From the NCBI RefSeq assembly GCF_004912275.1, contig NZ_STGY01000021.1, positions 1-64,000 of the forward strand: 64,000 nucleotides of DNA, given 5' to 3'. The translations under genes were made by a program, and so were the position numbers. Numbering within the stretch: position 1 is the stretch's first letter; each line of letters starts with the position of its first letter. This stretch comes from Glycomyces buryatensis (GTDB taxonomy: Bacteria; Actinomycetota; Actinomycetes; Mycobacteriales; Micromonosporaceae). The notes under the pieces were generated by a model, which ran no database searches, was not told the DNA's origin, and worked only from the letters and a program-made list of their open reading frames with translations. Of this stretch, positions 1 to 64,000 are shown piece by piece.

Positions 1-795
1 GGCGACATCCTCGCCCCCTACGGCGCCACCGGCCTGATCGCGCTCGCCTTCGTCCATATCTCCGACAAGGCGCTCAAGCGCTGGCTGTGGATCAGCGGCG
101 CCTACGTCTGCCTCATCAGCCTGCCGCTGTTGGCGATGTCCTACGTCGGCGGAGCCCCGCCGACCTTCGAGAACGTTCCCCTCTACGTCAACCAGATGAT
201 CATCGGCTTCTCGAGTTCGATCCTCCTCACCACGGCTTCGGGCGTGATGGCGGTCTTCGTCCCGCTGACGATCATCGGCATGATGCTCCAACGCTCCGGA
301 TGGATCGACCACCCCGCGGACCACCTGCCCCAGCTGCGCCGCGTCTTCATATCCGGCATGGTCGTGGGCGTCCTGAGCTCGCTGCCGGTCTCGCTGGTCG
401 CCCTCGGCGCCTGGCACCCCTCCGAGATGATCCACCAGGTCACGATCTACTCGACCCTGGTGGGCGGCATGTACGCCGGACTCGGCTACATCTGCGGCTT
501 CGCGCTCATGGCCCACCGCTGGAGCGCCCGCGGCAGGCATGGCGTCCCCGGAGCCCTCGCGGCCGTCGGTGAACGCTCCCTGACGTCGTACCTGCTCCAG
601 TCGATCATCATGGCCCCGCTCCTGACCGTCTGGGGCCTGGGCCTCGGCGACGGCATGGGCTACCTGATGGCCTTCGTGGTCGCGGCCGGAACCTGGTTCG
701 TCACGATCCTGCTCGCAGTGCTCATGGACCGCAACGGCATTCGCGGCCCCTTCGAGGTCGCGCTCCGCCGACTCACCTACGGACGCAGAACCTGA
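1..795 (+). CDS. DUF418 family membrane protein (5' end missing)
   Basis: The reading frame is open from the first base, so the gene begins before the window. The visible 264 residues start with a GDILAPYG motif typical of the first half of DUF418 (YeiB-like) proteins. Several hydrophobic segments follow. The C-terminal part has a serine-leucine-threonine motif followed by YLLQS and ends in RRLTYG, the usual end of this family. These are polytopic inner-membrane proteins of unknown function, sometimes proposed as transporters. A full paralogue lies at 5774-6937. The family assignment is firm; the role is not known. Confidence 0.85.
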   Translation, partial: GDILAPYGATGLIALAFVHISDKALKRWLWISGAYVCLISLPLLAMSYVGGAPPTFENVPLYVNQMIIGFSSSILLTTASGVMAVFVPLTIIGMMLQRSGWIDHPADHLPQLRRVFISGMVVGVLSSLPVSLVALGAWHPSEMIHQVTIYSTLVGGMYAGLGYICGFALMAHRWSARGRHGVPGALAAVGERSLTSYLLQSIIMAPLLTVWGLGLGDGMGYLMAFVVAAGTWFVTILLAVLMDRNGIRGPFEVALRRLTYGRRT

Positions 796-819
796 CGACG
801 ACCGTCCCCGCCCGACGGA

Positions 820-1878
820 TCAACCCCGGCGGGCGGGCGGAGCGGTCGACTCCCGGACGATGAGAGGGCGGTCGATCCCGCCGCCGCCCGATCTCCCGGG
901 AGCCGTTGCGGGAGCTCCGGGGAGCTGCCGGAACAGGGCCTCGAGCACGTAATTCGCATCAGCCTCGAAATCCTGGCGGATGGTGGTCAGCGCCGGGACG
1001 AGGTAGGCGGCGGCCGGGATGTCGTCGATGCCGACGACGGAGACGTCCCCGGGGACGCGCCGCCCGGCCTCGCGCAGGGCGCTGATCAGACCGATGGCCA
1101 TCTCGTCGTTCGCGCTGAACACGGCCGTGACCTCCGGGTTCTGCGCCAGCTCGCGCGCGGCGGCGTGGCCCGAGGCCGGCGTCCAGTCGCCCTCGACGGG
1201 CGGCGGGGGCTCGATGCCGCGATCGAGCAGGGCGGCCCTCCAGCCCTCGACGCGCTCACGTGCCACCCATTCCTTGCGCGGACCGGCAGCGTGCCACACG
1301 CACTCGTGCCCGAGGTCGAGCAGGTGGTCGGTGGCCTTGCGGGCGGCGGCGAAGTTGACGCCTCCCAGCGAGGTGACGTGGTCGGAGGACAGCCCGTGGG
1401 ACTCGCCGATGGTCAGGATCGGGATCTCCGTGTCGAGTCGGACCTGGTGGCCCTCGTCGATCGGCTCGGAGATGATGACGCCGTCGACGCCCTGCTCCAA
1501 TAGCCAACTCGCCGCCTGGGCGATCGAGTCCGGCTGGCCCTCAAGGGTGTTGGCGACCATGAACGAGAACCCGGCGGCGCGGGTGGCGCGTTCGAGGGCG
1601 ACCAGCAGCGACGCCGGCCCGTACATCGCCGTGCCGAGCGAGACCACGCCGATGCGCTGGAAGCGACCGGTGGTGAGCGCCCGCGCGGCGGTATTGGGGC
1701 GGAAGCCGAGTTCCCGCGCGGCCCGCAGGACCTTCTCGCGCACTTCGGCACTGACGTAGCGCTCGTTGTTGACCACTCGCGACACGGTCTTCTGCGAGAC
1801 CCCGGCCAGCCGCGCGACGTCGTTCATCCCCGGGGGACGACGTCGCGCGGCCGCTTCTGCGGCTGAGGGATCGGACAA
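820..1878 (-). CDS. LacI-family transcriptional regulator
   Basis: A 352-residue cytoplasmic repressor. The N-terminal helix-turn-helix (about residues 18-45, MNDVARLAGVSQKTVSRVVN) is followed by the hinge and a periplasmic-binding-protein-like effector domain (about 75-335). The start is TTG at 1878, preceded by AAGGAG at good spacing; an internal ATG 17 codons later is possible but has no comparable ribosome site. It converges on the DUF418 gene and stands alone, so its target cannot be read from an operon. Regulation of sugar uptake or glycosidases is usual for the family. The effector sugar is unknown. Confidence 0.9.
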   Translation of the reverse strand: MSDPSAAEAAARRRPPGMNDVARLAGVSQKTVSRVVNNERYVSAEVREKVLRAARELGFRPNTAARALTTGRFQRIGVVSLGTAMYGPASLLVALERATRAAGFSFMVANTLEGQPDSIAQAASWLLEQGVDGVIISEPIDEGHQVRLDTEIPILTIGESHGLSSDHVTSLGGVNFAAARKATDHLLDLGHECVWHAAGPRKEWVARERVEGWRAALLDRGIEPPPPVEGDWTPASGHAAARELAQNPEVTAVFSANDEMAIGLISALREAGRRVPGDVSVVGIDDIPAAAYLVPALTTIRQDFEADANYVLEALFRQLPGAPATAPGRSGGGGIDRPLIVRESTAPPARRG

Positions 1879-1918
1879 GGGAACTCCTTACAGAAATCCG
1901 GCCGGGCGGCGGTGGGAC

Positions 1919-2377
1919 TCAGGCCGATTCACGAACGATGCCCCGGGCCGGGGACGGGGTCTCCCCCGAGGAGTCGAGGTCGAGCGCGGCCCGCGCGGCC
2001 ATGATGTCGGGCCCGTGTTCGACGGCCCAGTCCGCGAGACCCGAAAGCGGCGCCAGCAGCGTCCGGCCGAGCGGCGTGAGGCTGTACTCGACGCTGGGCG
2101 GCTTCGTGGGGAACACCTCGCGGTGGACCAGCCCGTCGGTCTCCAGGCCGCGGAGTGTGCGGGTGAGCATTCGCTGGCTAATGACCTCGATCCCGCGATG
2201 CAGCTCGTTGAACCGGTACGGGCGTTTCCCGAGCAGCACGATCACCAGGATCGACCACTTGTCGCCGACTCGGCGAAGGATATCGGTGACCGGACACCGC
2301 TCGTACTCCCCGACCGGCACCGGATCGGGCAGTGGTGCGCTGACCATGGAGGGCACCGCCGTGTGCCTATCGGACAT
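1919..2377 (-). CDS. HxlR-family winged-helix regulator
   Basis: A 152-residue protein with the HxlR core: CPVTDILRRVGDKWSILVI (about residues 28-46), the recognition region EVISQRMLTRTLRGLE and the wing PSVEYSLTPLG. The cysteine at residue 28 sits where redox- or electrophile-sensing members such as QorR and YodB carry their sensor cysteine, so thiol sensing is possible. The ATG at 2377 is chosen over an upstream in-frame start because AAGGAGG lies just before it. It is divergent from an SDR gene, the usual arrangement for HxlR regulators and their target oxidoreductases. Inverted repeats lie between them. Confidence 0.9.
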   Translation of the reverse strand: MSDRHTAVPSMVSAPLPDPVPVGEYERCPVTDILRRVGDKWSILVIVLLGKRPYRFNELHRGIEVISQRMLTRTLRGLETDGLVHREVFPTKPPSVEYSLTPLGRTLLAPLSGLADWAVEHGPDIMAARAALDLDSSGETPSPARGIVRESA

Positions 2378-2404
2378 TGAACTGCCTCCTTGTGCGGTCA
2401 CCAC

Positions 2405-2442
2405 TGGTTACCGATGATGGTAGTGCGAACCATAAGTAACCA
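2405..2442. promoter_or_regulatory. Nested inverted repeats, candidate HxlR operator
   Basis: The divergent HxlR/SDR intergenic region holds TGGTTAC at 2405-2411 paired with GTAACCA at 2436-2442. Nested inside is ATGGT at 2417-2421 paired with ACCAT at 2429-2433. HxlR dimers bind such dyads between the divergent genes. That this dyad is the operator is inference from position and symmetry. Confidence 0.5.
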
Positions 2443-2460
2443 CCTGGGGAGACCGAGCGC

Positions 2461-3297
2461 ATGCCCGTTCCGCAATCGAATCCACACGACCCGCGCGTCA
2501 TCGTCATCAGCGGCAGCAACGCCGCCAAAGGGCGCCGGCTCATCGCCGATGCCGACCGGATCGGTGCCGCCGACCGGATTCATTTCATCCGGGCCGACCT
2601 GTCCGGGGTTGAAGCCACCCGACGGGCGATCCGCGAGATCACCGCGCTCCATCCGACCGTTGACGCGTTGTGCCTCTTCGCGAACCGGCAGGCTCCCCGA
2701 CATGACGTGACGCCGGAGGGACTCGAACGCGTCTTCGCCCTCTACTACCTCAGCCGCTACCTGCTCAGCCACGAGCTCACGCCGCTGCTGCGCCGCAGCC
2801 CGACTCCGGTGATCGTCAATGTGGCCGGCGTCGGGATGACCAAGGGCCGCATCCACTGGGACGACCTCCAGCTTCAGCGCGAATACGGCATGGTCGCCGC
2901 CCAACTCCAGGCCGGCCGCGCCAACGACTTGCTCGGTGTCGCCTATGCCTCCGAGCCGCACAACCCGGTCCGATACGTGCTCTACCACCCCGGCTTCACC
3001 GAGAGCGGTGATCTCACCACGATCCCGGCCCCGGCGCACCTGCTCATCCGGATCGCGGCCCGATTCGCCGCGCACCCGATCGAGCAGTCCATCGCGCCCG
3101 TCCACGACTTCATCGACAACCGGCCATCGGCCCCGCTCACGGCGATCGACCGCGGCAGGCAGCTCCCGCTCACGCTGAAGACGCTCGATCCGGACAACGC
3201 CGAACGACTCGCAGCGAAGACGGAGGCGCTGCTCGACACGCTTCCACTCGGGCCGGCCCCGAGCGCCGAGGAGCGCGAGGGCCCGGGCCCGGTTTAG
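2461..3297 (+). CDS. SDR-like protein lacking the catalytic triad
   Basis: A 278-residue protein of short-chain dehydrogenase/reductase length, resembling the retinol-dehydrogenase-like group encoded next door. The fold pattern is visible, but the signature residues are eroded. The TGxxxGxG loop reads SGSNAAKG (residues 18-24), the NNAG motif reads ANRQ (about 74-77), the catalytic Ser position reads VAG (about 121-123), and the YxxxK positions hold Gln148 and Gly152. It is therefore probably not a normal oxidoreductase; it may bind a cofactor or act as a regulator. It is divergent from HxlR, with GGGGA before the ATG. Its last 4 bases overlap the convergent SDR gene. Confidence 0.75.
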   Translation: MPVPQSNPHDPRVIVISGSNAAKGRRLIADADRIGAADRIHFIRADLSGVEATRRAIREITALHPTVDALCLFANRQAPRHDVTPEGLERVFALYYLSRYLLSHELTPLLRRSPTPVIVNVAGVGMTKGRIHWDDLQLQREYGMVAAQLQAGRANDLLGVAYASEPHNPVRYVLYHPGFTESGDLTTIPAPAHLLIRIAARFAAHPIEQSIAPVHDFIDNRPSAPLTAIDRGRQLPLTLKTLDPDNAERLAAKTEALLDTLPLGPAPSAEEREGPGPV

Positions 3298-4238
3298 AAG
3301 CCGTTCACGCCGGTGAGTTCGGCGGAGAGGTCCCACAGCCGGACGGCCGAGTCGGGGTCGACGGCCCAGGGATTGACGCCGCCTTCCCGCGCCTCGTCGG
3401 CGGGATCGGCGATATCGCAGTCCTCGCAGAACGCACCGCCGTGGCCTTCCAGCAGCGGCGAGGTCGCCGCCCAGACCGCCGTCGCCGCTCCCTGCTCCGG
3501 CGTCTTGAACCCCTCGCCCGCTCGTCCGTCCGGGGTGACCCAGCCGAGGGATTCCTGTTCCTCCCTGGGGAAGTGGCGCTGCAACGGGGTGAGGATGCTG
3601 CCGGGGTGGACGGAGAAGCCCCGCCACTCGCGCTCGCGGCCGAGGCGGTCGAAGTGCAGCGCGAAGAGGATGTTCGCCGTCTTCGACTGCCCATAGGCGA
3701 GCCACCGGTCGTATTCGGTGTTGAAATGCGGGTCGTCCCAACGGATGTCGGTGAGGGCATGAGCCCCGGAGGACACGGCCACGACCCGGGCGTCGTTCGC
3801 GAGTGTCGGAAGGATCCGATTGACCAGCGCGAAGTGACCGAGGTGGTTGATCGCGAACTGGGACTCCCATCCCGGCCCGACCCGCCTTTCGGGGCAGGCC
3901 ATCACACCGGCGCTATTGATGACGATGTCGATCCTGCGCCCGTCGTCGAGGAGACCATCGGCGAAGGCGCGCACGCTGTCCAGGTCGGCGAGATCGAGCG
4001 CGCGTTGTTCGGTTCCGGCCACGTCCTTCAGGGCTGCCGCGGCCTCGGCGGGCCGTCGCGCGGGAACGATGACGCGCGCCCCGGCGCCGGACAGCGCCTT
4101 CGTGGTCGCCAGGCCGAGGCCCGAATAGCCGCCGGTGACGAGTGCGGTCTTGCCGCTGAGGTCGATTCCGGCGAGGACGTCCTCGGTGGTGGAGCGGGCG
4201 TCGAATCCGGTGTTGAGCTTGTGCTGCTTCGTGATCAT
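3294..4238 (-). CDS. SDR family oxidoreductase (retinol-dehydrogenase-like)
   Basis: A 314-residue NAD(P)-dependent oxidoreductase with an intact classical SDR signature: TGGYSGLG (residues 35-42), NSAG (about 108-111), catalytic Ser156/157, Tyr182 and Lys186 in YGQSKTANILF. The substrate cannot be told. It is divergent from a MerR regulator, and its promoter carries a perfect dyad in a 19-bp spacer, so it is almost certainly the MerR target. The -10 box ends only 7 bases before the ATG, so the mRNA is probably leaderless. It meets the degenerate SDR gene tail to tail, which suggests the two arose from related enzymes. Confidence 0.92.
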   Translation of the reverse strand: MITKQHKLNTGFDARSTTEDVLAGIDLSGKTALVTGGYSGLGLATTKALSGAGARVIVPARRPAEAAAALKDVAGTEQRALDLADLDSVRAFADGLLDDGRRIDIVINSAGVMACPERRVGPGWESQFAINHLGHFALVNRILPTLANDARVVAVSSGAHALTDIRWDDPHFNTEYDRWLAYGQSKTANILFALHFDRLGREREWRGFSVHPGSILTPLQRHFPREEQESLGWVTPDGRAGEGFKTPEQGAATAVWAATSPLLEGHGGAFCEDCDIADPADEAREGGVNPWAVDPDSAVRLWDLSAELTGVNGF

Positions 4239-4245
4239 GCGAGCG

Positions 4246-4276
4246 ACACTAAATCCTAGAGTGGACTCTAGGTCAA
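4246..4276 (-). promoter_or_regulatory. MerR-type promoter with 19-bp spacer and 18-bp dyad
   Basis: On the minus strand a -35 box TTGACC (4271-4276) is separated by exactly 19 bp from a -10 box TAGTGT (4246-4251). Between and around them lies the perfect inverted repeat CCTAGAGT-GG-ACTCTAGG (4255-4272). An over-long 19-bp spacer holding a dyad is the hallmark of promoters that MerR proteins untwist to activate. Transcription would start at about 4238-4240, on or beside the ATG. Confidence 0.85.
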
Positions 4277-4290
4277 GTTATGATCGGCGG

Positions 4291-4701
4291 ATGGCTGAGA
4301 AGACGAACGGGCTTGCCATCGGCGCGGTCGCCGCGGCGACCGGGTTGAGCGTGCACGCGATCCGGTTCTTCGAGCAGGAGGGGCTGTTCCTGCGCGACAT
4401 CCCGCGCAACGCGAGCGGTCGGCGGGTCTTCGAGCAGCAGGACGTCGATTGGCTGCTGCTGTGCAATCGGCTCCGCGAATCCGGCATGCCGATCGCCGGG
4501 ATCAGGAGCTTTGTCGAGCTCGTCCGCGCGGGTCCGGGGAACGAGCCGGACCGGCTGGCGCTGCTTCGAGAGCACGAGGCGCGGGTGCGGGCCAGGATCG
4601 ACGACCTCCACGACTGCCTCGACGTCATCCACGCCAAGGTCGCCACGTATGAGCGCCATGTCGCCGACGGAACCGCGGCCGGACTCTGGTCGCCGCGTTA
4701 G
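4291..4701 (+). CDS. MerR-family transcriptional regulator
   Basis: A 136-residue regulator: the N-terminal winged helix starts IGAVAAATGLSVHAIRFFEQEGL, followed by the wing with DIPRNASGRRVFEQQDVDWLLL and a C-terminal coiled coil (about 75-125) for dimerisation. It has no metal-binding cysteines, and it matches the MerR subgroup found beside SDR genes. The ATG at 4291 is chosen because MAEKTNGLAIGA begins the conserved domain and the upstream in-frame extension runs through the divergent promoter. It likely controls the SDR gene at 3294-4238 and itself through the shared dyad. The inducer is unknown. Confidence 0.9.
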   Translation: MAEKTNGLAIGAVAAATGLSVHAIRFFEQEGLFLRDIPRNASGRRVFEQQDVDWLLLCNRLRESGMPIAGIRSFVELVRAGPGNEPDRLALLREHEARVRARIDDLHDCLDVIHAKVATYERHVADGTAAGLWSPR

Positions 4702-4736
4702 GAGACGGCCAGGTTCGGCGTCTCGACAAAGCATCC

Positions 4737-5489
4737 TCAGCGGTTCAGCAGGGCTTCGAGCAGGCCCAGTCGCATCGCGGCGTCGCGGGCCAGCAAGAAC
4801 CCGACGATGCCGATCACCCAGCCGGTGGTGCTCGCGGCATGTTTGGACATCCAGTTGTTGATCTTGACCAGCACCGGTTCGACGGCACTCCGCGCCACCA
4901 GCCTCGCACCCATCAGGACGAGTGCCGGCAACACCATCACGAGGCAATACGCCGCCATGGTGACGGTGGTTCCCGCGGCGCCGATCCCGGCCTTGGTGAC
5001 CAGCCCGATCGCCGCCAGGTACGGCAGCATCGTGGCCACTTCGAGAGTGGCCGCCGCGGTGGCGAGTCCCATCAGCGAGAGCGCGCCCATGCGCGAGCGG
5101 GTCGCGGTTCCGCCCGCTCCACTCGGCGCTTCGGCGCCGAGGGCCCGTTCGCGCCAGCGCGCGACTCGGCCGCCGCTTTCCTTGCGCCGCTTGGAGTCGA
5201 ACCGGAAGGTCAGGGCGAACAGTCCGACGCCGAGCGCCAGTTGCACCCACGAGGCGGCCCGGCTGTCGAGGATTGCGGCGATCTCGGTCAGGAAGGTGCC
5301 GGCGCCGAGCGCGACCGCCATGCCGACCGCGAAGTAGAAGACCGCGATGGTGCCCAGGTAGACGAACATCCGCCCCGCACGGAGGCGTCCGGGTGCCAGC
5401 ATCAGCCAGATGGGGATGAGCAGGGTGCCGAAGCTGGTCGAGTCGATCAGCGCGAGTGCGGCCAGCGAAGCGGCGAGGGCGAGGTCCAT
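4737..5489 (-). CDS. GAP/Sap-family (sulfolipid-addressing-like) membrane protein
   Basis: A 250-residue polytopic membrane protein starting MDLALAASLAALALIDSTSFG. It has about six hydrophobic segments and a charged cytoplasmic loop near residues 105-135 (DSKRRKESGGRVARWRERA). The N-terminal segment with DSTSFGTLLIP and the overall layout match the actinobacterial GAP/Sap family, relatives of LysE-type exporters; in mycobacteria one member helps glycolipid export. The start at ATG 5489 is chosen because upstream residues are low-complexity and basic. It faces the MerR gene tail to tail, and the substrate is unknown. The 284 bases to the next gene hold no recognisable gene. Confidence 0.75.
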   Translation of the reverse strand: MDLALAASLAALALIDSTSFGTLLIPIWLMLAPGRLRAGRMFVYLGTIAVFYFAVGMAVALGAGTFLTEIAAILDSRAASWVQLALGVGLFALTFRFDSKRRKESGGRVARWRERALGAEAPSGAGGTATRSRMGALSLMGLATAAATLEVATMLPYLAAIGLVTKAGIGAAGTTVTMAAYCLVMVLPALVLMGARLVARSAVEPVLVKINNWMSKHAASTTGWVIGIVGFLLARDAAMRLGLLEALLNR

Positions 5490-5773
5490 ACCTGGAGCGT
5501 ATGGAGCTTTGGGGCCCTGTCGCGTCGGCCGCGAGACGGAACGTCCGGAGGGGAACTGCACTTTTGGTGGCAAGCCGAATGATGCAGGGACGGAGCGCGA
5601 CAGTGCGTCGGCCGTCCTGTCGCCCCAGGTCGAGCGTTCGAACTACGCCGAGCGCCGTACCCGTCCCCCTCATCGCGCTCCGATCGCGGTACGACGAGCG
5701 CCTGCGTTCGGACGACGACAACTCCGCCGTGGAACGACACCCTTGCAGGGCACCAACCGAATAGGAGCCCGCA

Positions 5774-6937
5774 ATGGCACACACCCCCACGCTCGCACCG
5801 CAAGCCACCGCCCTCACCCGAAGATCGCTCGGGCCGGATCTGGGCCGCGGGTTCATGCTGCTGCTGGTGGCGCTGGCACACGCTCATCTGTATCTGTGGG
5901 GATTCGCGCCCGGGCTGCGCGGCTATGACGTCGACGGGACCACCGGTGAGCGGGCGCTCGCGGCCGTACAGCTGCTCTCTGTCGACGGCCGGGCGATGCC
6001 GCTCTTCGCGGCGCTCTTCGGCTACGGCCTCTACCAATTGACCGCACGCCAACTGTCCAATGGGGTCGAATGGGCGGGGGTCAGGCGCTTGGCGCGCCGC
6101 CGCAGCGTCTGGCTGCTGGTCTTCGGTGCGCTCCACGGGTTCCTGCTCTTCCCCGGCGAGATCCTCGGCACCTACGGGATCTTGGGGCTGGTCTTCGTAG
6201 GATTCGTCGTGCGTCGCGACCGGGCGCTGCTGCGGCTGGCGGCCATCGGAGTCCTGGTCCACATGATCCCCATGGTGGCGTTGGCGTTCGAAGGGATCGG
6301 CGCGGCCTCCGCCGAGGCGTCGGCGGCGGGCACCTCCGACTATCTGGCGAGCATCGCACCGCGCGGTCTGGTTTGGGCGCTGCTGACGCCGTTCGCTTTC
6401 GTGCCCATGGTCATCCCGATGTTCGCCTTGGGTCTGTGGGCCGCGAGGCGCCGGGTGCTCGACGAGCCCGAACGTCATCTCCCGCTGCTGCGACGGACCG
6501 CCGTCTACGGCATCGGGCTGGGCGTTGCCGGCGGGACTCCCCTGGTGCTCGTCCAGAACCAGCTGTGGTCGGCGTCCGATCCGGTGGTGGTGGTCGTGTT
6601 CCTGCTGCACGCGGTGACCGGTATCTCGGGTGGTCTCGGTGCGGCCGCTTTGATCGGTCTCATCGCCCACCGGATTCGAGACCGCCAGGGCATGATCACA
6701 CGCGCCATCGCCGCTTGCGGGCAGCGTTCACTGACGTTCTACCTCTACCAGTCGGTCGTCTTCAACCTGGTCTTCGCGCCCTTCGCGTTCGGGCTGGGCG
6801 GCAGGGTGGACGAGGTGGCCGCTTCCGGCATCGCATTGCTGACCTGGGCCATTGGCGTAGTCATCGCCGCACTCATGGCACGGGCCGGGAATCGAGGACC
6901 GTTCGAGGTGCTGCTGCGCCGACTGACGTACCGATGA
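5774..6937 (+). CDS. DUF418 family membrane protein
   Basis: A complete 387-residue paralogue of the truncated gene at the window's left edge. The N-terminal segment has RSLGPDLGRGFMLLLVALAHA. There are about ten hydrophobic helices, then QRSLTFYLYQSVVF and a C-terminal GPFEVLLRRLTYR, the DUF418 signature block. It is a YeiB-like inner-membrane protein of unknown transport or acyl-transfer role. AGGAG precedes the ATG. Its end abuts a decayed glyoxalase fragment on the other strand. Confidence 0.88.
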   Translation: MAHTPTLAPQATALTRRSLGPDLGRGFMLLLVALAHAHLYLWGFAPGLRGYDVDGTTGERALAAVQLLSVDGRAMPLFAALFGYGLYQLTARQLSNGVEWAGVRRLARRRSVWLLVFGALHGFLLFPGEILGTYGILGLVFVGFVVRRDRALLRLAAIGVLVHMIPMVALAFEGIGAASAEASAAGTSDYLASIAPRGLVWALLTPFAFVPMVIPMFALGLWAARRRVLDEPERHLPLLRRTAVYGIGLGVAGGTPLVLVQNQLWSASDPVVVVVFLLHAVTGISGGLGAAALIGLIAHRIRDRQGMITRAIAACGQRSLTFYLYQSVVFNLVFAPFAFGLGGRVDEVAASGIALLTWAIGVVIAALMARAGNRGPFEVLLRRLTYR

Positions 6938-6944
6938 CGGTCGG

Positions 6945-7120
6945 TCACAACAGCGCCGCAACCGAACACGATCGTGTATCCGTCGGGGTCGCGAACGTAG
7001 AGGTTCTTGAACGTCATGCCGTTGTCGTGGGGGGCCTCGATCGGCCCGAGTGAGATGCCGGCACCGCATTCGCGCAGCTCGACAGCCTCGCACGAGGGTC
7101 CGACAGTCGAGTGCCGTCTC
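6945..7120 (-). pseudogene. VOC (glyoxalase/bleomycin-resistance) C-terminal remnant
   Basis: Read on the minus strand this stretch encodes GAGISLGPIEAPHDNGMTF followed by KNLYVRDPDGYTIVF. This is the characteristic final beta strands of a vicinal-oxygen-chelate domain, including the metal-ligand Glu/Asp region and the DPDG turn. There is no matching N-terminal half upstream, and the frame runs on into the DUF418 gene without homology. It therefore looks like the relic of a glyoxalase-type gene cut by a rearrangement. No intact start or ribosome site was seen. Confidence 0.6.
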
Positions 7121-7227
7121 GTCACAAATTGCACTCTGCATAAACGAGTTCCCAAGAGACTGCTTGGTGCCATAGTGTCACACCTGTGTTCTAGCGTTGC
7201 TCGAACATACTTCTGAAAGGCACACGC

Positions 7228-7455
7228 ATGTTCGATAACCTTCCGGTTCTGCGGCACCTCGCGCAGAACCAACTCCTCAACCGGAAGCGGCGCAACGAAA
7301 GGCACGGCGAGCGCATCCAGATCGCCCCGCATCACGCCGACCGCGGCACCGCGCCGGGACCAGGGGCACTCTCCGATACGCGTCCCACGCCGAACACCGG
7401 CAACCTGGTCCTGCTCTGGACGGTTTCGAACCTCACCAACAAGCCCGGGATGTGA
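7228..7455 (+). CDS. Possible small protein, unrecognised
   Basis: A 75-residue reading frame (MFDNLPVLRHLAQNQLLNRK and onward) in an otherwise gene-free 0.7-kb stretch. Upstream are GAAAGG with good spacing to the ATG and a strong hairpin 70 bases after its stop, as for a short transcription unit. The protein is basic, hydrophilic and without signal peptide or known motif; its end is NTGNLVLLWTVSNLTNKPGM. A TGTCACA element at 7176-7182 resembles the -35 box of ECF41-type sigma factors, but the matching -10 spacing is absent. It could be a small regulator, a peptide precursor or a chance frame. No function is assigned. Confidence 0.35.
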   Translation: MFDNLPVLRHLAQNQLLNRKRRNERHGERIQIAPHHADRGTAPGPGALSDTRPTPNTGNLVLLWTVSNLTNKPGM

Positions 7456-7525
7456 CCGGGCAGCCCATGAATCGCTAGGGCCGCATGGCATCCACCTCCG
7501 GACCGGCAACCCCTACCAGCCCGTC

Positions 7526-7561
7526 GAGGGCCGGACGATCCCGGTGGATCGTCCGGCCCTC
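7526..7561. terminator. Hairpin terminator
   Basis: A perfect 16-bp stem (arms 7526-7541 and 7546-7561) with a CGGT loop, lying between the small reading frame and the convergent sigma-factor gene. It is GC-rich without a U tract, as is usual in high-GC actinomycetes, and could serve both strands. Confidence 0.75.
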
Positions 7562-7645
7562 GCACAACGCGGCAGCGGGACACCGACGATCGAAACAAGC
7601 GCAGCCACCACCGGCCACTGCCCAACGCGCCCCTGGCCGAGGTCG

Positions 7646-8515
7646 CTATAGAACTCTCAACTCCACTTCAGACAGTTCGTCCTTGCCGGCGATCGCGTGG
7701 ATCTCGGCAATGCGGTCTCCGACGAACTTCATCTTCATGACCAGCAGCACCTTGCCGCGCGGGGCCACGACCACCCCGGCCTCGCCGTCCAGCAGCACCG
7801 GGCGCGCCAGGTAAGCCGATCCCGAGAACTGCTCGGCGACGGCCTGAGCGCCGACGAGGTCGGCGCCGGTACCGAACAGCCGGGCGGCGGCGTCCTGACT
7901 GAAGGAGACGTTCGGGTCCAGCAGCGACAACAGCTCCTCGAACTCACCTTCTCTCGCGGCTCTGAGGAACGCCTCGACGGCACGGTAGCGCCGCAACCGG
8001 TCGCCGTCGTCCGAGCCGGACTTGCCGCGCACGCGGCGACGCGCGCGACTGGCGAGTCGCTGCGTGGTCTCCGGGCTGCGCTCGACGATCGGGGCGATGT
8101 CGGCGAACGGCACCGAGAACACGTCATGCAGGACGAATGCCAGCCGCTCGGCCGGCGAGAGCGCGTCGAGGACCACCAGCATCGCGTTCCCGACCGAGTC
8201 CGCCAGCAGCGCCTCTTCCTCGGGATCGACGCGGCGGAATATCCGCACCTTCGGCTCGGTGTCGCGCTCTTCCAGGAGGTCCTCGTCCCGTGCCTTGCGG
8301 GAGCGCAGCATGTCCAGGCACACCCGTCCGACCACGGTGGTCAGCCATCCCGCCAGGTTCTCCACGTCGGTCGTGTCGGCGCGCGCGGCCTTGAGCCAGG
8401 TCTCCTGCACGGCGTCTTCGGCTTCGCTCAGCGAGCCCAGCATCCGGTAGGCGATCGCCCGAAGGCGGTCCCGGTGTTCCTCGAAGCGCTCGGCGAGAAT
8501 TTTTTCTCGGTCCAT
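7646..8515 (-). CDS. ECF sigma factor with SnoaL-like extension (SigJ/ECF41-like)
   Basis: A 289-residue extracytoplasmic-function sigma factor. Region 2 (about residues 8-75) includes RDRLRAIAYRMLGSLSEAED and a -10-recognition helix with WLTTVVGRVCLDMLRS. Region 4 (about 105-165) has LSPAERLAFVLHDVFSVPF. A C-terminal SnoaL/NTF2-like domain (about 175-280) follows, as in SigJ and ECF41 members, where it modulates activity in place of an anti-sigma factor. The ATG at 8515 begins the conserved MDREKILAERFEEHR. The divergent neighbour is a carboxymuconolactone-decarboxylase-family gene, the classic ECF41 partner, so that gene is the likely target. Confidence 0.9.
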   Translation of the reverse strand: MDREKILAERFEEHRDRLRAIAYRMLGSLSEAEDAVQETWLKAARADTTDVENLAGWLTTVVGRVCLDMLRSRKARDEDLLEERDTEPKVRIFRRVDPEEEALLADSVGNAMLVVLDALSPAERLAFVLHDVFSVPFADIAPIVERSPETTQRLASRARRRVRGKSGSDDGDRLRRYRAVEAFLRAAREGEFEELLSLLDPNVSFSQDAAARLFGTGADLVGAQAVAEQFSGSAYLARPVLLDGEAGVVVAPRGKVLLVMKMKFVGDRIAEIHAIAGKDELSEVELRVL

Positions 8516-8591
8516 TGGTCTGGTTCTTTCGTCGGCGTCCGTCAAATAGGTACGACGCCATTTTCGACACCCGCTTTGGAGTAAGTGAACC

Positions 8592-9047
8592 ATGAAAGCA
8601 CGCATGAACAACCCCGCCCTCGTCCTGCCGGACGCCCAGAAGGCCATCCACGCCCTGAACAAGGTCATCAACTCGACCGAGACTCCCGAGAGCACGCTCG
8701 AACTGGTGCACCTGCGCACCAGCCAGATCAACGGCTGCGCGGCATGCGTCTTCGGCGGGGTCCACAAGGCCAGGAAGAACGGCGAGACCGACGATCGGCT
8801 GCACTCGGTGGCCGTCTGGCGGGAGTCCCCGCTGTTCAACGAGTCCGAGCGAGCCGCGCTGGCCCTGGCCGAGGCAGTCACGCGGATCGCCGACCGGCCC
8901 GAGTCCGTTACCGACGAAGTCTGGGAGCATGCGGCCAAGCACTTCGACGAAGCGCAGCTGTCCGCGATCCTGCTGATGATCGGGATGACGAACCTCTTCA
9001 ACCGGCTCAACGTCTCGACCAGGCTGCCCGCGGGCCAAACCTGGTGA
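8592..9047 (+). CDS. Carboxymuconolactone decarboxylase (AhpD-like) family protein
   Basis: A 151-residue, all-helical AhpD-fold protein. The redox motif NGCAACVFGGVHKAR (about residues 51-65) has the CxxC pair with the downstream histidine that in AhpD relays protons for peroxide reduction, so a peroxidase-type or alkylhydroperoxidase-like role is more likely than true decarboxylation. GGAG precedes the ATG. It is divergent from an ECF41/SigJ-like sigma factor, and this pair is a conserved arrangement in actinomycetes in which the sigma factor controls the enzyme. The physiological substrate is unknown. Confidence 0.9.
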   Translation: MKARMNNPALVLPDAQKAIHALNKVINSTETPESTLELVHLRTSQINGCAACVFGGVHKARKNGETDDRLHSVAVWRESPLFNESERAALALAEAVTRIADRPESVTDEVWEHAAKHFDEAQLSAILLMIGMTNLFNRLNVSTRLPAGQTW

Positions 9048-9174
9048 CGCAGATCCGAGCGGCGCCGACGGGACCTCGTCGGCGCCGTCCGGATCCGAAG
9101 CGGCGCGACGCGAGCGAGATTCATCGCGGCCAAATGCGTTGCCGCATCCGGTGCTTCCGTGCGAAGGTGAGCGG

Positions 9175-9741
9175 ATGTCGAACACAGTGGAGCTGCCGCG
9201 AACAGCAGCCGAGGCCGTCGCCCTCGAAGCCACCGGCCGTTCCTTCAAGTACCTGTGCTTCTGGGGCCACGCCGACGATCGCGGCGGCGAAGTCGGCCGC
9301 GGGTGCCTGAGCCAGTGGTGGCCGGGAAAGTTCACCGAGGACGGCCACCGGTTCGCCACCGCCGAGCACTACATGATGGCGCACAAGGCCTGGCTGTTCG
9401 GCGACGCCGCGATCGCCGAGCGGATCCTCGCCGCCGGGCACCCGGCCCAGGCTCAGAAACTCGGCCGTCAGGTCCGCGGTTTCGATCAGGCGATCTGGGA
9501 GGCCGAGCGCTTCGACATCGTCGTGCGCGGCAACATCGCCAAATTCGGCCAGCACGCAGAGGCGCTGGCGTTCCTGCTTGCCACCCGCAACCGAGTCCTG
9601 GTCGAGGCGAGCCCCCGTGATCGAATCTGGGGCATCGGCCTCGCCGAGGATGATCCGAAGGCGTCTCGACCGCGAACCTGGCGGGGCCTGAACCTCCTCG
9701 GGTTCGCCCTCATGGAAGCCCGCACCCGGCTCAACTCCTGA
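9175..9741 (+). CDS. NADAR (YbiA/RibX-like) family protein
   Basis: A 188-residue NADAR-domain protein. Visible family motifs are FKYLCFWGHADD, LSQWWPGKFTEDGHRFATAEHYMMAHKA, NRVLVEASPRDRIWGIGL and RTWRGLNLLGFALMEAR. Members act as N-glycosidases on ADP-ribose or riboflavin-pathway intermediates and can reverse ADP-ribosylation of guanine in DarT-type systems; no DarT-like partner is seen nearby, so a metabolite-repair role is as likely. The ATG at 9175 with GAAGGTGAG upstream is preferred over an earlier in-frame start 12 codons upstream. Confidence 0.9.
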   Translation: MSNTVELPRTAAEAVALEATGRSFKYLCFWGHADDRGGEVGRGCLSQWWPGKFTEDGHRFATAEHYMMAHKAWLFGDAAIAERILAAGHPAQAQKLGRQVRGFDQAIWEAERFDIVVRGNIAKFGQHAEALAFLLATRNRVLVEASPRDRIWGIGLAEDDPKASRPRTWRGLNLLGFALMEARTRLNS

Positions 9742-9797
9742 AACACCGAGATCTGTCCATATTGCGGTCGTGAGTTTCGCATTGGACATTGAAAGTC

Positions 9798-9827
9798 TTG
9801 ACTACCTCGATGTGTTATCGATATCAT
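9798..9827 (+). promoter_or_regulatory. Promoter with overlapping LacI-type operator
   Basis: TTGACT (9798-9803) and TATCAT (9822-9827) with an 18-bp spacer form a near-consensus promoter for the GH43 gene. The near-palindrome TGTTATCGATATCA (9813-9826) covers the spacer and -10 box and has the central CG of LacI-family operators, so it should act as a repressor site. A related promoter/operator pair lies upstream of the second GH43 gene. Confidence 0.65.
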
Positions 9828-9871
9828 CGACGTGGCGCCACTGGCGTTACCCCCCTCACGAGGAGTCCATC

Positions 9872-11272
9872 ATGCGACGAACGATTTCGGTTGCACTGAC
9901 GGCGGCAATGGCCGCCGTCCTGCTTCTGGCCAGTGCCGCTCCGGCATCGGCCGCCCATCATCTGACCGACGGGAGCTCGGTCAATCTGATCGCCCGCCAT
10001 TCGGGCAAGTGCGCCGACGTCGTCAGCGCCTCGACGGCCAACGCGGCCGAGGTCAGCCAGTACACCTGCAACAACGGCCTGAACCAGCTGTGGCGCATCC
10101 GCGACCTCGGCAACGGCTATGTGCAGCTCGCCGCCCGCCACTCCGGCCAGTGCCTCGACGTCGACGGCGCCTCGACCACCAACGGAGCCAAGGTGATCCA
10201 GTGGCCTTGCGCTAGCGGCACGAACCAGCAGTGGCGGATCGAGAACACCGGCTCCGGCCACACGCGGCTGATCGCGCGGCATTCGGGCAAGTGCCTGGAG
10301 GTGCCGAGCGCTTCGACCGCGAACGGGGCGCGACTCCAACAGCGGGACTGCGGCACCGGGACGAACCAGCAGTGGGAGCTGAACCTGGTGTCCAACCCCG
10401 CCTTGCCGGGCCTGTTCGCCGACCCGAACATCGTCCGGTTCGGCGACACCTACTACATGTACCCGACCACGGACGGCTTCGCCGGCTGGTCCGGCACCCA
10501 GTACCGGGCCTTCTCCTCCAAAGACCTCGTCAACTGGACCGACCACGGCGTGATCCTGGACGTGGCCGCCGACGTCTCCTGGGCGGACAACTCCGCTTGG
10601 GCGCCGGGCATCGCCGAGAAGAACGGAAAGTACTACTTCTACTTCTCCGGTGGGAAGGCCAGCGGCGACACCCGCAAGCAGCTGGGCGTGGCGGTCGCCG
10701 ACTCGCCGACCGGTCCGTTCCGCGACGCCCTCGGCAGGCCCCTGGTCTCCGCCGGGTCCTATGCGGGCCAGGCGATCGACCCGGCCGTGTTCACCGACAC
10801 CAACGGACAGTCCTACCTGTACTGGGGCCAGGGCTCGTCGCACCAGGTGCCGCTCAACGCCGACATGACCTCGTTCAACTCATCGCAAGTGCGCACCTAC
10901 AAGCCCACGAACTACAACGAGGGCAGCTTCGTGGTCAAGCGCGGGAGCACCTACTACTTCATGTGGTCGGAGAACGACACCCGCTCTGAGGACTACCGGG
11001 TCGCCTACGCCACCGGTACCTCGCCGACCGGGCCGTGGAGCAACCGCGGCGTGATCCTCCAGAAGGACCTCAGCAAGGGGATCAAGGGCACCGGCCACCA
11101 CTCGGTGGTCCAGGTCCCCGGTACCGACCAGTGGTACATCGCCTACCACCGATTCGCCATTCCGGATGGCGACGGAACCCACCGTGAAACCATGATCGAC
11201 CCCCTCTACTTCAACGCAGACGGCACCATCCGACCCGTCATCCCAACCCTGGAAGGCATCGAACCCCTCTGA
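9872..11272 (+). CDS. Secreted GH43 glycosidase with N-terminal ricin-type lectin domain
   Basis: A 466-residue exported enzyme. The signal peptide (1-28) ends in PASA-A. A ricin-B/CBM13 trefoil (about 33-170) shows three repeats with LIARHSGKC and QQW motifs. The GH43 five-bladed propeller (about 177-466) contains the family residues: base Asp184 in FADPN, Asp303 in IDPAVF and acid Glu350 in YNEGSF. Such enzymes cleave arabinofuranosyl or xylosyl residues from plant glycans; the exact specificity is not readable. AGGAG precedes the ATG. The catalytic part is closely matched by the GH43 at 19630-20640, so the two are duplicates. A LacI-type operator overlaps the promoter. Confidence 0.92.
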   Translation: MRRTISVALTAAMAAVLLLASAAPASAAHHLTDGSSVNLIARHSGKCADVVSASTANAAEVSQYTCNNGLNQLWRIRDLGNGYVQLAARHSGQCLDVDGASTTNGAKVIQWPCASGTNQQWRIENTGSGHTRLIARHSGKCLEVPSASTANGARLQQRDCGTGTNQQWELNLVSNPALPGLFADPNIVRFGDTYYMYPTTDGFAGWSGTQYRAFSSKDLVNWTDHGVILDVAADVSWADNSAWAPGIAEKNGKYYFYFSGGKASGDTRKQLGVAVADSPTGPFRDALGRPLVSAGSYAGQAIDPAVFTDTNGQSYLYWGQGSSHQVPLNADMTSFNSSQVRTYKPTNYNEGSFVVKRGSTYYFMWSENDTRSEDYRVAYATGTSPTGPWSNRGVILQKDLSKGIKGTGHHSVVQVPGTDQWYIAYHRFAIPDGDGTHRETMIDPLYFNADGTIRPVIPTLEGIEPL

Positions 11273-11305
11273 CCCGAGAGCGCGATCGGCCCATAAACAA
11301 GAAGA

Positions 11306-11333
11306 GGCCCGGACGACGAAAGCCGTCCGGGCC
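11306..11333. terminator. Bidirectional hairpin terminator
   Basis: Perfect 10-bp arms GGCCCGGACG and CGTCCGGGCC (11306-11315, 11324-11333) around an 8-base loop. It lies between the GH43 gene and the convergent tctA gene, so it can end both transcripts. Confidence 0.8.
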
Positions 11334-11351
11334 GATCCCACTGGCCCGCGA

Positions 11352-12863
11352 TTAGGGTTCGGCCGGTTCTGCCGCGCGGACGACCTGCCTGGCTCGGACG
11401 ACGCGAAGAACAGGGATGATCACGACCGTCAGGACCAGGACGCCGACGAGTGTGGCGGACAGAGGGCGCTGAACGAACTCGGTGACGTCACCGCCGAAGA
11501 TGCGCATCGAGCGGCGGAAGGAGCCTTCCAGGAGTGAGCCGAGGACGAAGGCGAGCACGAACGGCCCAGGCTCGAAGCCGAGCTTGCGCATCGCGTAGCC
11601 GACCAGGCCGAGGGCGACCGCCAGCACCATGTCGAAGGCGTTGTTGCGGATGCTGTAGACGCCGAGCATGGTGATGACGATCGTGATCGGCGCGAGGATG
11701 CCGGGGCGGATCTTGAGCATGCGGACGAAGACCCCGATCAGCGGGATGCTCAGCGCCAGTAGCAGGAGATTGCCCAGGTACATCGAGTTGACCACGCCCC
11801 AGAAGACGTCCGGGTGCTCGGTCATGAGCGCCGGACCGGGGGTGATGCCCTGAAGCATGAGTGCGCCGAACAGCACGGCCATAGTCGCGTTCGCCGGGAT
11901 GCCGAGCGTCAGCAGTGGGATGAACGAGGAGGTGGCGGCCGCATTGTTCGCCGCCTCGGGCCCGGCCACGCCTTCGATGGCGCCCTTGCCGAACCGAGAC
12001 GGGTCCTTCGCGCTGCGCTTCTCCACGGCGTACGCGACGAGCGAAGACATCGTGGCACCACCGCCGGGGAGAATGCCGAGCACGAAGCCGACCACCGAGC
12101 CGCGCAGGATCGCCAGCCGTGAGCGCAGCCACTGCACGCGGCTGGGGATGGCGCGCCCGAACGCCGGGACGGCCGCTTGCGGCCGGTCGCGGTGTTCGAG
12201 GTTGTAGAGGATCTCCCCGACCCCGAACAGCCCCATGGCGACGATGACGAAGTCGATGCCGTCGGCGAGCTGGTCGGTGCCGAACGTGAACCGGGGCGTG
12301 CCCAGGAGCGGGTCGAGCCCCACGGTGGCCAGCAGCAGCCCGGCGCCGGCCGCGGCGGCGCTCTTGATCAGGGAGCCGCTGCCAAGGGTGCCCACGAGGA
12401 AGATCCCGATGAGCGCGAGGACCGTGTACTCGGCGGGGCCGAACGCGAGCGCGACCCCCGCGAGCGCGGGGGCGACGAGCGAGAGCAGGATGATCGAGGC
12501 CGTGCCGCCGATGAACGACGCGATCGCGGCCACCCCGAGCGCCGAACCGGCCTCGCCACGCTTGGCAAGCTGGTGCCCGTCGATGGCTGTGACCACCGTG
12601 GAGGCCTCGCCCGGGAGCTTCAGCAGCACCGAGGTGATGGTCCCACCGTACTGCGCGCCGTAGAAGATCCCGGCGAGCATGATGACCGCCGCCACGGGCT
12701 CCAGGTTGTAGGTGATCGGCAGCAGGATCGCGATGGTGGCGGCCGGGCCGAGGCCCGGCAGCACCCCGATGAGCATCCCGATGGTGACGCCGAGGAGGCA
12801 GAACAGCAGGTTCTGCGGTTCGAACACCACCGAAAAGCCGGTGAGGACGGGTGAGAGGTCCAT
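11352..12863 (-). CDS. tctA: Tripartite tricarboxylate transporter, large membrane subunit TctA
   Basis: A 503-residue membrane protein with about ten to twelve helices. It carries the family blocks [41 protein letters not shown] and [22 protein letters not shown], which form the two halves of the transport core. It works with TctB and the periplasmic-type binding protein TctC in ion-coupled uptake of carboxylates. It is last in a minus-strand operon for glucarate catabolism, 23 bases after tctB, so D-glucarate or galactarate is the likely cargo (inference from context). ATG 12863 starts the first hydrophobic segment. Confidence 0.93.
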
Positions 12864-12886
12864 GGTCGACGCTCCAGAGTGGACGA

Positions 12887-13396
12887 TCAGAGGGCGATCA
12901 GGTGCGGCAGCGGCACGCGGAGAGTGAGGATGAACAGGGCGTACGCGGCGGCGGTTACGCCCACCGACAGGAGCGCGGTGCTCAGCCACGACTCGCGGCC
13001 GAGGAACCGCAGCCACGCCGTCAGCAGGAGCACCGACGGGATCTCGAACCCGATGACCTCGAAGAGACTCGCATAGACGAAGAGGCCCACCGCTGCCGCG
13101 GCCACACCGATCGCGCCGCGCGTGAACGCCTCGGTGCCTTCGACGCGGCGTACCGAGGCGAGGATGCCGGCCCCGGTCAGGACCAGGAGCGCCGAGACGA
13201 TCAAGGGCCACAAGCCTGGCCCGGGATCGGTGAGGGTGCCGATATCGAGCCGCAGGCTCAGCCAGGCCGCGGCCGCGCCGAGGACGACCGGGACGGCACC
13301 GGCGACCGCAGCCAGGACCCGCCCGCCCGGAGCCGGTGCCTCCGGTTCCGGGCGGGCGTCGTCGGTCTCGTGCTCCGCCATGGGGAGAGCGCTCAC
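12887..13396 (-). CDS. tctB: Tripartite tricarboxylate transporter, small subunit TctB
   Basis: A 169-residue protein with four hydrophobic helices (starting about residues 27, 56, 90 and 135), the usual size and topology of TctB. It is the small membrane partner of TctA. The chosen start is GTG at 13396, whose last bases overlap the tctC stop codon (GTGA), suggesting translational coupling; an ATG five codons later (13381) is possible but has no ribosome site. The sequence of TctB proteins is poorly conserved, so the call rests on size, topology and position between tctC and tctA. Confidence 0.85.
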   Translation of the reverse strand: MSALPMAEHETDDARPEPEAPAPGGRVLAAVAGAVPVVLGAAAAWLSLRLDIGTLTDPGPGLWPLIVSALLVLTGAGILASVRRVEGTEAFTRGAIGVAAAAVGLFVYASLFEVIGFEIPSVLLLTAWLRFLGRESWLSTALLSVGVTAAAYALFILTLRVPLPHLIAL

Positions 13397-14397
13397 GATC
13401 CGTCGCCGAGGGCCAGTCCGACGTCGGCCACGTTCTGCGCGTAAAGCTCGGCGGCCTCGCTCAGGTGGGCGCGGGCCTCGACGTCGTCGACCTCCCACAC
13501 GTCCATGTAATTGTCCTGGAGGAACGCCTGGTAGTCGGGGTCCTGGCGGGCCTCCTCGAAGGCGAGGACGAGCGCGCCCGCCACGGTGTCGGAGACCTCG
13601 CTGGGCGCGACGACCATGCGGCGCTGGTCGACGACGACCGGGTACCCGGCCTCGGTCGCGGTCGGCGCGTCCTGGAGGAACACGTTCCGCTCCTCCGAGA
13701 ACACGGTCAGCGGGCGCAGGGCCCCGGCCTCGATCTGCGGCATCGTCTCGGCGAGCGAGCCGGAGACTACATCGATCTCCTGGCCCAGCAGCGCGGTCAC
13801 CGCGGGCGCGCCGCCGTCGAAAGGCACGTCGGTGGCCTCGGTGCCAGCCAGGCCGAACAGGAGCGCCAGCGAGAGCTGCCCGCCGGTGCCGACCCCGGCG
13901 GTGCCGTAGTTCAGCGACGGGGCGGCGACCAGGTCCTCAAGGGACTGGTAGGGCGAATCGGCGTGCACCACCAGGACATAGGCCTCGTTGGTGAGCGTCG
14001 CGATGATCCGGAAATCGTCGATCGCGACCGCGTCCGGGTCGTCGACCACGAGCGGCGTGATCGCGAACAGCGATTTGACCGCGAGCGCGAGCGTGTAGCC
14101 GTCGGCGTCGCCCGACACCAGTTCCTTGAGGCCCACGGCGCCGTTGGCGCCGGGTTTGTTGGCCAAGGCGATCGACTGGCCGAGCGGCTCTTCGGCGGCG
14201 AGGCAGACGGCGCGGCTGAGCAGGTCGCTGGACCCGCCGGCGTCGAACGGGACCGTGAAATCGATGGCGCGCGTGGGGAAGTCGTCCTCGGCGGCGTCGG
14301 CACCGCCTTGGACGCCGTTGCAGGCGGCCAGGGCGGCGACCGGCGCGGCGGCCGCACCGGCCAGCAGGCCGCGGCGGGTGAAGGGTCGGGGGTTCAT
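13393..14397 (-). CDS. tctC: Tripartite tricarboxylate transporter substrate-binding protein TctC
   Basis: A 334-residue exported binding protein of the Bug/TctC family. The N-terminus has twin arginines (FTRRGLLAGAAAAPVAALAAC) ending in a lipobox-like AAC, so it is probably a lipoprotein, possibly Tat-exported. Family motifs are IDFTVPFDAGGSSDLLSR (usually the first strand with the ligand loop), NKPGANGAVGLKEL and NYGTAGVGTGGQ. It captures a carboxylate outside the cell and hands it to TctAB. The gene sits between gudD and tctB in the glucarate operon, which suggests glucarate or galactarate as ligand. GAGGAG precedes the ATG. Confidence 0.92.
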   Translation of the reverse strand: MNPRPFTRRGLLAGAAAAPVAALAACNGVQGGADAAEDDFPTRAIDFTVPFDAGGSSDLLSRAVCLAAEEPLGQSIALANKPGANGAVGLKELVSGDADGYTLALAVKSLFAITPLVVDDPDAVAIDDFRIIATLTNEAYVLVVHADSPYQSLEDLVAAPSLNYGTAGVGTGGQLSLALLFGLAGTEATDVPFDGGAPAVTALLGQEIDVVSGSLAETMPQIEAGALRPLTVFSEERNVFLQDAPTATEAGYPVVVDQRRMVVAPSEVSDTVAGALVLAFEEARQDPDYQAFLQDNYMDVWEVDDVEARAHLSEAAELYAQNVADVGLALGDGS

Positions 14398-14440
14398 TGA
14401 TCGGCTCCTCATTGAGTGACGGTCGGGTATGGGAAGGAGT

Positions 14441-15778
14441 TCACCCCAGGCAGGGGCGTTTCGGGTCGAAGGCCCATCCGGGGGCGAGGTACTGCATGGC
14501 GGCGGCGTCGTCGCGGGCGCCGAGGCCGTGCAGGAGGTAGCGCTCGTGCGCGAGTTCGACCTGCTCGAGGTCGAGTTCGACGCCGAGTCCGGGTGCGGTC
14601 GGCACGGCGATGGCGCCGTCGGCGATCCGGAGCGGGTCGGCGGTGAGCCGCTGCCCGTCCTGCCAGATCCAGTGCGTGTCGATCGCGGTGATCGCACCGG
14701 GCGCGGCTGCGGCGACGTGGGTGAACATCGCCAGCGACACGTCGAAGTGGTTGTTGGAGTGCGAGCCCCAGGTCAAGCCCCAGGCCTCGCAGAATTGGGC
14801 GACGCGCACCGAGCCGGACATCGTCCAGAAGTGCGGGTCGGCCAGGGGGATGTCAACGGCGTCGGCGCGCACCGCGTGGGCGAGTTCGCGCCAGTCGCAG
14901 GCGATCATGTTCGTCGCAGTGCGCATTCCCGTGGCGCGCTTGAACTCGGCCATTACCTCGCGCCCGGAGTAGCCGTCCTCGGCGCCGCACGGGTCCTCAG
15001 CGTAGGCGAGGACGCCGTCGAGCCCCCGGCATAGGGCGATCGCCTGGTCGAGGGGCCACGCTCCGTTGGGGTCCAGGGTGATCCGGGCGTCCGGGAACCG
15101 CTCGGCCAGCGCGGTGACCGCGGCGGCCTCGTCAGGGCCGGGCAGGACGCCGCCTTTGAGTTTGAAGTCGCGGAAGCCGTAGCGGGCCTCGGCGGCCTCG
15201 GCGAGGGCGACGACGGCCTCGGGGGTAAGTGCTTCCCGGTCGCGCAGGCGCAGCCAGGGGTCGTCGGTGCCGGCGGTGCCGTCGCGGTACGGGAGGTCGG
15301 TCTTGTCGCGGTCGCCGATGTAGAAGAGGTAGCCGAGGACGGGGACGCTGTCGCGTTGGGCGCCGTCGCCGAGAAGGGCCGACACGGGCACGCCGAGGTG
15401 CTTGCCGAGGAGGTCGAGGAGGGCCCCTTCGAGGGCGGTACGGGCGTGGATCGCCACGCGCTGGTCGAAGGTCTGGCGGCCGCGGCCGGCGCTGTCTCGG
15501 TGGGCGAAGCGGCGGGCGACCTCGCCGAGGACCGCGTTCCAGGTGCCCACGGGTGCGCCGACGACGAGGTCGCGGGCGTCTTCGAGGGTCTTGGCGACGG
15601 CCTCGCCGCCGGGGACCTCGCCGACACCGGTGGCGCCCGTGTCGTCGGTGAGGATCACCAGGTTGCGAGTGAAGAAGGGCGCGTGGGCGCCGCTGAGGTT
15701 GAGGAGCATCGAGTCGTGTCCGGCGACGGGGACGACGCGGAGGCTCGTGACGCGGGGGGTTCGGGGCATCGTGGTCAT
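14441..15778 (-). CDS. gudD: Glucarate dehydratase
   Basis: A 445-residue enolase-superfamily enzyme that dehydrates D-glucarate (and often L-idarate) to 5-dehydro-4-deoxyglucarate. The capping domain starts with [14 protein letters not shown]. The barrel has the KxK catalytic pair in FKLKGG (about residues 217-222), metal ligands in TLDPNGAW and AYAEDPCG, and the catalytic His in GSHSNNH. Length matches the family. Its start overlaps the dehydrogenase stop by 4 bases (ATGA). It is the first step of a complete glucarate-to-2-oxoglutarate pathway in this operon. Confidence 0.94.
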
Positions 15779-17175
15779 CGCAGTTCCGGCGGCAGGAGTT
15801 CGGTCGGGAGGTCTTGGTAGGCGACGGGTCTGAGGAAGCGGTCGACGGCGAGGGTGCCGACGGAGGTCGATCGGGCGTCGCTGGTGGCGGGGTACGGTCC
15901 GCCGTGGATGGTGGCGGGGCCGACTTCGACGCCGGTGGGCCAGCCGCCGTGGACGATACGTCCGGCGAGGAGTTCGAGTCGGGGCAGGAGCCGAGCGGCT
16001 TCGGGCCCGTCATCGGGCCCAGTGTGGATGGTTGCGGTGAGCTGGCCTTCGAGGACGTCGAGGAGGTGGTGCGTCTCGGCCTCGTCCACGACGGTGACGA
16101 TGAGGGCCGCAGCGCCGAAGACCTCCTCGCGTAGTGCGGGTTCACGCAGGAAGGTCGCGGCGTCGGTGCGGAGCAGGGCCGGGGCGGGTTCGCCGGTGCC
16201 GTGGGCGAGAAGTTCCACGCCCGGGATCGCGGTGAGGCGTTCGAGCCCAGTCTCGTAAGCGGCGCGGATGGCGTCGGTGAGCATGGGCTGGGCTGCGGTG
16301 TCGGCGACGGCGCCGGCGGCGGTAGCGAGGAATTCGTCGAGTCCGTCTCCGGTGCGCGCGAAGACGAGTCCGGGGTTGGTGCAGAACTGTCCTGAGCCGA
16401 GGGTGAGCGAGGCTGCGAAGCCGCGGGCGAGGTCCCCGGCGGCGTCGGTGAGGGCGCCGGGGAGGAGGAAGACCGGGTTGACGCTCGACATCTCGGCGTA
16501 GACGGGGATGGGGACGGGTCGGGCGGCGGCCGTGGCGGCGATGGCGAGGCCGGCGGCGCGGGAGCCGGTGAAGGCGACGGCGGCGATGCCGGGGTGGGCG
16601 ACCAGGGCTTGGCCAAGGGTCCGGCCGGGACCGGTGATCTGGGCGAAGACTCCGGCGGGGAGGCCGAGCGCGGCGACGGCGTCATGGACGGCTCCGGCGA
16701 CGAGCGTCGCCGTGTCCGGGTGGGCCTCATGGCCTTTGACGATGACGGGCGCTCCGGCGGCGAGCGCGGAGGCGGTGTCGCCGCCGGCGGTCGAGAACGC
16801 GAGCGGGAAGTTGCTGGCGCCGAAGACCGCTACGGGCCCCAGCGGGATGCGGCGCAGTCGCAGGTCGGGCCTGGGGAGCGGGAGCCGGTCGGGGTCGGCA
16901 GGGGCGATGCGGACGCCGTTCCACGCGGGGTCTTCGAGGAGGCGCGCGAACATGCGGAGCTGGGCGGTGGTGCGATCGCGTTCGGAGGCGGCCCGGGCGA
17001 GCGGCAGGCGCGTTTCGCGGTGGACGGTGGCGGTGAGGTCGTCACCGAGCGCGTCGATGCGGTCGGCGACGGCGTTGAGCAGCGCGGCCCGCTGGGGAGC
17101 CGGGGTCTCGCGGTAGGGGCCGAAGGCCTCGCGGGCCGCGGCGACGGCGAGTTCCAGTTCAGGGAAGTCCGTCAT
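15775..17175 (-). CDS. 2,5-dioxovalerate (alpha-ketoglutarate semialdehyde) dehydrogenase
   Basis: A 466-residue aldehyde dehydrogenase of the NADP-dependent ketoglutarate-semialdehyde group. Visible are [27 protein letters not shown] (cofactor and substrate region), [10 protein letters not shown] with the cofactor lysine, [20 protein letters not shown] with the general-base Glu, and the nucleophile Cys in [11 protein letters not shown]. It would oxidise 2,5-dioxopentanoate made by KdgD to 2-oxoglutarate, the last step of the pathway. Both ends overlap neighbours by 4 bases, a tightly coupled operon. Confidence 0.93.
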
Positions 17176-18089
17176 GCCTTCACCTGCTCCACCAGGGCGC
17201 TGAGGGCGGCGAACTCGTCCTCGCTCAGTTCGGTCAGCGGGGGGCGCACGGGGCCCGCGGGGCGGCCGGCGGCACGCATCCCGGCCTTGACGATCGACAC
17301 GGCGTAGCCCTTGCCGCCGTTGCGGATCTCCAAGTAGGGCAGCACGAATGCGGCGAGGCGGCGGTAGACGGCCGCGCTGTCGCCGGCGCGCACGTCGTCG
17401 TAGAAGGCGAGTGCGAACTCGGGGACGAAGTTGAAGATCGCCGAGGAGTAGGTGGTGACGCCGAGCTGGAGGTACGGGAGGGCGAACGTCTCGGCGGTGG
17501 GGAGGCCGCCGATGTAGAGGAGGCGCTCGCCGAGGGTGGTGTAGAGGCGGGTCATGAACTCGATGTCGCCGATGCCGTCTTTGAAGCCGATGAAGTTGGG
17601 GCAGGCGTCGGCGAGGAGGGCGACGGTGTCGACGTCGAAGGCGGCGTTGGCGCGGTGGTAGAGGATCACGCCGAGGGAGGTCGCGTCACAGACGGCTTTG
17701 GCGTGGGCGAAGAGGCCGGCTTGGCTGGCCTCGGTCAGGTAGGGCGGGAACAGCAGGACCGCGTCGGCCCCGGCCTGCTCGGCGTCCTTCGCGAACGCGA
17801 TCGCCTGCGCCGTCCCGTATCCGGCGGGGGCGACGATCGGCACGGCGCCGGCGGCCTGCTCGACGGCGGCGCGGAGCACGGTGGCGACCTCGGCGGGGGT
17901 GAGCGAGAAGAACTCGCCGGTGCCGCCGGCCGCGAACAGTCCCGACGCGGGATAGGTCGCCAGATGCCCCAGGTTCTCGCGGTAGGCCGCTTCGTCGAAG
18001 GAGAGGTCGTCGCGGAAGTGGGTGACCGGGAAGGACAGCAGCCCGGAGCCCAGGACTCTCTGGATTTCTGCCGGGGCATATCGCGTCAT
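17172..18089 (-). CDS. kdgD: 5-dehydro-4-deoxyglucarate dehydratase
   Basis: A 305-residue DapA/NAL-superfamily barrel enzyme that dehydrates and decarboxylates 5-dehydro-4-deoxyglucarate to 2,5-dioxopentanoate. Visible are the GTGEFFSLT motif (usual GxxGE), the VILYHRANA strand with the conserved Tyr, and the Schiff-base lysine in [10 protein letters not shown]. It is the first gene of the operon, with GGAGA before the ATG, and is divergent from a LysR regulator. ATG 18089 is chosen because the conserved N-terminus [23 protein letters not shown] begins there. Confidence 0.94.
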
Positions 18090-18166
18090 GTTGAGAGGTC
18101 TCCTGTTTCGCTGGGTTGGACAGTACCGTAGGCCTCTCGCGTTATACCCGTCCAACACTCTTTGGA

Positions 18167-18178
18167 TATCAGCTGATA
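18167..18178. promoter_or_regulatory. Candidate LysR operator in kdgD/lysR intergenic region
   Basis: The perfect 12-bp dyad TATCAGCTGATA (extending to 7 of 8 matched pairs per side) lies 11 bases before the LysR start codon and about 80 bases upstream of kdgD. LysR proteins bind dyads with AT-rich ends between divergent genes to repress themselves and activate the operon. A TATAAC -10 box for kdgD (minus strand, 18141-18146) lacks a good -35, as expected for an activated promoter. Confidence 0.55.
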
Positions 18179-18188
18179 CCTTCAGGAC

Positions 18189-19082
18189 ATGACAGCTGGT
18201 GAGAGCCCTTATACCCTTGATCAGCTGCGGGGCTTCGTAGCCGTCGCCGAGGAGGGCCACTTCGGCCGGGCGGCCGCGCGGCTGAGGATGACGCAGCCGC
18301 CTCTGAGCCGCCAGGTGCAGCGCCTGGAGCACGCCATTGGCTTTCGACTCTTCGACCGCACGGCCAGCGGGGCCGCGCTGACACCCGCGGGCCGAGTGTT
18401 CCTGGAGGAGGCCCGGCGTCTGTTCACCTTGGTCGACACCGCACCGCTGCGGGCCCAGCGGGTCGCCGCAGGCACGGCGGGGAGCATCCGGATCGGCTTC
18501 ACGGCGGTCTCAGCGCTGACGGTGCTCGGACATTGGATCGCGGTGGCTGCCGCCGAACTGCCGGGAGTCGACCTGGTGTTGAGTGAGATGGTCACCCACG
18601 CGCAGCTCGACGCCCTGCTCGCCGGGGAGATCGAGGTCGGCTTGGTGCGGCAGGTCCCCCGCTCCGACGTGCTCGACTCGCGCCTGGTGTCGACCGATTC
18701 GCTGGTGCTGGCCGCGCCGCGCGACCACCTGCTCACCCGGCTCGGGCGAGCGCCTCGCCTCGCTGACATCGCCGAGCACGACGTCGTGACCTACTCACCA
18801 TCCGAGGCCTGGTACTTCTACGAGCTTGTGGTCGCCGCCTTCAAGCACGCCCGCGTCAACCCGCGGTACGTGCAGCACATCAGCCAGGTCCACACCGTCG
18901 CCGCCGTCGTCAACGCCGGACTCGGCGTCGCACTGGTCCCGAGCTCCGCGGCGACGCTGCGCCTGTCGAACCTCGTCTTCCTCGACATCGACGGCATCCC
19001 TGAAGACTCCGTGGAACTGCATGCCGCCTGGCGCGTCCGCCATGGCAACCCTGCGCTCGGCAGACTCTTGGAGAAGGTCTGA
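18189..19082 (+). CDS. LysR-family transcriptional regulator
   Basis: A 297-residue regulator. The N-terminal winged helix (about residues 8-66) has [20 protein letters not shown], then [14 protein letters not shown] and [15 protein letters not shown]. The effector-binding domain (about 92-295) follows. It is divergent from the glucarate operon, so it most likely activates kdgD-gudD-tctCBA in response to glucarate or a pathway intermediate; this is inferred from arrangement. AGGA sits directly before the ATG. The gene is followed by a tRNA on the opposite strand. Confidence 0.93.
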
Positions 19083-19145
19083 GCGTCGACGCCTCCAGGG
19101 CGTGGGCGACTGAAGATGAGCCATATTCATCTTCGTATATATCTG

Positions 19146-19219
19146 TCGGGACGGCGGGATTCGAACCCACGACCCCCCGCTCCCAAAGCGGGTGCGCTAC
19201 CAAGCTGCGCCACGTCCCG
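19146..19219 (-). tRNA. tRNA-Pro (anticodon TGG)
   Basis: A 74-nt cloverleaf on the minus strand. The acceptor CGGGACG pairs with CGTCCCG. The anticodon arm CCCGC-loop-GCGGG has loop TTTGGGA, giving anticodon TGG, and the T arm has GTTCGAATC. The CCA end is not encoded. The 3' half overlaps nothing. The rest of the stretch up to the GH43 promoter (19220-19520) holds no gene. Confidence 0.95.
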
Positions 19220-19524
19220 ATGACCGTCCAGGAAGGCGGCCGTAGCAAGGGTACAGCAGTCGCACCAATGGCTTGCGCTGGGGATTTTGACCGTCCCGTC
19301 CCCGGGCAGGCAATTCTCCGCGGAGGACGGGTAGGGCACGAACCAGCCGCCCCCGGTGAAGCCGACGCTCGGGTCGTCGGTTGGAACGCCGGGCCCTGGC
19401 CGACCCAGTCGAGGTAATGAACTGCGTCAGGGCGATCTTCAGCGGCCAGGGTTGACCACGGGAACACTGAACGCAGTCCAGCCGGGCTAAATGGATTTAT
19501 CCTTATATCCGCATATCTATGCTC

Positions 19525-19573
19525 TTGACTATAATGTGAGTGCGTGACTAACATGATTCTGTTATCGCTCACA
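19525..19573 (+). promoter_or_regulatory. Promoter and LacI-type operator for second GH43
   Basis: TTGACT (19525-19530) and TAACAT (19549-19554) with an 18-bp spacer repeat the layout seen before the first GH43. Just downstream lies TGTTATCGCTCACA (19560-19573), a lac-operator-like half-palindrome with central CG that shares TGTTATCG with the first gene's operator. A single LacI-type repressor could control both genes; this is inference. Confidence 0.6.
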
Positions 19574-19629
19574 TATTTGATCTCGGCCGGAACGCCGAGC
19601 CGAGACTCGAGACAGCATCGGAGACGGTC

Positions 19630-20640
19630 ATGAGAGTGACCTTCAAGGCGGCAATGGCCGTCGTACTGGGCTTCGCATTGGCGTTCGCCCCCGCCGCCCC
19701 GGCCGTGGCGAACCAGAGCGACGGGGAAGGTCAACAGTCGCAGCCGGATCTGCGCGCCAATGCCACCCTCCCGGGCCTGTTCGCCGACCCGAACCTCGTG
19801 GAGTTCGACGGCACCTACTACCTCTTCCCCACCACCGACGGCTACCCCGGCTGGAGCGGCACCCAGTACAAGGCCTTCTCCTCCCAGGACCTGGTGAACT
19901 GGACCGACCACGGCGTGATCCTGGACCTGGAGGCCGACGTCTCCTGGGCCGACAACAGCGCCTGGGCCCCGGGCATCGCCGAGAAGGACGGCAAGTACTA
20001 CTTCTACTTCTCCGGCGGTCTCGCCAGCGGCAATACCAGCAAGCAACTGGGCGTGGCCGTCTCGGACTCGCCCACCGGCCCCTTCGAGGACGCCCTCGGC
20101 CACCCCCTCGTCGAGGCCGGAAGCTATGGCGGCCAGATGATCGACCCGGCCGTGTTCACCGACGACGACGGCCAGTCATACCTCTACTGGGGTCAGGGCT
20201 CGGCCCACCAGGTGCCGCTGAACGACGACATGATCTCCTTCGACGCCGAGCAGGTGCAGACCTACCAGCCGACGGACTACAACGAGGGCAGCTTCGTGGT
20301 CAAGCGCGATGAGACCTACTACTTCATGTGGTCCGAGAACGACACCCGCTCCGAGGACTACCAGGTCGCCTACGCCACCGGATCCTCCCCGACCGGCCCG
20401 TGGAGCGAACGGGTCGGGGCGATCCTGCAGAAGGACCCGAGCCAGGGCATCCTGGGCACCGGCCACCACTCGGTCCTCCAGGTGCCGGGCACCGACGAGT
20501 GGTACATCGCCTACCACCGCTTCGCCATCCCCGACGGCGACGGCACCCACCGCGAAACGATGATCGACCACCTCCAATTCAACGCCGACGGCTCGATCGA
20601 ACCGGTCGTGCCGACGCTGGAGGGCGTCGACCCCATCTGA
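19630..20640 (+). CDS. Secreted GH43 glycosidase (single domain)
   Basis: A 336-residue exported enzyme with a signal peptide (about 1-27, ending AVA-N) and one GH43 propeller (about 46-336). The key residues correspond to those of the lectin-bearing paralogue: Asp53 in FADPN, Asp172 in IDPAVF and Glu219 in YNEGSF. The two catalytic domains align without gaps through most of their length, so they are recent paralogues; this one lacks the ricin domain. It likely removes arabinofuranosyl or xylosyl side chains and is followed by a GH127-like enzyme. Confidence 0.92.
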   Translation: MRVTFKAAMAVVLGFALAFAPAAPAVANQSDGEGQQSQPDLRANATLPGLFADPNLVEFDGTYYLFPTTDGYPGWSGTQYKAFSSQDLVNWTDHGVILDLEADVSWADNSAWAPGIAEKDGKYYFYFSGGLASGNTSKQLGVAVSDSPTGPFEDALGHPLVEAGSYGGQMIDPAVFTDDDGQSYLYWGQGSAHQVPLNDDMISFDAEQVQTYQPTDYNEGSFVVKRDETYYFMWSENDTRSEDYQVAYATGSSPTGPWSERVGAILQKDPSQGILGTGHHSVLQVPGTDEWYIAYHRFAIPDGDGTHRETMIDHLQFNADGSIEPVVPTLEGVDPI

Positions 20641-20697
20641 CGGCAGGCGGGCCGGGCGGCCGACGCCCCTTTCCGCGCCACCGATCGATCTATCCGC

Positions 20698-20726
20698 GGC
20701 GCGGGCCGGCTCCGACGGCCCGCGCC
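20698..20726 (+). terminator. Hairpin between GH43 and GH127-like genes
   Basis: Perfect 11-bp arms (20698-20708 and 20716-20726) with a 7-base loop, placed 58 bases after the GH43 stop and 22 bases before the next ATG. It may end or attenuate transcription, so the GH127-like gene could be read at a lower level or from its own promoter. Confidence 0.6.
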
Positions 20727-20747
20727 ACCATCCCTTGAGGAGTTTCC

Positions 20748-22664
20748 ATGTCCCATGCATCCCTCAGCCGCCGCCGGCTGATCCAGGCCGCCGGGGCCGC
20801 CGCGGTCGTCACCGCCGGCGGAGCCGCCACCGTCGCGACCACCGGTGACGCCCGCGCGGCCGTCCCGGCGGCCCGGGCCGACATCGGCGCCCTGGCCAGC
20901 CCGTTCCAGATGGGCGAGGTCCAGCTGGGCGCCGGCCGCTGGAAGGGCAATCAGGACCGCACCCTGTCTTATCTGCGATTCGTCGACGCCGACCGGCTGC
21001 TCTACAACTTCCGCTCCAACCACGGCCTCTCCACCGGCGGTGCGCAGTCCAACGGCGGATGGGATGACCCGGCATTCCCGTTCCGCACCCACTTCCAGGG
21101 ACACTTCCTCACCGCTTGGTCCTACGCCTGGGCCGTGTTGGGGGACACCGAATGTCGCGACAAGGCCGAATACTTCGTCGCAGAACTGGCCAAGTGCCAG
21201 GACAACAATGCCGCGGCCGGGTTCAACCCCGGCTACCTCTCGGGCTTCCCCGAGTCGGAGTTCGACCTGCTCGAATCGGGCTCGCTGCGCAACGGGAACG
21301 TTCCCTACTACGCCCTCCACAAGACCCTGGCCGGCCTGCTGGACGTGTGGCGCTACATGGGGAGCACCCAGGCCCGCGACGTGCTGCTGGCGTTCGCCGA
21401 CTGGGTCGACTGGCGCACCGAGCGACTGGACTCGGGCCAGATGCAGTCGGTGCTGCGCACCGAGTTCGGCGGCATGAACGACGTGTTGGCCGAGCTGTAT
21501 CTTCAGGACGGCGGCGAGCGGTGGCTCACGGCCGCACAGCGATTCGACCACGCCGCCGTCTTCGACCCGCTGGCGGCGGGCCGGGACGAGCTCAATGGCC
21601 TGCACGCGAACACCCAGGTGCCCAAGTGGGTCGGGGCCGCGCGGGAGTACCAGGCCACCGGCACCGCCCGCTACCTGGACATCGCGACGAACGCCTGGCA
21701 CTTCGTCGTCGACGCCCACACCTACGCCATCGGCGGCAACAGCCAGGCCGAGCACTTCCGCGCGCCCGACGCCATCGCCGGGTACCTCGCCGACGACACC
21801 TGCGAGGGCTGCAACACCTACAACATGCTGCGGCTGACCCGTGAACTGTGGACGATCGACCCGGACCCGGCATACTTCGACTTCTACGAGCAGGCGCTGC
21901 TGGGCCACATGATCGGCTGGCAGAACCCGGCCGACGAGCACGGGCACATCACCTACTTCACCCCGCTCAATCCCGGCGGCCGCCGCGGCGTCGGACCGGC
22001 GTGGGGCGGCGGCACCTGGAGCACGGACTACAACTCGTTCTGGTGCTGCCAGGGCACGGGCCTGGAGACCCACATGAAGCTGATGGACTCCATCTACGCC
22101 CACGACGAGGGCGGCCTGTACGTGAACCTGTTCGCCCCTTCCACTCTGACCTGGTCCGAACAGGACGTCACCGTCACCCAGACCACCGACTACCCGGTGG
22201 CCGACACGACCACGCTCACCGTCTCCGGAGGCGCCGGGCAGACCTGGGCCATGCGCGTCCGCATCCCGGCGTGGACCGAGGGCGCGACCGTCAGCGTCAA
22301 TGGCGAGGACCAGGACATCGCCGTCGAGCCCGGCTCCTACGCGACCGTCGAGCGGGCCTGGGCCGACGGGGACGCCGTCACCGTCACCCTGCCGATGGGC
22401 ATCGCCGTGCGCGCGGCCAATGACGACGCGAACGTCTCGGCGGTCGTCTATGGACCGGTGGTCCTCTCCGGGGACTACGGCGACGCCGAACCGGCGACCC
22501 TGCCCACCCTGGAGGCCGACACGATCGAGCGCACCGGCGAGGACGCACTGGAGTTCACCGCCACCGCGGACGGCTCCGAGGTGCGTCTCGCGCCGTTCTA
22601 CGACGCCCACGGCCACAACTACACCGTGTACTGGAACGCCCCCGGAGCGAGCGGCACCCCGTAG
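20748..22664 (+). CDS. Tat-exported GH127/GH146-like beta-L-arabinofuranosidase (DUF1680)
   Basis: A 638-residue protein with a twin-arginine signal (SRRRLIQAAGAAAVVTAGGAA) and an (alpha/alpha)6 barrel of the DUF1680 type, then a beta-sandwich from about residue 455. The zinc/thiolate site of the family is visible: Glu353 and Cys355 in CEGCNTYNM and the Cys433-Cys434 pair in FWCCQGTG, with the second-last cysteine the expected nucleophile. The upstream Glu in SQAEHFRAP is the likely acid/base. Such enzymes release L-arabinofuranose from plant glycoproteins and arabinans. TTGAGGAG precedes the ATG. Tat export fits folding with bound zinc in the cytoplasm. Confidence 0.85.
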   Translation: MSHASLSRRRLIQAAGAAAVVTAGGAATVATTGDARAAVPAARADIGALASPFQMGEVQLGAGRWKGNQDRTLSYLRFVDADRLLYNFRSNHGLSTGGAQSNGGWDDPAFPFRTHFQGHFLTAWSYAWAVLGDTECRDKAEYFVAELAKCQDNNAAAGFNPGYLSGFPESEFDLLESGSLRNGNVPYYALHKTLAGLLDVWRYMGSTQARDVLLAFADWVDWRTERLDSGQMQSVLRTEFGGMNDVLAELYLQDGGERWLTAAQRFDHAAVFDPLAAGRDELNGLHANTQVPKWVGAAREYQATGTARYLDIATNAWHFVVDAHTYAIGGNSQAEHFRAPDAIAGYLADDTCEGCNTYNMLRLTRELWTIDPDPAYFDFYEQALLGHMIGWQNPADEHGHITYFTPLNPGGRRGVGPAWGGGTWSTDYNSFWCCQGTGLETHMKLMDSIYAHDEGGLYVNLFAPSTLTWSEQDVTVTQTTDYPVADTTTLTVSGGAGQTWAMRVRIPAWTEGATVSVNGEDQDIAVEPGSYATVERAWADGDAVTVTLPMGIAVRAANDDANVSAVVYGPVVLSGDYGDAEPATLPTLEADTIERTGEDALEFTATADGSEVRLAPFYDAHGHNYTVYWNAPGASGTP

Positions 22665-22698
22665 GCGACGGCGACCACTCGAATCGGGTATCGAGTGA

Positions 22699-22738
22699 GC
22701 TCCGCGGCCCCCGAGGTTCAGTCGCTGGGCCGCGGAGC
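22699..22738. terminator. Hairpin terminator
   Basis: Perfect 12-bp arms (22699-22710, 22727-22738) with a 16-base loop, 35 bases after the GH127-like stop and before a convergent small gene. Confidence 0.75.
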
Positions 22739-22793
22739 AGTTCATGTCAGACCCCAGTGGCACGGTTTTTGAACCGGGGGCCCAAAATTTTGA

Positions 22794-23075
22794 TTAGTTC
22801 TTCTCGGGTTTGGCTATGAGCCTGCGGGCCTGCTCCTCGATCCACGGGCACCATTCATCGCCGTTCCAGGCGCCGCGCCATCTGGCCGACTCGCCGGGCT
22901 TGTTCGAGAAGGTACAGACCTCGTTAAGGCCGTTGCCGTCATCGCAGTCGACGCGATAGCGGTTCGGAGCCGGGTGGCCGCTGATCTTGAAGAGGGTGAA
23001 GGCGGCCGGGCCTCGTTTGAACGACCCCATGCGGCGCTCCCCGCCGGGCGGAAGGTCGAAGGCGGTCTTAGCCAT
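22794..23075 (-). CDS. Small protein of unknown function
   Basis: A 93-residue protein, MAKTAFDLPPGGERRMGSFK and onward, with four cysteines (DCDDGNGLNEVC, EWC) and many tryptophans near the end. There is no signal peptide or membrane segment, and I do not recognise a family. Its start lies inside the end of the upstream gene (8-base overlap), so the two are cotranscribed and probably work together. Both are divergent from an HTH-DUF397 pair. Base composition is a little less GC-rich than nearby genes. Confidence 0.6.
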   Translation of the reverse strand: MAKTAFDLPPGGERRMGSFKRGPAAFTLFKISGHPAPNRYRVDCDDGNGLNEVCTFSNKPGESARWRGAWNGDEWCPWIEEQARRLIAKPEKN

Positions 23076-23400
23076 TACAAACCCTCACCACCCCAGGAGC
23101 ATCGGGGCCGCCGCGGTGGTGGCCGTTGTAGAAGACCTGGAACGCCGCCTTCTCGGCCCACGTCTTCCAGGCCTTCTGGCAGGATCGCCAGCCCTCACCC
23201 CAGGTGGCGTGCAGGTGCTCAGTGCCCAGGCCCGAGACGATCAGGACGATGTCCGCGCGGTTCCCCTCCACGTAGACCTGGAACGATTCCGGCGCATCGA
23301 CACTGGAGGCCCGGACGTTGAAACGCGTTCGGCCGTCTGAGAATCGGCCACGCTCCAACAGGTCGGAGCCGGGTCCGCCTGTCGGGATCGGTCTGCTCAT
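23068..23400 (-). CDS. Small protein of unknown function
   Basis: A 110-residue protein, MSRPIPTGGPGSDLLERGRF and onward, with a hydrophobic strand SFQVYVEGNRADIVLIVSGLG and an aromatic-rich end (WGEGWRSCQKAWKTWAEKAAF). No family is recognised. It overlaps the next small gene by 8 bases, forming a two-gene unit. It is divergent from the HTH-DUF397 pair across 258 bases that contain AT-richer promoter-like DNA. It may be an accessory gene acquired with that pair, but this is only positional. Confidence 0.6.
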   Translation of the reverse strand: MSRPIPTGGPGSDLLERGRFSDGRTRFNVRASSVDAPESFQVYVEGNRADIVLIVSGLGTEHLHATWGEGWRSCQKAWKTWAEKAAFQVFYNGHHRGGPDAPGVVRVCNG

Positions 23401-23658
23401 CGTATTACCTCCACTTCAGACACCATCAGGATTCCAATGGTTCGCGATGTCTCCAACCTAAAGGCAGCGCAAGCCCCTGACCAGCATCTTTACTTGCCGG
23501 GTATTCCATCCAAGCCTTTGAGGACCACAACGTCATTGACGAAAATTGAGGCACTAATGCGGAATGACGTGCACTGACAGATGAATGCGAATCGGCAACG
23601 CAGTGTCATCATGGGAGGACCGTACGGTGCAAGCACTTCGATGGAGAGGCAGCACAAG

Positions 23659-24501
23659 ATGGCGCAATCGCACCTCGCAAAGTGGTTCCCCGGCAGGGTG
23701 GAGCACTACTACCGGGAACAGAAGCGGGGCTACTCGCAGAGGCAGGTCGGGGCCTTCATGGCGGTGAACTACCAGACCGTGGGGCGGTGGGAGCAGGGCA
23801 AGAAGTGCCCCACGGTCGGAGAGGTCCTGGCGCTGGCCAAGTTCCTCAAGATCCCCCAAGAGCTGAGCGACTACATGGAGGAGATCGCCCGCAACGAATC
23901 CAGGAAGAACTTCCAGAGCGACCGTCGGTTCAACGCACTCTGCCTTCAGTTCGCCGAGATGTACAACGGCCTGATCCACAAGTGGGAACCGCTCTTCATC
24001 CCCGGCATCGCCCAGACCAAGGCCTACCACTTCAACATCGTGGGAGAGGCCGAAGGCACCACCGATGAACAGCTCAACCGAGGCTGGCTGTTCAAGGTAG
24101 AGCGATATAACGCCCTGTTGGCCCGGACCGACAACCAGAAGGTGGTGCTCCTCATCAGCGAGACCGCCCTGCGAAACCTGCGGTTCCTCAGCGAGGCCGA
24201 CCGCACCGAGCAGCTCGAACGCCTGCGCTATCTCGACTCGCTTCCCAACTGGGAGATCAGGATCGTCTCCGCGCTGCACCCGGAAGGCGGGGGCGCGTTC
24301 TCGATCTACCGCGCCGACGGGGCCGACTTCGGCGGCCCGGCATTCGTGTACACGGAGGTGTGGGACGACAGCTGGTGCATCGAGGAGACCGACCGCATCG
24401 CGCGTTACGATGACCTCTGGAGAATCCTCCTGGGGAAATCGATCACGCTGAAGGAGTACCTCGATGACCGACGTGACGGCTTGGCGCAAGAGCACCCGTA
24501 G
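23659..24501 (+). CDS. HTH regulator of the Scr1/DUF5753 type
   Basis: A 280-residue protein. The N-terminal XRE-type helix-turn-helix (about residues 15-70) has YREQKRGYSQRQVGAFMAVNYQTVGRWEQGKK. The remainder matches the DUF5753 (Scr1-like) domain in layout: WEPLFIPGIAQTKAYHF, then RQ-type loops around residue 140 and ISETALRNL. This family is paired almost always with a DUF397 gene in actinomycetes, the two being discussed as regulator/antagonist or toxin-antitoxin-like pairs in development. ATG 23659 is chosen because GGAGAGG precedes it; earlier in-frame ATGs lack this. The pairing with DUF397 at 24464 (38-base overlap) supports the call. Confidence 0.88.
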   Translation: MAQSHLAKWFPGRVEHYYREQKRGYSQRQVGAFMAVNYQTVGRWEQGKKCPTVGEVLALAKFLKIPQELSDYMEEIARNESRKNFQSDRRFNALCLQFAEMYNGLIHKWEPLFIPGIAQTKAYHFNIVGEAEGTTDEQLNRGWLFKVERYNALLARTDNQKVVLLISETALRNLRFLSEADRTEQLERLRYLDSLPNWEIRIVSALHPEGGGAFSIYRADGADFGGPAFVYTEVWDDSWCIEETDRIARYDDLWRILLGKSITLKEYLDDRRDGLAQEHP

Positions 24502-24718
24502 CGGCAGCGACAACAACTCCGATTGCGTCGAGTTGCGTCGAGCCTGGCGCAAGAGCACCCGTAGCGGCAGCGACAACAACTCCAGCTGCGTCGAACTCGC
24601 CGCCTGCAACGACTCTGACGGCATCCACGTGCGGGATTCCAAGCTGGGCAACGACTCCCCGATCTTCGACCTCGCCGCCGCCGACCTCATCGGTCTCCTG
24701 CGAGCCGCGCGCGCCTAG
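24464..24718 (+). CDS. DUF397 protein with internally duplicated N-terminal half
   Basis: An 84-residue DUF397 protein. The domain normally begins WRKSSxSGxxxxCVEVA and ends VRDSK..PxLxF.. followed by a short helix. Here the first part occurs twice: AWRKSTRSGSDNNSDCVEL and then AWRKSTRSGSDNNSSCVEL, followed by the normal end with VRDSKLGNDSPIFDL. The DNA shows a 39-base perfect repeat with a 63-base period, so the extra copy is a recent in-frame duplication. It overlaps the HTH gene and has AAGGAG before its ATG. The pair probably forms a regulatory couple. Confidence 0.88.
   Translation: MTDVTAWRKSTRSGSDNNSDCVELRRAWRKSTRSGSDNNSSCVELAACNDSDGIHVRDSKLGNDSPIFDLAAADLIGLLRAARA
24482..24583 (+). 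repeat. 63-bp-period tandem duplication inside the DUF397 gene
   Basis: Bases 24482-24520 recur unchanged at 24545-24583 (39 of 39 identical). The following 24 bases of each unit are diverged, so the duplicated unit is 63 bp (21 codons) and keeps the frame. Confidence 0.95.
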
Positions 24719-24749
24719 CGAAATCCTATAGGGTTCGGTGGCAACGGCA

Positions 24750-25112
24750 TTACCGCGGGGCGTCCCGCCTGGCCGCAGTGACGTCTCCGCCGATGTCGTC
24801 GGTGGCCGCCACGGATAGCAGGGCCTCCATCAACTGCGGGAACCGGTTGTCGAGGTCGGTGCGGCGCAGTTGAACGAAGCAGCGGGTGCCTTCCTGGCGG
24901 GTCCGGGTGACTCCCGCGTCGCGCAGGACTTTCAGGTGGTGGCTCAAGGTGGATTTGGCCACTGGTGCCCGAAGTTCCCCCCAGCCGCGCTCCTGGCCGT
25001 CCGCCAGTAGCCGGACGAGCCCGAGCCGGATCGGGTCGCTGAGCGCGGCCAGCACGCGGGTGAGCATGATGTCGCTCGGGTCGGGATGCTGCGGATCTCT
25101 CATACTCCTCAT
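24750..25112 (-). CDS. ArsR-type winged-helix repressor
   Basis: A 120-residue regulator with the ArsR core: ALSDPIRLGLVRLLADGQER, then VAKSTLSHHLKVLRDAGVTRTRQEGTRCFVQL (recognition helix and wing). It has no ELCVC-type metal site, so it likely senses an organic ligand. The start at ATG 25112, with GAAGG upstream, gives MRSMRDPQH; a second ATG is three codons later. It is divergent from an SDR gene with an inverted repeat between, so it most likely represses that gene. Confidence 0.88.
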   Translation of the reverse strand: MRSMRDPQHPDPSDIMLTRVLAALSDPIRLGLVRLLADGQERGWGELRAPVAKSTLSHHLKVLRDAGVTRTRQEGTRCFVQLRRTDLDNRFPQLMEALLSVAATDDIGGDVTAARRDAPR

Positions 25113-25121
25113 GTTACCTTC

Positions 25122-25146
25122 GTTCGATAATCGACAAACATCGAAC
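25122..25146. promoter_or_regulatory. Candidate ArsR operator
   Basis: GTTCGAT (25122-25128) and ATCGAAC (25140-25146) form a perfect 7-bp inverted repeat with an 11-base gap between the divergent ArsR-type regulator and SDR genes. The spacing suits a winged-helix dimer. Function is inferred from position. Confidence 0.6.
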
Positions 25147-25158
25147 ATTGGGGTTGCC

Positions 25159-25929
25159 GTGCCCGCATCAGAACCGACGAACCGTCACTTCGCCGACCAG
25201 GTCGTGATCGTGACCGGAGCAGGATCAGGAATCGGACGCGCCACCGCGGCCGCGTTCGCCGACGCGGGTGCTCACGTTCTGGGGGTCGGCCGCCGGCCGG
25301 ACGCCCTCGCGTCAAGCGCCGCACAGCATCCCGCCATCGCGTCGTTCCCCATCGATGTCACTCAGAACGACGCCCCCGAGGCGATTGTCCAAACCGCCCT
25401 CGACCGGTGGGGCCGCATCGACGTCCTGGTCAACAATGCCGGGGTGTTCGCCGCGATGCCACTGGCTCAGGCCACGGCGACCGGCATCGCCCACCTGCTG
25501 GCCGTCAACGTCGTCGCGCCCAGCCTGCTGGCGAGCGCGGCGCTACCGCATCTGAAAGCCTCCCGCGGAGCGATCGTCAACGTCTCCAGCACCTTCGGAC
25601 ACCGGCCGGCGGCCGGTGCCGGTCACTACGGCGCGTCCAAGGCCGCCCTCGAACAGCTGACTCGCAGTTGGGCGCTGGAACTGGCGTCCGACGGCATCCG
25701 GGTCAACGCAGTGGCACCCGGGCCGACCGAAAGCGAAGCCCTGATCGCCGCCGGCCTCCCGGACACGGTCATCGACCAGATCAAAACCGGCGAGGCAGCA
25801 CGCATCCCGCTCGGCCGCCGCGGTGACCCCACTGAGGTCGCCGCATGGATCCAGAAGCTCGCGGGCGCACACACCGCCTGGCTCACCGGACAGGTCCTCA
25901 CCATCGACGGCGGACTCGAACTGACCTGA
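25159..25929 (+). CDS. SDR family oxidoreductase
   Basis: A 256-residue classical short-chain dehydrogenase. It has TGAGSGIG (cofactor loop), NNAG, the catalytic serines in NVSSTFGH, Tyr and Lys in HYGASKAALEQL, and the C-terminal GQVLTIDGG. It probably oxidises or reduces a small alcohol or ketone with NAD(P); the substrate is unknown. GTG at 25159 is taken as start since the family N-terminus lies 9-12 residues before the first strand. It is divergent from an ArsR-type regulator, its likely repressor. Confidence 0.92.
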   Translation: MPASEPTNRHFADQVVIVTGAGSGIGRATAAAFADAGAHVLGVGRRPDALASSAAQHPAIASFPIDVTQNDAPEAIVQTALDRWGRIDVLVNNAGVFAAMPLAQATATGIAHLLAVNVVAPSLLASAALPHLKASRGAIVNVSSTFGHRPAAGAGHYGASKAALEQLTRSWALELASDGIRVNAVAPGPTESEALIAAGLPDTVIDQIKTGEAARIPLGRRGDPTEVAAWIQKLAGAHTAWLTGQVLTIDGGLELT

Positions 25930-26037
25930 CGGCTCAACTTCACCGACAAGCGCCCGCCGAGGGGCACTGATCGAGGTGCCGCCGCAGGATACGGAGGCGG
26001 GCCTCGGTCCTCAGGGAGGGTGGGTATCGGGCATGAA

Positions 26038-26064
26038 GCCCCGGCCTGAGCTACCGGCCGGGGC
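26038..26064. terminator. Hairpin terminator
   Basis: Perfect 9-bp arms GCCCCGGCC and GGCCGGGGC (26038-26046, 26056-26064) with a 9-base loop, between the SDR gene and the convergent RidA-family gene. Confidence 0.7.
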
Positions 26065-26094
26065 CTCATACTCAGCCCCCAGGGAGCGTGGCGA

Positions 26095-26490
26095 TCACGC
26101 GACGGCGGTTCCCTCCAGCTCGACCATCTGGCCGGGGATCGCCAGCCGTGTCACCCCGAGCATCGTGGTGGTCGGTGCCACCCCGGCGGCGCCCAGCCGC
26201 GAAGCGAGCACGCCATAGTTCGGGAACAGCAGGTCGACGTCGGTGGTGTAGACATTGAGCCGCACCAGGTTCGCGAGAGACATCCCGGCCTCACTGAGCA
26301 CCGCCTCCAGGTTGTCGAGGCTCAGCGCCAACTGCGCGGCCATGTCACCGTCGTACTGGGGCTTGCCGTCGCCGTCCATTGCGGTCTGTCCGGAGCAGTA
26401 CAGGGTCCGGGTGTGCCCCGAGACGATCTCGCCCTGGTTGAATCCCATCTCCACCGACCACGTCACCGGGTTGACTGCCGTTCGTTCCAT
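26095..26490 (-). CDS. RidA-family protein
   Basis: A 131-residue member of the RidA/YjgF family, trimeric enzymes that usually deaminate reactive enamine/imine intermediates. Visible are VSGHTRTLYCSGQTAMDGDG, DNLEAVLSEAGMSLANLVRLNVYTTD and TTTMLGVTRLAIPGQMVELEGTAVA. The arginine that true RidA proteins use to hold the carboxylate is not evident at the usual IARxxLP position (here VTRLAIP), so it may belong to another subgroup. ATG 26490 gives the normal family length; a GTG 19 codons upstream is the alternative. It is divergent from a WYL regulator, its likely controller. Confidence 0.88.
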   Translation of the reverse strand: MERTAVNPVTWSVEMGFNQGEIVSGHTRTLYCSGQTAMDGDGKPQYDGDMAAQLALSLDNLEAVLSEAGMSLANLVRLNVYTTDVDLLFPNYGVLASRLGAAGVAPTTTMLGVTRLAIPGQMVELEGTAVA

Positions 26491-26592
26491 CGCCACATCG
26501 GCTCCATTCGATTCATCGAGACGTACGTCCAGCGGCTCGGTTGCCACCGTCTTTGACGCCCTGTTGACAAGCCTCCCAACAAATCACGACAT

Positions 26593-26617
26593 CCTGTGTC
26601 AGGTATTCCTGTAGAGT
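26593..26617 (+). promoter_or_regulatory. Candidate operator and leaderless promoter of WYL gene
   Basis: The perfect short dyad CCTG-TGT-CAGG (26593-26603) is followed by another CCTGT (26608-26612) that runs into a -10 box TAGAGT (26612-26617). The ATG of the WYL gene is at 26624, where transcription would start, so the mRNA may be leaderless. No good -35 is seen. Confidence 0.4.
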
Positions 26618-26623
26618 TTTCGC

Positions 26624-27595
26624 ATGCGCGCCGACCGGTTGGTATCCCTGGTCCTACTGCTGCGCCAGCACGGCCGGCTGTCCGCGACCGCGCTGGCCCG
26701 CGAGCTGGAGGTCTCCACCCGCACGGTGCTGCGCGACATCGAAGCCCTTTCCGCGGCGGGCGTTCCGGTTTACGCAGAGCGCGGTCGGCACGGCGGTTTT
26801 GCGCTGCTGCCCGGTTTCCGGACCGAGCTCACCGGGCTGAACCACGACGAGGCCATTGCCTTGCTGACCGCCGGATCGGGGCGCGACGAACAGGTTTTCG
26901 GTCTCGGCTCGGCGCTCGCCTCGGCCATGCGCAAGGTGGTCGACGCGCTGCCCGAAAGCCATCGGTCCAGCGCGAGCGACGCGGCCGGGCGATTGCTCGT
27001 CGAGCCGGAGACCGACCTGCTCTCACGTCGGCTGGCGATTGAGGAGGTACCCGACGCCACCATGGTCGAGGTCCGACGCGCGGTGCTGGCCGGACACCGG
27101 CTGCGCATCCACTACGCGGCCACGGACCAGAGTCCGCGGTGGCGCACGGTGGACCCGATCGGCCTGGTCACCGTGCGCGATCGGATCTACCTGCTGGCCA
27201 CGAGATCCGGGGCGGACCGCACCTACCGGCTGTCGCGGATATTGGCCGCCGAGGAGCTCCCCGAACCGGCGCAGCGACAGAACCGGGTCGATCTGGACCG
27301 GATCTGGCAGGAGCGCTGCGCGCAGTTCCTGTCCGAAGGCCATCTCACCGTGCTGGTACGGGTGAACCCGGAGCAGCGGGAAGAACTCCTGAACTCCGCA
27401 GTGGCCGTCCGTGCCGAAGCATCCGACGCGGACGGCCGGCTGCGGCTGGAGGTGACCTTCCAGGATGCACGACATGCCGAATGGGCGTTGTGGCAGCTCG
27501 GCACGAACGCGGAAGCCCTTGCCCCGCAGTCGTTGCGGACCGCCCTGTACGACCGCGCCACCGCGATGGCCGCCCGGTACGGAGACTCGTCCTGA
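26624..27595 (+). CDS. WYL-domain transcriptional regulator (YafY-like)
   Basis: A 323-residue regulator. The N-terminal HTH_11 winged helix has RLVSLVLLLRQHGRLSATALARELEVSTRTVLRDIEALSAAGVPV. The central WYL domain (about 140-210) has VLAGHRLRIHYAATDQSPRWRTVDPIGLVTVRDRIYLLATRSG, and a C-terminal extension (WCX) follows. WYL domains bind nucleotide-like or small ligands. It is divergent from a RidA-family gene and lies 8 bases from the convergent SnoaL-like gene. It most likely controls the RidA gene. Confidence 0.92.
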   Translation: MRADRLVSLVLLLRQHGRLSATALARELEVSTRTVLRDIEALSAAGVPVYAERGRHGGFALLPGFRTELTGLNHDEAIALLTAGSGRDEQVFGLGSALASAMRKVVDALPESHRSSASDAAGRLLVEPETDLLSRRLAIEEVPDATMVEVRRAVLAGHRLRIHYAATDQSPRWRTVDPIGLVTVRDRIYLLATRSGADRTYRLSRILAAEELPEPAQRQNRVDLDRIWQERCAQFLSEGHLTVLVRVNPEQREELLNSAVAVRAEASDADGRLRLEVTFQDARHAEWALWQLGTNAEALAPQSLRTALYDRATAMAARYGDSS

Positions 27596-27603
27596 TCGGA
27601 CGT

Positions 27604-28011
27604 TCAGGGTCCCGGAGTCGAGTCGTCGGTGGGGACCGCGCGGGTGAGCATGTTCGCCTCGCGCAATCGCCCGTCCGCGGTGAATCGGCCGAAGAAGTAG
27701 ACCTCGGTGGAGACGTTCTTGCCGCGCTGCGAGGCGTGGAGCGTGTATCGGGCGGCGATCCGGTCGCCGTCGGCGATGGCCTCGTGCACTTCCACCCGAA
27801 GGGTGGGCCGGTTCTTTCGGACCGGGCGCGTGTGATCGATGAGCTTCTGCCGGTCGATGCGGTGCCCATCGGCAAACTCGACGACGTCCGCGGTGTGGTA
27901 CCGGTCGACGATTGCGGCCGGCTCCTCGTCGCTGCTCAGCAGTTCTTCGGTGAAGGAGATGTAGAAGTCGGCGATGAACCGCTCGGGGTCGGTGCCGTCG
28001 AACGTCCTCAT
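27604..28011 (-). CDS. SnoaL/NTF2-like protein
   Basis: A 135-residue cone-shaped NTF2-fold protein of the SnoaL-like type: FIADFYISFTEELLSSDEEPAAIVDRYHTADVVEFADGH at the start, and RYTLHASQRGKNVSTEVYFFGRFTADGRLREANML at the end. Such proteins are isomerases, hydrolases or binding proteins; no catalytic residues can be assigned. AAAGGA precedes ATG 28011. It starts 4 bases after the stop of the NmrA-like gene, so the two form an operon. Confidence 0.8.
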   Translation of the reverse strand: MRTFDGTDPERFIADFYISFTEELLSSDEEPAAIVDRYHTADVVEFADGHRIDRQKLIDHTRPVRKNRPTLRVEVHEAIADGDRIAARYTLHASQRGKNVSTEVYFFGRFTADGRLREANMLTRAVPTDDSTPGP

Positions 28012-28015
28012 TGGA

Positions 28016-28879
28016 TCAGTCCTTTCCATCAGAGAAGAGGGCGGCGTGATCGCGCGCCCAGTCCAGGTAGGAGCGGGCGGGGCGACCGAGGATGCGTTCG
28101 ACTTCGCCGGTGACCGTGGCCGGTTGGCCCTCAAGGGCGGCGTAGCGGGCGATGAACGACGCCGTCAATGCCGCCGGCAGTCCAATCGCGGCGAACTGCT
28201 CGACCAATTCGAGCAGCGGCTGTTCCCGGTAGCGCAACGGCCTGCCGGTCGCCTCGGCGAGGGCCTCGACCATGGCGGTGTGGCTGATCGCCTCTGGCCC
28301 GGTCAGGACGGGCTTCGTGCCGAGGAGATCGTCGTCCACGAGCGCGCGGGCGGCCACCTCGGCGACGTCCCCAGGGTCGATCGCGGCCTCGGTAAAGTCG
28401 GGATAGGGCCACACCACCTCGTCGCCGCGGGCCAGCTGCCCGCCCCACAGCGGCAGCGCCATATTGGCGTAAACGTCCGGGCGCAGGCTCACCCATTCCA
28501 GGCCGCTCGCTTCGGCCGCGGCCTCACATTCCCGATTGCGGTCGCCGAAAAACCGGGACGGCTGCAACGCCAGGTCATGCTCGACGTTGTAGGCGGCCAG
28601 CGCGACCAGGCGGCGGACCCCGCTTCGCTTCGCCAGGTCCGCGAACTCGCCGACCGCGTCGCCGATCGCCCGCGAGTTGAGGAACACGGCCTCCACGCCT
28701 TCGAGGGCGGCGGCAACGGTGTCCGGCCGCTTCGGGTTCCCGCCGACGATGTCGACGGGTTGGGGAAACTTCGCGCCGGCGGGATCTCGGGTGAGGGCGC
28801 GGACGTCCGCTCCCCGAGCGACGAGCGCGGCCACCAGCGCTCGTCCGACGGTCCCGGTGGCACCGGTTACGAGAATCAA
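28016..28879 (-). CDS. NAD(P)-binding NmrA/QorB-like atypical SDR
   Basis: A 287-residue atypical SDR beginning ILVTGATGTVGRALVAALVARG, the TGxxGxxG loop of the NmrA-HSCARG/SDR5 group. The canonical YxxxK is not evident; the VSLRPDVYANMALPLW stretch is typical of these quinone-reductase-like or regulatory members. The start is taken as TTG 28879 with GGAG nine bases upstream, giving the usual family N-terminus; a TTG five codons earlier is possible. It is cotranscribed with the SnoaL-like gene. The 291 bases upstream hold no recognisable gene. Confidence 0.85.
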   Translation of the reverse strand: MILVTGATGTVGRALVAALVARGADVRALTRDPAGAKFPQPVDIVGGNPKRPDTVAAALEGVEAVFLNSRAIGDAVGEFADLAKRSGVRRLVALAAYNVEHDLALQPSRFFGDRNRECEAAAEASGLEWVSLRPDVYANMALPLWGGQLARGDEVVWPYPDFTEAAIDPGDVAEVAARALVDDDLLGTKPVLTGPEAISHTAMVEALAEATGRPLRYREQPLLELVEQFAAIGLPAALTASFIARYAALEGQPATVTGEVERILGRPARSYLDWARDHAALFSDGKD

Positions 28880-29170
28880 GAGTCTTCGCTCCAATCATGG
28901 TGCTGCCCAAGGAGATTCCTTCGACTTCCCCAAGCCTGCCGCCGGCTCGGGACGAAATCATCGGCCCGACGTCGGCAGTCGCCGATACCCCCGAGGGGTT
29001 CGTTTCAGGGCGGGGTACGACGCAGGGCGTATGGATTGGCCCGCTTCACCAGGCCATTACCGCGGTCCAGGTCGACCACGCCGATTCCCCATGGAGACAA
29101 GGGTGTGCGGTATTGCCCAGTTGTTGTATTTTGAAGCCATGATGTTCAACGAAACGAGTACTTCGGGTTC

Positions 29171-30955
29171 ATGACGCGGTCCGGCGGGCGCAGTGCGCTC
29201 AATTCCGACCTCGTTCCCCTTCACCAGCGCATTCGCGCACTCCACCTTCTGTACCCCGACGAACCGATTCCGGATGATGCCGTCACGGCGCTCCGCGAGG
29301 ACGCATCGGAGCCTCGGCCTGGCGCAGGGGTTCCGGTGGAAGATCAAAACTCCAACGGACGCAGCGATATCAAAGCCGCCACACGGTCCAGTAGGGATAA
29401 CAGGGCGGCACTGCACGACATGGTGCGGGCGTCCGCTTCCGGCAATCCTGACGATCTCGAACTTCTCAGTGAATGGTTGCGCGGTCTGCAACCTCACTGG
29501 AGCTTGAAGGTCGATCCGGCGGAGCACGATCTCGGGCTGGATCCCGACGAAATGCGGACCATCGCCCTTCATCTCCTGCGCAACGGTGTCACCGGGCTTG
29601 AAGTCGAAAACGGGCTCGGGCTCATGGCACCGGTCGTCCAGGACGAGGACGTCGAAATGCTTCGCGAGATCGCATTGCTGCAAGGCGACTTCGGGTACCG
29701 CGTCACCGTGGCGCTGCGGGGTGTGGCGAACTCTGCGGCGACGCTCTATTGGTTGGCGTCGCGAAGCCTGGGAGGCGACCAGCGAACCTACACCGATCCG
29801 CTCGGCAGTGTTTCCGGCGAGGCCATCGATGCCTTGCTGGACACCCTGTCGGCGGCGGAAGTGGTCGCCCTCCTCCGAATGACGAGTCTCCGGCCCCATA
29901 CCCCGCAGTGGCTCAAGAGAAACCAGCGAATCGCCGCAATTCTGGCCGCCGCTTCGGCGGATGCCGAACTGTTCGGTGAACTGCCCGACTCCCTGGTCGC
30001 GGTGGTACAGCTTCGGGACGATCTCCTGTACGGCCACAGCGCGTTCCTGGGTTTCACGCCGGATCAGCGGGCGGCGGTCACGGGAAATCTGCGCGCGATG
30101 CTGCTCGCGCCCGACGCCATGGCGACCGTCCAAGCGGCAATGGAAGCGGATCCGGCGGATAGCACGCTGATCTGGCTCTTTCGGCGGATCACCCAGTGCC
30201 GACGCGAAAGCGACGATTTCCCGCCCGGGCTCGCGATCCGCTACTCCACCACCGTGCCCGGCGGCTACGAGGGCGTCCACGCGCACCTGCTCGCGGACGG
30301 CGTTCCGCTGGTGAAACGCATGTTCGACAGCGGCTTCCCGGACAACTTCGCTATGAAGGGACTCCGGGCGGAGCCGGAACTGCATGCCGTTCGACTTGCG
30401 ACGGCGGAATGCGACGCGGACTGCTGCGGGGTCCTGCTCGCCGATATCCGCCGCGACTCGAAGGCGGGACGCGTGGAGTGGAAGGTCGAACATACCCACC
30501 GGAACAAGGAATTGGCAGAACGGTTCAGTTTCGACGCCGGCGCCTACGATGCCGAGGTCGCCCGCGCCGATGCGGACTATTCGTGGGAGTGGCCCGCCCT
30601 GCGGGCCGCGCGGCTTTTGAAGGATCGGCTGCGGGCCGAACCGGAGCTGTTGAGCCGCTGGGATTGCCATTTCTACTGGTCGAACTCCTGGAATCGTGAC
30701 CGGTCCACGATGCGGCTGACCGTGAGCTATCCCGAACCTCCTGATTTCAAGTCCGGGCGGCCCTGGCTCCAATTCGCGTACTCGGCCGAGATTCCGGATG
30801 CCGCCGAGGTGGACGACGCGGCTATCAATTCACTTGTGGACGGCATCGCCGATCTCTTCCGGACCACCGATCCGAAGTCGGTCTCCCGGATCTGCGGCGG
30901 CACGCAGGCGAGCGCCGAGGCCCTGGGCATTCCCTGGAATCCCCCGGACTGGTGA
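29171..30955 (+). CDS. 594-residue protein of unknown function
   Basis: A long, soluble, acidic protein with no signal peptide or clear membrane helix. The N-terminal third is helical (ALHDMVRASASGNPDDLELL, then LLSEWLRGLQPHW). The middle has VQLRDDLLYGHSAFLGFTPDQRAAV, and the C-terminal part is mixed alpha/beta with SWEWPALRAARLLKDRLRAE and LTVSYPEPPDFKSGRPWLQF. Two adjacent cysteines occur in ECDADCCGVL. I recognise no family. It stands alone between the NmrA-like operon and a convergent acyl-CoA dehydrogenase, with a hairpin after its stop. Codon use looks native. Confidence 0.8.
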   Translation: MTRSGGRSALNSDLVPLHQRIRALHLLYPDEPIPDDAVTALREDASEPRPGAGVPVEDQNSNGRSDIKAATRSSRDNRAALHDMVRASASGNPDDLELLSEWLRGLQPHWSLKVDPAEHDLGLDPDEMRTIALHLLRNGVTGLEVENGLGLMAPVVQDEDVEMLREIALLQGDFGYRVTVALRGVANSAATLYWLASRSLGGDQRTYTDPLGSVSGEAIDALLDTLSAAEVVALLRMTSLRPHTPQWLKRNQRIAAILAAASADAELFGELPDSLVAVVQLRDDLLYGHSAFLGFTPDQRAAVTGNLRAMLLAPDAMATVQAAMEADPADSTLIWLFRRITQCRRESDDFPPGLAIRYSTTVPGGYEGVHAHLLADGVPLVKRMFDSGFPDNFAMKGLRAEPELHAVRLATAECDADCCGVLLADIRRDSKAGRVEWKVEHTHRNKELAERFSFDAGAYDAEVARADADYSWEWPALRAARLLKDRLRAEPELLSRWDCHFYWSNSWNRDRSTMRLTVSYPEPPDFKSGRPWLQFAYSAEIPDAAEVDDAAINSLVDGIADLFRTTDPKSVSRICGGTQASAEALGIPWNPPDW

Positions 30956-30960
30956 GATTC

Positions 30961-30996
30961 GGCAGCGGCGGTTCGGCCTCCCGGGCCGCCGCTGCC
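30961..30996. terminator. Bidirectional hairpin terminator
   Basis: Perfect 11-bp arms GGCAGCGGCGG and CCGCCGCTGCC (30961-30971, 30986-30996) with a 14-base loop exactly fill the gap between two convergent genes. Confidence 0.8.
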
Positions 30997-30999
30997 GAC

Positions 31000-32628
31000 C
31001 TACGACATCACGTTGCCGGGCAGGTGCCTCTCCACAATCGACGCGGCCGCCGCAGTCGGAACCGCTCCGTAGTTCAAGCCCCGCTCCGGTCCCAGCCGCG
31101 CGGCGCAGAAGGCGTCCGCAATTTCATTGGGCGAGTGGCGGATGAGCAGCGCCGCCTGGAGGGCCAGCGCCAGGTCCTCGGTCAGCCTTCGGGCGTTCGC
31201 CTGGTCCACCCCGCCCTTGATCAGCTGCTTGAGCCGCTTGACATGGGCGCCCAGCCGCGCGTCCTCGCCCTCGTCCTCGATTTCCTCGAAGAAGGCCTCC
31301 GCGGCCTCCGGGGCGGTCGCCAGCGCTCGCAGCACATCGAGGCAAATGACGTTCCCCGATCCCTCCCATATGGACATGAGCGGCTGCTCCCGGTACCGCC
31401 TCGCCAGCGGCGCCTCCTCGATGTATCCATTGCCTCCCAGGCATTCCAGGGCCTCGGCGGCGTGGGCCGGGCCGCGTTTGCAGACCCAGTACTTGGCCAC
31501 GGCGGTCGCAAGGCGCCGGAACGGGGCGTCGGCCGGGGTCTCGTAGGCGGAGGCCAGGCGCATCATCGTGGCCGTGGCGGCCTCGAATTCGACGCACAGG
31601 TCGGCGAGGACCTGCGTCATGAGCGGCTGGTCGATCAGGCGCTTGCCGAACGCATTGCGGTGTGCGGCATGCCAGGTGGCCTCGGCGACGCTCTGGCGCA
31701 TCCCGGCTGCGGTGGCGATGACGCAATCAAGACGGGTGTGGTTGACCATTTCGATGATGGTGGCCACGCCGCGTCCCTCCTCGCCGACGAGGTGGGCGAC
31801 GGCGTCGTGGAGTTCGATCTCGGCGGAGGCATTGGAGCGGTTGCCGAGCTTGTCCTTCAAGCGCTGCAAGCGGATCGCATTGCGGGTGCCGTCGGGTAGG
31901 ACTCTTGGGAGCAGGAAGCAGGAGAGGCCGCCGGGTGCCTGGGCGAGGACGAGGAACGCGTCGTTCATCGGTGCCGAGCAGAACCATTTGTGGCCGCGGA
32001 GGCGGTAGGTGCCGTCGGCCGAGGGCATGGCCGCGGTCGTATTGGCCCGCACGTCGGAGCCGCCCTGCTTCTCGGTCATGGCCATGCCGACGAGCACGCC
32101 GGCCTTCTCCCGGGGCGGCCGCAGGCCCGGGTCGTACACGTTGGCGGTGATGCGCGGTTCCCACTCGGCCGCCAGGTCCGGGCTCGCGCGCAGGGCCGGG
32201 ACGGCGGCGTAGGTCATCGAGATCGGGCAGCAGTGGCCCGGTTCGGTCTGGGCGAGCATCGAGAGCAGGACCGCGCGGGCGGAGTGCGCGCCCGGTTTCG
32301 GTTCGGCCCAAGGCATGGCGTGCGCGCCGGATTCCACGGCGAGCTTCATGAAGCGGTGCCAGGACGGGTGGAAGTCGACCTCGTCGACGCGGTTTCCGTA
32401 GCGGTCGTGGGTGCGCAGCACCGGCGAGTACTGGTGGGCCTCCTCGGCCCAGCGCGCGGCGTCCGCGCCGGCCAGGACGCCTCCGAGTTCGCGGGCTCGC
32501 TCGGCGATCCAGCCGGCGCCGGACCATTCGGCGGCCTCGCGCAGCGGCGTGTTCGCGTCGAAGAGGTTCCGGTCCACCAGGGGCGGCGGCTGGTTGGTGA
32601 CGGCGTGGGTCTCGGCGGAACCGGTCAT
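31000..32628 (-). CDS. Acyl-CoA dehydrogenase family protein, AidB-like
   Basis: A 542-residue flavoprotein of the AidB branch of acyl-CoA dehydrogenases, longer than ordinary members. The N-terminus QPPPLVDRNLFDANTPLREA is AidB-type. FAD and substrate motifs are visible: MAMTEKQGGSDVRANTT, GHKWFCSAPM, RLKDKLGNRSNASAEIEL and ALECLGGNGYIEE, with the catalytic-loop region MSIWEGSGNVICLDVLR. AidB relatives act on isovaleryl-type CoAs or guard DNA in the alkylation response. AAAGGAG precedes ATG 32628. It is monocistronic. Confidence 0.92.
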   Translation of the reverse strand: MTGSAETHAVTNQPPPLVDRNLFDANTPLREAAEWSGAGWIAERARELGGVLAGADAARWAEEAHQYSPVLRTHDRYGNRVDEVDFHPSWHRFMKLAVESGAHAMPWAEPKPGAHSARAVLLSMLAQTEPGHCCPISMTYAAVPALRASPDLAAEWEPRITANVYDPGLRPPREKAGVLVGMAMTEKQGGSDVRANTTAAMPSADGTYRLRGHKWFCSAPMNDAFLVLAQAPGGLSCFLLPRVLPDGTRNAIRLQRLKDKLGNRSNASAEIELHDAVAHLVGEEGRGVATIIEMVNHTRLDCVIATAAGMRQSVAEATWHAAHRNAFGKRLIDQPLMTQVLADLCVEFEAATATMMRLASAYETPADAPFRRLATAVAKYWVCKRGPAHAAEALECLGGNGYIEEAPLARRYREQPLMSIWEGSGNVICLDVLRALATAPEAAEAFFEEIEDEGEDARLGAHVKRLKQLIKGGVDQANARRLTEDLALALQAALLIRHSPNEIADAFCAARLGPERGLNYGAVPTAAAASIVERHLPGNVMS

Positions 32629-32796
32629 CGCGCTCCTTTGCTCGACGGATCCCAAATCGTAGACCCCCTGGCGGGTGCGGGGAAAGATCGTCGCGGTGGT
32701 GGCAGCGCCCACGCCGCGGCCGCTCTCGCGGGGCGGGGCGCCCGGGCGGTCCTACGATGCGAGCAACACCCACTGCCGTCACATTAAGGGAACAGC

Positions 32797-33120
32797 ATGA
32801 TCGCCAATCCCGTCTTCCGCTACCGCATGCTCACGCTCGCCGAAGGCTGGTCCTTCGTGCTGCTGCTGGTGTTCGGATCGCTCCTCAGCCGCGTCTCCAG
32901 CATCGACCTGGTCGAGCAGCTCGGCATGCTGCACGGCGTTCTGTTCGTGCTGCTGGTGGTCGCCACCCTCTTCATTCGCCGCCGCCTCGCCTGGGGATTC
33001 GGGACGACGCTGCTCGCCCTGGTGTGCGCAGTGGTGCCGTTGGCGCCCTTCGTGTTCCACCGCTACAAGCGCGAGCAGTTCCGCGCCGCCGAGCAGGCCG
33101 CGGCGCCCGCCGAAGCCTAG
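32797..33120 (+). CDS. DUF3817 small membrane protein
   Basis: A 107-residue protein with three hydrophobic helices (about 15-35, 43-60 and 66-86). The N-terminal RYRMLTLAEGWSFVLLL and central LGMLHGVLFVLLVVATLF are the DUF3817 pattern common in actinobacteria. The charged C-terminus HRYKREQFRAAEQ is probably cytoplasmic. The function is unknown. AAGGGA precedes the ATG. It converges on a two-gene membrane unit. Confidence 0.88.
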   Translation: MIANPVFRYRMLTLAEGWSFVLLLVFGSLLSRVSSIDLVEQLGMLHGVLFVLLVVATLFIRRRLAWGFGTTLLALVCAVVPLAPFVFHRYKREQFRAAEQAAAPAEA

Positions 33121-33138
33121 GGCGGACGCCGCTTCTCC

Positions 33139-33714
33139 TCAGACGAGGAAAATCAGTCCGGCCGCGATCAGGACGTCCAGGACTCCGCACGCCTCGGCAT
33201 AGGAGCGCGAGACGACCCGGTCGAGCCGGTGATGGACGATGTCCCATGCCCCGTGGGCGAGCCAGGCCGCGGCGATCACATACCGGGCCAGGTCCGCGTC
33301 CACGGTAAAGGCCACCAGCGCGAGCGCGCCGAAGCCGAGCATGCCCAGTGCCTGGAGGCGGAACATGCCGTCCCTGAGCAGGCGCCGGTCGATCGCGCCC
33401 CATACGAGCGCCGCCAGGGCGAGGACCGCGAAGACCAGCGACGGGCGGACCAGTCCGATGATCTGGAGCGCGGTCATGACGGCCGACAGGGCGAACACCA
33501 CCGGCCACGACAGGCGGCGCCGCCCCAGCGCCGCAATGAGCAGGTACTCCAGTGACAGCAGCGGGATGAGCTCGGCGAGGCTGGACTGGGTCTCGGCGCT
33601 CACGCCGCTCCCCAGGACCAGGAAGGCCGCGACGAGGGCGAGGCCGGTGGGCCAGCGCCGCAGGATCCAGCGGAACCACCCGGTGCGATCGGGTCGGGAT
33701 TCGATGGCGCTCAT
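33139..33714 (-). CDS. Uncharacterised membrane protein
   Basis: A 191-residue protein with five or six hydrophobic segments after a basic N-terminus (MSAIESRPDRTGWFRWILRR). A later segment reads VIAAAWLAHGAWDIVHHRLDRVV, a histidine-rich helix end seen in small actinobacterial membrane proteins. No enzymatic motif was found. It starts 2 bases after the stop of the preceding gene, so the two are translated from one mRNA and may form a complex. Confidence 0.7.
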   Translation of the reverse strand: MSAIESRPDRTGWFRWILRRWPTGLALVAAFLVLGSGVSAETQSSLAELIPLLSLEYLLIAALGRRRLSWPVVFALSAVMTALQIIGLVRPSLVFAVLALAALVWGAIDRRLLRDGMFRLQALGMLGFGALALVAFTVDADLARYVIAAAWLAHGAWDIVHHRLDRVVSRSYAEACGVLDVLIAAGLIFLV

Positions 33715-33716
33715 GG

Positions 33717-34160
33717 CTACCTGCCCCCGTATTCGCCGCGGCGGCGCAGCATCGCCAGGAACATGAGGGCGAACATCGCGACGTGCTCGACGAGCATGGC
33801 CGCGTCGCCGTCCATCGCGCCGAGCCGCAGGGGCACGATCACGATGAGGGCCGGGGCGATCATCACGGCGGCCATCTCGAGGGTGCCGGCCCAGGCGTGG
33901 CCGCGGATGCGCATCCAGACGACCATGCCGAGCGCCATGTCGACGGCCATTTCCAGCAGGGCCAGTTCGGGGTGGGTGGCCATGCCGAATTCGATGTCGG
34001 CCAGGGCCAGGACGCCGCGCAGGGCGCCGCCGATGACGAACATGCCGACGAGCATGGCGACGGCCATCTCGAGGTAGTGCAGGGCGAAGCGCCGCTTGCT
34101 TGGGGCGCCGTGGTGGTGGTGGTCGTTGGCGGGTTCGGTGCGCGGTGGCGAAGGGTGCAT
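33717..34160 (-). CDS. Uncharacterised membrane protein with His-rich N-terminus
   Basis: A 147-residue protein with four hydrophobic, methionine-rich segments (EMAVAMLVGMFVIGG, EMAVDMALGMVVW, EMAAVMIAPALIVIV and a last one). The N-terminal tail has NDHHHHGAPSKRR. The recurring EM-x-A-V/M pattern and the His/Met richness recall small flagellar-biosynthesis-like or metal-handling membrane proteins, but no function is assigned. GAGGAG precedes the ATG. It is the first gene of a two-gene unit. Confidence 0.7.
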   Translation of the reverse strand: MHPSPPRTEPANDHHHHGAPSKRRFALHYLEMAVAMLVGMFVIGGALRGVLALADIEFGMATHPELALLEMAVDMALGMVVWMRIRGHAWAGTLEMAAVMIAPALIVIVPLRLGAMDGDAAMLVEHVAMFALMFLAMLRRRGEYGGR

Positions 34161-34231
34161 TGAGGGCTCCTCGGTTTCGGGCCGGTGTGCTTGTCACCTC
34201 CCAATCTCGCAGGGGCGAGGAGTCCCTGGTA

Positions 34232-34267
34232 GTGACGGATTCCAATGCGCTTGAGTGGATCCGTCAC
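34232..34267 (-). terminator. Hairpin downstream of aminotransferase
   Basis: Near-perfect arms GTGACGGAT(T)CCA and TGGATCCGTCAC (34232-34244, 34256-34267) with one bulged base, 18 bases past the aminotransferase stop on the minus strand. It would end that transcript before the membrane-protein unit. Confidence 0.65.
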
Positions 34268-34285
34268 GGGTCTGTATGACAAATG

Positions 34286-35440
34286 TCAGGTGGCGCGGTG
34301 AAGTCCGCGGCGGAGACGGTCCAGGCCTTCCTGGAGCACCGGCAGCGGTTTGCAGAAGGTGAAGCGGACCTCGGGCCGGGGCGCGTCGGGGTCGGCGTAG
34401 AAGGCCTGGTTCGGGATGGCGACGACGCCGCAGCGTTCGGGCAGGTCCAGGCAGAACTCCATGCCGTCCTTCGCGCCGAAGGGTGCGGCGCTGGTGGTCA
34501 CGAAGTAGGTGCCCTGGGGCTCGGTCACGGTGAAGCCGAGGTCGGCGAGCCCGGCGACGAGGAAGTCGCGCCTTTCCCGGTATCCGGCGACGTAGTCCCG
34601 GTAGTAGTCGTCGCCGGTGTTCAGCGCCTCGGTGATGGCGTATTGGAACGGCGTGCCGGAGGCGAAGGACAGGAACTGCTTGACGGCCTTGACGCGGGCG
34701 ATGAGGTCGGCGGGGCCGCTGGCCCATCCGATCTTCCAGCCGGTGACGGAGAAGGTCTTCCCGGCCGAGCTGATGGTGACGGTGCGGTCCCACATGCCCG
34801 GGAAGGACGCGAGCGGGCGGTGCCGGTGGTCGTCGAAGACGAGGTGTTCGTAGACCTCGTCGGTGACGACGATCAGGTCGCGTTCGACCGCGAGTTCGGC
34901 GATGGCGGCGAGTTCGGTCTCCTCCAGGACGGTCCCGGTGGGGTTGTGCGGGGAGTTGATGAGGAGCACGCGGGTGCGGGGGCCGACCGCCGCGCGGAGG
35001 CGTTCGGCGTCGAGCCGGTATGCGGGGGCCTCCAGCCTGACGGGGACCAGCGTCGCCCCGGCCATGGCGGCGCAGGCCTTGTAGGCGTCGTAGTACGGCT
35101 CGAGCGCGATGACCTCGTCACCGGGGCCGGCCAGGGCCAGCATCGCGGCCGCGGTGGCCTCGGAGGCCCCGGCGGTCACGACGATGCCGTCCTCTGTGTC
35201 GGGCTCCAGTCCGTAGAAGCGGCGCTGGTGGTCGGCGATCGCTTGGCGCAGTTGGGGAATGCCGGCCAAGGGCGGGTACTGGTTGTGGCCGTCGCGCATT
35301 GCGAGGGCCGCGGCCTCGATGATGTGGTCGGGGCCGGATTCGTCGGGGAAGCCCTGCCCCAGGTTGATCGCGTTGTGGCGCATGGCGAGCGCCGACATCT
35401 GCGTGAAGACGGTGGTGCGGGCCTGGCCGGGTGCGTTCAT
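34286..35440 (-). CDS. PLP-dependent aminotransferase (class I/II)
   Basis: A 384-residue fold-type I aminotransferase. It has NLGQGFPDE, NQYPPLAGIPQLRQAIA, VTAGASEATAAAML (phosphate loop), SPHNPTGTVL, VTDEVYEHLVFD, the PLP lysine in SSAGKTFSVTGWKIGW, and the C-terminal carboxylate-binding arginine in EVRFTFCK. It resembles the kynurenine/methionine aminotransferase and actinobacterial DapC-like group; the amino donor cannot be told. ATG 35440 starts the conserved N-terminus. It lies downstream of the GH127 gene but a hairpin separates them. Confidence 0.9.
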   Translation of the reverse strand: MNAPGQARTTVFTQMSALAMRHNAINLGQGFPDESGPDHIIEAAALAMRDGHNQYPPLAGIPQLRQAIADHQRRFYGLEPDTEDGIVVTAGASEATAAAMLALAGPGDEVIALEPYYDAYKACAAMAGATLVPVRLEAPAYRLDAERLRAAVGPRTRVLLINSPHNPTGTVLEETELAAIAELAVERDLIVVTDEVYEHLVFDDHRHRPLASFPGMWDRTVTISSAGKTFSVTGWKIGWASGPADLIARVKAVKQFLSFASGTPFQYAITEALNTGDDYYRDYVAGYRERRDFLVAGLADLGFTVTEPQGTYFVTTSAAPFGAKDGMEFCLDLPERCGVVAIPNQAFYADPDAPRPEVRFTFCKPLPVLQEGLDRLRRGLHRAT

Positions 35441-35469
35441 AGGTCCCGATCCTCCCATGAAGGGCGGCG

Positions 35470-35493
35470 CGGTGCACCGCACACGGTGCACCG
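35470..35493 (-). terminator. Hairpin after GH127 gene
   Basis: A perfect 10-bp stem CGGTGCACCG repeated as an inverted repeat (35470-35479, 35484-35493) around CACA, just past the GH127 stop. It should end the sugar ABC/GH127 operon. Confidence 0.75.
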
Positions 35494-35498
35494 CCGCT

Positions 35499-37409
35499 TC
35501 AGACGGCCGGGAGGAAGACCCGCATGGCGGTGCCGCCGCGCTGGGCCCAGCGGTGGTACGGGGAGAGCCGGACCTCGCGCCAGTCGGGTTCGGCCGGGAT
35601 GGGCCGGGTCGAGCGGTACGGCGGATGGCCATGGGCGGTCCGTTCGGGAGGCGCCGGGGAGAGCCTGACGGTGGCGCCGTCTCCCTCCGGGCGCGGCTCG
35701 GTGTCCGGGTCGATCCGGATGTCCTCCAGGGACCAGCCGTCGGGAAGGTCGATGGCCTCGGCGCACAGCACCCGCGGCCCGCGCTCGACCGCCACGCATC
35801 CACGCTGGGCGTCGATGCGCTCGTCGGGCCAGGTCAAGCGCGGCTGGACCGGAAGGGTCAGCATCAGCTCGTCGCCTGCTTTGAAGACACGGCGGACCTC
35901 GGCCCAACCCGGTTGCGCGCGTTCCGTTTCGGTGCCGTCGGTGAGTTCGGCGCCATCGGCCCAGTGCGGGACCCGCAGGCGCAAACCGACTTCGCCGCCG
36001 GGCGCCTCGATGATGTGGAGGCGGATGGTGCCCTCGTGCGGATAGGCGGTGTCGATGCGCAGGGCCAAGTGGCCGCCCGCGACCGCGACCCGCAACTCCC
36101 CCGCCGCGTATTGCAGCAGCGAGACCGTCTTTTCCTCGACCGAGGCCGCGTAGGCCTGCCAGGAGGCGAGGGTGCGCGCCAGGTTCGTCGGGCAGCACGA
36201 CACGTCGAACCAGGGGGCGCGCACGCCGCCCTCGGCGCGCGGGTTGACCTCCCCGGGGCGCACGTCGGCCGCGGCCTCTCGCTGATGCAAGGGGTTGGCG
36301 TAGAAGAAGGTCCGCCCGTCCTCGCTCGGCGAGGTGGCGATGACATTGTGGAAGGTGCGTTCCATCAGGTCGGCGTAGCGGACCTCGCCGGTGGCGAGAT
36401 AGAGCCGCCAGGACACCATGTTCGAGGCGATCCCGGCGCACGTCTCGCAGTAGGCGCGGTCGGGCGGCAGCTCCCAGTCCTCGCCGAAGCCCTCGTCCTG
36501 GTGGCGCGAGCCCATCCCGCCGGTCAGGTACGTGCGGCGTTGGACCGTGCGGCTCCACTGGCGGGCGACGGCGTCCAGCAGTTCGCCGTCGCCGGTGTCG
36601 ACGGCGACGTCGGCCGCCCCGGCCGCCAGGTACAGCGCGCGCACCGCGTGCCCCCGCCAAACCTCGGCCTCGCGCACCGGCTGGTCGTCCTGGAAGTACG
36701 TGGCGTCAAGCAGCGCAATGGGTTTGAGCCTGCCGTGGCCGCGCCGCTCCACGAACAGGCGGGCCTGCTCGGTATAGCGGGGCTCGCCGAGCGCGCGGCC
36801 CAGCTCGGCCAGGCCGACCTCGATCTCGGCGTGCCCGCACAAGCCCTGGCGGCCCTCAGAGCCGAACTTGCGGCACACGTGGTCGGCGGCCCGGCGGGCC
36901 ACCTCGACGAGCTTGTCCTCGCCGACGGTGCGAACCCGCGCGACCGCGGCCTGGAGCAGGTGCCCGATGCAGTACAGCTCGTGCCCCGACTCCAGGTCCG
37001 AGTAGCGATCCGCCTGGCCCGCATGGCCGTAGCAGGTACCCAGGTACCCGTCCTCGTCCTGCGCGGCGGCGATCCGGTCGACCAGGTCCTCCAGGGTCTG
37101 GTTCGCCCACCCGTCACCCGTGCGGCCGTACTCCCAGGCCAGGGCCTCGATCAGCTTGTAGATCTCCGAGTCGGAGAACTGCCAGCCGGGGCGCTCCCCG
37201 CCGGTGTCCTCGTCGGCCACCCGGTCGAAGTTGGCGATCCAGCCCAGCTTCTCCATCCACTCCAGACAGTGTTGGAGCGTCGCGTCGGTATTCCTCCGCT
37301 GGAGCCGGTTCCAGAAGCCGTCGTGCAGGCGCAGTTCGTCAAGTCCGAGGCCGCGCCGGGCGCCGGCGGGGGCGACCGGGACGGGGCGGGTCGAGGCGTT
37401 CGCTTCCAC
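35499..37409 (-). CDS. GH127 beta-L-arabinofuranosidase (cytoplasmic)
   Basis: A 636-residue protein of the HypBA1/GH127 family without a signal peptide. The (alpha/alpha)6 barrel contains the family acid in GMGSRHQDEGFGEDWELP. Zinc ligands Glu and Cys lie in AYCETCAGIASN, and the Cys-Cys pair in DVSCCPTNLAR supplies the nucleophile and a zinc ligand, as in HypBA1 (Glu322, Glu338, Cys340, Cys417, Cys418). A beta-sandwich region follows. It probably frees L-arabinose from short beta-arabinooligosaccharides brought in by the ABC transporter encoded just upstream. Residue roles are known from the family; the assignment here is by motif. Confidence 0.93.
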   Translation of the reverse strand: MEANASTRPVPVAPAGARRGLGLDELRLHDGFWNRLQRRNTDATLQHCLEWMEKLGWIANFDRVADEDTGGERPGWQFSDSEIYKLIEALAWEYGRTGDGWANQTLEDLVDRIAAAQDEDGYLGTCYGHAGQADRYSDLESGHELYCIGHLLQAAVARVRTVGEDKLVEVARRAADHVCRKFGSEGRQGLCGHAEIEVGLAELGRALGEPRYTEQARLFVERRGHGRLKPIALLDATYFQDDQPVREAEVWRGHAVRALYLAAGAADVAVDTGDGELLDAVARQWSRTVQRRTYLTGGMGSRHQDEGFGEDWELPPDRAYCETCAGIASNMVSWRLYLATGEVRYADLMERTFHNVIATSPSEDGRTFFYANPLHQREAAADVRPGEVNPRAEGGVRAPWFDVSCCPTNLARTLASWQAYAASVEEKTVSLLQYAAGELRVAVAGGHLALRIDTAYPHEGTIRLHIIEAPGGEVGLRLRVPHWADGAELTDGTETERAQPGWAEVRRVFKAGDELMLTLPVQPRLTWPDERIDAQRGCVAVERGPRVLCAEAIDLPDGWSLEDIRIDPDTEPRPEGDGATVRLSPAPPERTAHGHPPYRSTRPIPAEPDWREVRLSPYHRWAQRGGTAMRVFLPAV

Positions 37410-37412
37410 GTA

Positions 37413-38231
37413 TCAGTCCTTCACGGCGCCGGCGGTCACGCCCGCTGCCACATAACGCTGGGCGACGACCAGCAGGATCGCCGCGGGGAGGGAGGCCACC
37501 ACGGCGGTCGCCATGATGGCGTTCCACTGCGTGGTGTTATTGCCGATGTACTGATAGATGCCGAGGGTGATCGGGATGAACTCGCCGGAGCGGTTGAGCG
37601 TCGAGGCGAAGATGAAGTCCGACCACGCCCACAGGAACGCGAAGAGCGACACCGTGAGCGTGGAGTTGCGGCTCACCGGGAGCACCACCTGGGTGAAGGT
37701 GCGCCAGGCCCCGGCGCCGTCCATGCGGGCGGCATGGATGAGCTCGCGCGGGATGCCCATCATGAACGTCGAGTACAGCAGGACGCCGAAGGGCACGGCG
37801 ATCGTGGAGTCCGCGACGATCAGGCCCCACACCGTGTTGAGGAGGCCGAGCCGCACGTAGATCGCGTAGAAGCCCATCGCCATGACCACGGCGGGGACCA
37901 TCTGGGCGACCAGCAGCAGGAAGTTCAGCGACCGCCCGCCGCGCAGGTTGAGGATCGCCAACGCGTAGCCGGCCGGGGCGGCGATCACCACTGTCAGTGC
38001 GATGCAACCGAGTCCGATGAGGAGGCTGGTGCCGAGCGACGGCAGCTGGTCGGCGAGCGCCGCGGTGTACCCGTCGAAGGTCGGGGCGGAGGGGAACCAG
38101 CTGGGGTCGGAGCGGCGCAGGTCGCCCGCGTCGGTCAGCGAGACGTTCACCATCCAGTACACCGGGAACAGCATGAACGCGGTGAGGACGATGCCGATGG
38201 CGGTCTTCCACCAGGGGCGGCGGCGGGTCAT
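37413..38231 (-). CDS. Carbohydrate ABC transporter permease (MalG type)
   Basis: A 272-residue inner-membrane permease with six helices. The cytoplasmic EAA-type loop reads HAARMDGAGAWRTFTQVVLP. The start overlaps the stop of the first permease gene by 4 bases (ATGA), and its stop is 3 bases before the GH127 start. It forms the transport channel with the MalF-type partner. No ATPase gene is in the operon, so a shared MsiK-like ATPase encoded elsewhere is likely, as in streptomycetes (inference). Confidence 0.93.
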   Translation of the reverse strand: MTRRRPWWKTAIGIVLTAFMLFPVYWMVNVSLTDAGDLRRSDPSWFPSAPTFDGYTAALADQLPSLGTSLLIGLGCIALTVVIAAPAGYALAILNLRGGRSLNFLLLVAQMVPAVVMAMGFYAIYVRLGLLNTVWGLIVADSTIAVPFGVLLYSTFMMGIPRELIHAARMDGAGAWRTFTQVVLPVSRNSTLTVSLFAFLWAWSDFIFASTLNRSGEFIPITLGIYQYIGNNTTQWNAIMATAVVASLPAAILLVVAQRYVAAGVTAGAVKD

Positions 38232-39214
38232 GACTTGTCCCCGTTCCGTTGCAGGCGCAAGTGGACGAATCCGAACACGAGCGCGATGACGATGAGCAGG
38301 TTGCCGATCGCGGCGGCGGGCGAGAAGTCCGGCTGGCCGGTGCCGAAGGCCTCCCGGTAGGACCACACCGACAGCGTCAGCGAGGCGTCGCCGGGTCCGC
38401 CGGTGGTCATGACCCAGATGACGTCGACGACCTTGAGCGTGTAGATGAACCCGAGCAGCAGCGTGATCCCGGAGACCGAGCGCAGCAGCGGGAAGGTGAT
38501 GCGCCAGAACCGCTGCCAGGGCGTGACGCCGTCCAGGGCGGCGGCCTCGTAGACCTCGCTGGGGATGTTCTGGAGTCCGGCGTAGAGGATCACCAGGTTG
38601 AACGGGATGCCCAGCCAGATATTGGCGATGATGACGGCCGTCAGGGCGGTGTCCGGGGAGGTGAGCCAGTTGATCTGGCTGCCGCCGAACGCCTCCAGGA
38701 CGGAGTTGATGATGCCGTGGTCGGAGTTGAGCATCCACGCCCAGGTCGAGGACGAGACGATGAGCGGCAGCAGCCACGGCACCAGGAACAGTGCGCGCAG
38801 CACTCCCGAGAGGCGGAAGCTGGAGTGGAAGAACACCGCCAGGGCGAGCCCGATCCCGTACTGGAACGCGATCGACACCAGCGTGAACACGGCGGTGTTG
38901 AGCAGGGCCGTCGGGAACGAGTCGGCGGTGAACACCTCGACGAACTTGTCGAACCCGACGAACTCGGCGTTGCCCTGGACGAACGCGCGGACGTTGTAGT
39001 CGTGGACGCTCAGGTCGATATTGCGCCACAGCGGATAGGCGTAGAACACCAGCAGATAGGCGAGGAGCGGCGCGGCGAAGCCGAACGCGGTCCAGCGCCG
39101 CGCCGCGTGCGCCACCCGGCGGCGGCGCCGCGGGCGGGCGGGTGCGGCGGACGAGGAGTCCGCCGCACTGCCGCCGGACGCACGCTCGGACACCGTGGCC
39201 GAAGTCGTGGTCAT
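38228..39214 (-). CDS. Sugar ABC transporter permease (MalF type)
   Basis: A 328-residue permease with a long basic, Ser/Ala-rich N-terminal tail (about 1-42), six helices and the EAA loop YEAAALDGVTPWQRFWRITFP. GGSGD-type loops and the helix IIANIWLGIPFNLVILYAGLQ are typical of CUT1-family MalF permeases. It pairs with the MalG-type protein encoded immediately after. ATG 39214 is 17 bases from the stop of the binding-protein gene, so the operon is continuous. Confidence 0.93.
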   Translation of the reverse strand: MTTTSATVSERASGGSAADSSSAAPARPRRRRRVAHAARRWTAFGFAAPLLAYLLVFYAYPLWRNIDLSVHDYNVRAFVQGNAEFVGFDKFVEVFTADSFPTALLNTAVFTLVSIAFQYGIGLALAVFFHSSFRLSGVLRALFLVPWLLPLIVSSSTWAWMLNSDHGIINSVLEAFGGSQINWLTSPDTALTAVIIANIWLGIPFNLVILYAGLQNIPSEVYEAAALDGVTPWQRFWRITFPLLRSVSGITLLLGFIYTLKVVDVIWVMTTGGPGDASLTLSVWSYREAFGTGQPDFSPAAAIGNLLIVIALVFGFVHLRLQRNGDKS

Positions 39215-39231
39215 GAGGTTCTGGCTCCGTA

Positions 39232-40485
39232 CTACTCGGTGGCCGCTGCGGCGTCGGCCTGTGCCTGGGCGAGCGCGTCGGCCGGGCTCGCCGAGCCCGA
39301 CAGCGCGTTCTGGATGGCGGTCCACAGCGCCTCGGAGATCACCGGGTAGTCGGTGCCGAGGTTGTCGCTGGTGCGGCCCTTGGCGGCGCGGACGGCGTCG
39401 ACCCACGGCTGGAGCTCGGGTTCGGCCTCCAGCAGCGCGTCCTGGCCCTCAACGGTCGGGGGCACGTAGTAGGCGAAGGTCGTGGCGGTCTCGACGAAGC
39501 CCTCGGGGGTCGTCATGCACTCCACGATCTGACGCGAGGTGTCGTACCGGTCGGTGTCGGTCTGGACCGGAGCGAGGATGAACTCGCCGCCAGTCGGGGC
39601 CGGGGCGACGCCGCCGTTCTGGCCGGGCAGTTGGATGACGCCGGTGCCGAAGCCGGCCTCGGCGGCGCTGTTGACCTGCCAGGTGCCGTTGACGGCGAAG
39701 GCGAACTCGCCGGTGAGGAACTCCTCCCAGGTGGTGTTCTGGGAGTTGGTGATCACCGAGTTGGGCGCGTAGCCCTCGTCCAGCCAGCCCTTCCACAGGC
39801 CGAGTGCGGCCTCGGCTTCGGGCGAGTCGAGCTGGGTGAGGTCGGCGCCGGCGCCCCAGAACCAGGGCAGGAACTGGAAGGAGCCCTCTTCGGTTCCGGT
39901 GGCGGCGAAGGTGATCCCCTTGTCGCCGTTATCGGTAACCTTCGCCAGGGCGTCCGTGAGGGAGGCCCAGTCGGTGACCGAGGCCGGGTCGACGCCGGCG
40001 GCTTCGAGGATGTCGGCGTTGTAGTAGATGGCGAGGGTGTTGGCGCCGATCGGGATCCCGTAGGTCTCCCCGTCCAGGACGCCGGCGGCCAGCAGGTTCT
40101 CGTCCACACCGGACACGTCGAGTCCGAGCTCGTCCACGGTGGAGAGCATGCCGGTCTCGGCGAGGGTCGAGACGGCCGGGTTGTCGGCCAGGATGATGTC
40201 GGGGCTGGTGCCCTCCTGGGCGGCCAGGAGCGCCTGGTTGGTCAGCGCGGTGGTGTCGGTGGCGGTGCGTTCGATGGTCACGCCGGCCTCCTCGCCGCAG
40301 GCGGCGACGCGCTCGGCCCACTCGGAGCCTTCCTCGTGCTGGGGGTAGGGGTCCCACCAGGTGAAGGTGTCGGAGTCACCACCGCTGTCGCCGCCCGAGG
40401 AGCAGGCGGCGGCCAGAACGAGAGCCCCGGCGGCGACCCCGGCCAGGGCCGAGCGGGTCAGGTATCGGGATCTTGAGTGTTGCAT
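39232..40485 (-). CDS. Extracellular sugar-binding lipoprotein of ABC transporter
   Basis: A 417-residue solute-binding protein of the CUT1 group. The signal peptide ends in lipobox LAAAC with Cys28 as the lipidated residue. The mature part begins FTWWDPYPQHEEGSEW and shows PDIILADNPAVSTLA and FAFAVNGTWQVNSAAEAGFG, the usual ligand-cleft blocks. It captures an oligosaccharide, by context an arabinose-containing one hydrolysed later by GH127. AAGGAGGAACA precedes the ATG. It follows the LacI gene in the same direction. Confidence 0.93.
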   Translation of the reverse strand: MQHSRSRYLTRSALAGVAAGALVLAAACSSGGDSGGDSDTFTWWDPYPQHEEGSEWAERVAACGEEAGVTIERTATDTTALTNQALLAAQEGTSPDIILADNPAVSTLAETGMLSTVDELGLDVSGVDENLLAAGVLDGETYGIPIGANTLAIYYNADILEAAGVDPASVTDWASLTDALAKVTDNGDKGITFAATGTEEGSFQFLPWFWGAGADLTQLDSPEAEAALGLWKGWLDEGYAPNSVITNSQNTTWEEFLTGEFAFAVNGTWQVNSAAEAGFGTGVIQLPGQNGGVAPAPTGGEFILAPVQTDTDRYDTSRQIVECMTTPEGFVETATTFAYYVPPTVEGQDALLEAEPELQPWVDAVRAAKGRTSDNLGTDYPVISEALWTAIQNALSGSASPADALAQAQADAAAATE

Positions 40486-40545
40486 CTTGTTCCTCCTTGA
40501 ACAATGGCCTCGGTCGGCGAGGGGCCGGCCGAGGGTCGGGCGGTT

Positions 40546-41571
40546 TCAGTGCCGGTTCGGGGGCGGGGCGGTCGAGCCCCGGTCCACGAGTTCTGGTGAG
40601 ACGAACCGGACGACGTACGGTTCGCCTTCGGGGGCTTGGTGTTCGATGCGGCGCACGAGTTGGCGCACGGCCATGCGGCCGAGTCGGTCCGGGGCGCTCT
40701 CGATCGAGGAGAACGGGAGCGAGAAGGTCCGGGCGAACTCGTCGGAGTATCGGCCCAGGACGGAGAGGTCGCCCGGGGCGGACAACCGGCGCTCGTGCAG
40801 GACGGTGGGCAGGGCCGCGGCGGCGGCCTCGTTGTTGAGCAGCAGGCCGGTCGCGCCGGGGCGGGAGTCGAGCAGGGCGTGCAGTTCGCGGCCGATCTCG
40901 GGCTGCGCGGACGAGCCGTGGACGGCGTGCAGGGTGATGCCGCGGTTCCTGGCGGTCTCCAGGGCGGCGTTCTGCAGTCGCCAGACGTAGGCGCCGCCGC
41001 GCTCGATGACGTGCTCGGGCTGGGAGACCAGGATCAGTTCGCGGTGGCCGAGTCGGTCGAGGTGCTCGACCATGGCGCGGCCGGCCTCCTCGAAGTCGAG
41101 GTCGAAGACGTCGACGCCGGTGCAGTCGGCGGGCAGTCCCACCAGGGCGCCGGGCTGGGGCGCGGCGCGCAGGATCGGGAGGCGGTCGTCGTTCTCGGCG
41201 ACGTTGAGCAGGACGACGCCGTCGACCATACGGGAGTCGGTGATGCGCTTGAGCGCTCCGGGCCCGTCGGGGTCCGAGGCCAGCAGGATGTCGTAGCCGG
41301 CGTCGCGGGCGGTATTGGCCACGCCCTGGATGTACTGGAGCATGGCCGGGGCGAATTCGTCGGGCAGGAACTGGGCCAGCAGCCCGATGACCTTGGACTG
41401 GGAGGTCGCGAGCGCCCGGGCCCCGGCATTGGGGGTGTATCCGAGCTCGGCGGCGACGCGGCGAACCCGGTCGCGGACCTCGTCGGAGACGGAGCGCTTG
41501 CCGCTCAACGCATAGGACGCGGTCGAGCGCGCTACCCCGGCGGCACGGGCGACGTCCCCGATATTGACCAC
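40546..41571 (-). CDS. LacI-family repressor of the sugar locus
   Basis: A 341-residue repressor. The HTH (about residues 2-30) has NIGDVARAAGVARSTASYALSGKRSVSDEVRDRV, the hinge NAGARALATSQSKVIGLL, then a PBP1-like effector domain to residue 330. The start is GTG 41571, with AAGGAG just upstream; a longer frame begins in the intergenic operator DNA. It is the first gene of the operon lacI-SBP-permeases-GH127 and is divergent from a secreted glycosidase. Three operator-like dyads lie between the two start codons, so it very likely represses itself, the transporter and the glycosidase until the sugar binds. Confidence 0.94.
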   Translation of the reverse strand: MVNIGDVARAAGVARSTASYALSGKRSVSDEVRDRVRRVAAELGYTPNAGARALATSQSKVIGLLAQFLPDEFAPAMLQYIQGVANTARDAGYDILLASDPDGPGALKRITDSRMVDGVVLLNVAENDDRLPILRAAPQPGALVGLPADCTGVDVFDLDFEEAGRAMVEHLDRLGHRELILVSQPEHVIERGGAYVWRLQNAALETARNRGITLHAVHGSSAQPEIGRELHALLDSRPGATGLLLNNEAAAAALPTVLHERRLSAPGDLSVLGRYSDEFARTFSLPFSSIESAPDRLGRMAVRQLVRRIEHQAPEGEPYVVRFVSPELVDRGSTAPPPNRH

Positions 41572-41624
41572 GGCGGTCTCCTTCCTCGGCCTGGCGAAAC
41601 TGCCCTGCGAATCGGCCCGATGCG

Positions 41625-41638
41625 TCGAACCGGTTCGA
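41625..41638. promoter_or_regulatory. LacI operator site 1
   Basis: The perfect 14-bp palindrome TCGAACCGGTTCGA with central CG lies 53 bases before the LacI start codon. It is the best of three related sites in this intergenic region and is suited to autorepression of the lacI-ABC operon. Confidence 0.75.
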
Positions 41639-41719
41639 AGCATAACCTCTCGTGTCGGCGAACACAAGTTCGCTCTCGATGTTATTTACCTGCGATAACT
41701 TTTCGTTATATAGAAGTAC

Positions 41720-41748
41720 TTGCATCGAACGGGGTTCGATATTAGCGT
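41720..41748 (+). promoter_or_regulatory. Promoter of secreted glycosidase with LacI operator site 2
   Basis: TTGCAT (41720-41725) and TAGCGT (41743-41748) with a 17-bp spacer form a plausible promoter. Inside the spacer the dyad ATCGAAC-GGG-GTTCGAT (41724-41740) repeats the site-1 half-sites with one extra base. Nearby TGCGATAAC (41691-41699) matches a half-site seen before the second GH43 gene. Confidence 0.55.
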
Positions 41749-41766
41749 CTTCAACCAACCGGATCG

Positions 41767-41780
41767 TCGAACCGGTTCAC
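41767..41780. promoter_or_regulatory. LacI operator site 3
   Basis: TCGAACCGGTTCAC matches site 1 in 12 of 14 bases. It lies downstream of the glycosidase promoter and 23 bases before its ATG, where a bound repressor would block transcription. Sites 1 and 3 are 142 bases apart, a distance that would allow looping (inference). Confidence 0.65.
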
Positions 41781-41802
41781 ACACTCAACGAAGAGAGAGA
41801 CC

Positions 41803-43536
41803 ATGCCACGCAGAATGCTGCGCACCAGAATGAGTAGGGCGGTGACCGGTCTGAGCGTCCTCGCCCTGGGCGTCGGCGCCGCCGTCGTCGGGGCGACCCT
41901 CCCGGCGCAGGCCGAGGGCCTGACCCTCAGCGTCGACGTCAGCCAGACGGTCCGCCCGGCCACGCAGGTCGCCGCGGGCGGCCTCTACGGCGTCGGCTCG
42001 GACACCCAGCCGACCACCGACATGCTGCTGCCGCTGAACCCCACCAGCTTCACCCAACCCGCCCCCGGCACCACCCATCTCGGCAACGGCGCGACCGAAC
42101 CGTGCTGCGACTCGATGGATGTAGGGCAGAACATCACCAGGGCCGGCGCCCAGCAGTTCATCCGGATGCCCGACATCTACCCGACCTTCCCCTACGACTG
42201 GCAGGGCTGGGACGACTGGGAAGCCAAGGTCACCAAGCAGGTCAACGACCGGCTGGAGCGGACCGACCTGACCAACGTCCACGGCTGGGAGCTGTGGAAC
42301 GAGCCGGACTGGACGTGGGACACCGAGGAGGCCGGATCGTTCAACGACGGCTGGACCCGCACCTACAACCTGGTGCGCTCGATCGATGACGTCACCCCGA
42401 TCGTGGGCCCGAGCCCGTCGGTCTACCGCCACGACGACATGCTCGACTTCATGACGCACGCCCGCGACACGAACACGCTGCCGGACGTCATCGTCTGGCA
42501 CGAGCTCGACGACGGGAACTGGAACGCCTTCGACGACCACGTCGCCGACTACCGCGCCATCGAGGAATCGCTCGGCATCGAGCCGCGCGAAATCGCCATC
42601 AACGAGTACAACAGCTTCAACGAGATGGACATCCCGTCGGTGGCACTGCACTGGATGAGCGTCTTCGAGCGCCACGGCGCCCGCGAGGCCCACCGCGCGT
42701 ACTGGTTCGAGGCCGGCACCTTCGACGGGCTGTTCACCGTGGACGGGAACCGGCCGACCGCCTCGTACTGGATGTACCGCTGGTACGCGGACATGACCGG
42801 GAACATCGTGCAGACGACCCCGGAGAGCTGGATCGACGGAGTGGCCTCCTACGACTCCAGCCGCCAGATCGTCAACACCATCTTCGGCGGCGACTGGGGA
42901 GACAACACCGTCGACGTCTCCGGGCTCGAAGCCCTCGGCTCGCAGCAGGTCGACGTGACCGTGACCTCCACCCCCGGCTCCGGGCGGAACACCGCGGTGG
43001 AGGCGCCCACCGTCGTGAGCGAGACGACGATGGACGTCTCCGGCGGCCAGATCTCGGTCCCGGTGGACGACATGGACGCCACGGCCGTCTACCAGCTGCT
43101 CATCACCCCGGCCGGCGGCCCGACCACGGACTGGCAGCAGGTCTACGAGGCCGAGAACGCCACCGTCGTCAACGCCAACACCTTCGGCTCGGACAGCGCC
43201 TCGAACGGGTACTACGTGGGCCAGATCGACGGCGACGCCGACATGCGCTCGGACTCCTTCGTGGACTTCACCGTGAACGTCCCCGCGGCCGGCGACTACA
43301 CCATGACGATCGACTACGCCAACGGCACGGGCGCGACCTCGACCCACGGCCTGGCGACGGGCGGCGCCTTCACCGAGGTGTCGTATGAACCGACCGCCGG
43401 CTGGGGCCAGTTCGAGTCCACCGACGTGACCGTGTCCCTCCGGGAGGGTTACAACATCATCCGCCTGGCGAAGGGCGCGCCGAACTTCGACGGCGGCACC
43501 GGTTACGCCGAACTCGACCGGATCACGCTGTCCTGA
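41803..43536 (+). CDS. Secreted clan GH-A glycosidase with C-terminal CBM35-like domain
   Basis: A 577-residue exported enzyme. The signal peptide (about 1-37) ends PAQA-E. The TIM barrel (about 50-370) has the clan GH-A pair: acid/base Glu167 in LWNEPDW and nucleophile Glu268 in AINEYN, about 100 residues apart. A beta-rich linker domain follows, then a CBM35/CBM6-like lectin (about 445-577) starting VYEAENATVVNA and ending GYAELDRITLS. The GH39-like pattern suggests beta-xylosidase or related activity, but the family is not certain. It is divergent from, and probably controlled by, the LacI repressor. Confidence 0.85.
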   Translation: MPRRMLRTRMSRAVTGLSVLALGVGAAVVGATLPAQAEGLTLSVDVSQTVRPATQVAAGGLYGVGSDTQPTTDMLLPLNPTSFTQPAPGTTHLGNGATEPCCDSMDVGQNITRAGAQQFIRMPDIYPTFPYDWQGWDDWEAKVTKQVNDRLERTDLTNVHGWELWNEPDWTWDTEEAGSFNDGWTRTYNLVRSIDDVTPIVGPSPSVYRHDDMLDFMTHARDTNTLPDVIVWHELDDGNWNAFDDHVADYRAIEESLGIEPREIAINEYNSFNEMDIPSVALHWMSVFERHGAREAHRAYWFEAGTFDGLFTVDGNRPTASYWMYRWYADMTGNIVQTTPESWIDGVASYDSSRQIVNTIFGGDWGDNTVDVSGLEALGSQQVDVTVTSTPGSGRNTAVEAPTVVSETTMDVSGGQISVPVDDMDATAVYQLLITPAGGPTTDWQQVYEAENATVVNANTFGSDSASNGYYVGQIDGDADMRSDSFVDFTVNVPAAGDYTMTIDYANGTGATSTHGLATGGAFTEVSYEPTAGWGQFESTDVTVSLREGYNIIRLAKGAPNFDGGTGYAELDRITLS

Positions 43537-43550
43537 CATAAGCGGCAAGG

Positions 43551-43593
43551 GGAAGGGGCGGGTGGCCGCAGCGCAGGGCCACCCGCCCCTTCC
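43551..43593. terminator. Bidirectional hairpin terminator
   Basis: Perfect 17-bp arms (43551-43567 and 43577-43593) with a 9-base loop, between the convergent glycosidase and chitinase genes; the right arm ends in TTCCT. Confidence 0.85.
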
Positions 43594-43649
43594 TATTCGA
43601 TTGTCGAGATGGGACGTTGCTCGATCTGTTCAGTTGTGTCCGAAGGGGT

Positions 43650-45119
<1,470 letters not shown>

Positions 45120-45135
45120 GGGGGGCCTCCCAAAT

Positions 45136-45150
45136 GTTAAGATACTTAAC
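45136..45150. promoter_or_regulatory. Inverted repeat just upstream of chitinase
   Basis: GTTAAG-ATA-CTTAAC is a perfect 6-bp dyad with a 3-base centre, 17-31 bases before the chitinase ATG. It is AT-rich in a GC-rich region, so a protein-binding site in the leader or promoter is likely. It does not match the direct repeats reported for Streptomyces chitinase genes. Confidence 0.5.
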
Positions 45151-45189
45151 TGATAGGTCTCTTTATCTTTACGGTCCCTTCGACTGAAG

Positions 45190-45215
45190 TCAAGGTTTCA
45201 TGGACAAAACCTTGA
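45190..45215. promoter_or_regulatory. Second inverted repeat upstream of chitinase
   Basis: TCAAGGTTT and AAACCTTGA form a perfect 9-bp inverted repeat with an 8-base gap, about 71-96 bases before the chitinase ATG. The position and spacing suit an activator or repressor dimer on adjacent turns of the helix. Confidence 0.5.
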
Positions 45216-45322
45216 ATTGCCGGAATTGCACGCTCCGTGCCCCGTCACCCGGAGTGAGCAATTCCTCAACCATTTCGTGTTGCGCGGCAACGCTATCGTG
45301 TTCGAGAAGGCAGGCAGGGCCT

Positions 45323-45352
45323 GAGGAGCGGATCGGCATCGGTCCGCTCCTC
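45323..45352 (-). terminator. Hairpin downstream of corA
   Basis: Perfect 10-bp arms GAGGAGCGGA and TCCGCTCCTC (45323-45332, 45343-45352) with a 10-base loop, 18 bases after the corA stop on the minus strand. Confidence 0.75.
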
Positions 45353-45369
45353 GTTTCGGTTTCGGGGGT

Positions 45370-46338
45370 TCAGAGCCAGCCGTTTCGCTTGAACCCCAGG
45401 TAAAGCAGCCCGCAGATGGCGGCGATGACGGCCATGACGAGCGGGTAGCCGAAGGTCCAGTGCAGCTCGGGCATGTGCTGGAAGTTCATGCCGTAGATCC
45501 CGGCGATCGCCGTGGGCACCACCGCGATCGCCGCCCAGGCCGAGATCCGCCGCATGTCGTCGTTCTGCCAGGTGCCGATCTGTCCCTGGTGGGCGGTCAG
45601 CACGGTCGTCAAGAGACTCATCTCGGTCGCGAGGGAGGTGTCCACTCGCACCAGACGATCGGCGACCTCGCGGAACCGCGGCAGGTCGAACAGCTGGCGC
45701 GGGCTCTCGCGGCGCTTGACGGCGTGCGCGAAGGGCGTCAGCGGCCCGACCGCGTCCTGGAACTGGAGCGTCTCCCGGATGAGGAAGTAGATGTCCTCGT
45801 TGCGGTCCTTGCGGTCGCCGGAGAAGACCGCCTTCTCGAGGTCGCCGACGTCCTCGGAGAGGGCGGCCAGAGCGTCCTCGTAGTCGGAGGCGACGCTGTC
45901 GAGCAGGGAGAAGACGGCGAGCGCGGGTCCGCCGCCGCGCAGTTCGGCGTCGTCGGCGAGGCGCCGGCGGGCGCGGCCGGTGGGGTCGGAGGCGCCGCGT
46001 CTCACCGTGACCAGGGATTTCCCGTCGGTGTAGGCGGCGAGTTCGCCGGTCTCGACCTGGCTGGTGTCCTCGATGTACCAGACGGTCTGGACGAGGAGCA
46101 TGACCGTGCCCTCGTGGTGCTCCACTTTGGGGCGGTGGGCGGCGCGGCCACCCCGCAGGCCGAACTGGTCGAGCCCGAGGGCCGCGAGGACGTCCGGGAG
46201 GTCGGTCTCATTGGAGGCGTCGAGGTCGCCCCAGAGGTAGGCGCCGTCGGGCAGGTTCCGCGCGGCGGTCTTCAGGGTGGCGGCATCACCACTGTGGTCG
46301 GTCACTCCGCCGGGGGCGACCACCGCGTAGTCGACCAT
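45370..46338 (-). CDS. corA: CorA-family magnesium/cobalt transporter
   Basis: A 322-residue membrane channel. The large acidic/helical cytoplasmic domain (about 1-255) is followed by two C-terminal helices with the selectivity motif YGMNF at the end of the first, and a short basic tail (LGFKRNGWL). It forms a pentamer that takes up Mg2+ or other divalent cations. The ATG at 46338 has AGGAGG upstream. It is monocistronic. Confidence 0.93.
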   Translation of the reverse strand: MVDYAVVAPGGVTDHSGDAATLKTAARNLPDGAYLWGDLDASNETDLPDVLAALGLDQFGLRGGRAAHRPKVEHHEGTVMLLVQTVWYIEDTSQVETGELAAYTDGKSLVTVRRGASDPTGRARRRLADDAELRGGGPALAVFSLLDSVASDYEDALAALSEDVGDLEKAVFSGDRKDRNEDIYFLIRETLQFQDAVGPLTPFAHAVKRRESPRQLFDLPRFREVADRLVRVDTSLATEMSLLTTVLTAHQGQIGTWQNDDMRRISAWAAIAVVPTAIAGIYGMNFQHMPELHWTFGYPLVMAVIAAICGLLYLGFKRNGWL

Positions 46339-46644
46339 GCGCGAACCTCCTCGGACCCGAGTCTAGGAGGGCTTCGGTCGGTATGCACCCGCTCCGGTCA
46401 AGCACCCCGGACCGGAGGCGCGCGGCGGGTGGGCCACCCTGGATCAGGAATGCCTAGCGGGCGGGCCACCCCGAAGGGTGTGGGTGGGAATGGGGTGAGG
46501 ACGGAATACCCACCCACCCGGGGAGCCTGGCCCCAACATTCCCTCGCGGGTGCGACAACTTGCGGGCCCGCGACGCCCCTGCCGCCGCGATGTCACTCGA
46601 AACAGTTAGCTCCCGCGATCAACATGGTGCGTCGCCCGGCGCGT
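46339..46644. other. Gene-free stretch between glnE and corA
   Basis: No convincing reading frame was seen. It holds two hairpin-forming repeats: CTCCGGT/ACCGGAG (46392-46398, 46411-46417) and TGGGTGGG/CCCACCCA (46481-46488, 46509-46516). The second may end the glnE transcript. Two short near-copies of GGGyGGGCCACCC at about 46427 and 46459 are also present. Confidence 0.6.
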
Positions 46645-49257
46645 CTAGTCTCCGTAGACGATCCGGCGCGCCGCGTCATGGGCGAGGCGGGTCAGGCGCC
46701 GGTAGTGGTTCAGGAATTCCTGGGTGTCCTCGCCGAATCCCAGCGTCTGCGCCAGCGCGGCCAGTTCCGCTCCCGAACGCGGCAGTTCGTCGCGCGGCAC
46801 CCCGCGCGCCAGCGTCATGTCGTTGCGCACCCGTGAGACGAACTCCCACGCCTCGCGCAACTCCGCCAACGACACGCGATCCAGATGCCCGGCCGCGGCG
46901 GCGGCCTCCAGCGCGGGCACCGTCCGCGTGGTGTGGAGTCCGGGCTCCTCGCCGTGTTCGAGTTGCAACAGCTGCGCGGCCCACTCGATGTCGACCAGTC
47001 CCCCGCGTCCGAGTTTGGTGTGTCCGTTGGGATCGGCACCCCTCGGAAGCCGCTCGGTATCCACGCGCGCCTTCACCCGCCGGAACTCGACGCGCTCGGC
47101 CTCGTTGAGCCCGCCGGGCCGGTAGCGGATCCCGTTGGCGACGGTGGTCCACTCCTCCAGCAGCTCGGCGTCACCGGCGACCGGCCGGGCCCGCAGCAGC
47201 GCCTGCCGCTCCCACAGCCGCGCCCGGTCGGTGTAGTACCGCCGGTACGCCGCGAGGCTCGGCACCAGCGTGCCGCCCTTGCCCTCGGGCCGCAGGTCGA
47301 GATCGATCTCCAGTGGAGGGTCGGCCGTCGGCGCGGACAGGAGCCCCCGAACGGACTCGGCAATGCGCCCGGCGGCCTTGCGTTCGACATCGGTCTCACC
47401 GCCGTGAATGAACACCACATCGGCGTCGGAGCCGAAGCCGGTCTCGCGTCCTCCCAAGCGGCCCATGCCGATCATCGCGATGGGAGGGGCGTCGGGGACA
47501 TCGCGGGAGGCTACGGCGAGGCCCGCGTCCAGCACCGCGTCGGTGAGGTCGGACAGGGCGATGCCGACCTGCTGGTCGTCCAGGAGCCCGAGGAGGTCGG
47601 CTGCGGCGATGCGAATGAGTTCACGGCGCCGGATGGCGCGGACCGCCGAAACCGCGTGGGTCGGATCGGTATGCCTGGCGGCGGCCTGGCGCATGCCCTG
47701 GGCGAGGTCTTCGCGCGCGCGGGGGGTCAGGTCGGCATTGTCCGAGAGGTACCGCAGCGATTGCGGCACGTGGAGCAGCAGACCTGTGAAGTAGCGGGAG
47801 GTGCCGAGCAGGCGGGCGAGGCGGACGGCCGCGGGGCCGCCGTCGCGCAGGAGCCGCAGGTACCAGGGGGTGGAGCCGAGTTTGTCGGAGACCTGCCGGT
47901 AGGCGAGCAGGCCGCGGTCGGGCTCGGGCGAGTCGGCGAGTTCGTGGAGGACGACGGGCAGGAGCGCGCGCTGCACGGTGGCGGTGCGGCTGACGCCGGC
48001 GGTGAGTCGCCGGATGTGGGTCAGGGCGCTCTCGGGGTCGGCGAAGCCGAGCACGGCCAGCCGGGAGGCGGCCTCGGACTCGGTCAGGCGCAGTTCGACG
48101 GTGGGCACGCGGGTCACGGCGTCGAGCAGCGGCTTGAAGACGAGCTTCTCGTGGAGGCGGCGGGCGGTGGCGGCATGGGCGCGCCATGCGGCGTGGAAGC
48201 CCTCGTCGGAGGTGTAGCCGAGGACGCGGGCGAGCTGGTGCAGCGGCTCGCCGCCGGCGGGGACGCGGTGGGTGCGCAGGAGGCGCTGGAGCTGGAGGCG
48301 GTGTTCGACGGTGCGCAGGAAGACGTAGGTGCTCCGCAGGTCCTCGCCGTCGCGGCGGGCCAGGAAGCCGCCCGCCTCCAGCACGTCGAGCGCCTCCAGT
48401 GTGGGGCGCACGCGGAGCGCCGGGTCGCCGCGGCCGTGGACGAGTTGGAGCAGCTGCACCGCGAACTCGATGTCGCGCAGGCCGCCCGGGCCGAGCTTGA
48501 TCTCGTAGCGGCGCTCGGCGGCGGGCACCGATTCGGCGACCTTGCGGCGCATGTCGCGGATGTCGGCGACGACGCCGGGCCGGTTCGCGGCGCCCCAGAT
48601 GAGCGGCTGGACGGCGGCGAGCCAGTCGAGCCCGAGCTGGAGGTCCCCGGCGGCGGGCCGGGCCTTGAGCAGCGCCTGGAACTCCCAGGTGCGGGCCCAG
48701 TCGCGCAGGTAGGACAGGTAGGAGTCGACGGTGCGCACCAGGGCGCCGTGGCGTCCCTCGGGCCGCAGCCCGGCGTCGACCGGCCAGGTGGCGGGGCCGA
48801 CGATCTGGATCATGCGGGCGGCCTGGCGGGTGGCCAGGTCCAGATCGCCCTCGGCCACGAAGACCACGTCCACATCGGAGACGTAGTTGAGTTCCTCGCC
48901 ACCGGTCTTGCCCATGGCGATGACGGCCAGACGGGTCTCGCCCATGTCCATGGAAGGACCCAGCTCATTGCGCGCGAGTTCGAGGCCGCGGGCCAGGACG
49001 GCGTCGGCCAGGCGGGAGAGGGCGGCCGAGGTGGCGGCGAGGTCGGCCTCTCCGGTGAGGTCGGCGGCGCTGATGCGGAGCAGGTTCGCCTTCCACTCGA
49101 AGTTGAGTCGGGACGCTCCGGCGGACCGGATGCGCTCGAGACCGGTGTCCTCGGACTCGGTCAGGGCGGCCTCGGTCTGCGGGTGGGCGCGCAGGAAATC
49201 GGCCAGGGCATTGCTGGCCGCGTTCACCGCCAGGCGCGCTTCGTCAGTGTCAGGCAT
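46645..49257 (-). CDS. glnE: Bifunctional glutamine synthetase adenylyltransferase/adenylyl-removing enzyme
   Basis: An 870-residue enzyme that adds and removes AMP on glutamine synthetase in response to nitrogen status. Two nucleotidyltransferase domains are visible: an N-terminal one with GGEELNYVSDVDVVFV (about residues 137-152) and a C-terminal one with GGRETGFGSDADVVFIHGG (about 600-618), joined by helical linkers. Usual members are 950-1000 residues; about 80 N-terminal residues are absent, with the homology starting near ADFLRAHPQTEAAL. The start at ATG 49257 overlaps the stop of the amidotransferase gene by 8 bases, so translation is coupled. Confidence 0.95.
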   Translation of the reverse strand: MPDTDEARLAVNAASNALADFLRAHPQTEAALTESEDTGLERIRSAGASRLNFEWKANLLRISAADLTGEADLAATSAALSRLADAVLARGLELARNELGPSMDMGETRLAVIAMGKTGGEELNYVSDVDVVFVAEGDLDLATRQAARMIQIVGPATWPVDAGLRPEGRHGALVRTVDSYLSYLRDWARTWEFQALLKARPAAGDLQLGLDWLAAVQPLIWGAANRPGVVADIRDMRRKVAESVPAAERRYEIKLGPGGLRDIEFAVQLLQLVHGRGDPALRVRPTLEALDVLEAGGFLARRDGEDLRSTYVFLRTVEHRLQLQRLLRTHRVPAGGEPLHQLARVLGYTSDEGFHAAWRAHAATARRLHEKLVFKPLLDAVTRVPTVELRLTESEAASRLAVLGFADPESALTHIRRLTAGVSRTATVQRALLPVVLHELADSPEPDRGLLAYRQVSDKLGSTPWYLRLLRDGGPAAVRLARLLGTSRYFTGLLLHVPQSLRYLSDNADLTPRAREDLAQGMRQAAARHTDPTHAVSAVRAIRRRELIRIAAADLLGLLDDQQVGIALSDLTDAVLDAGLAVASRDVPDAPPIAMIGMGRLGGRETGFGSDADVVFIHGGETDVERKAAGRIAESVRGLLSAPTADPPLEIDLDLRPEGKGGTLVPSLAAYRRYYTDRARLWERQALLRARPVAGDAELLEEWTTVANGIRYRPGGLNEAERVEFRRVKARVDTERLPRGADPNGHTKLGRGGLVDIEWAAQLLQLEHGEEPGLHTTRTVPALEAAAAAGHLDRVSLAELREAWEFVSRVRNDMTLARGVPRDELPRSGAELAALAQTLGFGEDTQEFLNHYRRLTRLAHDAARRIVYGD

Positions 49258-49984
49258 CGATGATCGGTAGCGCCTTCCGCCCACCCGTCGCCCCGCCCGC
49301 AGCCCCGAACTCGACTGAAGCAGTGTTCTCACCCGTCGCGACTCCCGCGAACCGCTGGATGATCGGCTTCCAGGTCTCCACGATGTGCTCATCGACGTCG
49401 GCGGCCTTGGCCAGCGCGGCCTCGTCGAAGACCCCGAAGCCCGCGAGCTGCTCGGGGGTGAATTCGAAGTGCGACTGGACGCCCCAGGCCGAGGCGCCGA
49501 TGCGGAAGATCTCCAGTGCCCCGTGCGGGGAGGCCGCCAGGAGCGTCGCGCTCTCGGGAAGTTCGACGAGTTCCTGTGTGCGCCAGCGGATCACGTCGAT
49601 GGTCATGGGGGCGGCGGCGAAGACCGGGTCGTATCCGGCGGCGTCGCGCTTGGCGAGCATCCGTGGCCCGATCGGCTGGTCCGAGTCCTCGACGCGGCCG
49701 CCGAAGGCGGCGGCCAGCAGGCGCGAGGAGGAGCAGATCGCGAGGGTGGGGGTGGCGTCGGCGACGGCGCACTCGAGGAGTCCGACCAGTTCGTCGGTCC
49801 AGTCCTTGCCGCGGCCGCCGCCGAGCGCGATGAGCGCCTCGTGTCCGCCGGGGCTGTTCGGCACCGGCTCACCTCGGTGGGGGCGAATGAGGTCCAACTC
49901 GAGTCCTGCCTCGGTGAGCCAGTCGGCGGCCCGGCCGAGCCCCTGCGCGGGGTCGTTCTCAATGACTAGTGCGGTGGAGGTCAC
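49250..49984 (-). CDS. Class I glutamine amidotransferase-like protein
   Basis: A 244-residue single-domain amidotransferase of the GMP-synthase-like type (peptidase C26 group). The nucleophile-elbow region reads LAICSSSRLLAAAFGG, with Cys in the right place but without the usual GHQ after it. The second part of the triad is intact in WGVQSHFEFTPEQ (His and Glu). The altered elbow may change the glutamine-binding loop. It is translationally coupled to glnE, which suggests a role in nitrogen metabolism. The ATG at 49984 begins ALVIEND. Confidence 0.85.
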   Translation of the reverse strand: MTSTALVIENDPAQGLGRAADWLTEAGLELDLIRPHRGEPVPNSPGGHEALIALGGGRGKDWTDELVGLLECAVADATPTLAICSSSRLLAAAFGGRVEDSDQPIGPRMLAKRDAAGYDPVFAAAPMTIDVIRWRTQELVELPESATLLAASPHGALEIFRIGASAWGVQSHFEFTPEQLAGFGVFDEAALAKAADVDEHIVETWKPIIQRFAGVATGENTASVEFGAAGGATGGRKALPIIDA

Positions 49985-50351
49985 TACCCCATGCTAATCC
50001 GTTGCACGCGCCTCGCGTGACGCTCCATCGCCCCGGGTTCCTCGCCGGCCCGGGCCCGTGGAGTTCCACAGAGTCACAGCGGACACTTCCGTTTACAGGC
50101 GTTTGATAACGATTCGGTGACAAACGGGCCGAAAGTGATTTCGAGCCCGGGAAAGATTTTTCCCCCGCGCTCACACCTGCACGTCCAATATGGATTCCAT
50201 CCGGATCGACTCGCAGGTCATAGCGCGCGCTAGTTGAGAATGATATTCACATAGTTACATATCGTGCATAAAGTGCGTTTACGAATCATTCAAGAAAGCA
50301 TGCTTATCATTGCGGTCTTCTCGGAACGATCCCCCGAACACTGGAGATCTC
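49985..50351. other. AT-richer regulatory stretch upstream of secretion cassette
   Basis: These 367 bases separate the minus-strand amidotransferase from the plus-strand secretion cassette and contain no supported gene. The stretch from about 50080 on is clearly less GC-rich than its surroundings and includes TTTGATAACGATTCGG (50100-50115) and a Zur-like box (50235-50249). It presumably holds the divergent promoters. Confidence 0.6.
50235..50249. promoter_or_regulatory. Zur/Fur-like operator upstream of secretion cassette
   Basis: TGAGAATGATATTCA matches the 15-bp actinobacterial Zur box TGAAAATGATTTTCA at 13 of 15 positions and overlaps a -35-like TTGAGA (50234-50239). It is 103 bases before the first gene of the cassette. 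Zur represses genes when zinc is plentiful, and mycobacterial ESX-3 is Zur-controlled, which makes the placement meaningful. Binding is inferred. Confidence 0.55.
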
Positions 50352-51164
50352 TTGACCGTCAACGAATCTGGGGAGCGCTCTCTCACCAGCGACTGCGGGA
50401 ACGTCACCGTCACCGTAGCCACGGGCGCGTCCCCGAAGGTCGAGCTCGCCGACACCGCCACCCGCATGTACGCGCGGGACCTGGCCGAACTCGTCACCAC
50501 CACCGCACATGCCGCCGCGGACGCCGCCCGCGCCGAGGCCCCCGAAACCGCGGCACCGTCGATCGACGACGCCATCGCGCAGCTCGCCAAACTACGCGGC
50601 GACCTGCGCGACAACGGCTTCGAGGCGACCATCGAGCAGCTGCGAAAGGACGCCGCGCCTCTCGGCGAGGCCGACACCCCGCGCGACTCGCAGTTCACCG
50701 GCGGCCCGACCGGCCTGGCGATGCCCCCGTTCGCGGTCGAGATGCTGGACAGCTCCATCGCACTGCTGGAGCGCTTCAAGAACCAGCCGCCCGGCAGCGG
50801 CAAGGGCGACGAGGAGGCGCAGCCGACGGGCACCGCCAAGAGCGAGAGCAAGCTCGTCGCCATCGAGTCCACGCTGGCCTACCCGATCGCCTCCGTGTGG
50901 CTCAGCAAAAAGGCGTGCGAGGTCGGACCGAAGGTCCTGGCCCAAGAACTCACCGAGACCGCCGCCGCGGCCGCCGCCGACCTGGCGGGCCGGGAGGACG
51001 ACTACTTCACCGGTCTCGGACTGCCGCTCAGCCCCGGTGATCTCGGTCCGATCGTCCAGGAGAACCAGGCCAGGGGCGACCGGGCGACGCAGGACCTCGC
51101 CTCGCTCCAGGAACAACAGCGCGACATGACCCGACTCTTCAACCAGGGAGGCTACTTTGCCTAA
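50352..51164 (+). CDS. YbaB/EbfC-like protein with helical extension
   Basis: A 270-residue protein. The N-terminal third (about 8-60: GNVTVTVATGASPKVELADTA, then YARDLAELVTTTAHAAADAA) has the strand-helix pattern of YbaB/EbfC proteins that accompany WXG/ESX gene clusters in actinomycetes. The rest is long amphipathic helices with a linker around 150-165 (GSGKGDEEAQPTG). There is no signal peptide. The start is TTG 50352 with GGAG six bases before; no good ATG is available. It overlaps the EspC-like gene by 8 bases. It is probably a chaperone-like or secreted component; the role is inferred from context only. Confidence 0.65.
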   Translation: MTVNESGERSLTSDCGNVTVTVATGASPKVELADTATRMYARDLAELVTTTAHAAADAARAEAPETAAPSIDDAIAQLAKLRGDLRDNGFEATIEQLRKDAAPLGEADTPRDSQFTGGPTGLAMPPFAVEMLDSSIALLERFKNQPPGSGKGDEEAQPTGTAKSESKLVAIESTLAYPIASVWLSKKACEVGPKVLAQELTETAAAAAADLAGREDDYFTGLGLPLSPGDLGPIVQENQARGDRATQDLASLQEQQRDMTRLFNQGGYFA

Positions 51165-51450
51165 TATCGACGGCGATCGAATCGACAAGCTCGGCACCGA
51201 CATCGAGAGCGAGGTCGGCGACATCCTCGTCAAGGCCAATGACGTCATCCCCGTGTTCCGGACGCTCGACCAGACGCTCTACACCTCCGTCGATCCCTCG
51301 CTCGCCATCGCCTACACGTTCGCCACCAGCTACATGAGCTCCATGGTCGAGGGCGCCGTCGAATGCTTCACGGGCTTGAACACGGACCTCACCGAGACCG
51401 CGAAGGACTGGGGCAAGGCCGACGAGGCGGCCGCCAAGGACCTGAGCTGA
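51157..51450 (+). CDS. EspC/WXG-like small helical protein
   Basis: A 97-residue protein without signal peptide, predicted as helical. The end ECFTGLNTDLTETAKDWGKADEAAAKDLS matches the terminal helix of EspC-type (ESX-secreted) proteins, where a W-x(2)-A/D-A pattern recurs. Its start is TTG 51157 with AGGGAGG upstream, inside the end of the preceding gene. Proteins of this type are exported as dimers by type VII secretion systems. The assignment is by size, pattern and neighbours. Confidence 0.65.
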   Translation: MPNIDGDRIDKLGTDIESEVGDILVKANDVIPVFRTLDQTLYTSVDPSLAIAYTFATSYMSSMVEGAVECFTGLNTDLTETAKDWGKADEAAAKDLS

Positions 51451-51483
51451 CCATCGCCCCGCGATCCTAAGGAACGTCACCAC

Positions 51484-52527
51484 ATGTCTTACACCGCCCC
51501 GGATCCCGCGCAGTTCGCCCAGATGGAGCAGGCCTATTCGTACATGGCGCCCGCGGCCGCCATCCAGATCGTCATGCCCACCTTCACCTTCTTCGGCCCG
51601 TGCAACCAGATCTCGCGCATCATCTACATGAACCAGTGCAACCCCGGCTTGATCATGCAGGTCGCCGCCAACTGGCTCAAGCTCGCCGAGCACTACCTGG
51701 CGGCGAGCGAGAAGCTCAAGGAGAAGACCGGAGAGATCAGCGAGGACGACTGGTCGGGAGACGACCGCGATTCCTTCGACGACAAGTCCGGCAAGATGGA
51801 CGCCCAGCTGGTCATCATCGCCGCGTTCGCGATGCACGTGGGCATCTCCCTGTTCATCATCGGCACGATGCTGGCCGTCCTGGTCCCCCTCATGCTCGCC
51901 GTCGCCACCTCGCTCTTCGCGATGTCGGTCATGTACACGGCCTTCAGGTTCATCCCGGTGATCGGGCCCGGGGTGGCCGCGAGCATCCACGTCATGGCCA
52001 CCGCCACCGCGGGGTCCTGCCTGACGGTCCTGGAGGCGCTGGACAAGGCGATCACCCTGGCCGCCAAAACGCTGGCGAGTTTCATCGGGGCCAATATGGG
52101 CGCCTCCTGGATCGCGCTGGCCACCAAGGGCAACATGATCAATCCCCTGGACACGATCGGTTCGACCGGATTCAGTCTGCTCCAGGGACTCTCGCAGCTG
52201 GCACTGCGCAACCTCATGGCCCCCGGCCGCAACGCGACGAGCAGCCTCGCGAGCGCCTCGCCCAAAATGAACAACTTGCTCATGAAGAACAATCCCCACC
52301 TGATCAACTTCGCCGGCGGCCAGGGCGTCTACAACATCGGCAACAACATCAACGGCGACGTCAACCCGGACGGCGACGCCCAGCGGTGGGACCGGCAGAC
52401 CGGGGTCGACTTCGGCGGCCTCGACTTCATCCCCAACACCTTCGAGGACCAGGCCCGCGAGGACGACGGGGAACCGCAGTGGCGCGACCCCGACAAGTAC
52501 CCGAAGGACCAGCAGGAAGACGCCTGA
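51484..52527 (+). CDS. WxG-motif membrane protein of the secretion cassette
   Basis: A 347-residue protein. An N-terminal helical domain (about 1-105) has a central WSG turn at residues 90-92, the WxG mark of ESX substrates. Two or three hydrophobic helices (about 107-165) follow, then a glycine/proline-rich, acidic tail (about 225-347) with GGQGVYNIGNNINGDVNPDG and ending DPDKYPKDQQEDA. WXG domain plus a transmembrane region suggests a type VII-exported effector or membrane-tethered component. No toxin motif is recognised. It lies 33 bases after the EspC-like gene, with AAGGAA before the ATG. Confidence 0.65.
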   Translation: MSYTAPDPAQFAQMEQAYSYMAPAAAIQIVMPTFTFFGPCNQISRIIYMNQCNPGLIMQVAANWLKLAEHYLAASEKLKEKTGEISEDDWSGDDRDSFDDKSGKMDAQLVIIAAFAMHVGISLFIIGTMLAVLVPLMLAVATSLFAMSVMYTAFRFIPVIGPGVAASIHVMATATAGSCLTVLEALDKAITLAAKTLASFIGANMGASWIALATKGNMINPLDTIGSTGFSLLQGLSQLALRNLMAPGRNATSSLASASPKMNNLLMKNNPHLINFAGGQGVYNIGNNINGDVNPDGDAQRWDRQTGVDFGGLDFIPNTFEDQAREDDGEPQWRDPDKYPKDQQEDA

Positions 52528-52572
52528 CCAGGCGCGGAACCGATCAACACCTGAGAGCAGATTGGCAGCCCG

Positions 52573-52899
52573 ATGGCAGCGAGAGAAATCGACACCGAGG
52601 CCCTGGAGGAATACCGGTCGGTCGTCCGCGACCAGCTGGAACTCCTGGACTCCATCATCACCAAGCTCGAGAACGGGCAGCCGCTGGGCCGCCTGCCCGC
52701 CTTCGGGCAGCTCGACGCCTCGGTGACCGCGAAGCAGAACTACGAGACCTTCCACGAGACCACCTGGACCAACCTTCAGAACCTGCGGGAATCCCTGCAC
52801 GGCATGATCACCACCCTCAACGACTCCGCGGAGCTGTCCGAGGAGGCCGACGCGGCCGCCGAAAGCGACCTGAACGACTACGACTCGGCCCTCGCCTGA
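52573..52899 (+). CDS. Small helical protein of the secretion cassette
   Basis: A 108-residue acidic, all-helical protein of ESX-substrate size but without a clear WxG turn. It begins IDTEALEEYRSVVRDQLELLDSI, has a possible turn around LGRLPAFGQLDASVTAKQNY and ends SELSEEADAAAESDLNDYDSALA-like. It may be the dimer partner of one of the neighbouring WxG proteins. Its stop codon overlaps the start of the lipoprotein gene (TGATG), so the two are coupled. Confidence 0.6.
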   Translation: MAAREIDTEALEEYRSVVRDQLELLDSIITKLENGQPLGRLPAFGQLDASVTAKQNYETFHETTWTNLQNLRESLHGMITTLNDSAELSEEADAAAESDLNDYDSALA

Positions 52900-53654
52900 T
52901 GAGGGCCGCGACCCGGGTGGCAGGGACCGCCGCCGCGGTGGCCGCCGCGCTGGCCCTGGCCTCCGCTTGCAGCACCGGCACCGATCCCGGTGCCGACACG
53001 AGCGGGTCCGCCGAGACCGGTTCGCTGTCGTCCATGTCGGACTGGCTGGGCTGCGACGTCTTCGCCGACCTGGAAGCGCTCCAAGAGACCCTGGGCGTCA
53101 CGGCCGTCGAAGGGGAGCTGCAAAGCGACGGCCTGAACGAGGGCGTCGACGCCGAGGCCGCCGGCTGCTCGGGCCTGTTCGACCTGGCCGCCTTCTCCGA
53201 CACGCAGGGTTCGTTCGACTACGAGTCCACCGGCGACGCGGCGATCCGCGCCGGCCTGGCGCCCTGGGCCGGTGAGGAGGAGGCCGCGGCGAACTTCGCC
53301 GATCGCGTCGGCGTCCGCGAGGACAATCCCGCGGGCCTCGACTACACCGACGAACAGGAGGGCGAACTCGGCGGCGAGTGGGACGAGAGCCTCACCGTCA
53401 CCGCGGAGACCGCGCACCGCACCTATGTGGACGTCTACGGCCGGTACGGGTCGTGGGTCGTCTACGTGTCGGTGGACTACCTGCACGACCCCGGCGTCGG
53501 CGCCTACGAGTCCGCCCCCGAGCTCTACCCGGACTCCAGCGCCGAGCAGCTGGCCGTCTACCCCTTTACAACTGCACAGTTCACCGACTGGATCTCGCAG
53601 GAGTACCTGCCGCAGGTCCAGTCCGACATCCTCGAACGAGTCGAGAGCGAGTAG
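52899..53654 (+). CDS. Lipoprotein of the secretion cassette (DUF3558-like)
   Basis: A 251-residue exported lipoprotein with lipobox ALASAC and Cys24. The mature part has two cysteines in WLGCDVFADLEALQETLGV and AAGCSGLFDLAAF, arranged as in DUF3558-type actinobacterial lipoproteins, a family of unknown function. It ends in an amphipathic helix (FTTAQFTDWISQEYLPQVQ). It would be anchored on the outer face of the membrane and may receive or fold the secreted proteins. The start overlaps the previous stop by one base. Confidence 0.7.
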   Translation: MRAATRVAGTAAAVAAALALASACSTGTDPGADTSGSAETGSLSSMSDWLGCDVFADLEALQETLGVTAVEGELQSDGLNEGVDAEAAGCSGLFDLAAFSDTQGSFDYESTGDAAIRAGLAPWAGEEEAAANFADRVGVREDNPAGLDYTDEQEGELGGEWDESLTVTAETAHRTYVDVYGRYGSWVVYVSVDYLHDPGVGAYESAPELYPDSSAEQLAVYPFTTAQFTDWISQEYLPQVQSDILERVESE

Positions 53655-53659
53655 CGGCG

Positions 53660-55624
53660 ATGGCCGAAGAAGAAGAGTTCGAGCGCCAGGATTACGGCAA
53701 GACCGACGAGGGGCAGTCGACCTCCTCCTATACCGAGGCGCAGAACAACCTCCTGGTAGCGCCCCAATGCAGCACCGATTCATGCACCTGTAGCACCGAG
53801 GAACCCGCCGAGGCGGCCTGGGTGAAGCTGATGTCGGCGGTCCCCCAGGCGAGCCAGATCAATAACCTGCGGGCTGCCCGCGAGGGCACCATGATGCTCC
53901 CCGAGGGGCAGACGATCCAGAGCATGGTCTCCTCCATCCGGCCCCAGCCGGAGGCGGACTACGCCCTGGACACCATCCGGGACGAGTGGACGGACTTCCA
54001 CGAGCAGTTCCGCGTCATCGGTCCGAAGCTGGAGCAGGGCCTGGCCGACCTGTCCAAGCTCTGGAAGGGCGACGACTTCGACGCCTTCGAGGAGCAGAGC
54101 GAGACCGTCATCAAGAACTGCCGGACCCTGCTCGACGACATCGGCGGGGAGGACGGCACCGACGGCATCGTCAAGGTCCTCGACGACAAGCAGCTGGAGA
54201 TCTTCGAGCAGCAGGGCGGGACGGCCTGCGTCTACCCGGCGCCGAAGTTCTACATGGAGGGCACCAGTTGCGGCTCCCACCGCATCCACATCCGGCCCCC
54301 GTTCTACAAGAACTGCGTCATCGAGGAGAACGACGAGATCAAGCACGCGGTCGAGCTGGCCGGCTTCGATCCCACCGTCGTAGACGAGGTCCAGGAGGGC
54401 CGCCAGGCCGAGTACGACCGGTGGCTGGAGTACGCCACCGCCAATCCCGATTACGAGGTCGACGGGCTCAAGGGCGAGGAACTGGCGCAGAAGAAGGCCG
54501 ACGAGTACGCCGACCGGGAACTTGTCGCCATGGGAGCCAAGGGGTCCGAGCAGCTCGAGGAGCAGGCCGCGATCGTCAATGAGGAGGTGACCGAGCGGCA
54601 CTCCAATGTCGAGGCCCAGGTCACCGAGATCGAGCCCGACTCCAAGCCGAGCGAGACCACCACCTTCAACGACGGCCAGACCGACATCCCCGACAACGGC
54701 GGGCTCGACATCGGCGACGGCGGCACCGGCATGCCCGACCTCGGCGGAGGCGGGGGCGGTGGAGGCGGTGGGGGCCTGGACGACATGGCCCCGCCCACGG
54801 ACCTGAACAGCCTCAACAACTCGAACTCGGACGGGCTCGGCGGCACTGGCGGCCAGGGCGGCAACCTTCCGAGCGACTACACCGGCGGCAGCAACGACCT
54901 CAACGGGCTGGGCGACGAGAACCCGTTCGGCCCCGGCGAGGACCCGGACGGCACCGCGCCCGACGGCGATATCGGCAACGTCGGCAATGTCGGCAATACG
55001 GGCGGGCTGCCGCCGACCGACTACTCCAGCCCGAACGGGCTCGACGGCCTGGACGACTCGCCCTGGTCGCCGTCCGAATCCGACCCGGACGATCTCGACG
55101 GCGGTCTCGCCAGCGGCGGCAACGGCCCGAGCAGCCCCAGCCTCACCGCCCCCGGCGCCCCGCCGAGCAGCCCCGGCGGCCCGAACCTCACCACCACCGG
55201 CGTGCCGTACCGGCCCAACGGCGGCACGACCGGGCGGACCCCGTCCCCGGCCACCGGGCGCGGGCTCGGCAGCGGGCGGGGCATCAGCTCCACCTCCAAT
55301 GGCGGCCGGGGCATCAGCTCGACGTCGAACGGCAAGGGACTGGGCTCGGGCTCGGGTTCCGGCGGCCGCGGGATCAGCTCCACCTCAGGCGGCAGCGGGC
55401 TGCGCGGTGGCGCCGGTGCGGGCGCGGGCATGGGAGCCGGGGCGGGATCCGCAGCGGCCGGCAAGGCCGGCTCGGTTTCCGGCGGCGGCATGGTCCCGGG
55501 CGCCGCAGGCGGCGGGAAGGGTCCCGGAGACGACCCCGAGAGCGACCGCGAGGTGTTCCTCACCGAGGACGACGACATCTGGGGCGGCATGCCCGAGGAC
55601 GAGGACGAGGACCCCTTCGCATAG
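53660..55624 (+). CDS. Large Gly/Ser-rich WxG protein of the secretion cassette
   Basis: A 654-residue acidic protein with no signal peptide. The N-terminal part has a cysteine cluster (CSTDSCTC, about residues 37-44), and helices follow with a WKG turn (135-137) of WxG type in LSKLWKGDDFDAFEEQ. Two further cysteines flank a hydrophobic strand (CVYPAPKF, then KNCVIEEN). From about residue 355 it becomes a low-complexity, Gly/Ser/Asp/Pro-rich tail with a run of 11 glycines and three RGISSTS repeats (from 55277, 55307 and 55367). It ends in a highly acidic tail with the block REVFLTEDDDIWGGMPED. The last gene of the cassette, it is probably secreted; function unknown. Confidence 0.7.
   Translation: MAEEEEFERQDYGKTDEGQSTSSYTEAQNNLLVAPQCSTDSCTCSTEEPAEAAWVKLMSAVPQASQINNLRAAREGTMMLPEGQTIQSMVSSIRPQPEADYALDTIRDEWTDFHEQFRVIGPKLEQGLADLSKLWKGDDFDAFEEQSETVIKNCRTLLDDIGGEDGTDGIVKVLDDKQLEIFEQQGGTACVYPAPKFYMEGTSCGSHRIHIRPPFYKNCVIEENDEIKHAVELAGFDPTVVDEVQEGRQAEYDRWLEYATANPDYEVDGLKGEELAQKKADEYADRELVAMGAKGSEQLEEQAAIVNEEVTERHSNVEAQVTEIEPDSKPSETTTFNDGQTDIPDNGGLDIGDGGTGMPDLGGGGGGGGGGGLDDMAPPTDLNSLNNSNSDGLGGTGGQGGNLPSDYTGGSNDLNGLGDENPFGPGEDPDGTAPDGDIGNVGNVGNTGGLPPTDYSSPNGLDGLDDSPWSPSESDPDDLDGGLASGGNGPSSPSLTAPGAPPSSPGGPNLTTTGVPYRPNGGTTGRTPSPATGRGLGSGRGISSTSNGGRGISSTSNGKGLGSGSGSGGRGISSTSGGSGLRGGAGAGAGMGAGAGSAAAGKAGSVSGGGMVPGAAGGGKGPGDDPESDREVFLTEDDDIWGGMPEDEDEDPFA
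55277..55393 (+). repeat. Coding RGISSTS repeats in the Gly/Ser-rich tail
   Basis: Three nine-codon units RGISSTSNG, RGISSTSNG and RGISSTSGG start at 55277, 55307 and 55367. They differ in synonymous bases, so they are protein-level repeats, not recent DNA duplications. Confidence 0.85.
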
Positions 55625-55722
55625 GGCCGGGCCCGCAGACCGGGCCTTGCCCTCGAGACGATCGGGGTGCGGAGCGGCACCGTGCAGCCGCCTCGCGCCC
55701 CGATCCCCTTCACGGGAAACGG

Positions 55723-55768
55723 CCGTGGGGCCTGTCCCGGATCGATCGATCCGGGACAGGCCCCACGG
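55723..55768. terminator. Very long bidirectional hairpin terminator
   Basis: A perfect 46-bp palindrome between the secretion cassette and the convergent glutamine synthetase gene. The left arm 55723-55744 and right arm 55747-55768 pair over 22 bases with AT at the centre. It should end transcription in both directions. Confidence 0.85.
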
Positions 55769-55798
55769 TCTTAGTCGTGTGTCCGCTTCTGCGGGCGC

Positions 55799-57139
55799 TC
55801 AGAGGTTGATGTACCTGCGGCGCTCGAAGGCGGTCACCTGTGTGCGGTAGTCCTCCCACTCGCTGCGCTTGTTCTTGAGGAAGTAGTCGAAGACGTGCTC
55901 ACCCAGGACCTCGGGGACGAGCTCGGAGGCCTCCATCGCGTCGAGGGCCTCGGCGAGGTTCGACGGGAGCGGCTGGTAGCCGGCGGCGACGCGTTCGGCG
56001 TTGGTCAGCGACGCGACGTCGTCCTCGGTGCCCGGGGGCAGTTCGTAGCCCTCTTCGATGCCCTTGAGGCCGGCGCCGAGCAGGACGGCGTAGGCCAGGT
56101 ACGGGTTGGCGGCCGAGTCCAGCGAGCGGATCTCGACGCGGGCCGAGTTCGGCTTGCCGTAGGCGGGGACGCGGACCAGCGCGGAGCGGTTGGCCTTGCC
56201 CCAGGACACGAACGAGGGCGCCTCGGAGATCTGGCCCGGCTGGGGGCTGGTGAAGAGGCGCTTGTAGGAGTTGACCCACTGGTTGGTGATCGCGGTGAAC
56301 TCGGGCGCGTGGCGCAGGAGTCCTGCAATGAAGGCCTTGGCGGTCTTGGAGAGCCGCTGCTCGTCGCCCGGGTCGTGGAAGGCGTTGTCCTCGCCCTCGA
56401 AGAGCGAGAGGTGGGAGTGCATGCCGGAGCCGGGCTGGGTGGTGAACGGCTTGGGCATGAACGAGGCGGTCACGTCGGAGGTCAGGGCGACCTCCTTGAC
56501 GATGTGGCGGAACGTCATGATGTTGTCCGCGGTGGTCAGCGCGTCGGCGTAGCGCAGGTCGATCTCCTGCTGGCCGGGCGCGACCTCGTGGTGCGAGAAC
56601 TCGACCGAGATGCCGACGCGCTCGAGCGCGATGATGGCCTGGCGGCGGAAGTCGCGGGCCGTCGAGTGCGTGGTGTGGTCGAAGTAGCCGCCGTCGTCGA
56701 CGGGGACGGGGTTCTCGCTGCCGTCCTTGAGGAGGAAGAACTCGATCTCGGGGTGCACGTAGAACGTGAAGCCCCGGTCGGCGGCCTTGGAGAGGGACCG
56801 GCGCAGCACGTGGCGCGGGTCGGCCCAGGACGGTGCGCCCTCGGGGGTCAGGATGTCGCAGAACATGCGGGCGGACTCGCCGATGCCGCGGCCCTCGAAG
56901 GGGAAGACCTGGAAGGTGGTCGGGTCAGGCATGGCGACCATGTCGGACTCGTAGACCCGCGCGAAGCCCTCGATGGCCGAGCCGTCGAACCCGATGCCCT
57001 CCTCGAAGGCGGATTCGAGCTCGGCGGGGGCGACACTGACGGACTTGAGGGTGCCGAGGACATCGGTGAACCACAGTCGCACGAATCGGATATCGCGCTC
57101 TTCGAGCGTCCGGAGCACGAACTCCTTCTGGCGTTCCAT
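55799..57139 (-). CDS. glnA2: Glutamine synthetase type I, GlnA2-like
   Basis: A 446-residue enzyme that joins ammonia to glutamate using ATP. Visible are FDGSAIEGFA, the metal-site EIEFFLL, GSGMHSHLSLF and the ATP/glutamate region with NPYLAYAVLLGAGLKGI. Length and neighbours (glnE, panB) match the GlnA2 group of actinomycetes (M. tuberculosis Rv2222c, 446 residues). The adenylylation-site NLYDLP of the beta type is replaced by GYELPPGTEDD, so this enzyme is probably not adenylylated, and the main GlnA1 must be elsewhere. GAGAC precedes the ATG. Confidence 0.95.
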   Translation of the reverse strand: MERQKEFVLRTLEERDIRFVRLWFTDVLGTLKSVSVAPAELESAFEEGIGFDGSAIEGFARVYESDMVAMPDPTTFQVFPFEGRGIGESARMFCDILTPEGAPSWADPRHVLRRSLSKAADRGFTFYVHPEIEFFLLKDGSENPVPVDDGGYFDHTTHSTARDFRRQAIIALERVGISVEFSHHEVAPGQQEIDLRYADALTTADNIMTFRHIVKEVALTSDVTASFMPKPFTTQPGSGMHSHLSLFEGEDNAFHDPGDEQRLSKTAKAFIAGLLRHAPEFTAITNQWVNSYKRLFTSPQPGQISEAPSFVSWGKANRSALVRVPAYGKPNSARVEIRSLDSAANPYLAYAVLLGAGLKGIEEGYELPPGTEDDVASLTNAERVAAGYQPLPSNLAEALDAMEASELVPEVLGEHVFDYFLKNKRSEWEDYRTQVTAFERRRYINL

Positions 57140-57244
57140 CGTGTCTCTCCTCTAGCTGGTCCTGGGGCGGCAATTCTCTCACTTGATTGTGTCCCCGACG
57201 TTAACCCAGGCAAACGTCGCTGCGAACGCGACCGAGGTAGATTC

Positions 57245-57949
57245 GTGAGCGTGTTCGCAGGAACGGTTACTCAAATGTGGCGGTGGCCCGTCAAAGCCCT
57301 TCGGGGCGAGACGGTCCGGTCCGCTGTGGTCGATCGGAACGGCATGGCCGGGGACCGGGTCCTCGAGGTGTTCAAGGCCGGTTCAGACGATAAATTGTGG
57401 GGCGGCTCGCACCCTCGGATGATGGAGTGGGAGGCGGCCTGGCCCGCGCAGTGCGGCTGCGCCGACGGCACCGGCGACGCTCCCGTCGTCTACGAGCCGA
57501 GCGGGGCCGCCTGGGCGGCCGACGACCCGGACCTGCCGGCGGTCATGGCCGCCGACCTGGGTGAGGACGCGATCGAGCTGCGCCCGCACGGCCGCTCCTA
57601 CGGGCGGCTCCTGGTGGTCTTCGAGGCGAGCCTGAAGCGGCTCTCGGAGCAGATGGGCCGCGAGATCGAGGTCGAGCGCTTCCGCCCCAACGTGCTGTGC
57701 GAATCCGACGCCGACGCCTTCGCCGAGGCCGGTTTCGAACCGGGCTCGCGGATCCGCTTGGGCGACAACGACTTCACCGTCCAGAAGCCGTGCGAACGGT
57801 GCATCCTGCCGAGCTGGGACCCCTATGGGCGCCAACGGGACAAGGACCTGCACAAACACATCGTCAAGGAGCTGGACAACCGCTTCGGCATCTACGTCCG
57901 AACCGAGGCGAAGGCGACTATCGCCGTCGGCGACCAGATCAGCGGTTGA
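57245..57949 (+). CDS. MOSC-domain protein (YcbX-like)
   Basis: A 234-residue protein combining the MOSC N-terminal beta-barrel (from TQMWRWPVKALRGETVRSAVVDRNGMAGDR) with the MOSC domain (about 100-230), including FRPNVLCESD, RIRLGDNDFTV and the conserved cysteine region PCERCILPSWDP. MOSC proteins bind the molybdenum cofactor or a sulfur carrier; reduction of N-hydroxylated compounds is known for some. GTG 57245 with GAGG upstream is taken as the start. It is divergent from glnA2. Confidence 0.9.
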   Translation: MSVFAGTVTQMWRWPVKALRGETVRSAVVDRNGMAGDRVLEVFKAGSDDKLWGGSHPRMMEWEAAWPAQCGCADGTGDAPVVYEPSGAAWAADDPDLPAVMAADLGEDAIELRPHGRSYGRLLVVFEASLKRLSEQMGREIEVERFRPNVLCESDADAFAEAGFEPGSRIRLGDNDFTVQKPCERCILPSWDPYGRQRDKDLHKHIVKELDNRFGIYVRTEAKATIAVGDQISG

Positions 57950-57966
57950 GAGCGGTGAAAGCGAGG

Positions 57967-58001
57967 ACGCCCTGAGCCGGGGATCGGTCGGCTCAGGGCG
58001 T
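57967..58001. terminator. Bidirectional hairpin terminator
   Basis: Perfect 12-bp arms ACGCCCTGAGCC and GGCTCAGGGCGT (57967-57978, 57990-58001) with an 11-base loop, between the convergent MOSC and HAD genes. Confidence 0.8.
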
Positions 58002-58070
58002 ATGACCAGCATAAAACGGCGGACCGACATCCTGTGTCCCAGTCGATCAGGCCCGGCACGAAACGGGGAG

Positions 58071-58757
58071 TCACGCCAAACGCTCGGTCACCCAGCGGTG
58101 GATGAACGGGTACAGCTCCTCAATGGTCGAAACTGAGACGTCGGCGGCAGGCCATGGCCTGCCGAAGTGGTCGATGTAGGCGGTCGCGCAGCCATAGTCA
58201 ACGGCCGGGGCCAGGTCGTTGCGGGGAATGTCGCCGATGCTGAGCAGCGAGGACGGGTCGCGGCCGTCGAGCAGGTCGTCCAGGATCTCGGGCATGCCGT
58301 CGGGCTTGTTGGCATCGCCGATGACCTTGTCGAACAGTCCGTCGAGGCCGAGCCGGTCGAGGACCGGCTCCAGGCTCTCGGCCGGGGCGTTGGTGGCCAG
58401 GTAGATCTCGACCTGCCGGGGCAGGCCCCAGATCATCTCGCGCAGGCCCGCCGGGGCCCACACGTTGAACTGGCCCTCGGCCATCAGGGCGCGGGTGTCC
58501 TCGTAGGCGGCCTGACGGACCTTGTCGTCGATGCCGTAGTCGCCGGCGAGGCGGCGCACGGCGTTGTCGGGGTCGAAGGCGTCGAAGGTCGAGCCGGTGG
58601 TGGGTTTACCCGCGACGAACGCGGTGTGGGCGTCGAGGAAGGCTTTGCGGTCGTCGGATTCGAGCTCCGAGGCGACGAGGCGGGCATAGTGGGCGGCGTG
58701 CTCCCAGCCGAGCCGGACCGTGCCGTCGTAGTCGAAAAGCAGGATAGCGTCGTTCAC
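58071..58757 (-). CDS. HAD-superfamily hydrolase
   Basis: A 228-residue hydrolase of the phosphoglycolate-phosphatase-like (HAD IA) type. Motif I is LLFDYDGTV with the nucleophile Asp near residue 9; motif II is in YLATNAPAES; the motif III lysine is in KVIGDANKPDGMP; motif IV is SIGDIPRNDLAPA. A cap domain (about 15-80) follows motif I. It removes phosphate from a small sugar or nucleotide; the substrate is unknown. The start is uncertain: GTG 58757 has no ribosome site but a TAGCGT box lies 8 bases upstream, which may mean a leaderless mRNA. Confidence 0.85.
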   Translation of the reverse strand: MNDAILLFDYDGTVRLGWEHAAHYARLVASELESDDRKAFLDAHTAFVAGKPTTGSTFDAFDPDNAVRRLAGDYGIDDKVRQAAYEDTRALMAEGQFNVWAPAGLREMIWGLPRQVEIYLATNAPAESLEPVLDRLGLDGLFDKVIGDANKPDGMPEILDDLLDGRDPSSLLSIGDIPRNDLAPAVDYGCATAYIDHFGRPWPAADVSVSTIEELYPFIHRWVTERLA

Positions 58758-58830
58758 GTATTGAGACGCTACGCGAATCGTCGCCTCCCCCAAAGGAGAA
58801 GGCGACGACACTCACCAAAGAGTTTCAGCT

Positions 58831-59700
58831 TCAATCGAAACTGTGCTCTGCCGTCGGGAAGGACCCGGCCCGCACATCGTCGGCGAATGCCTTTGCGGCG
58901 CCCTGCAGGACGTCGGCGACCTCCGCGTAGCGCTTGACGAATCGCGGGGCGCGGCCGCGCCGCATCCCGGCCATGTCCTGCCACACCAGCACCTGCGCGT
59001 CCGTGTCCGGACCCGCTCCGATGCCGACCGTGGGGATCGCGATCTGCTTGGTGATCTCGGCGGCGACCGAGGCGGTCACCATCTCCAGAACCACGGCGAA
59101 GGCCCCGGCCTCGGCTACGGCGTGCGCGTCGGCCTCGACCTCGGCGGCGGAGGCGTCGCGGCCCTGGACCCGGTAGCCCCCGAGCATGTTCTCGCTCTGC
59201 GGGGTGAAACCGATGTGGCCCATGACGGGAATGCCCGCGTCCGTCAGCGCCCGGATCTGGGCGGCCATGCGGCGCCCGCCTTCGAGCTTGACCGCGTGGG
59301 CGCCGGCCTTCATGAACCGGACGGCGGTCTCCAGGGCCTGCGCCGGACCGGCCTCATAGGACCCGAACGGGAGGTCGGCGACGACGAGGGTCCGCATCGT
59401 AGAGCGGGCCACGGCCGCCACCAGCGGCACCAGCTCGTCGACCGAGACCTGGAGGGTGGTCTCGTAGCCGTATACGTTGTTCGCCGCGGAGTCGCCGATC
59501 AGCAGGGCCGGGATCCCGGCCTCGTCGAACAGGGCGGCGGTGTACATGTCGTAGGAAGTCAGCATCGCCCACTTCTCACCGCGCTCTTTGGCTTCGATGA
59601 GGTGGCGGGTGCGGACGCGTTTGACGTTCTTGCCCGGCCCGTACAAGCTCGGGATCTCGTCGGGGGAAGTCGATGCTGTGCTCTTCGAAGGCGCCGTCAT
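58831..59700 (-). CDS. panB: 3-methyl-2-oxobutanoate hydroxymethyltransferase
   Basis: A 289-residue enzyme of coenzyme A/pantothenate synthesis that makes ketopantoate from 2-oxoisovalerate and methylene-tetrahydrofolate. Family blocks are visible: [64 protein letters not shown] and [23 protein letters not shown]. Metal ligands are the Asp in GDSAA and the Asp in VVADLPF. Its position near glnA2 and glnE repeats the mycobacterial order. It has no pan partner genes here. Confidence 0.96.
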
Positions 59701-59799
59701 CGTCGTAACTCCTGAATCTCCTCGTGGCCGGACGAGCCGGTCCCCGGGTAATTACGGAATCAAGACTAACGCTCATCGATGTCTCCGCGGCCGGGTGAA

Positions 59800-59827
59800 G
59801 GGGCGGTGTGACAAACTACGCCGCCCC
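59800..59827 (-). terminator. Possible hairpin downstream of nadE
   Basis: Arms GGGGCGG and CCGCCCC (59800-59806, 59821-59827) with a 14-base loop, 6 bases past the nadE stop on the minus strand. It is short, so it is a weak terminator call; nadE and panB may still be partly cotranscribed. Confidence 0.45.
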
Positions 59828-59832
59828 CTCCC

Positions 59833-61581
59833 CTATTTCCCTCTGAACCGATTGGTGATCGGCAGGCGCCGGTCGCGGCCGAAGGACTTGACGGTGATCT
59901 TCGTGCCCGGCGCCGATTGGCGCCGCTTGTACTCGGCCCGGTCCACCAGGCCGGCGATCCGGTCCACCACGTCGGCCGGGTAGCCCTGTTCGACCAGGTC
60001 CTCGCGGCCGCGGTCCGAGTCCACGTAACCGGAGAGGATGCCGTCTAGGATCTCGTAGTCGGGCAGCGAGTCCGAGTCCTTCTGGTCCGGGCGCAGCTCG
60101 GCGCTCGGCGGTTTGAGGATCGTGTTCTCGGGGATCGGCTCGGTCTCCCCCAGGCTCCGGGCCTTCGCATTGCGCCAGGTCGCCAGCTCGTAGACGAGGG
60201 TCTTGAGCACGTCCTTGATCGGGGCGAACCCGCCGACCGCGTCTCCGTAGATGGTCGAATAGCCCACCGCGTACTCGCTCTTATTGCCAGGTGCCAGCAC
60301 CAGGTGCCCGTGCTGGTTCGACAGGGCCATGAGGATATTGCCCCGCACCCGCGCCTGGAGGTTCTCCAGCGCCAGACCCGATATTCCGATGTCCGCGAGG
60401 TAGGAGTCCACGATCGGCTGGATCTCCTCGACCGAGTGGTTGATCCCGCAGCGCGCGGCCAGGTCGGCGGCGTCGTCCTGCGAATGCTGCGAGGAGTACC
60501 GGCTGGGCATCGCGACGGTGTGGACGCGGTCGGCCCCGATCGCGTCGCGGGCGATCACGGCCGTCAGCGCCGAGTCGATGCCGCCCGAGAGCCCGAAGAT
60601 CACCGACTCGAAGCCGTTCTTGCGCACGTAGTCGCCCAGGCCCAGGCACAGGGCCTCCCAGATTTCCTCCAGGCGCTCCAGGTCGGGCGCGTAGGACGGC
60701 TCGATGCGGGTCTCCATCGCGGCCGGCTCCGCGGAGATGACATGGAGCGAGGTGCTCATCGTGGTGCCCGAGTGGTTCGCGACGTCCGCGCCGGAGGCGG
60801 CCGCGAGTTCGACGTCGGTGATCAAGAGCTCGGAGGAGAAGCGCCGGGCGCTGGAGAGGATCTTGCCTGCGGTGTCGGCGATGAACGAGCCGCCGTCGAA
60901 GACGATCTCGTCCTGGCCGCCGACGAGATTGAGATAGGCGATCGGGGCACCGACCTCGGCCGACCGCTCCTTGACGAGCGCCAGCCGCCGCTCGTGTTTG
61001 CCCTGCTCATAGGGGGAGGCATTGATATTGACGACGAGTCCGGCCTCGGCCTCGTCGGCCGCGGTGATCGGGACGCCGCCCCAGATGTCCTCACAGATCG
61101 TGAACGCCACATCGACCCCGCCGATGCGGGCGAGGTGCAGTTCGTGGCCGGAAACGAAGTACCGCTCCTCGTCGAAAACTCCGTAGTTCGGGAAGTGGTG
61201 CTTGTAGTAGCGGAATAGGACCTTGCCATCCTGAAGCAGCGCCAGCGCATTTCGGATGCCCCGTCCGCCGACCGCACCGATCCTCTCGGGGATGGGTCCG
61301 TCCGAGTCGAGGTAGCCGACGGCCACCGGGAGGGCGCCGTGGCCGTCCTCGGCGAGTTCGGCGGCGAGGCGGATCAGCCGTTCCCGGCTGGCCTCTACGA
61401 AGGAGTGACGCAGCGCCAGGTCTTCGACGGGGTAGCCGGTCAGCGACTGCTCCCCGGTGGCTAGGAGGTGCGCACCGGCGGCGGAGGCCGCGCCGGCGGC
61501 GGCGCGGATGAGGGCGGCGTTGGCGTCAAGGTCCCCAACGACCGGGTTGTCCTGGGCGAGTGCGATACGGAGCGTCGGCAT
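59833..61581 (-). CDS. nadE: Glutamine-dependent NAD+ synthase
   Basis: A 582-residue two-domain enzyme that amidates nicotinic acid adenine dinucleotide to NAD+. The N-terminal nitrilase-like glutaminase (about 1-265) shows GEQSLTGYP, RYYKHHFPNYGVFDEERYF and the nucleophile region FTICEDIWGG. The C-terminal synthetase domain has the P-loop GLSGGIDSALTAVIA (about 335-349), then GNKSEYAVGYSTIYGDAVGGFAPIKD. ATG 61581 with TAGG upstream begins the conserved LRIALAQDNPVVGD. It follows a TauE-like gene in the same direction. Confidence 0.96.
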   Translation of the reverse strand: MPTLRIALAQDNPVVGDLDANAALIRAAAGAASAAGAHLLATGEQSLTGYPVEDLALRHSFVEASRERLIRLAAELAEDGHGALPVAVGYLDSDGPIPERIGAVGGRGIRNALALLQDGKVLFRYYKHHFPNYGVFDEERYFVSGHELHLARIGGVDVAFTICEDIWGGVPITAADEAEAGLVVNINASPYEQGKHERRLALVKERSAEVGAPIAYLNLVGGQDEIVFDGGSFIADTAGKILSSARRFSSELLITDVELAAASGADVANHSGTTMSTSLHVISAEPAAMETRIEPSYAPDLERLEEIWEALCLGLGDYVRKNGFESVIFGLSGGIDSALTAVIARDAIGADRVHTVAMPSRYSSQHSQDDAADLAARCGINHSVEEIQPIVDSYLADIGISGLALENLQARVRGNILMALSNQHGHLVLAPGNKSEYAVGYSTIYGDAVGGFAPIKDVLKTLVYELATWRNAKARSLGETEPIPENTILKPPSAELRPDQKDSDSLPDYEILDGILSGYVDSDRGREDLVEQGYPADVVDRIAGLVDRAEYKRRQSAPGTKITVKSFGRDRRLPITNRFRGK

Positions 61582-61642
61582 GCGCCTATTCTTCCGCGTC
61601 GGGCACCGCTTCGTCATCCGAGTAGGGCAAAGATGCCTCGGA

Positions 61643-62404
61643 TTAACTCCAATGGCGCAACATGAGGACGATCGAGAGGACGACGCCGTATATGACGATG
61701 GCCGCCCGCAGCGGCTTCTCGGGGATCTTCTGGAACACCCTGGCGCCGAGGTAGCCGCCCAGGAAGGTCGCGGGCACCAGGACGCCGATGGCCCACCAGG
61801 CGACGTCCGCCCACACCCCGTACATGACGCTGGTGACGACGCCGACGAGCATGGTGCAGAAGTTCTTGAGCGCCCCGACGCGGACGAGGGATTCGCTGAG
61901 GCTCATGGCGATCACGGCGATGAGGATGAGCCCGAGCGCGGCGTTGAAGTACGAGCCGTATACGCAGCCGGCGGCCACGCCGATGTGGAGCGCCACCGGG
62001 TGGAGGTCCCTTCCGCCGTTGAGGGCGGTCACCTTGCGGTTGACCCAGGGTCCGACCGCCATGAGGAGGGTCGCCCCCAGCACCAGGAACGGCACGATGT
62101 TCTCGAAGACCTCGTGCGAGGTATTGAGCAGCAGCAGCGCACCGCACACGGAGGAGACCAGGGCGGTGGGAATGAGCTGGAGGGCCCGGCGTCTCTGGCC
62201 GCGCAGGCCCTCGCGGGAGCCGACTGCCGCGGCGGCGTAGGCGGGGGCGACCGCGATGCCGTTGGTGGCGTTGGCCTGAAGCGGCGGGACGCCGACGGCG
62301 ATCAGGGTCGGATACGTGATGAGCGATCCGCCGCCGGCGACGGCGTTGAGCCCGCCGCCGGCGAGCCCGGCGAGCAGCAAGGAGGAGACCTGGAGCAGAT
62401 TCAT
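61643..62404 (-). CDS. TauE/SafE-family sulfite/anion exporter
   Basis: A 253-residue membrane protein with seven or eight helices and the family repeats LAGLAGGGLNAVAGGGSLITYPTL (first half) and the GAYLGARVFQKIPEKPLRAAI-type loop near the end. TauE/SafE proteins export sulfite, sulfoacetate or related anions. No sulfur-metabolism genes are adjacent. The start is ATG 62404, beside the 5' side of rnpB. Confidence 0.9.
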   Translation of the reverse strand: MNLLQVSSLLLAGLAGGGLNAVAGGGSLITYPTLIAVGVPPLQANATNGIAVAPAYAAAAVGSREGLRGQRRRALQLIPTALVSSVCGALLLLNTSHEVFENIVPFLVLGATLLMAVGPWVNRKVTALNGGRDLHPVALHIGVAAGCVYGSYFNAALGLILIAVIAMSLSESLVRVGALKNFCTMLVGVVTSVMYGVWADVAWWAIGVLVPATFLGGYLGARVFQKIPEKPLRAAIVIYGVVLSIVLMLRHWS

Positions 62405-62429
62405 GGCCGGGACAGCGTACGCTTGGCCG

Positions 62430-62826
62430 CTGGGACGAGACGGCTAGGCGGTCGCGTCAGTGACAGAGTTCTGTCGCTGCCGAGGAACGTCCGGGCTCCT
62501 CAGGGCAGGGTGGTTGCTAACGGCAACCCGAGGTGACTCGCGGGACAGTGCCACAGAAAACAGACCGCCGGTCTTCGGATCGGTAAGGGTGAAACGGTGG
62601 TGTAAGAGACCACCAGCGCCGCAGGTGACTGCGGCGGCTAGGTAAACCCCACCCGGAGCAAGGTCAAGAGGAGCCGCAAGGCTCTGCGCGAAGGTTCGAG
62701 GGCGGCCCGCCCGAACCCCTCGGGGTGCCTTCGCGGGTAGACCGCTCGAGCGCGTCGGCAACGGCGCGCCTAGATGGATGGCCGTCCACGACAGGACCCG
62801 GCGTACCGGCCGTCTCGTCTCCCAGT
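62430..62826 (+). ncRNA. rnpB: RNase P RNA component (bacterial type A)
   Basis: A structured RNA of about 397 nt. Landmarks are GAGGAACGTCCGGGCTCC (62482-62499), ACAGAAAACAGACCGCC (62551-62567), GGTAAGGGTGAAACGGTGGT (62581-62600) and the AGATGGATGGCCG stretch (62772-62784). These correspond to P4/J3-4, J5/15-type and the 3' P4 segment. GACGAGACGGC near the 5' end pairs perfectly with GCCGTCTCGTC near the 3' end to make P1. It processes the 5' ends of pre-tRNAs. Several reading frames through it are not genes. Confidence 0.95.
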
Positions 62827-62883
62827 TCGAACGATGGGTACCGTACAGCGGTGGCTCCATCTGTTCAGAAACGCAAGGCCCCC

Positions 62884-63456
62884 TTGGTTCGCCGAATGGT
62901 GGGTCTGGTCTTCTACTCACTCCCCCATCCGATGCGGCGGCGCATCGTGCGGATCGCCACGCCGACGTACACGCTCGGTTCGGTGGTCCTGGTGATGGAC
63001 CCTGACCGCGAGCAGCTGCTGATGCTGCGTCAGCCTCCAGGGAAGCGCTGGTCGCTCCCCGCCGGGCTGTTGAACCGGCGGGAGCAGCCGATCGAGGGAT
63101 GTCGGCGGGAGCTCGAGGAGGAGACCGGGATCGTGGCCTCGGTCGAGGAGCTGGTTCCGGCCGATCCCTGCGCGGTGGTCCACACCGACGGCCGCTGGGT
63201 CGACAATGTGTTCCGGCTGGAGCGCGATCCGGCGACGACGCAGATCATCGTGGACGGCCACGAGGTGTGGGACGCGGCCTGGCATCCGGTCGGCGCGCTT
63301 CCCGAGATGACGCGGGCGACGGCGAAGCTCTTGTCGAACTACGGCCTCGGCCCGCTGGCATTAGGTGGCGAACGAAAAGGCCCGACGCTTACGAAGCGTC
63401 GGGCCTTTTCGGTAATGCTTGGTTACTGCGGGCCGAGTTTGCGCGTGCCCGTGTAG
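62884..63456 (+). CDS. NUDIX hydrolase with read-through C-terminus
   Basis: A 190-residue pyrophosphohydrolase with an intact NUDIX box GLLNRREQPIEGCRRELEEETGI (G-x5-E-x7-REU-x-EE-x-GU). Its start may be TTG 62884 (AAGG upstream), ATG 62896 or GTG 62899, all just before MVGLVFYSLPHPMRRRIVRIATPTYTLGSVVLVMD. The normal domain ends near residue 157; beyond NYGLGPLALGG the frame runs without a stop through a strong hairpin terminator and 34 bases into the convergent ctaF. A one-base frameshift would meet a TAG at 63362. The last 30-odd residues may not be made. Confidence 0.85.
   Translation: MVRRMVGLVFYSLPHPMRRRIVRIATPTYTLGSVVLVMDPDREQLLMLRQPPGKRWSLPAGLLNRREQPIEGCRRELEEETGIVASVEELVPADPCAVVHTDGRWVDNVFRLERDPATTQIIVDGHEVWDAAWHPVGALPEMTRATAKLLSNYGLGPLALGGERKGPTLTKRRAFSVMLGYCGPSLRVPV
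63374..63410. terminator. Strong bidirectional terminator
   Basis: Perfect 17-bp arms with A-rich and T-rich outer ends (63374-63390 and 63394-63410; loop ACG), between the NUDIX gene and ctaF. The outer GAAAA and TTTTC give a U tract in both directions. Confidence 0.9.
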
Positions 63457-63869
63457 TACTCGAAGGTCAGCCCGCCGACCGCGAAGAGCAGTGCGGCGCC
63501 GCCGGCGACCAGGAGCCAGGGCAGCCAGAACACGACGCCGATGCCCGAGAGCACGGCGGTCACGGCCAGACCCAGGGGCCAGTAGGAGCCGGGGCTGAAG
63601 AAGCCGACCTCACCGGAGACGTCGGATATCTCGCCGTCGGGGCGGTCCTCCGGTCGCGGGTCGATACGGCGCGAGATCAGCCAGAACACGAACCAGATCA
63701 TGCCGGTCAGCAGCCCGGAGAAGACCAGGGCCAGCGTCCCGACCATCTCGACCTGGTTCGGCGCCCCGTAGGCGGGGTTCTCGTTGTAGTACGTGATCGG
63801 CGCGTAGATGCCCGCGAAGATGAACATCGACACCATGACGATGAAAAAGAGGCGGTTCTCAGTCTTCAT
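63423..63869 (-). CDS. ctaF: Cytochrome c oxidase subunit 4 (actinobacterial)
   Basis: A 148-residue membrane subunit of the aa3-type oxidase. It has four hydrophobic helices, a cytoplasmic loop RRIDPRPEDRPDGEISDVSGEVGFFSPGSYWP that is characteristic of actinobacterial CtaF, and the end GLTFEYYTGTRKL. It follows the gene entering at the window's right edge by 13 bases, with GGGGGAG before the ATG. It takes part in terminal oxidation of the bc1-aa3 supercomplex. Confidence 0.93.
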   Translation of the reverse strand: MKTENRLFFIVMVSMFIFAGIYAPITYYNENPAYGAPNQVEMVGTLALVFSGLLTGMIWFVFWLISRRIDPRPEDRPDGEISDVSGEVGFFSPGSYWPLGLAVTAVLSGIGVVFWLPWLLVAGGAALLFAVGGLTFEYYTGTRKLGPQ

Positions 63870-63882
63870 GAGTCAGCTCCCC

Positions 63883-64000
63883 CTAGCTCGCTTCGCCCGA
63901 AGCCGGGTCGGTGTTGTAGACGTCGGTGGTCGTGGCGAACGGGTCCTGCCCGATGGCCTCGAGCGCCTCCGGCGTGCTGGCGCCGTCGACTCGAGCGTCG
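63883..64000 (-). CDS. 3' end of oxidase-operon gene, probably ctaD
   Basis: Only the last 38 codons are present, ending in TAG at 63883-63885. The sequence includes STPEALEAIGQDPF and ends TTDVYNTDPASGEAS. This is a hydrophilic tail directly upstream of ctaF. In streptomycetes the gene before ctaF is ctaD (oxidase subunit I), so this is the likely identity, but the tail alone does not show the family; ctaC is the alternative. Confidence 0.55.
   Translation of the reverse strand, partial: DARVDGASTPEALEAIGQDPFATTTDVYNTDPASGEAS

Follow-up and report, generated by a model that had tools for sequence, protein, structure and literature searches.

A two-module cassette of WXG- and EspC-like genes inserted beside glnA2 in Glycomyces buryatensis

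What do six tightly packed genes for small helical, WxG and lipoprotein-like products do beside glnA2? The window analyzed here is a 64,000-nucleotide stretch of the Glycomyces buryatensis contig NZ_STGY01000021.1, in which an initial annotation had seen an orphan WXG/EspC-type cassette, acting as a single system, inserted between glnE and glnA2, and served either by machinery encoded elsewhere or by an envelope system of its own.

An accessory insertion made of two modules

Six plus-strand open reading frames, P1 to P6, were read within the window (Table 1), with intergenic spacings of −8, +33, +45, −1, and +5 bp from P1 to P6, which bears out the six closely spaced genes of the initial annotation, coordinates included. 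The same order recurs in the gene lists of relatives' loci in other Glycomyces genomes, where genes outside the window came from a home-made codon-usage caller, with approximate starts and small genes possibly missed. Because the order is conserved elsewhere and dN/dS is mostly below 1 (27 of 28 pairs of cassette genes at 0.13 to 0.61, the lone exception being one P1 pair at 1.02), P1 to P6 are real genes and not chance frames; for flank genes, the ratio was below 1 in 9/9 pairs. The genes thus stood, while the single system did not: The cassette is two separable modules, A (P1 to P3) and B (P4 to P6). Related genomes carry them, apart and jointly, at several places, and across the genus they are variously present, split, reordered, or lost. 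Genome G017 carries a stand-alone module A, and genome G012 a remnant with only a short P1, P4, and P6.

Table 1. Features of the cassette and its flanks (positions in the window).
Feature	Position	Strand	Description
glnE	46645-49392	minus	flank beyond amidotransferase-like gene
Class-I glutamine-amidotransferase-like gene	49250-49984	minus	PF00117, 27.5 bits vs 22.8 cut-off
Upstream element GATAACGAT	50105-50113	+	about 249 bp 5' of P1
-10-like element TGCTTATCATTG	50301-50312	+	before P1
P1	50352-51164	+	TTG start, 270 aa; YbaB-like
P2	51157-51450	+	TTG start, 97 aa; EspC-like small helical protein
P3	51484-52527	+	347 aa; WxG/PPE-like helical protein
P4	52573-52899	+	108 aa; small helical protein, proposed P6 partner
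P5	52899-53654	+	251 aa; predicted lipoprotein
P6	53660-55624	+	654 aa; WxG protein
46-bp perfect inverted repeat	55723-55768	none	between P6 and glnA2, read from sequence
glnA2	55799-57139	minus	flank on P6 side

The insertion point differs from the one first proposed on one side only. While glnA2 does flank P6, a PF00117-type gene that overlaps glnE separates it from P1, and the cassette therefore sits between this amidotransferase-like gene and glnA2, with the inserted stretch starting within a few bp of the glnA2 stop codon. Comparison of the gap across 22 Glycomyces genomes confirmed that the cassette interrupts two genes that otherwise stand side by side: The two flanking genes are adjacent without a cassette in 19 genomes and enclose it in 3, and the cassette is accordingly an accessory insertion. 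None of the six window proteins reached a curated cut-off in Pfam or NCBIfam profile searches, and, with the site empty in 19/22 genomes, the idea that the six genes form a housekeeping block whose function is known was rejected. The "orphan" label fell, because P6 relatives number 2 to 7 in each of the 22 genomes (121 P6-type matches in total, some of which may be contig-end fragments). Six-gene copies were found at four chromosomal sites. The cassettes of the three carriers are the closest kin among the eight cassettes compared, and a single clade of these carriers was rejected on the flanking genes (p-AU 5e-52). The history of the cassette is accessory and probably mobile.

Allowing one mismatch at most, CGATAACGAT was found upstream of 9 of the 10 P1 genes of cassette type and was absent in G015; the nine lie at three of the four sites with six-gene copies and at the stand-alone module A of G017. 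It occurred upstream of 0/18 other P1-like genes and 0/16 stand-alone modules B, and in 28 of 395 control upstream regions, which include cassette copies and count some genomes twice. The −10-like pattern (TGCTTATCATTG) was present in 6/10 cassette-type P1 upstream regions versus 16/395 controls. The idea that GATAACGAT resembles a WhiG-type −10 was weighed and dropped by eye. A sigma-70 scan returned one promoter-like site (50246 to 50274; 0.2 expected by chance), and a terminator scan returned four terminator-like sites (2.6 expected). The 46-bp repeat has no T run and was therefore not listed by the latter scan; it is a possible two-way terminator.

Family resemblances of the encoded proteins

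The WXG/EspC character ascribed to the cassette held up in family profiles, in profile-profile comparisons with controls, and in predicted helical hairpins, at scores under the curated cut-offs. The numbers of family members quoted below as matching use E ≤ 0.5, a loose limit. Five negative controls in the profile comparisons scored 0.1 to 0.2%. The EspC-type (9 rows) and PPE-type (8 rows) profiles were built from rows picked by gene position and look; Pfam searches covered the first row in each profile, and that of the PPE type fell below its cut-off.

In module A, P1 scored 15.8 bits against PF02575 (YbaB/EbfC; cut-off 25.5, E 0.016), below threshold, and 13 of 19 members of its family match this profile, the best at 7.5e-6. 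Its halves align to each other (36% probability, E 3.8e-4), and P1 possibly consists of two YbaB-like halves. P2 itself does not match PF10824 (EspC), which 7/18 members of its family do (best 3.3e-4), and it aligned with the Glycomyces EspC-type profile at 90.7% (E 1.2e-6). Its C-terminus reads W85xxxD89, a WxxxD replacing YxxxD: D89 is present in 18/18 family members, residue 85 is W in 11, M in 5, Y in 1, and A in 1, and the C-terminal YxxxD/E is absent in 17/18. PMC3935865 gives a broader HxxxD/E pattern that fits this C-terminus, and the mycobacterial EspC motif shown there has five positions in common with the last 12 residues of P2. P3 carries a WxG motif at W90 and a long hydrophobic stretch (105 to 154). 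It scored 14.5 bits against WXG100 (PF06013, cut-off 27.3), being far longer than 100 aa, 12.6 bits against PPE (PF00823, cut-off 26), and 91.9% in profile-profile comparison with the PPE-type profile; from its family alignment (20 rows chosen from 50 matches), a WXG100 protein was the best PDB sequence match (E 0.55).

In module B, P4 aligned with the EspC-type profile at 55.9% (E 1.1e-4), while 3/23 members of its family gave a weak WXG100 match beside unrelated matches of similar strength, and 20/23 lack a C-terminal YxxxD/E. Against PDB sequences, P2, P4, and the N-terminal half of P1 returned designed or unrelated proteins only. P5 has a lipobox (ASAC, C24), found in 16 of 17 family members; it does not itself match DUF3558 (PF12079), for which 3/17 members give a weak match (best 0.014). 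P6 consists of an N-terminal helical/beta domain with a WxG motif at W135, a Gly/Ser-rich linker, and an acidic C-terminal tail ending EDEDPFA. Its family alignments comprised 18 and 27 rows chosen from the 121 matches; C37, C42, W135, G137, H210, R212, and C219 are invariant in 27/27 relatives, and 11/18 members match WXG100 (best 3.7e-6). P6 itself, far longer than 100 aa, had no Pfam match, WXG100 (PF06013) included, scored 14.4 bits against the NCBIfam WXG100 profile (cut-off 44.85), and reached only 3.7% with the PPE-type profile, while its own profile found a WXG100 protein as best PDB sequence match (E 0.003).

Structure models pointed the same way at the level of fold. In the P3 model, helix 54 to 84 leads through the WxG turn into helix 93 to 155; in that of P6 residues 1 to 348 (pLDDT 76), helix 103 to 134 is joined by the WxG turn to helix 140 to 162, with PPE41 and EsxEF the top matches by Z. 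Foldseek returned nothing at E ≤ 0.001 for either; for P3, EspB chains appeared at probability 0.38 to 0.54, and BAR-domain bundles scored level with PPE proteins. P3 and P6 are modeled as carrying a WXG100-like hairpin, a resemblance of fold only, and a complete lack of WXG/EspC hairpins, the outcome that would count against the initial annotation, was not what these two models gave.

A type VII machine elsewhere in the genome

Contig C7 of the same genome encodes EccC (853 bits), EccB (183), EccD (188), and EccE (112), all over cut-off, together with a mycosin-like protease at 237.3 bits, below its cut-off of 278.75; the genome holds two EccC systems, with eccC copies on C7 and C12. With these genes on another contig, no new secretion machine is needed: Of the two options first offered, machinery elsewhere is the likely one, and an own envelope system is not called for by anything seen. 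YbaB-EspC-PPE-like triads on contigs C26, C46, and C60 (L047, L176, and L177) have the order of module A and profile-level similarity to it. In the C26 triad, YbaB (2.7e-13) and EspC exceed their curated cut-offs, whereas the diverged P1 to P3 stay below theirs; its PPE-like member lies just under cut-off and has 23% identity to P3 (BLAST). On C46, the triad adjoins a module B, with the two modules in the opposite order. A P6-like gene of ~440 aa also lies near ESX-type genes in a different genus of this family (L163 to L170), with similarity in the WxG region (E down to 3e-12), yet only 45 to 117 of 338 profile positions match and the gene lies outside any cassette. The mycosin scan covered one of these eight loci, L163, where a gene scoring 267.7 bits as mycosin-like (cut-off 278.75) lies two genes away.

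On balance, the cassette likely supplies substrates and their chaperone, as an accessory set, to a type VII (ESX) machine whose genes lie elsewhere in the genome. We infer the pairing, chaperoning, export, location, and function outside the cell of P1 to P6 as follows. In the cytosol, YbaB-like P1 would bind and stabilize P3. P2 would pair with P3 as a four-helix EspC/PPE-like dimer, and the EccC ATPase would read the P2 C-terminus, with WxxxD as the equivalent of YxxxD/E. P4 and P6 may form a second such dimer, with P5 as a surface lipoprotein that would hold or receive P6 outside the membrane, and the hydrophobic stretch of P3 and the Cys/His domain and acidic tail of P6 might act in the envelope. 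Known systems offer parallels. According to PMC6107294, YbaB-like EspH binds EspE, and EspA/EspC are stabilized by EspD; espACD is encoded away from the ESX locus (also PMC6319747). The mycobacterial ESX-1 sets espA-espC-espD and espE-espF-espH resemble the cassette in combining a WxG partner, an EspC-type protein, and a YbaB-like protein, and the likeness extends to the T7SSa machine present in the genome (EccB, C, D, and E over cut-off). The cassette differs in its larger P1, possibly of two YbaB-like halves, in its order YbaB-EspC-WxG, in the W for Y in YxxxD of P2, in the attached lipoprotein-bearing module, and in having no sequence match over cut-off. EspB and PPE proteins (7p0z, 6xzc, 4kxr, and 5xfs) show the elongated helical bundle with WxG turn predicted here, although scores were weak and the P3 fold tied with unrelated BAR bundles.

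Three other readings were weighed. T7SS toxins with WxG/LXG heads and neighboring immunity genes are common, and module B could be an ESX-exported antibacterial pair, with P6 as toxin, the adjoining predicted lipoprotein P5 as immunity factor, and P4 as targeting partner. The invariant Cys/His/Arg set of P6 would suit a toxin, but P6 has no recognizable toxin domain in Pfam, NCBIfam, or family profiles, its low-complexity linker is followed by a conserved acidic tail rather than a variable toxin domain, and the P6 genes of G011 (L173) and G012 (L172) have no P5 next to them, so that we consider this pair quite improbable. Another reading takes P1 for a DNA-binding regulator of the nucleoid type and sees in the cassette a regulated envelope unit of development, with its proteins reaching the membrane independently of ESX; this, too, we think improbable. 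YbaB family proteins do bind DNA (PMC6107294), and a conserved element lies upstream of the cassette; however, P2 and P3, or a P2-P3 fusion, follow P1 in the loci read except the G012 remnant, a hydrophobic stretch is lacking in P1, P2, P4, and P6 and is internal in P3, and EspH alters substrate levels and secretion in mycobacteria (PMC6107294).

The patchy distribution, the G012 remnant, and the non-matching trees would all fit a degenerate or selfish block that has no current function and is maintained by copying and transfer. Against it stand the dN/dS values below 1, six intact frames in the window, and the lack of resemblance to a transposase or integrase (Pfam and NCBIfam) in any of the six genes, and we regard such a block as very unlikely.

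Beyond the substrate-and-chaperone set itself, both modules might build a Glycomyces-specific exported envelope assembly, in which a membrane-inserting PPE-like P3 acts with a Cys/His, acid-tailed P6 tethered by P5, a W/MxxxD export signal stands in for YxxxD, and recombination at fixed chromosomal sites shuffles the whole between strains as an exchangeable surface module; we offer this fuller picture tentatively and think it unlikely. In the literature library searched, no paper joined Glycomyces, or DUF3558, with type VII secretion, and the text of PMC11217815 mentions neither YbaB, EspC, a lipoprotein, nor Glycomyces.

To our knowledge, most work on ESX substrates and their YbaB-like chaperones has been done in mycobacteria. 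The Glycomyces modules, with their many P6-type matches, provide a natural set for the question of how substrate pairs and chaperones are matched, and they also allow one to ask how strictly the YxxxD/E signal is required. The insertion in 3 of 22 genomes, beside clean empty sites, indicates that gain or loss of such cassettes proceeds separately from that of the machine.

Position and history of the cassette at glnA2

The cassette consists of six plus-strand ORFs, P1 to P6, separated in order by −8, 33, 45, −1, and 5 bp, of which P1 (270 aa) and P2 (97 aa) have TTG start codons. The initial annotation had placed it between glnE and glnA2; its coordinates hold, but a class-I glutamine-amidotransferase-like gene had been missed. 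A perfect 46-bp inverted repeat, read from the sequence, has no T run and was absent from the terminator scan output.

Features of the cassette, its surroundings, and related loci
Feature	Location	Coordinates	Strand	Remark
glnE	window	46645-49392	minus	upstream of cassette
Amidotransferase-like gene	window	49250-49984	minus	PF00117, 27.5 bits; upstream of cassette
Region before P1	window	49985-50351		TTAGCAT box
Cassette P1-P6	window	50352-55624	plus	
Inverted repeat	window	55723-55768		between P6 and glnA2
glnA2	window	55799-57139	minus	downstream of cassette
L046	C2	9777-11177		466-aa ORF
L175	C26	1418-2578		acidic-tailed protein
L041	C78	10711-15740		ATPase gene and neighbor
L043	C7	6877-8679		600-aa gene
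L069	C7	17221-19077		618-aa gene
L094-L105	recurring locus	around 7000-18000		diverged module copies

Each of the 22 Glycomyces genomes searched gave a single strong match for glnA2 and one for the amidotransferase gene. The two genes were adjacent, at a spacing of roughly 10 to 100 bp, in 19 of these genomes, and the cassette lay between them in three (G000, the window's genome, G005, and G018), where the inserted stretch starts a few base pairs or less from the glnA2 stop codon. Most cassette-free genomes have the sequence TTAGCAT-GTG in front of the amidotransferase gene, and it is retained on the other side of the cassette. The insertion at glnA2 is real and accessory. In the window, which likewise retains the TTAGCAT box ahead of the GTG start, the insertion cuts glnA2 off from glnE and the amidotransferase gene, and the latter two may therefore need a promoter of their own.

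On the flanking-gene tree, G005 was sister to the cassette-free G014, and a clade of the three carriers was rejected (p-AU 5e-52). Among the eight cassettes compared, module A (P1-P2-P3) of these three formed a clade with a support of 100/100, while the support for module B (P4-P5-P6), 78/84, was not firm. Also rejected was the grouping suggested by the flanks, in which the window cassette would join the G015 and G021 cassettes (p-AU 1e-6 for A and 2e-5 for B). We favor transfer between lineages via recombination in the flanks as the explanation for this conflict between cassette and flank trees, over an old presence of the cassette followed by several clean losses, which would also give the tree pattern.

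The upstream regions of this cassette type have two elements in common: GATAACGAT, located ~249 bp ahead of P1, and, at ~52 bp, a box resembling TGCNTANNATTG. The box was present in 6 of 10 P1 upstream regions versus 16 of 395 controls. An element with at most one mismatch to CGATAACGAT lay upstream of 9 of the 10 P1 genes of this type (exact 9-mer in 6), so the cassette seems to travel with its own promoter region. Three of the four six-gene sites contribute to these nine genes, as does the stand-alone module A in G017; the element was missing upstream of P1 in G015, of all 18 other P1-like genes, and of all 16 stand-alone B modules, and occurred in 28 of 395 control regions, a set that contains cassette copies and counts some genomes twice. 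Distances are shifted at three loci (L081, L087, and L093) because their P1 starts were probably called too late.

Two modules and their distribution

With P3 as the query, 26 of 61 genomes gave matches: all 22 within Glycomyces and 4 of the 39 outside it, the latter weak (E 4e-6 to 5e-4). Relatives in named records were from Glycomyces at 28 of 28 loci. P6 relatives gave 121 matches at E ≤ 1e-30 across all 22 Glycomyces genomes; each genome had between 2 and 7, and the window's own had 7. Among 28 loci examined by gene calling, 8 (L080, L085, L086, and L088-L092) had module A with no module B close by; module B, or P4-P6 without the others, occurred at further loci.

The six-gene form occurs at four sites. 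Three genomes carry it at glnA2, and G015 and G021 each have a site of their own. At the remaining site, an alpha-1,3-glucanase gene lies downstream of the cassette in G013 and G008 (identified by Pfam in G013), and upstream genes are shared in G006, where a contig end interrupts P6, and G019, where the contig ends after P4. Modules A and B lie on separate contigs in G017; G011 has P4-P6 only, and the G015 site is occupied in G012 by a short P1 together with P4 and P6. On contig C46 of the window's genome, P4-P5-P6 precedes a triad of YbaB-like (sub-threshold, E 4.7e-4), EspC-like, and PPE-like genes on that strand, an arrangement of both modules in reverse order. The family may have its home at a recurring Glycomyces locus (L094-L105) that adjoins a 129-aa MRLRTDDD gene and holds a P6/P4 pair together with diverged copies of module A and, often, of module B.

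Family resemblances and signals

None of the six proteins reached a curated Pfam or NCBIfam cut-off on its own. At a loose family-level limit of E ≤ 0.5, matches were found for P1 relatives to YbaB (13 of 19, best 7.5e-6), P2 relatives to EspC (7 of 18, best 3.3e-4), P5 relatives to DUF3558 (3 of 17, best 0.014), and the N-terminal part of P6 relatives to WXG100 (11 of 18, best 3.7e-6); P4 relatives matched WXG100 in 3 of 23 cases (best 0.0066), with unrelated families matching equally strongly. In the triad on contig C26 of the window's genome, YbaB scored 50.3 bits and EspC 26.5 bits (cut-off 23.5), with the PPE-like member slightly below cut-off. Against Glycomyces profiles whose rows were picked by position and look, P2 aligned with the EspC-type (9 rows; 90.7%, E 1.2e-6) and P3 with the PPE-type (8 rows; 91.9%, E 7e-7); P4 scored lower against the EspC-type (55.9%), and P6 gave no alignment with the PPE-type (3.7%). 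P6 aligned with P3 across the WxG hairpin (82.4%) and P2 with P4 at 55.7%, as compared to 0.1 to 0.2% for five unrelated pairings. The halves of P1 align weakly with each other (36%, E 3.8e-4), which suggests a tandem YbaB protein. The single ORF at L046, with a P2-like start (by eye) and a P3 match (BLAST), is a possible natural P2-P3 fusion, a hint that P2 and P3 pair.

P2 ends in WGKADEAAAKDL, where W replaces Y. This end is identical at 5 of 12 positions to the mycobacterial EspC motif, and it fits the wider WXG100 pattern HxxxD/ExxhxxxH (H, hydrophobic), both as given in PMC3935865. All 18 P2 relatives have the Asp, with W at the aromatic position in 11 of them, M in 5, Y in 1, and A in 1; a C-terminal YxxxD/E is missing in 20 of 23 P4 relatives. 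A lipobox is present in 16 of 17 P5 relatives. All 27 P6 relatives carry C37, C42, W54, W110, W135, G137, Q185, H210, R212, and C219, beyond which P6 continues with a Gly/Ser linker and then an acidic tail. All but one of the 37 distinct acidic-tailed proteins among the loci examined belong to the P6 relatives (36), the exception being a different WxG-type protein. At L175, a WXG100-like protein outside the P6 family (20.1 bits, sub-threshold) ends in the same acidic tail (EDVWG...DDDPYA), and the tail may thus be a shared tag.

Candidate machinery and overall reading

The initial annotation saw an orphan cassette that uses machinery encoded elsewhere or forms its own envelope system. Contig C7 encodes EccC (853 bits), EccB (183.1 bits, cut-off 154), EccD (187.7 bits, cut-off 94.95), EccE (112.1 bits, cut-off 108), a mycosin-like protease under its cut-off (237.3 versus 278.75 bits), and two WXG100 proteins, and C12 a second EccC (682 bits) with EccD (97.8 bits); the cassette therefore has candidate machines in trans. 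The C12 locus also has a sub-threshold WXG100-type gene, and EccB was absent among the genes scanned there. At L041, genes for a 773-aa FtsK/SpoIIIE-type ATPase (81 bits) and a 208-aa protein directly adjoin a P4-like/P6-like pair, possibly a small ATPase-linked export unit. Near the C7 ESX locus, the 600- and 618-aa genes of L043 and L069 resemble each other at both ends (by eye); the former's product contains an alpha/beta-hydrolase domain (PF06259, 106.6 bits) and is perhaps an exported enzyme.

The YbaB-like EspH of mycobacteria binds EspE and is required for EspE/EspF secretion, and EspD stabilizes EspA/EspC (PMC6107294); EspL, which interacts with EspD, stabilizes EspE, EspF, and EspH (PMC6319747). 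By analogy, P1 would maintain P3 in soluble form, export would proceed as P2-P3 and P4-P6 pairs, and P5 would work at the membrane's outer face. A toxin-immunity reading is disfavored, as P6 has no recognizable toxin domain and some P6 copies occur without P5. Envelope pore, adhesion, development, and competition are candidate final roles. Overall, the cassette is real, well delimited, and accessory, and it is best read as a variant of the type VII substrate-chaperone sets already known, not as a new system; what makes it of interest is its two-module layout, its expansion throughout the genus, and the putative W/MxxxD signal.
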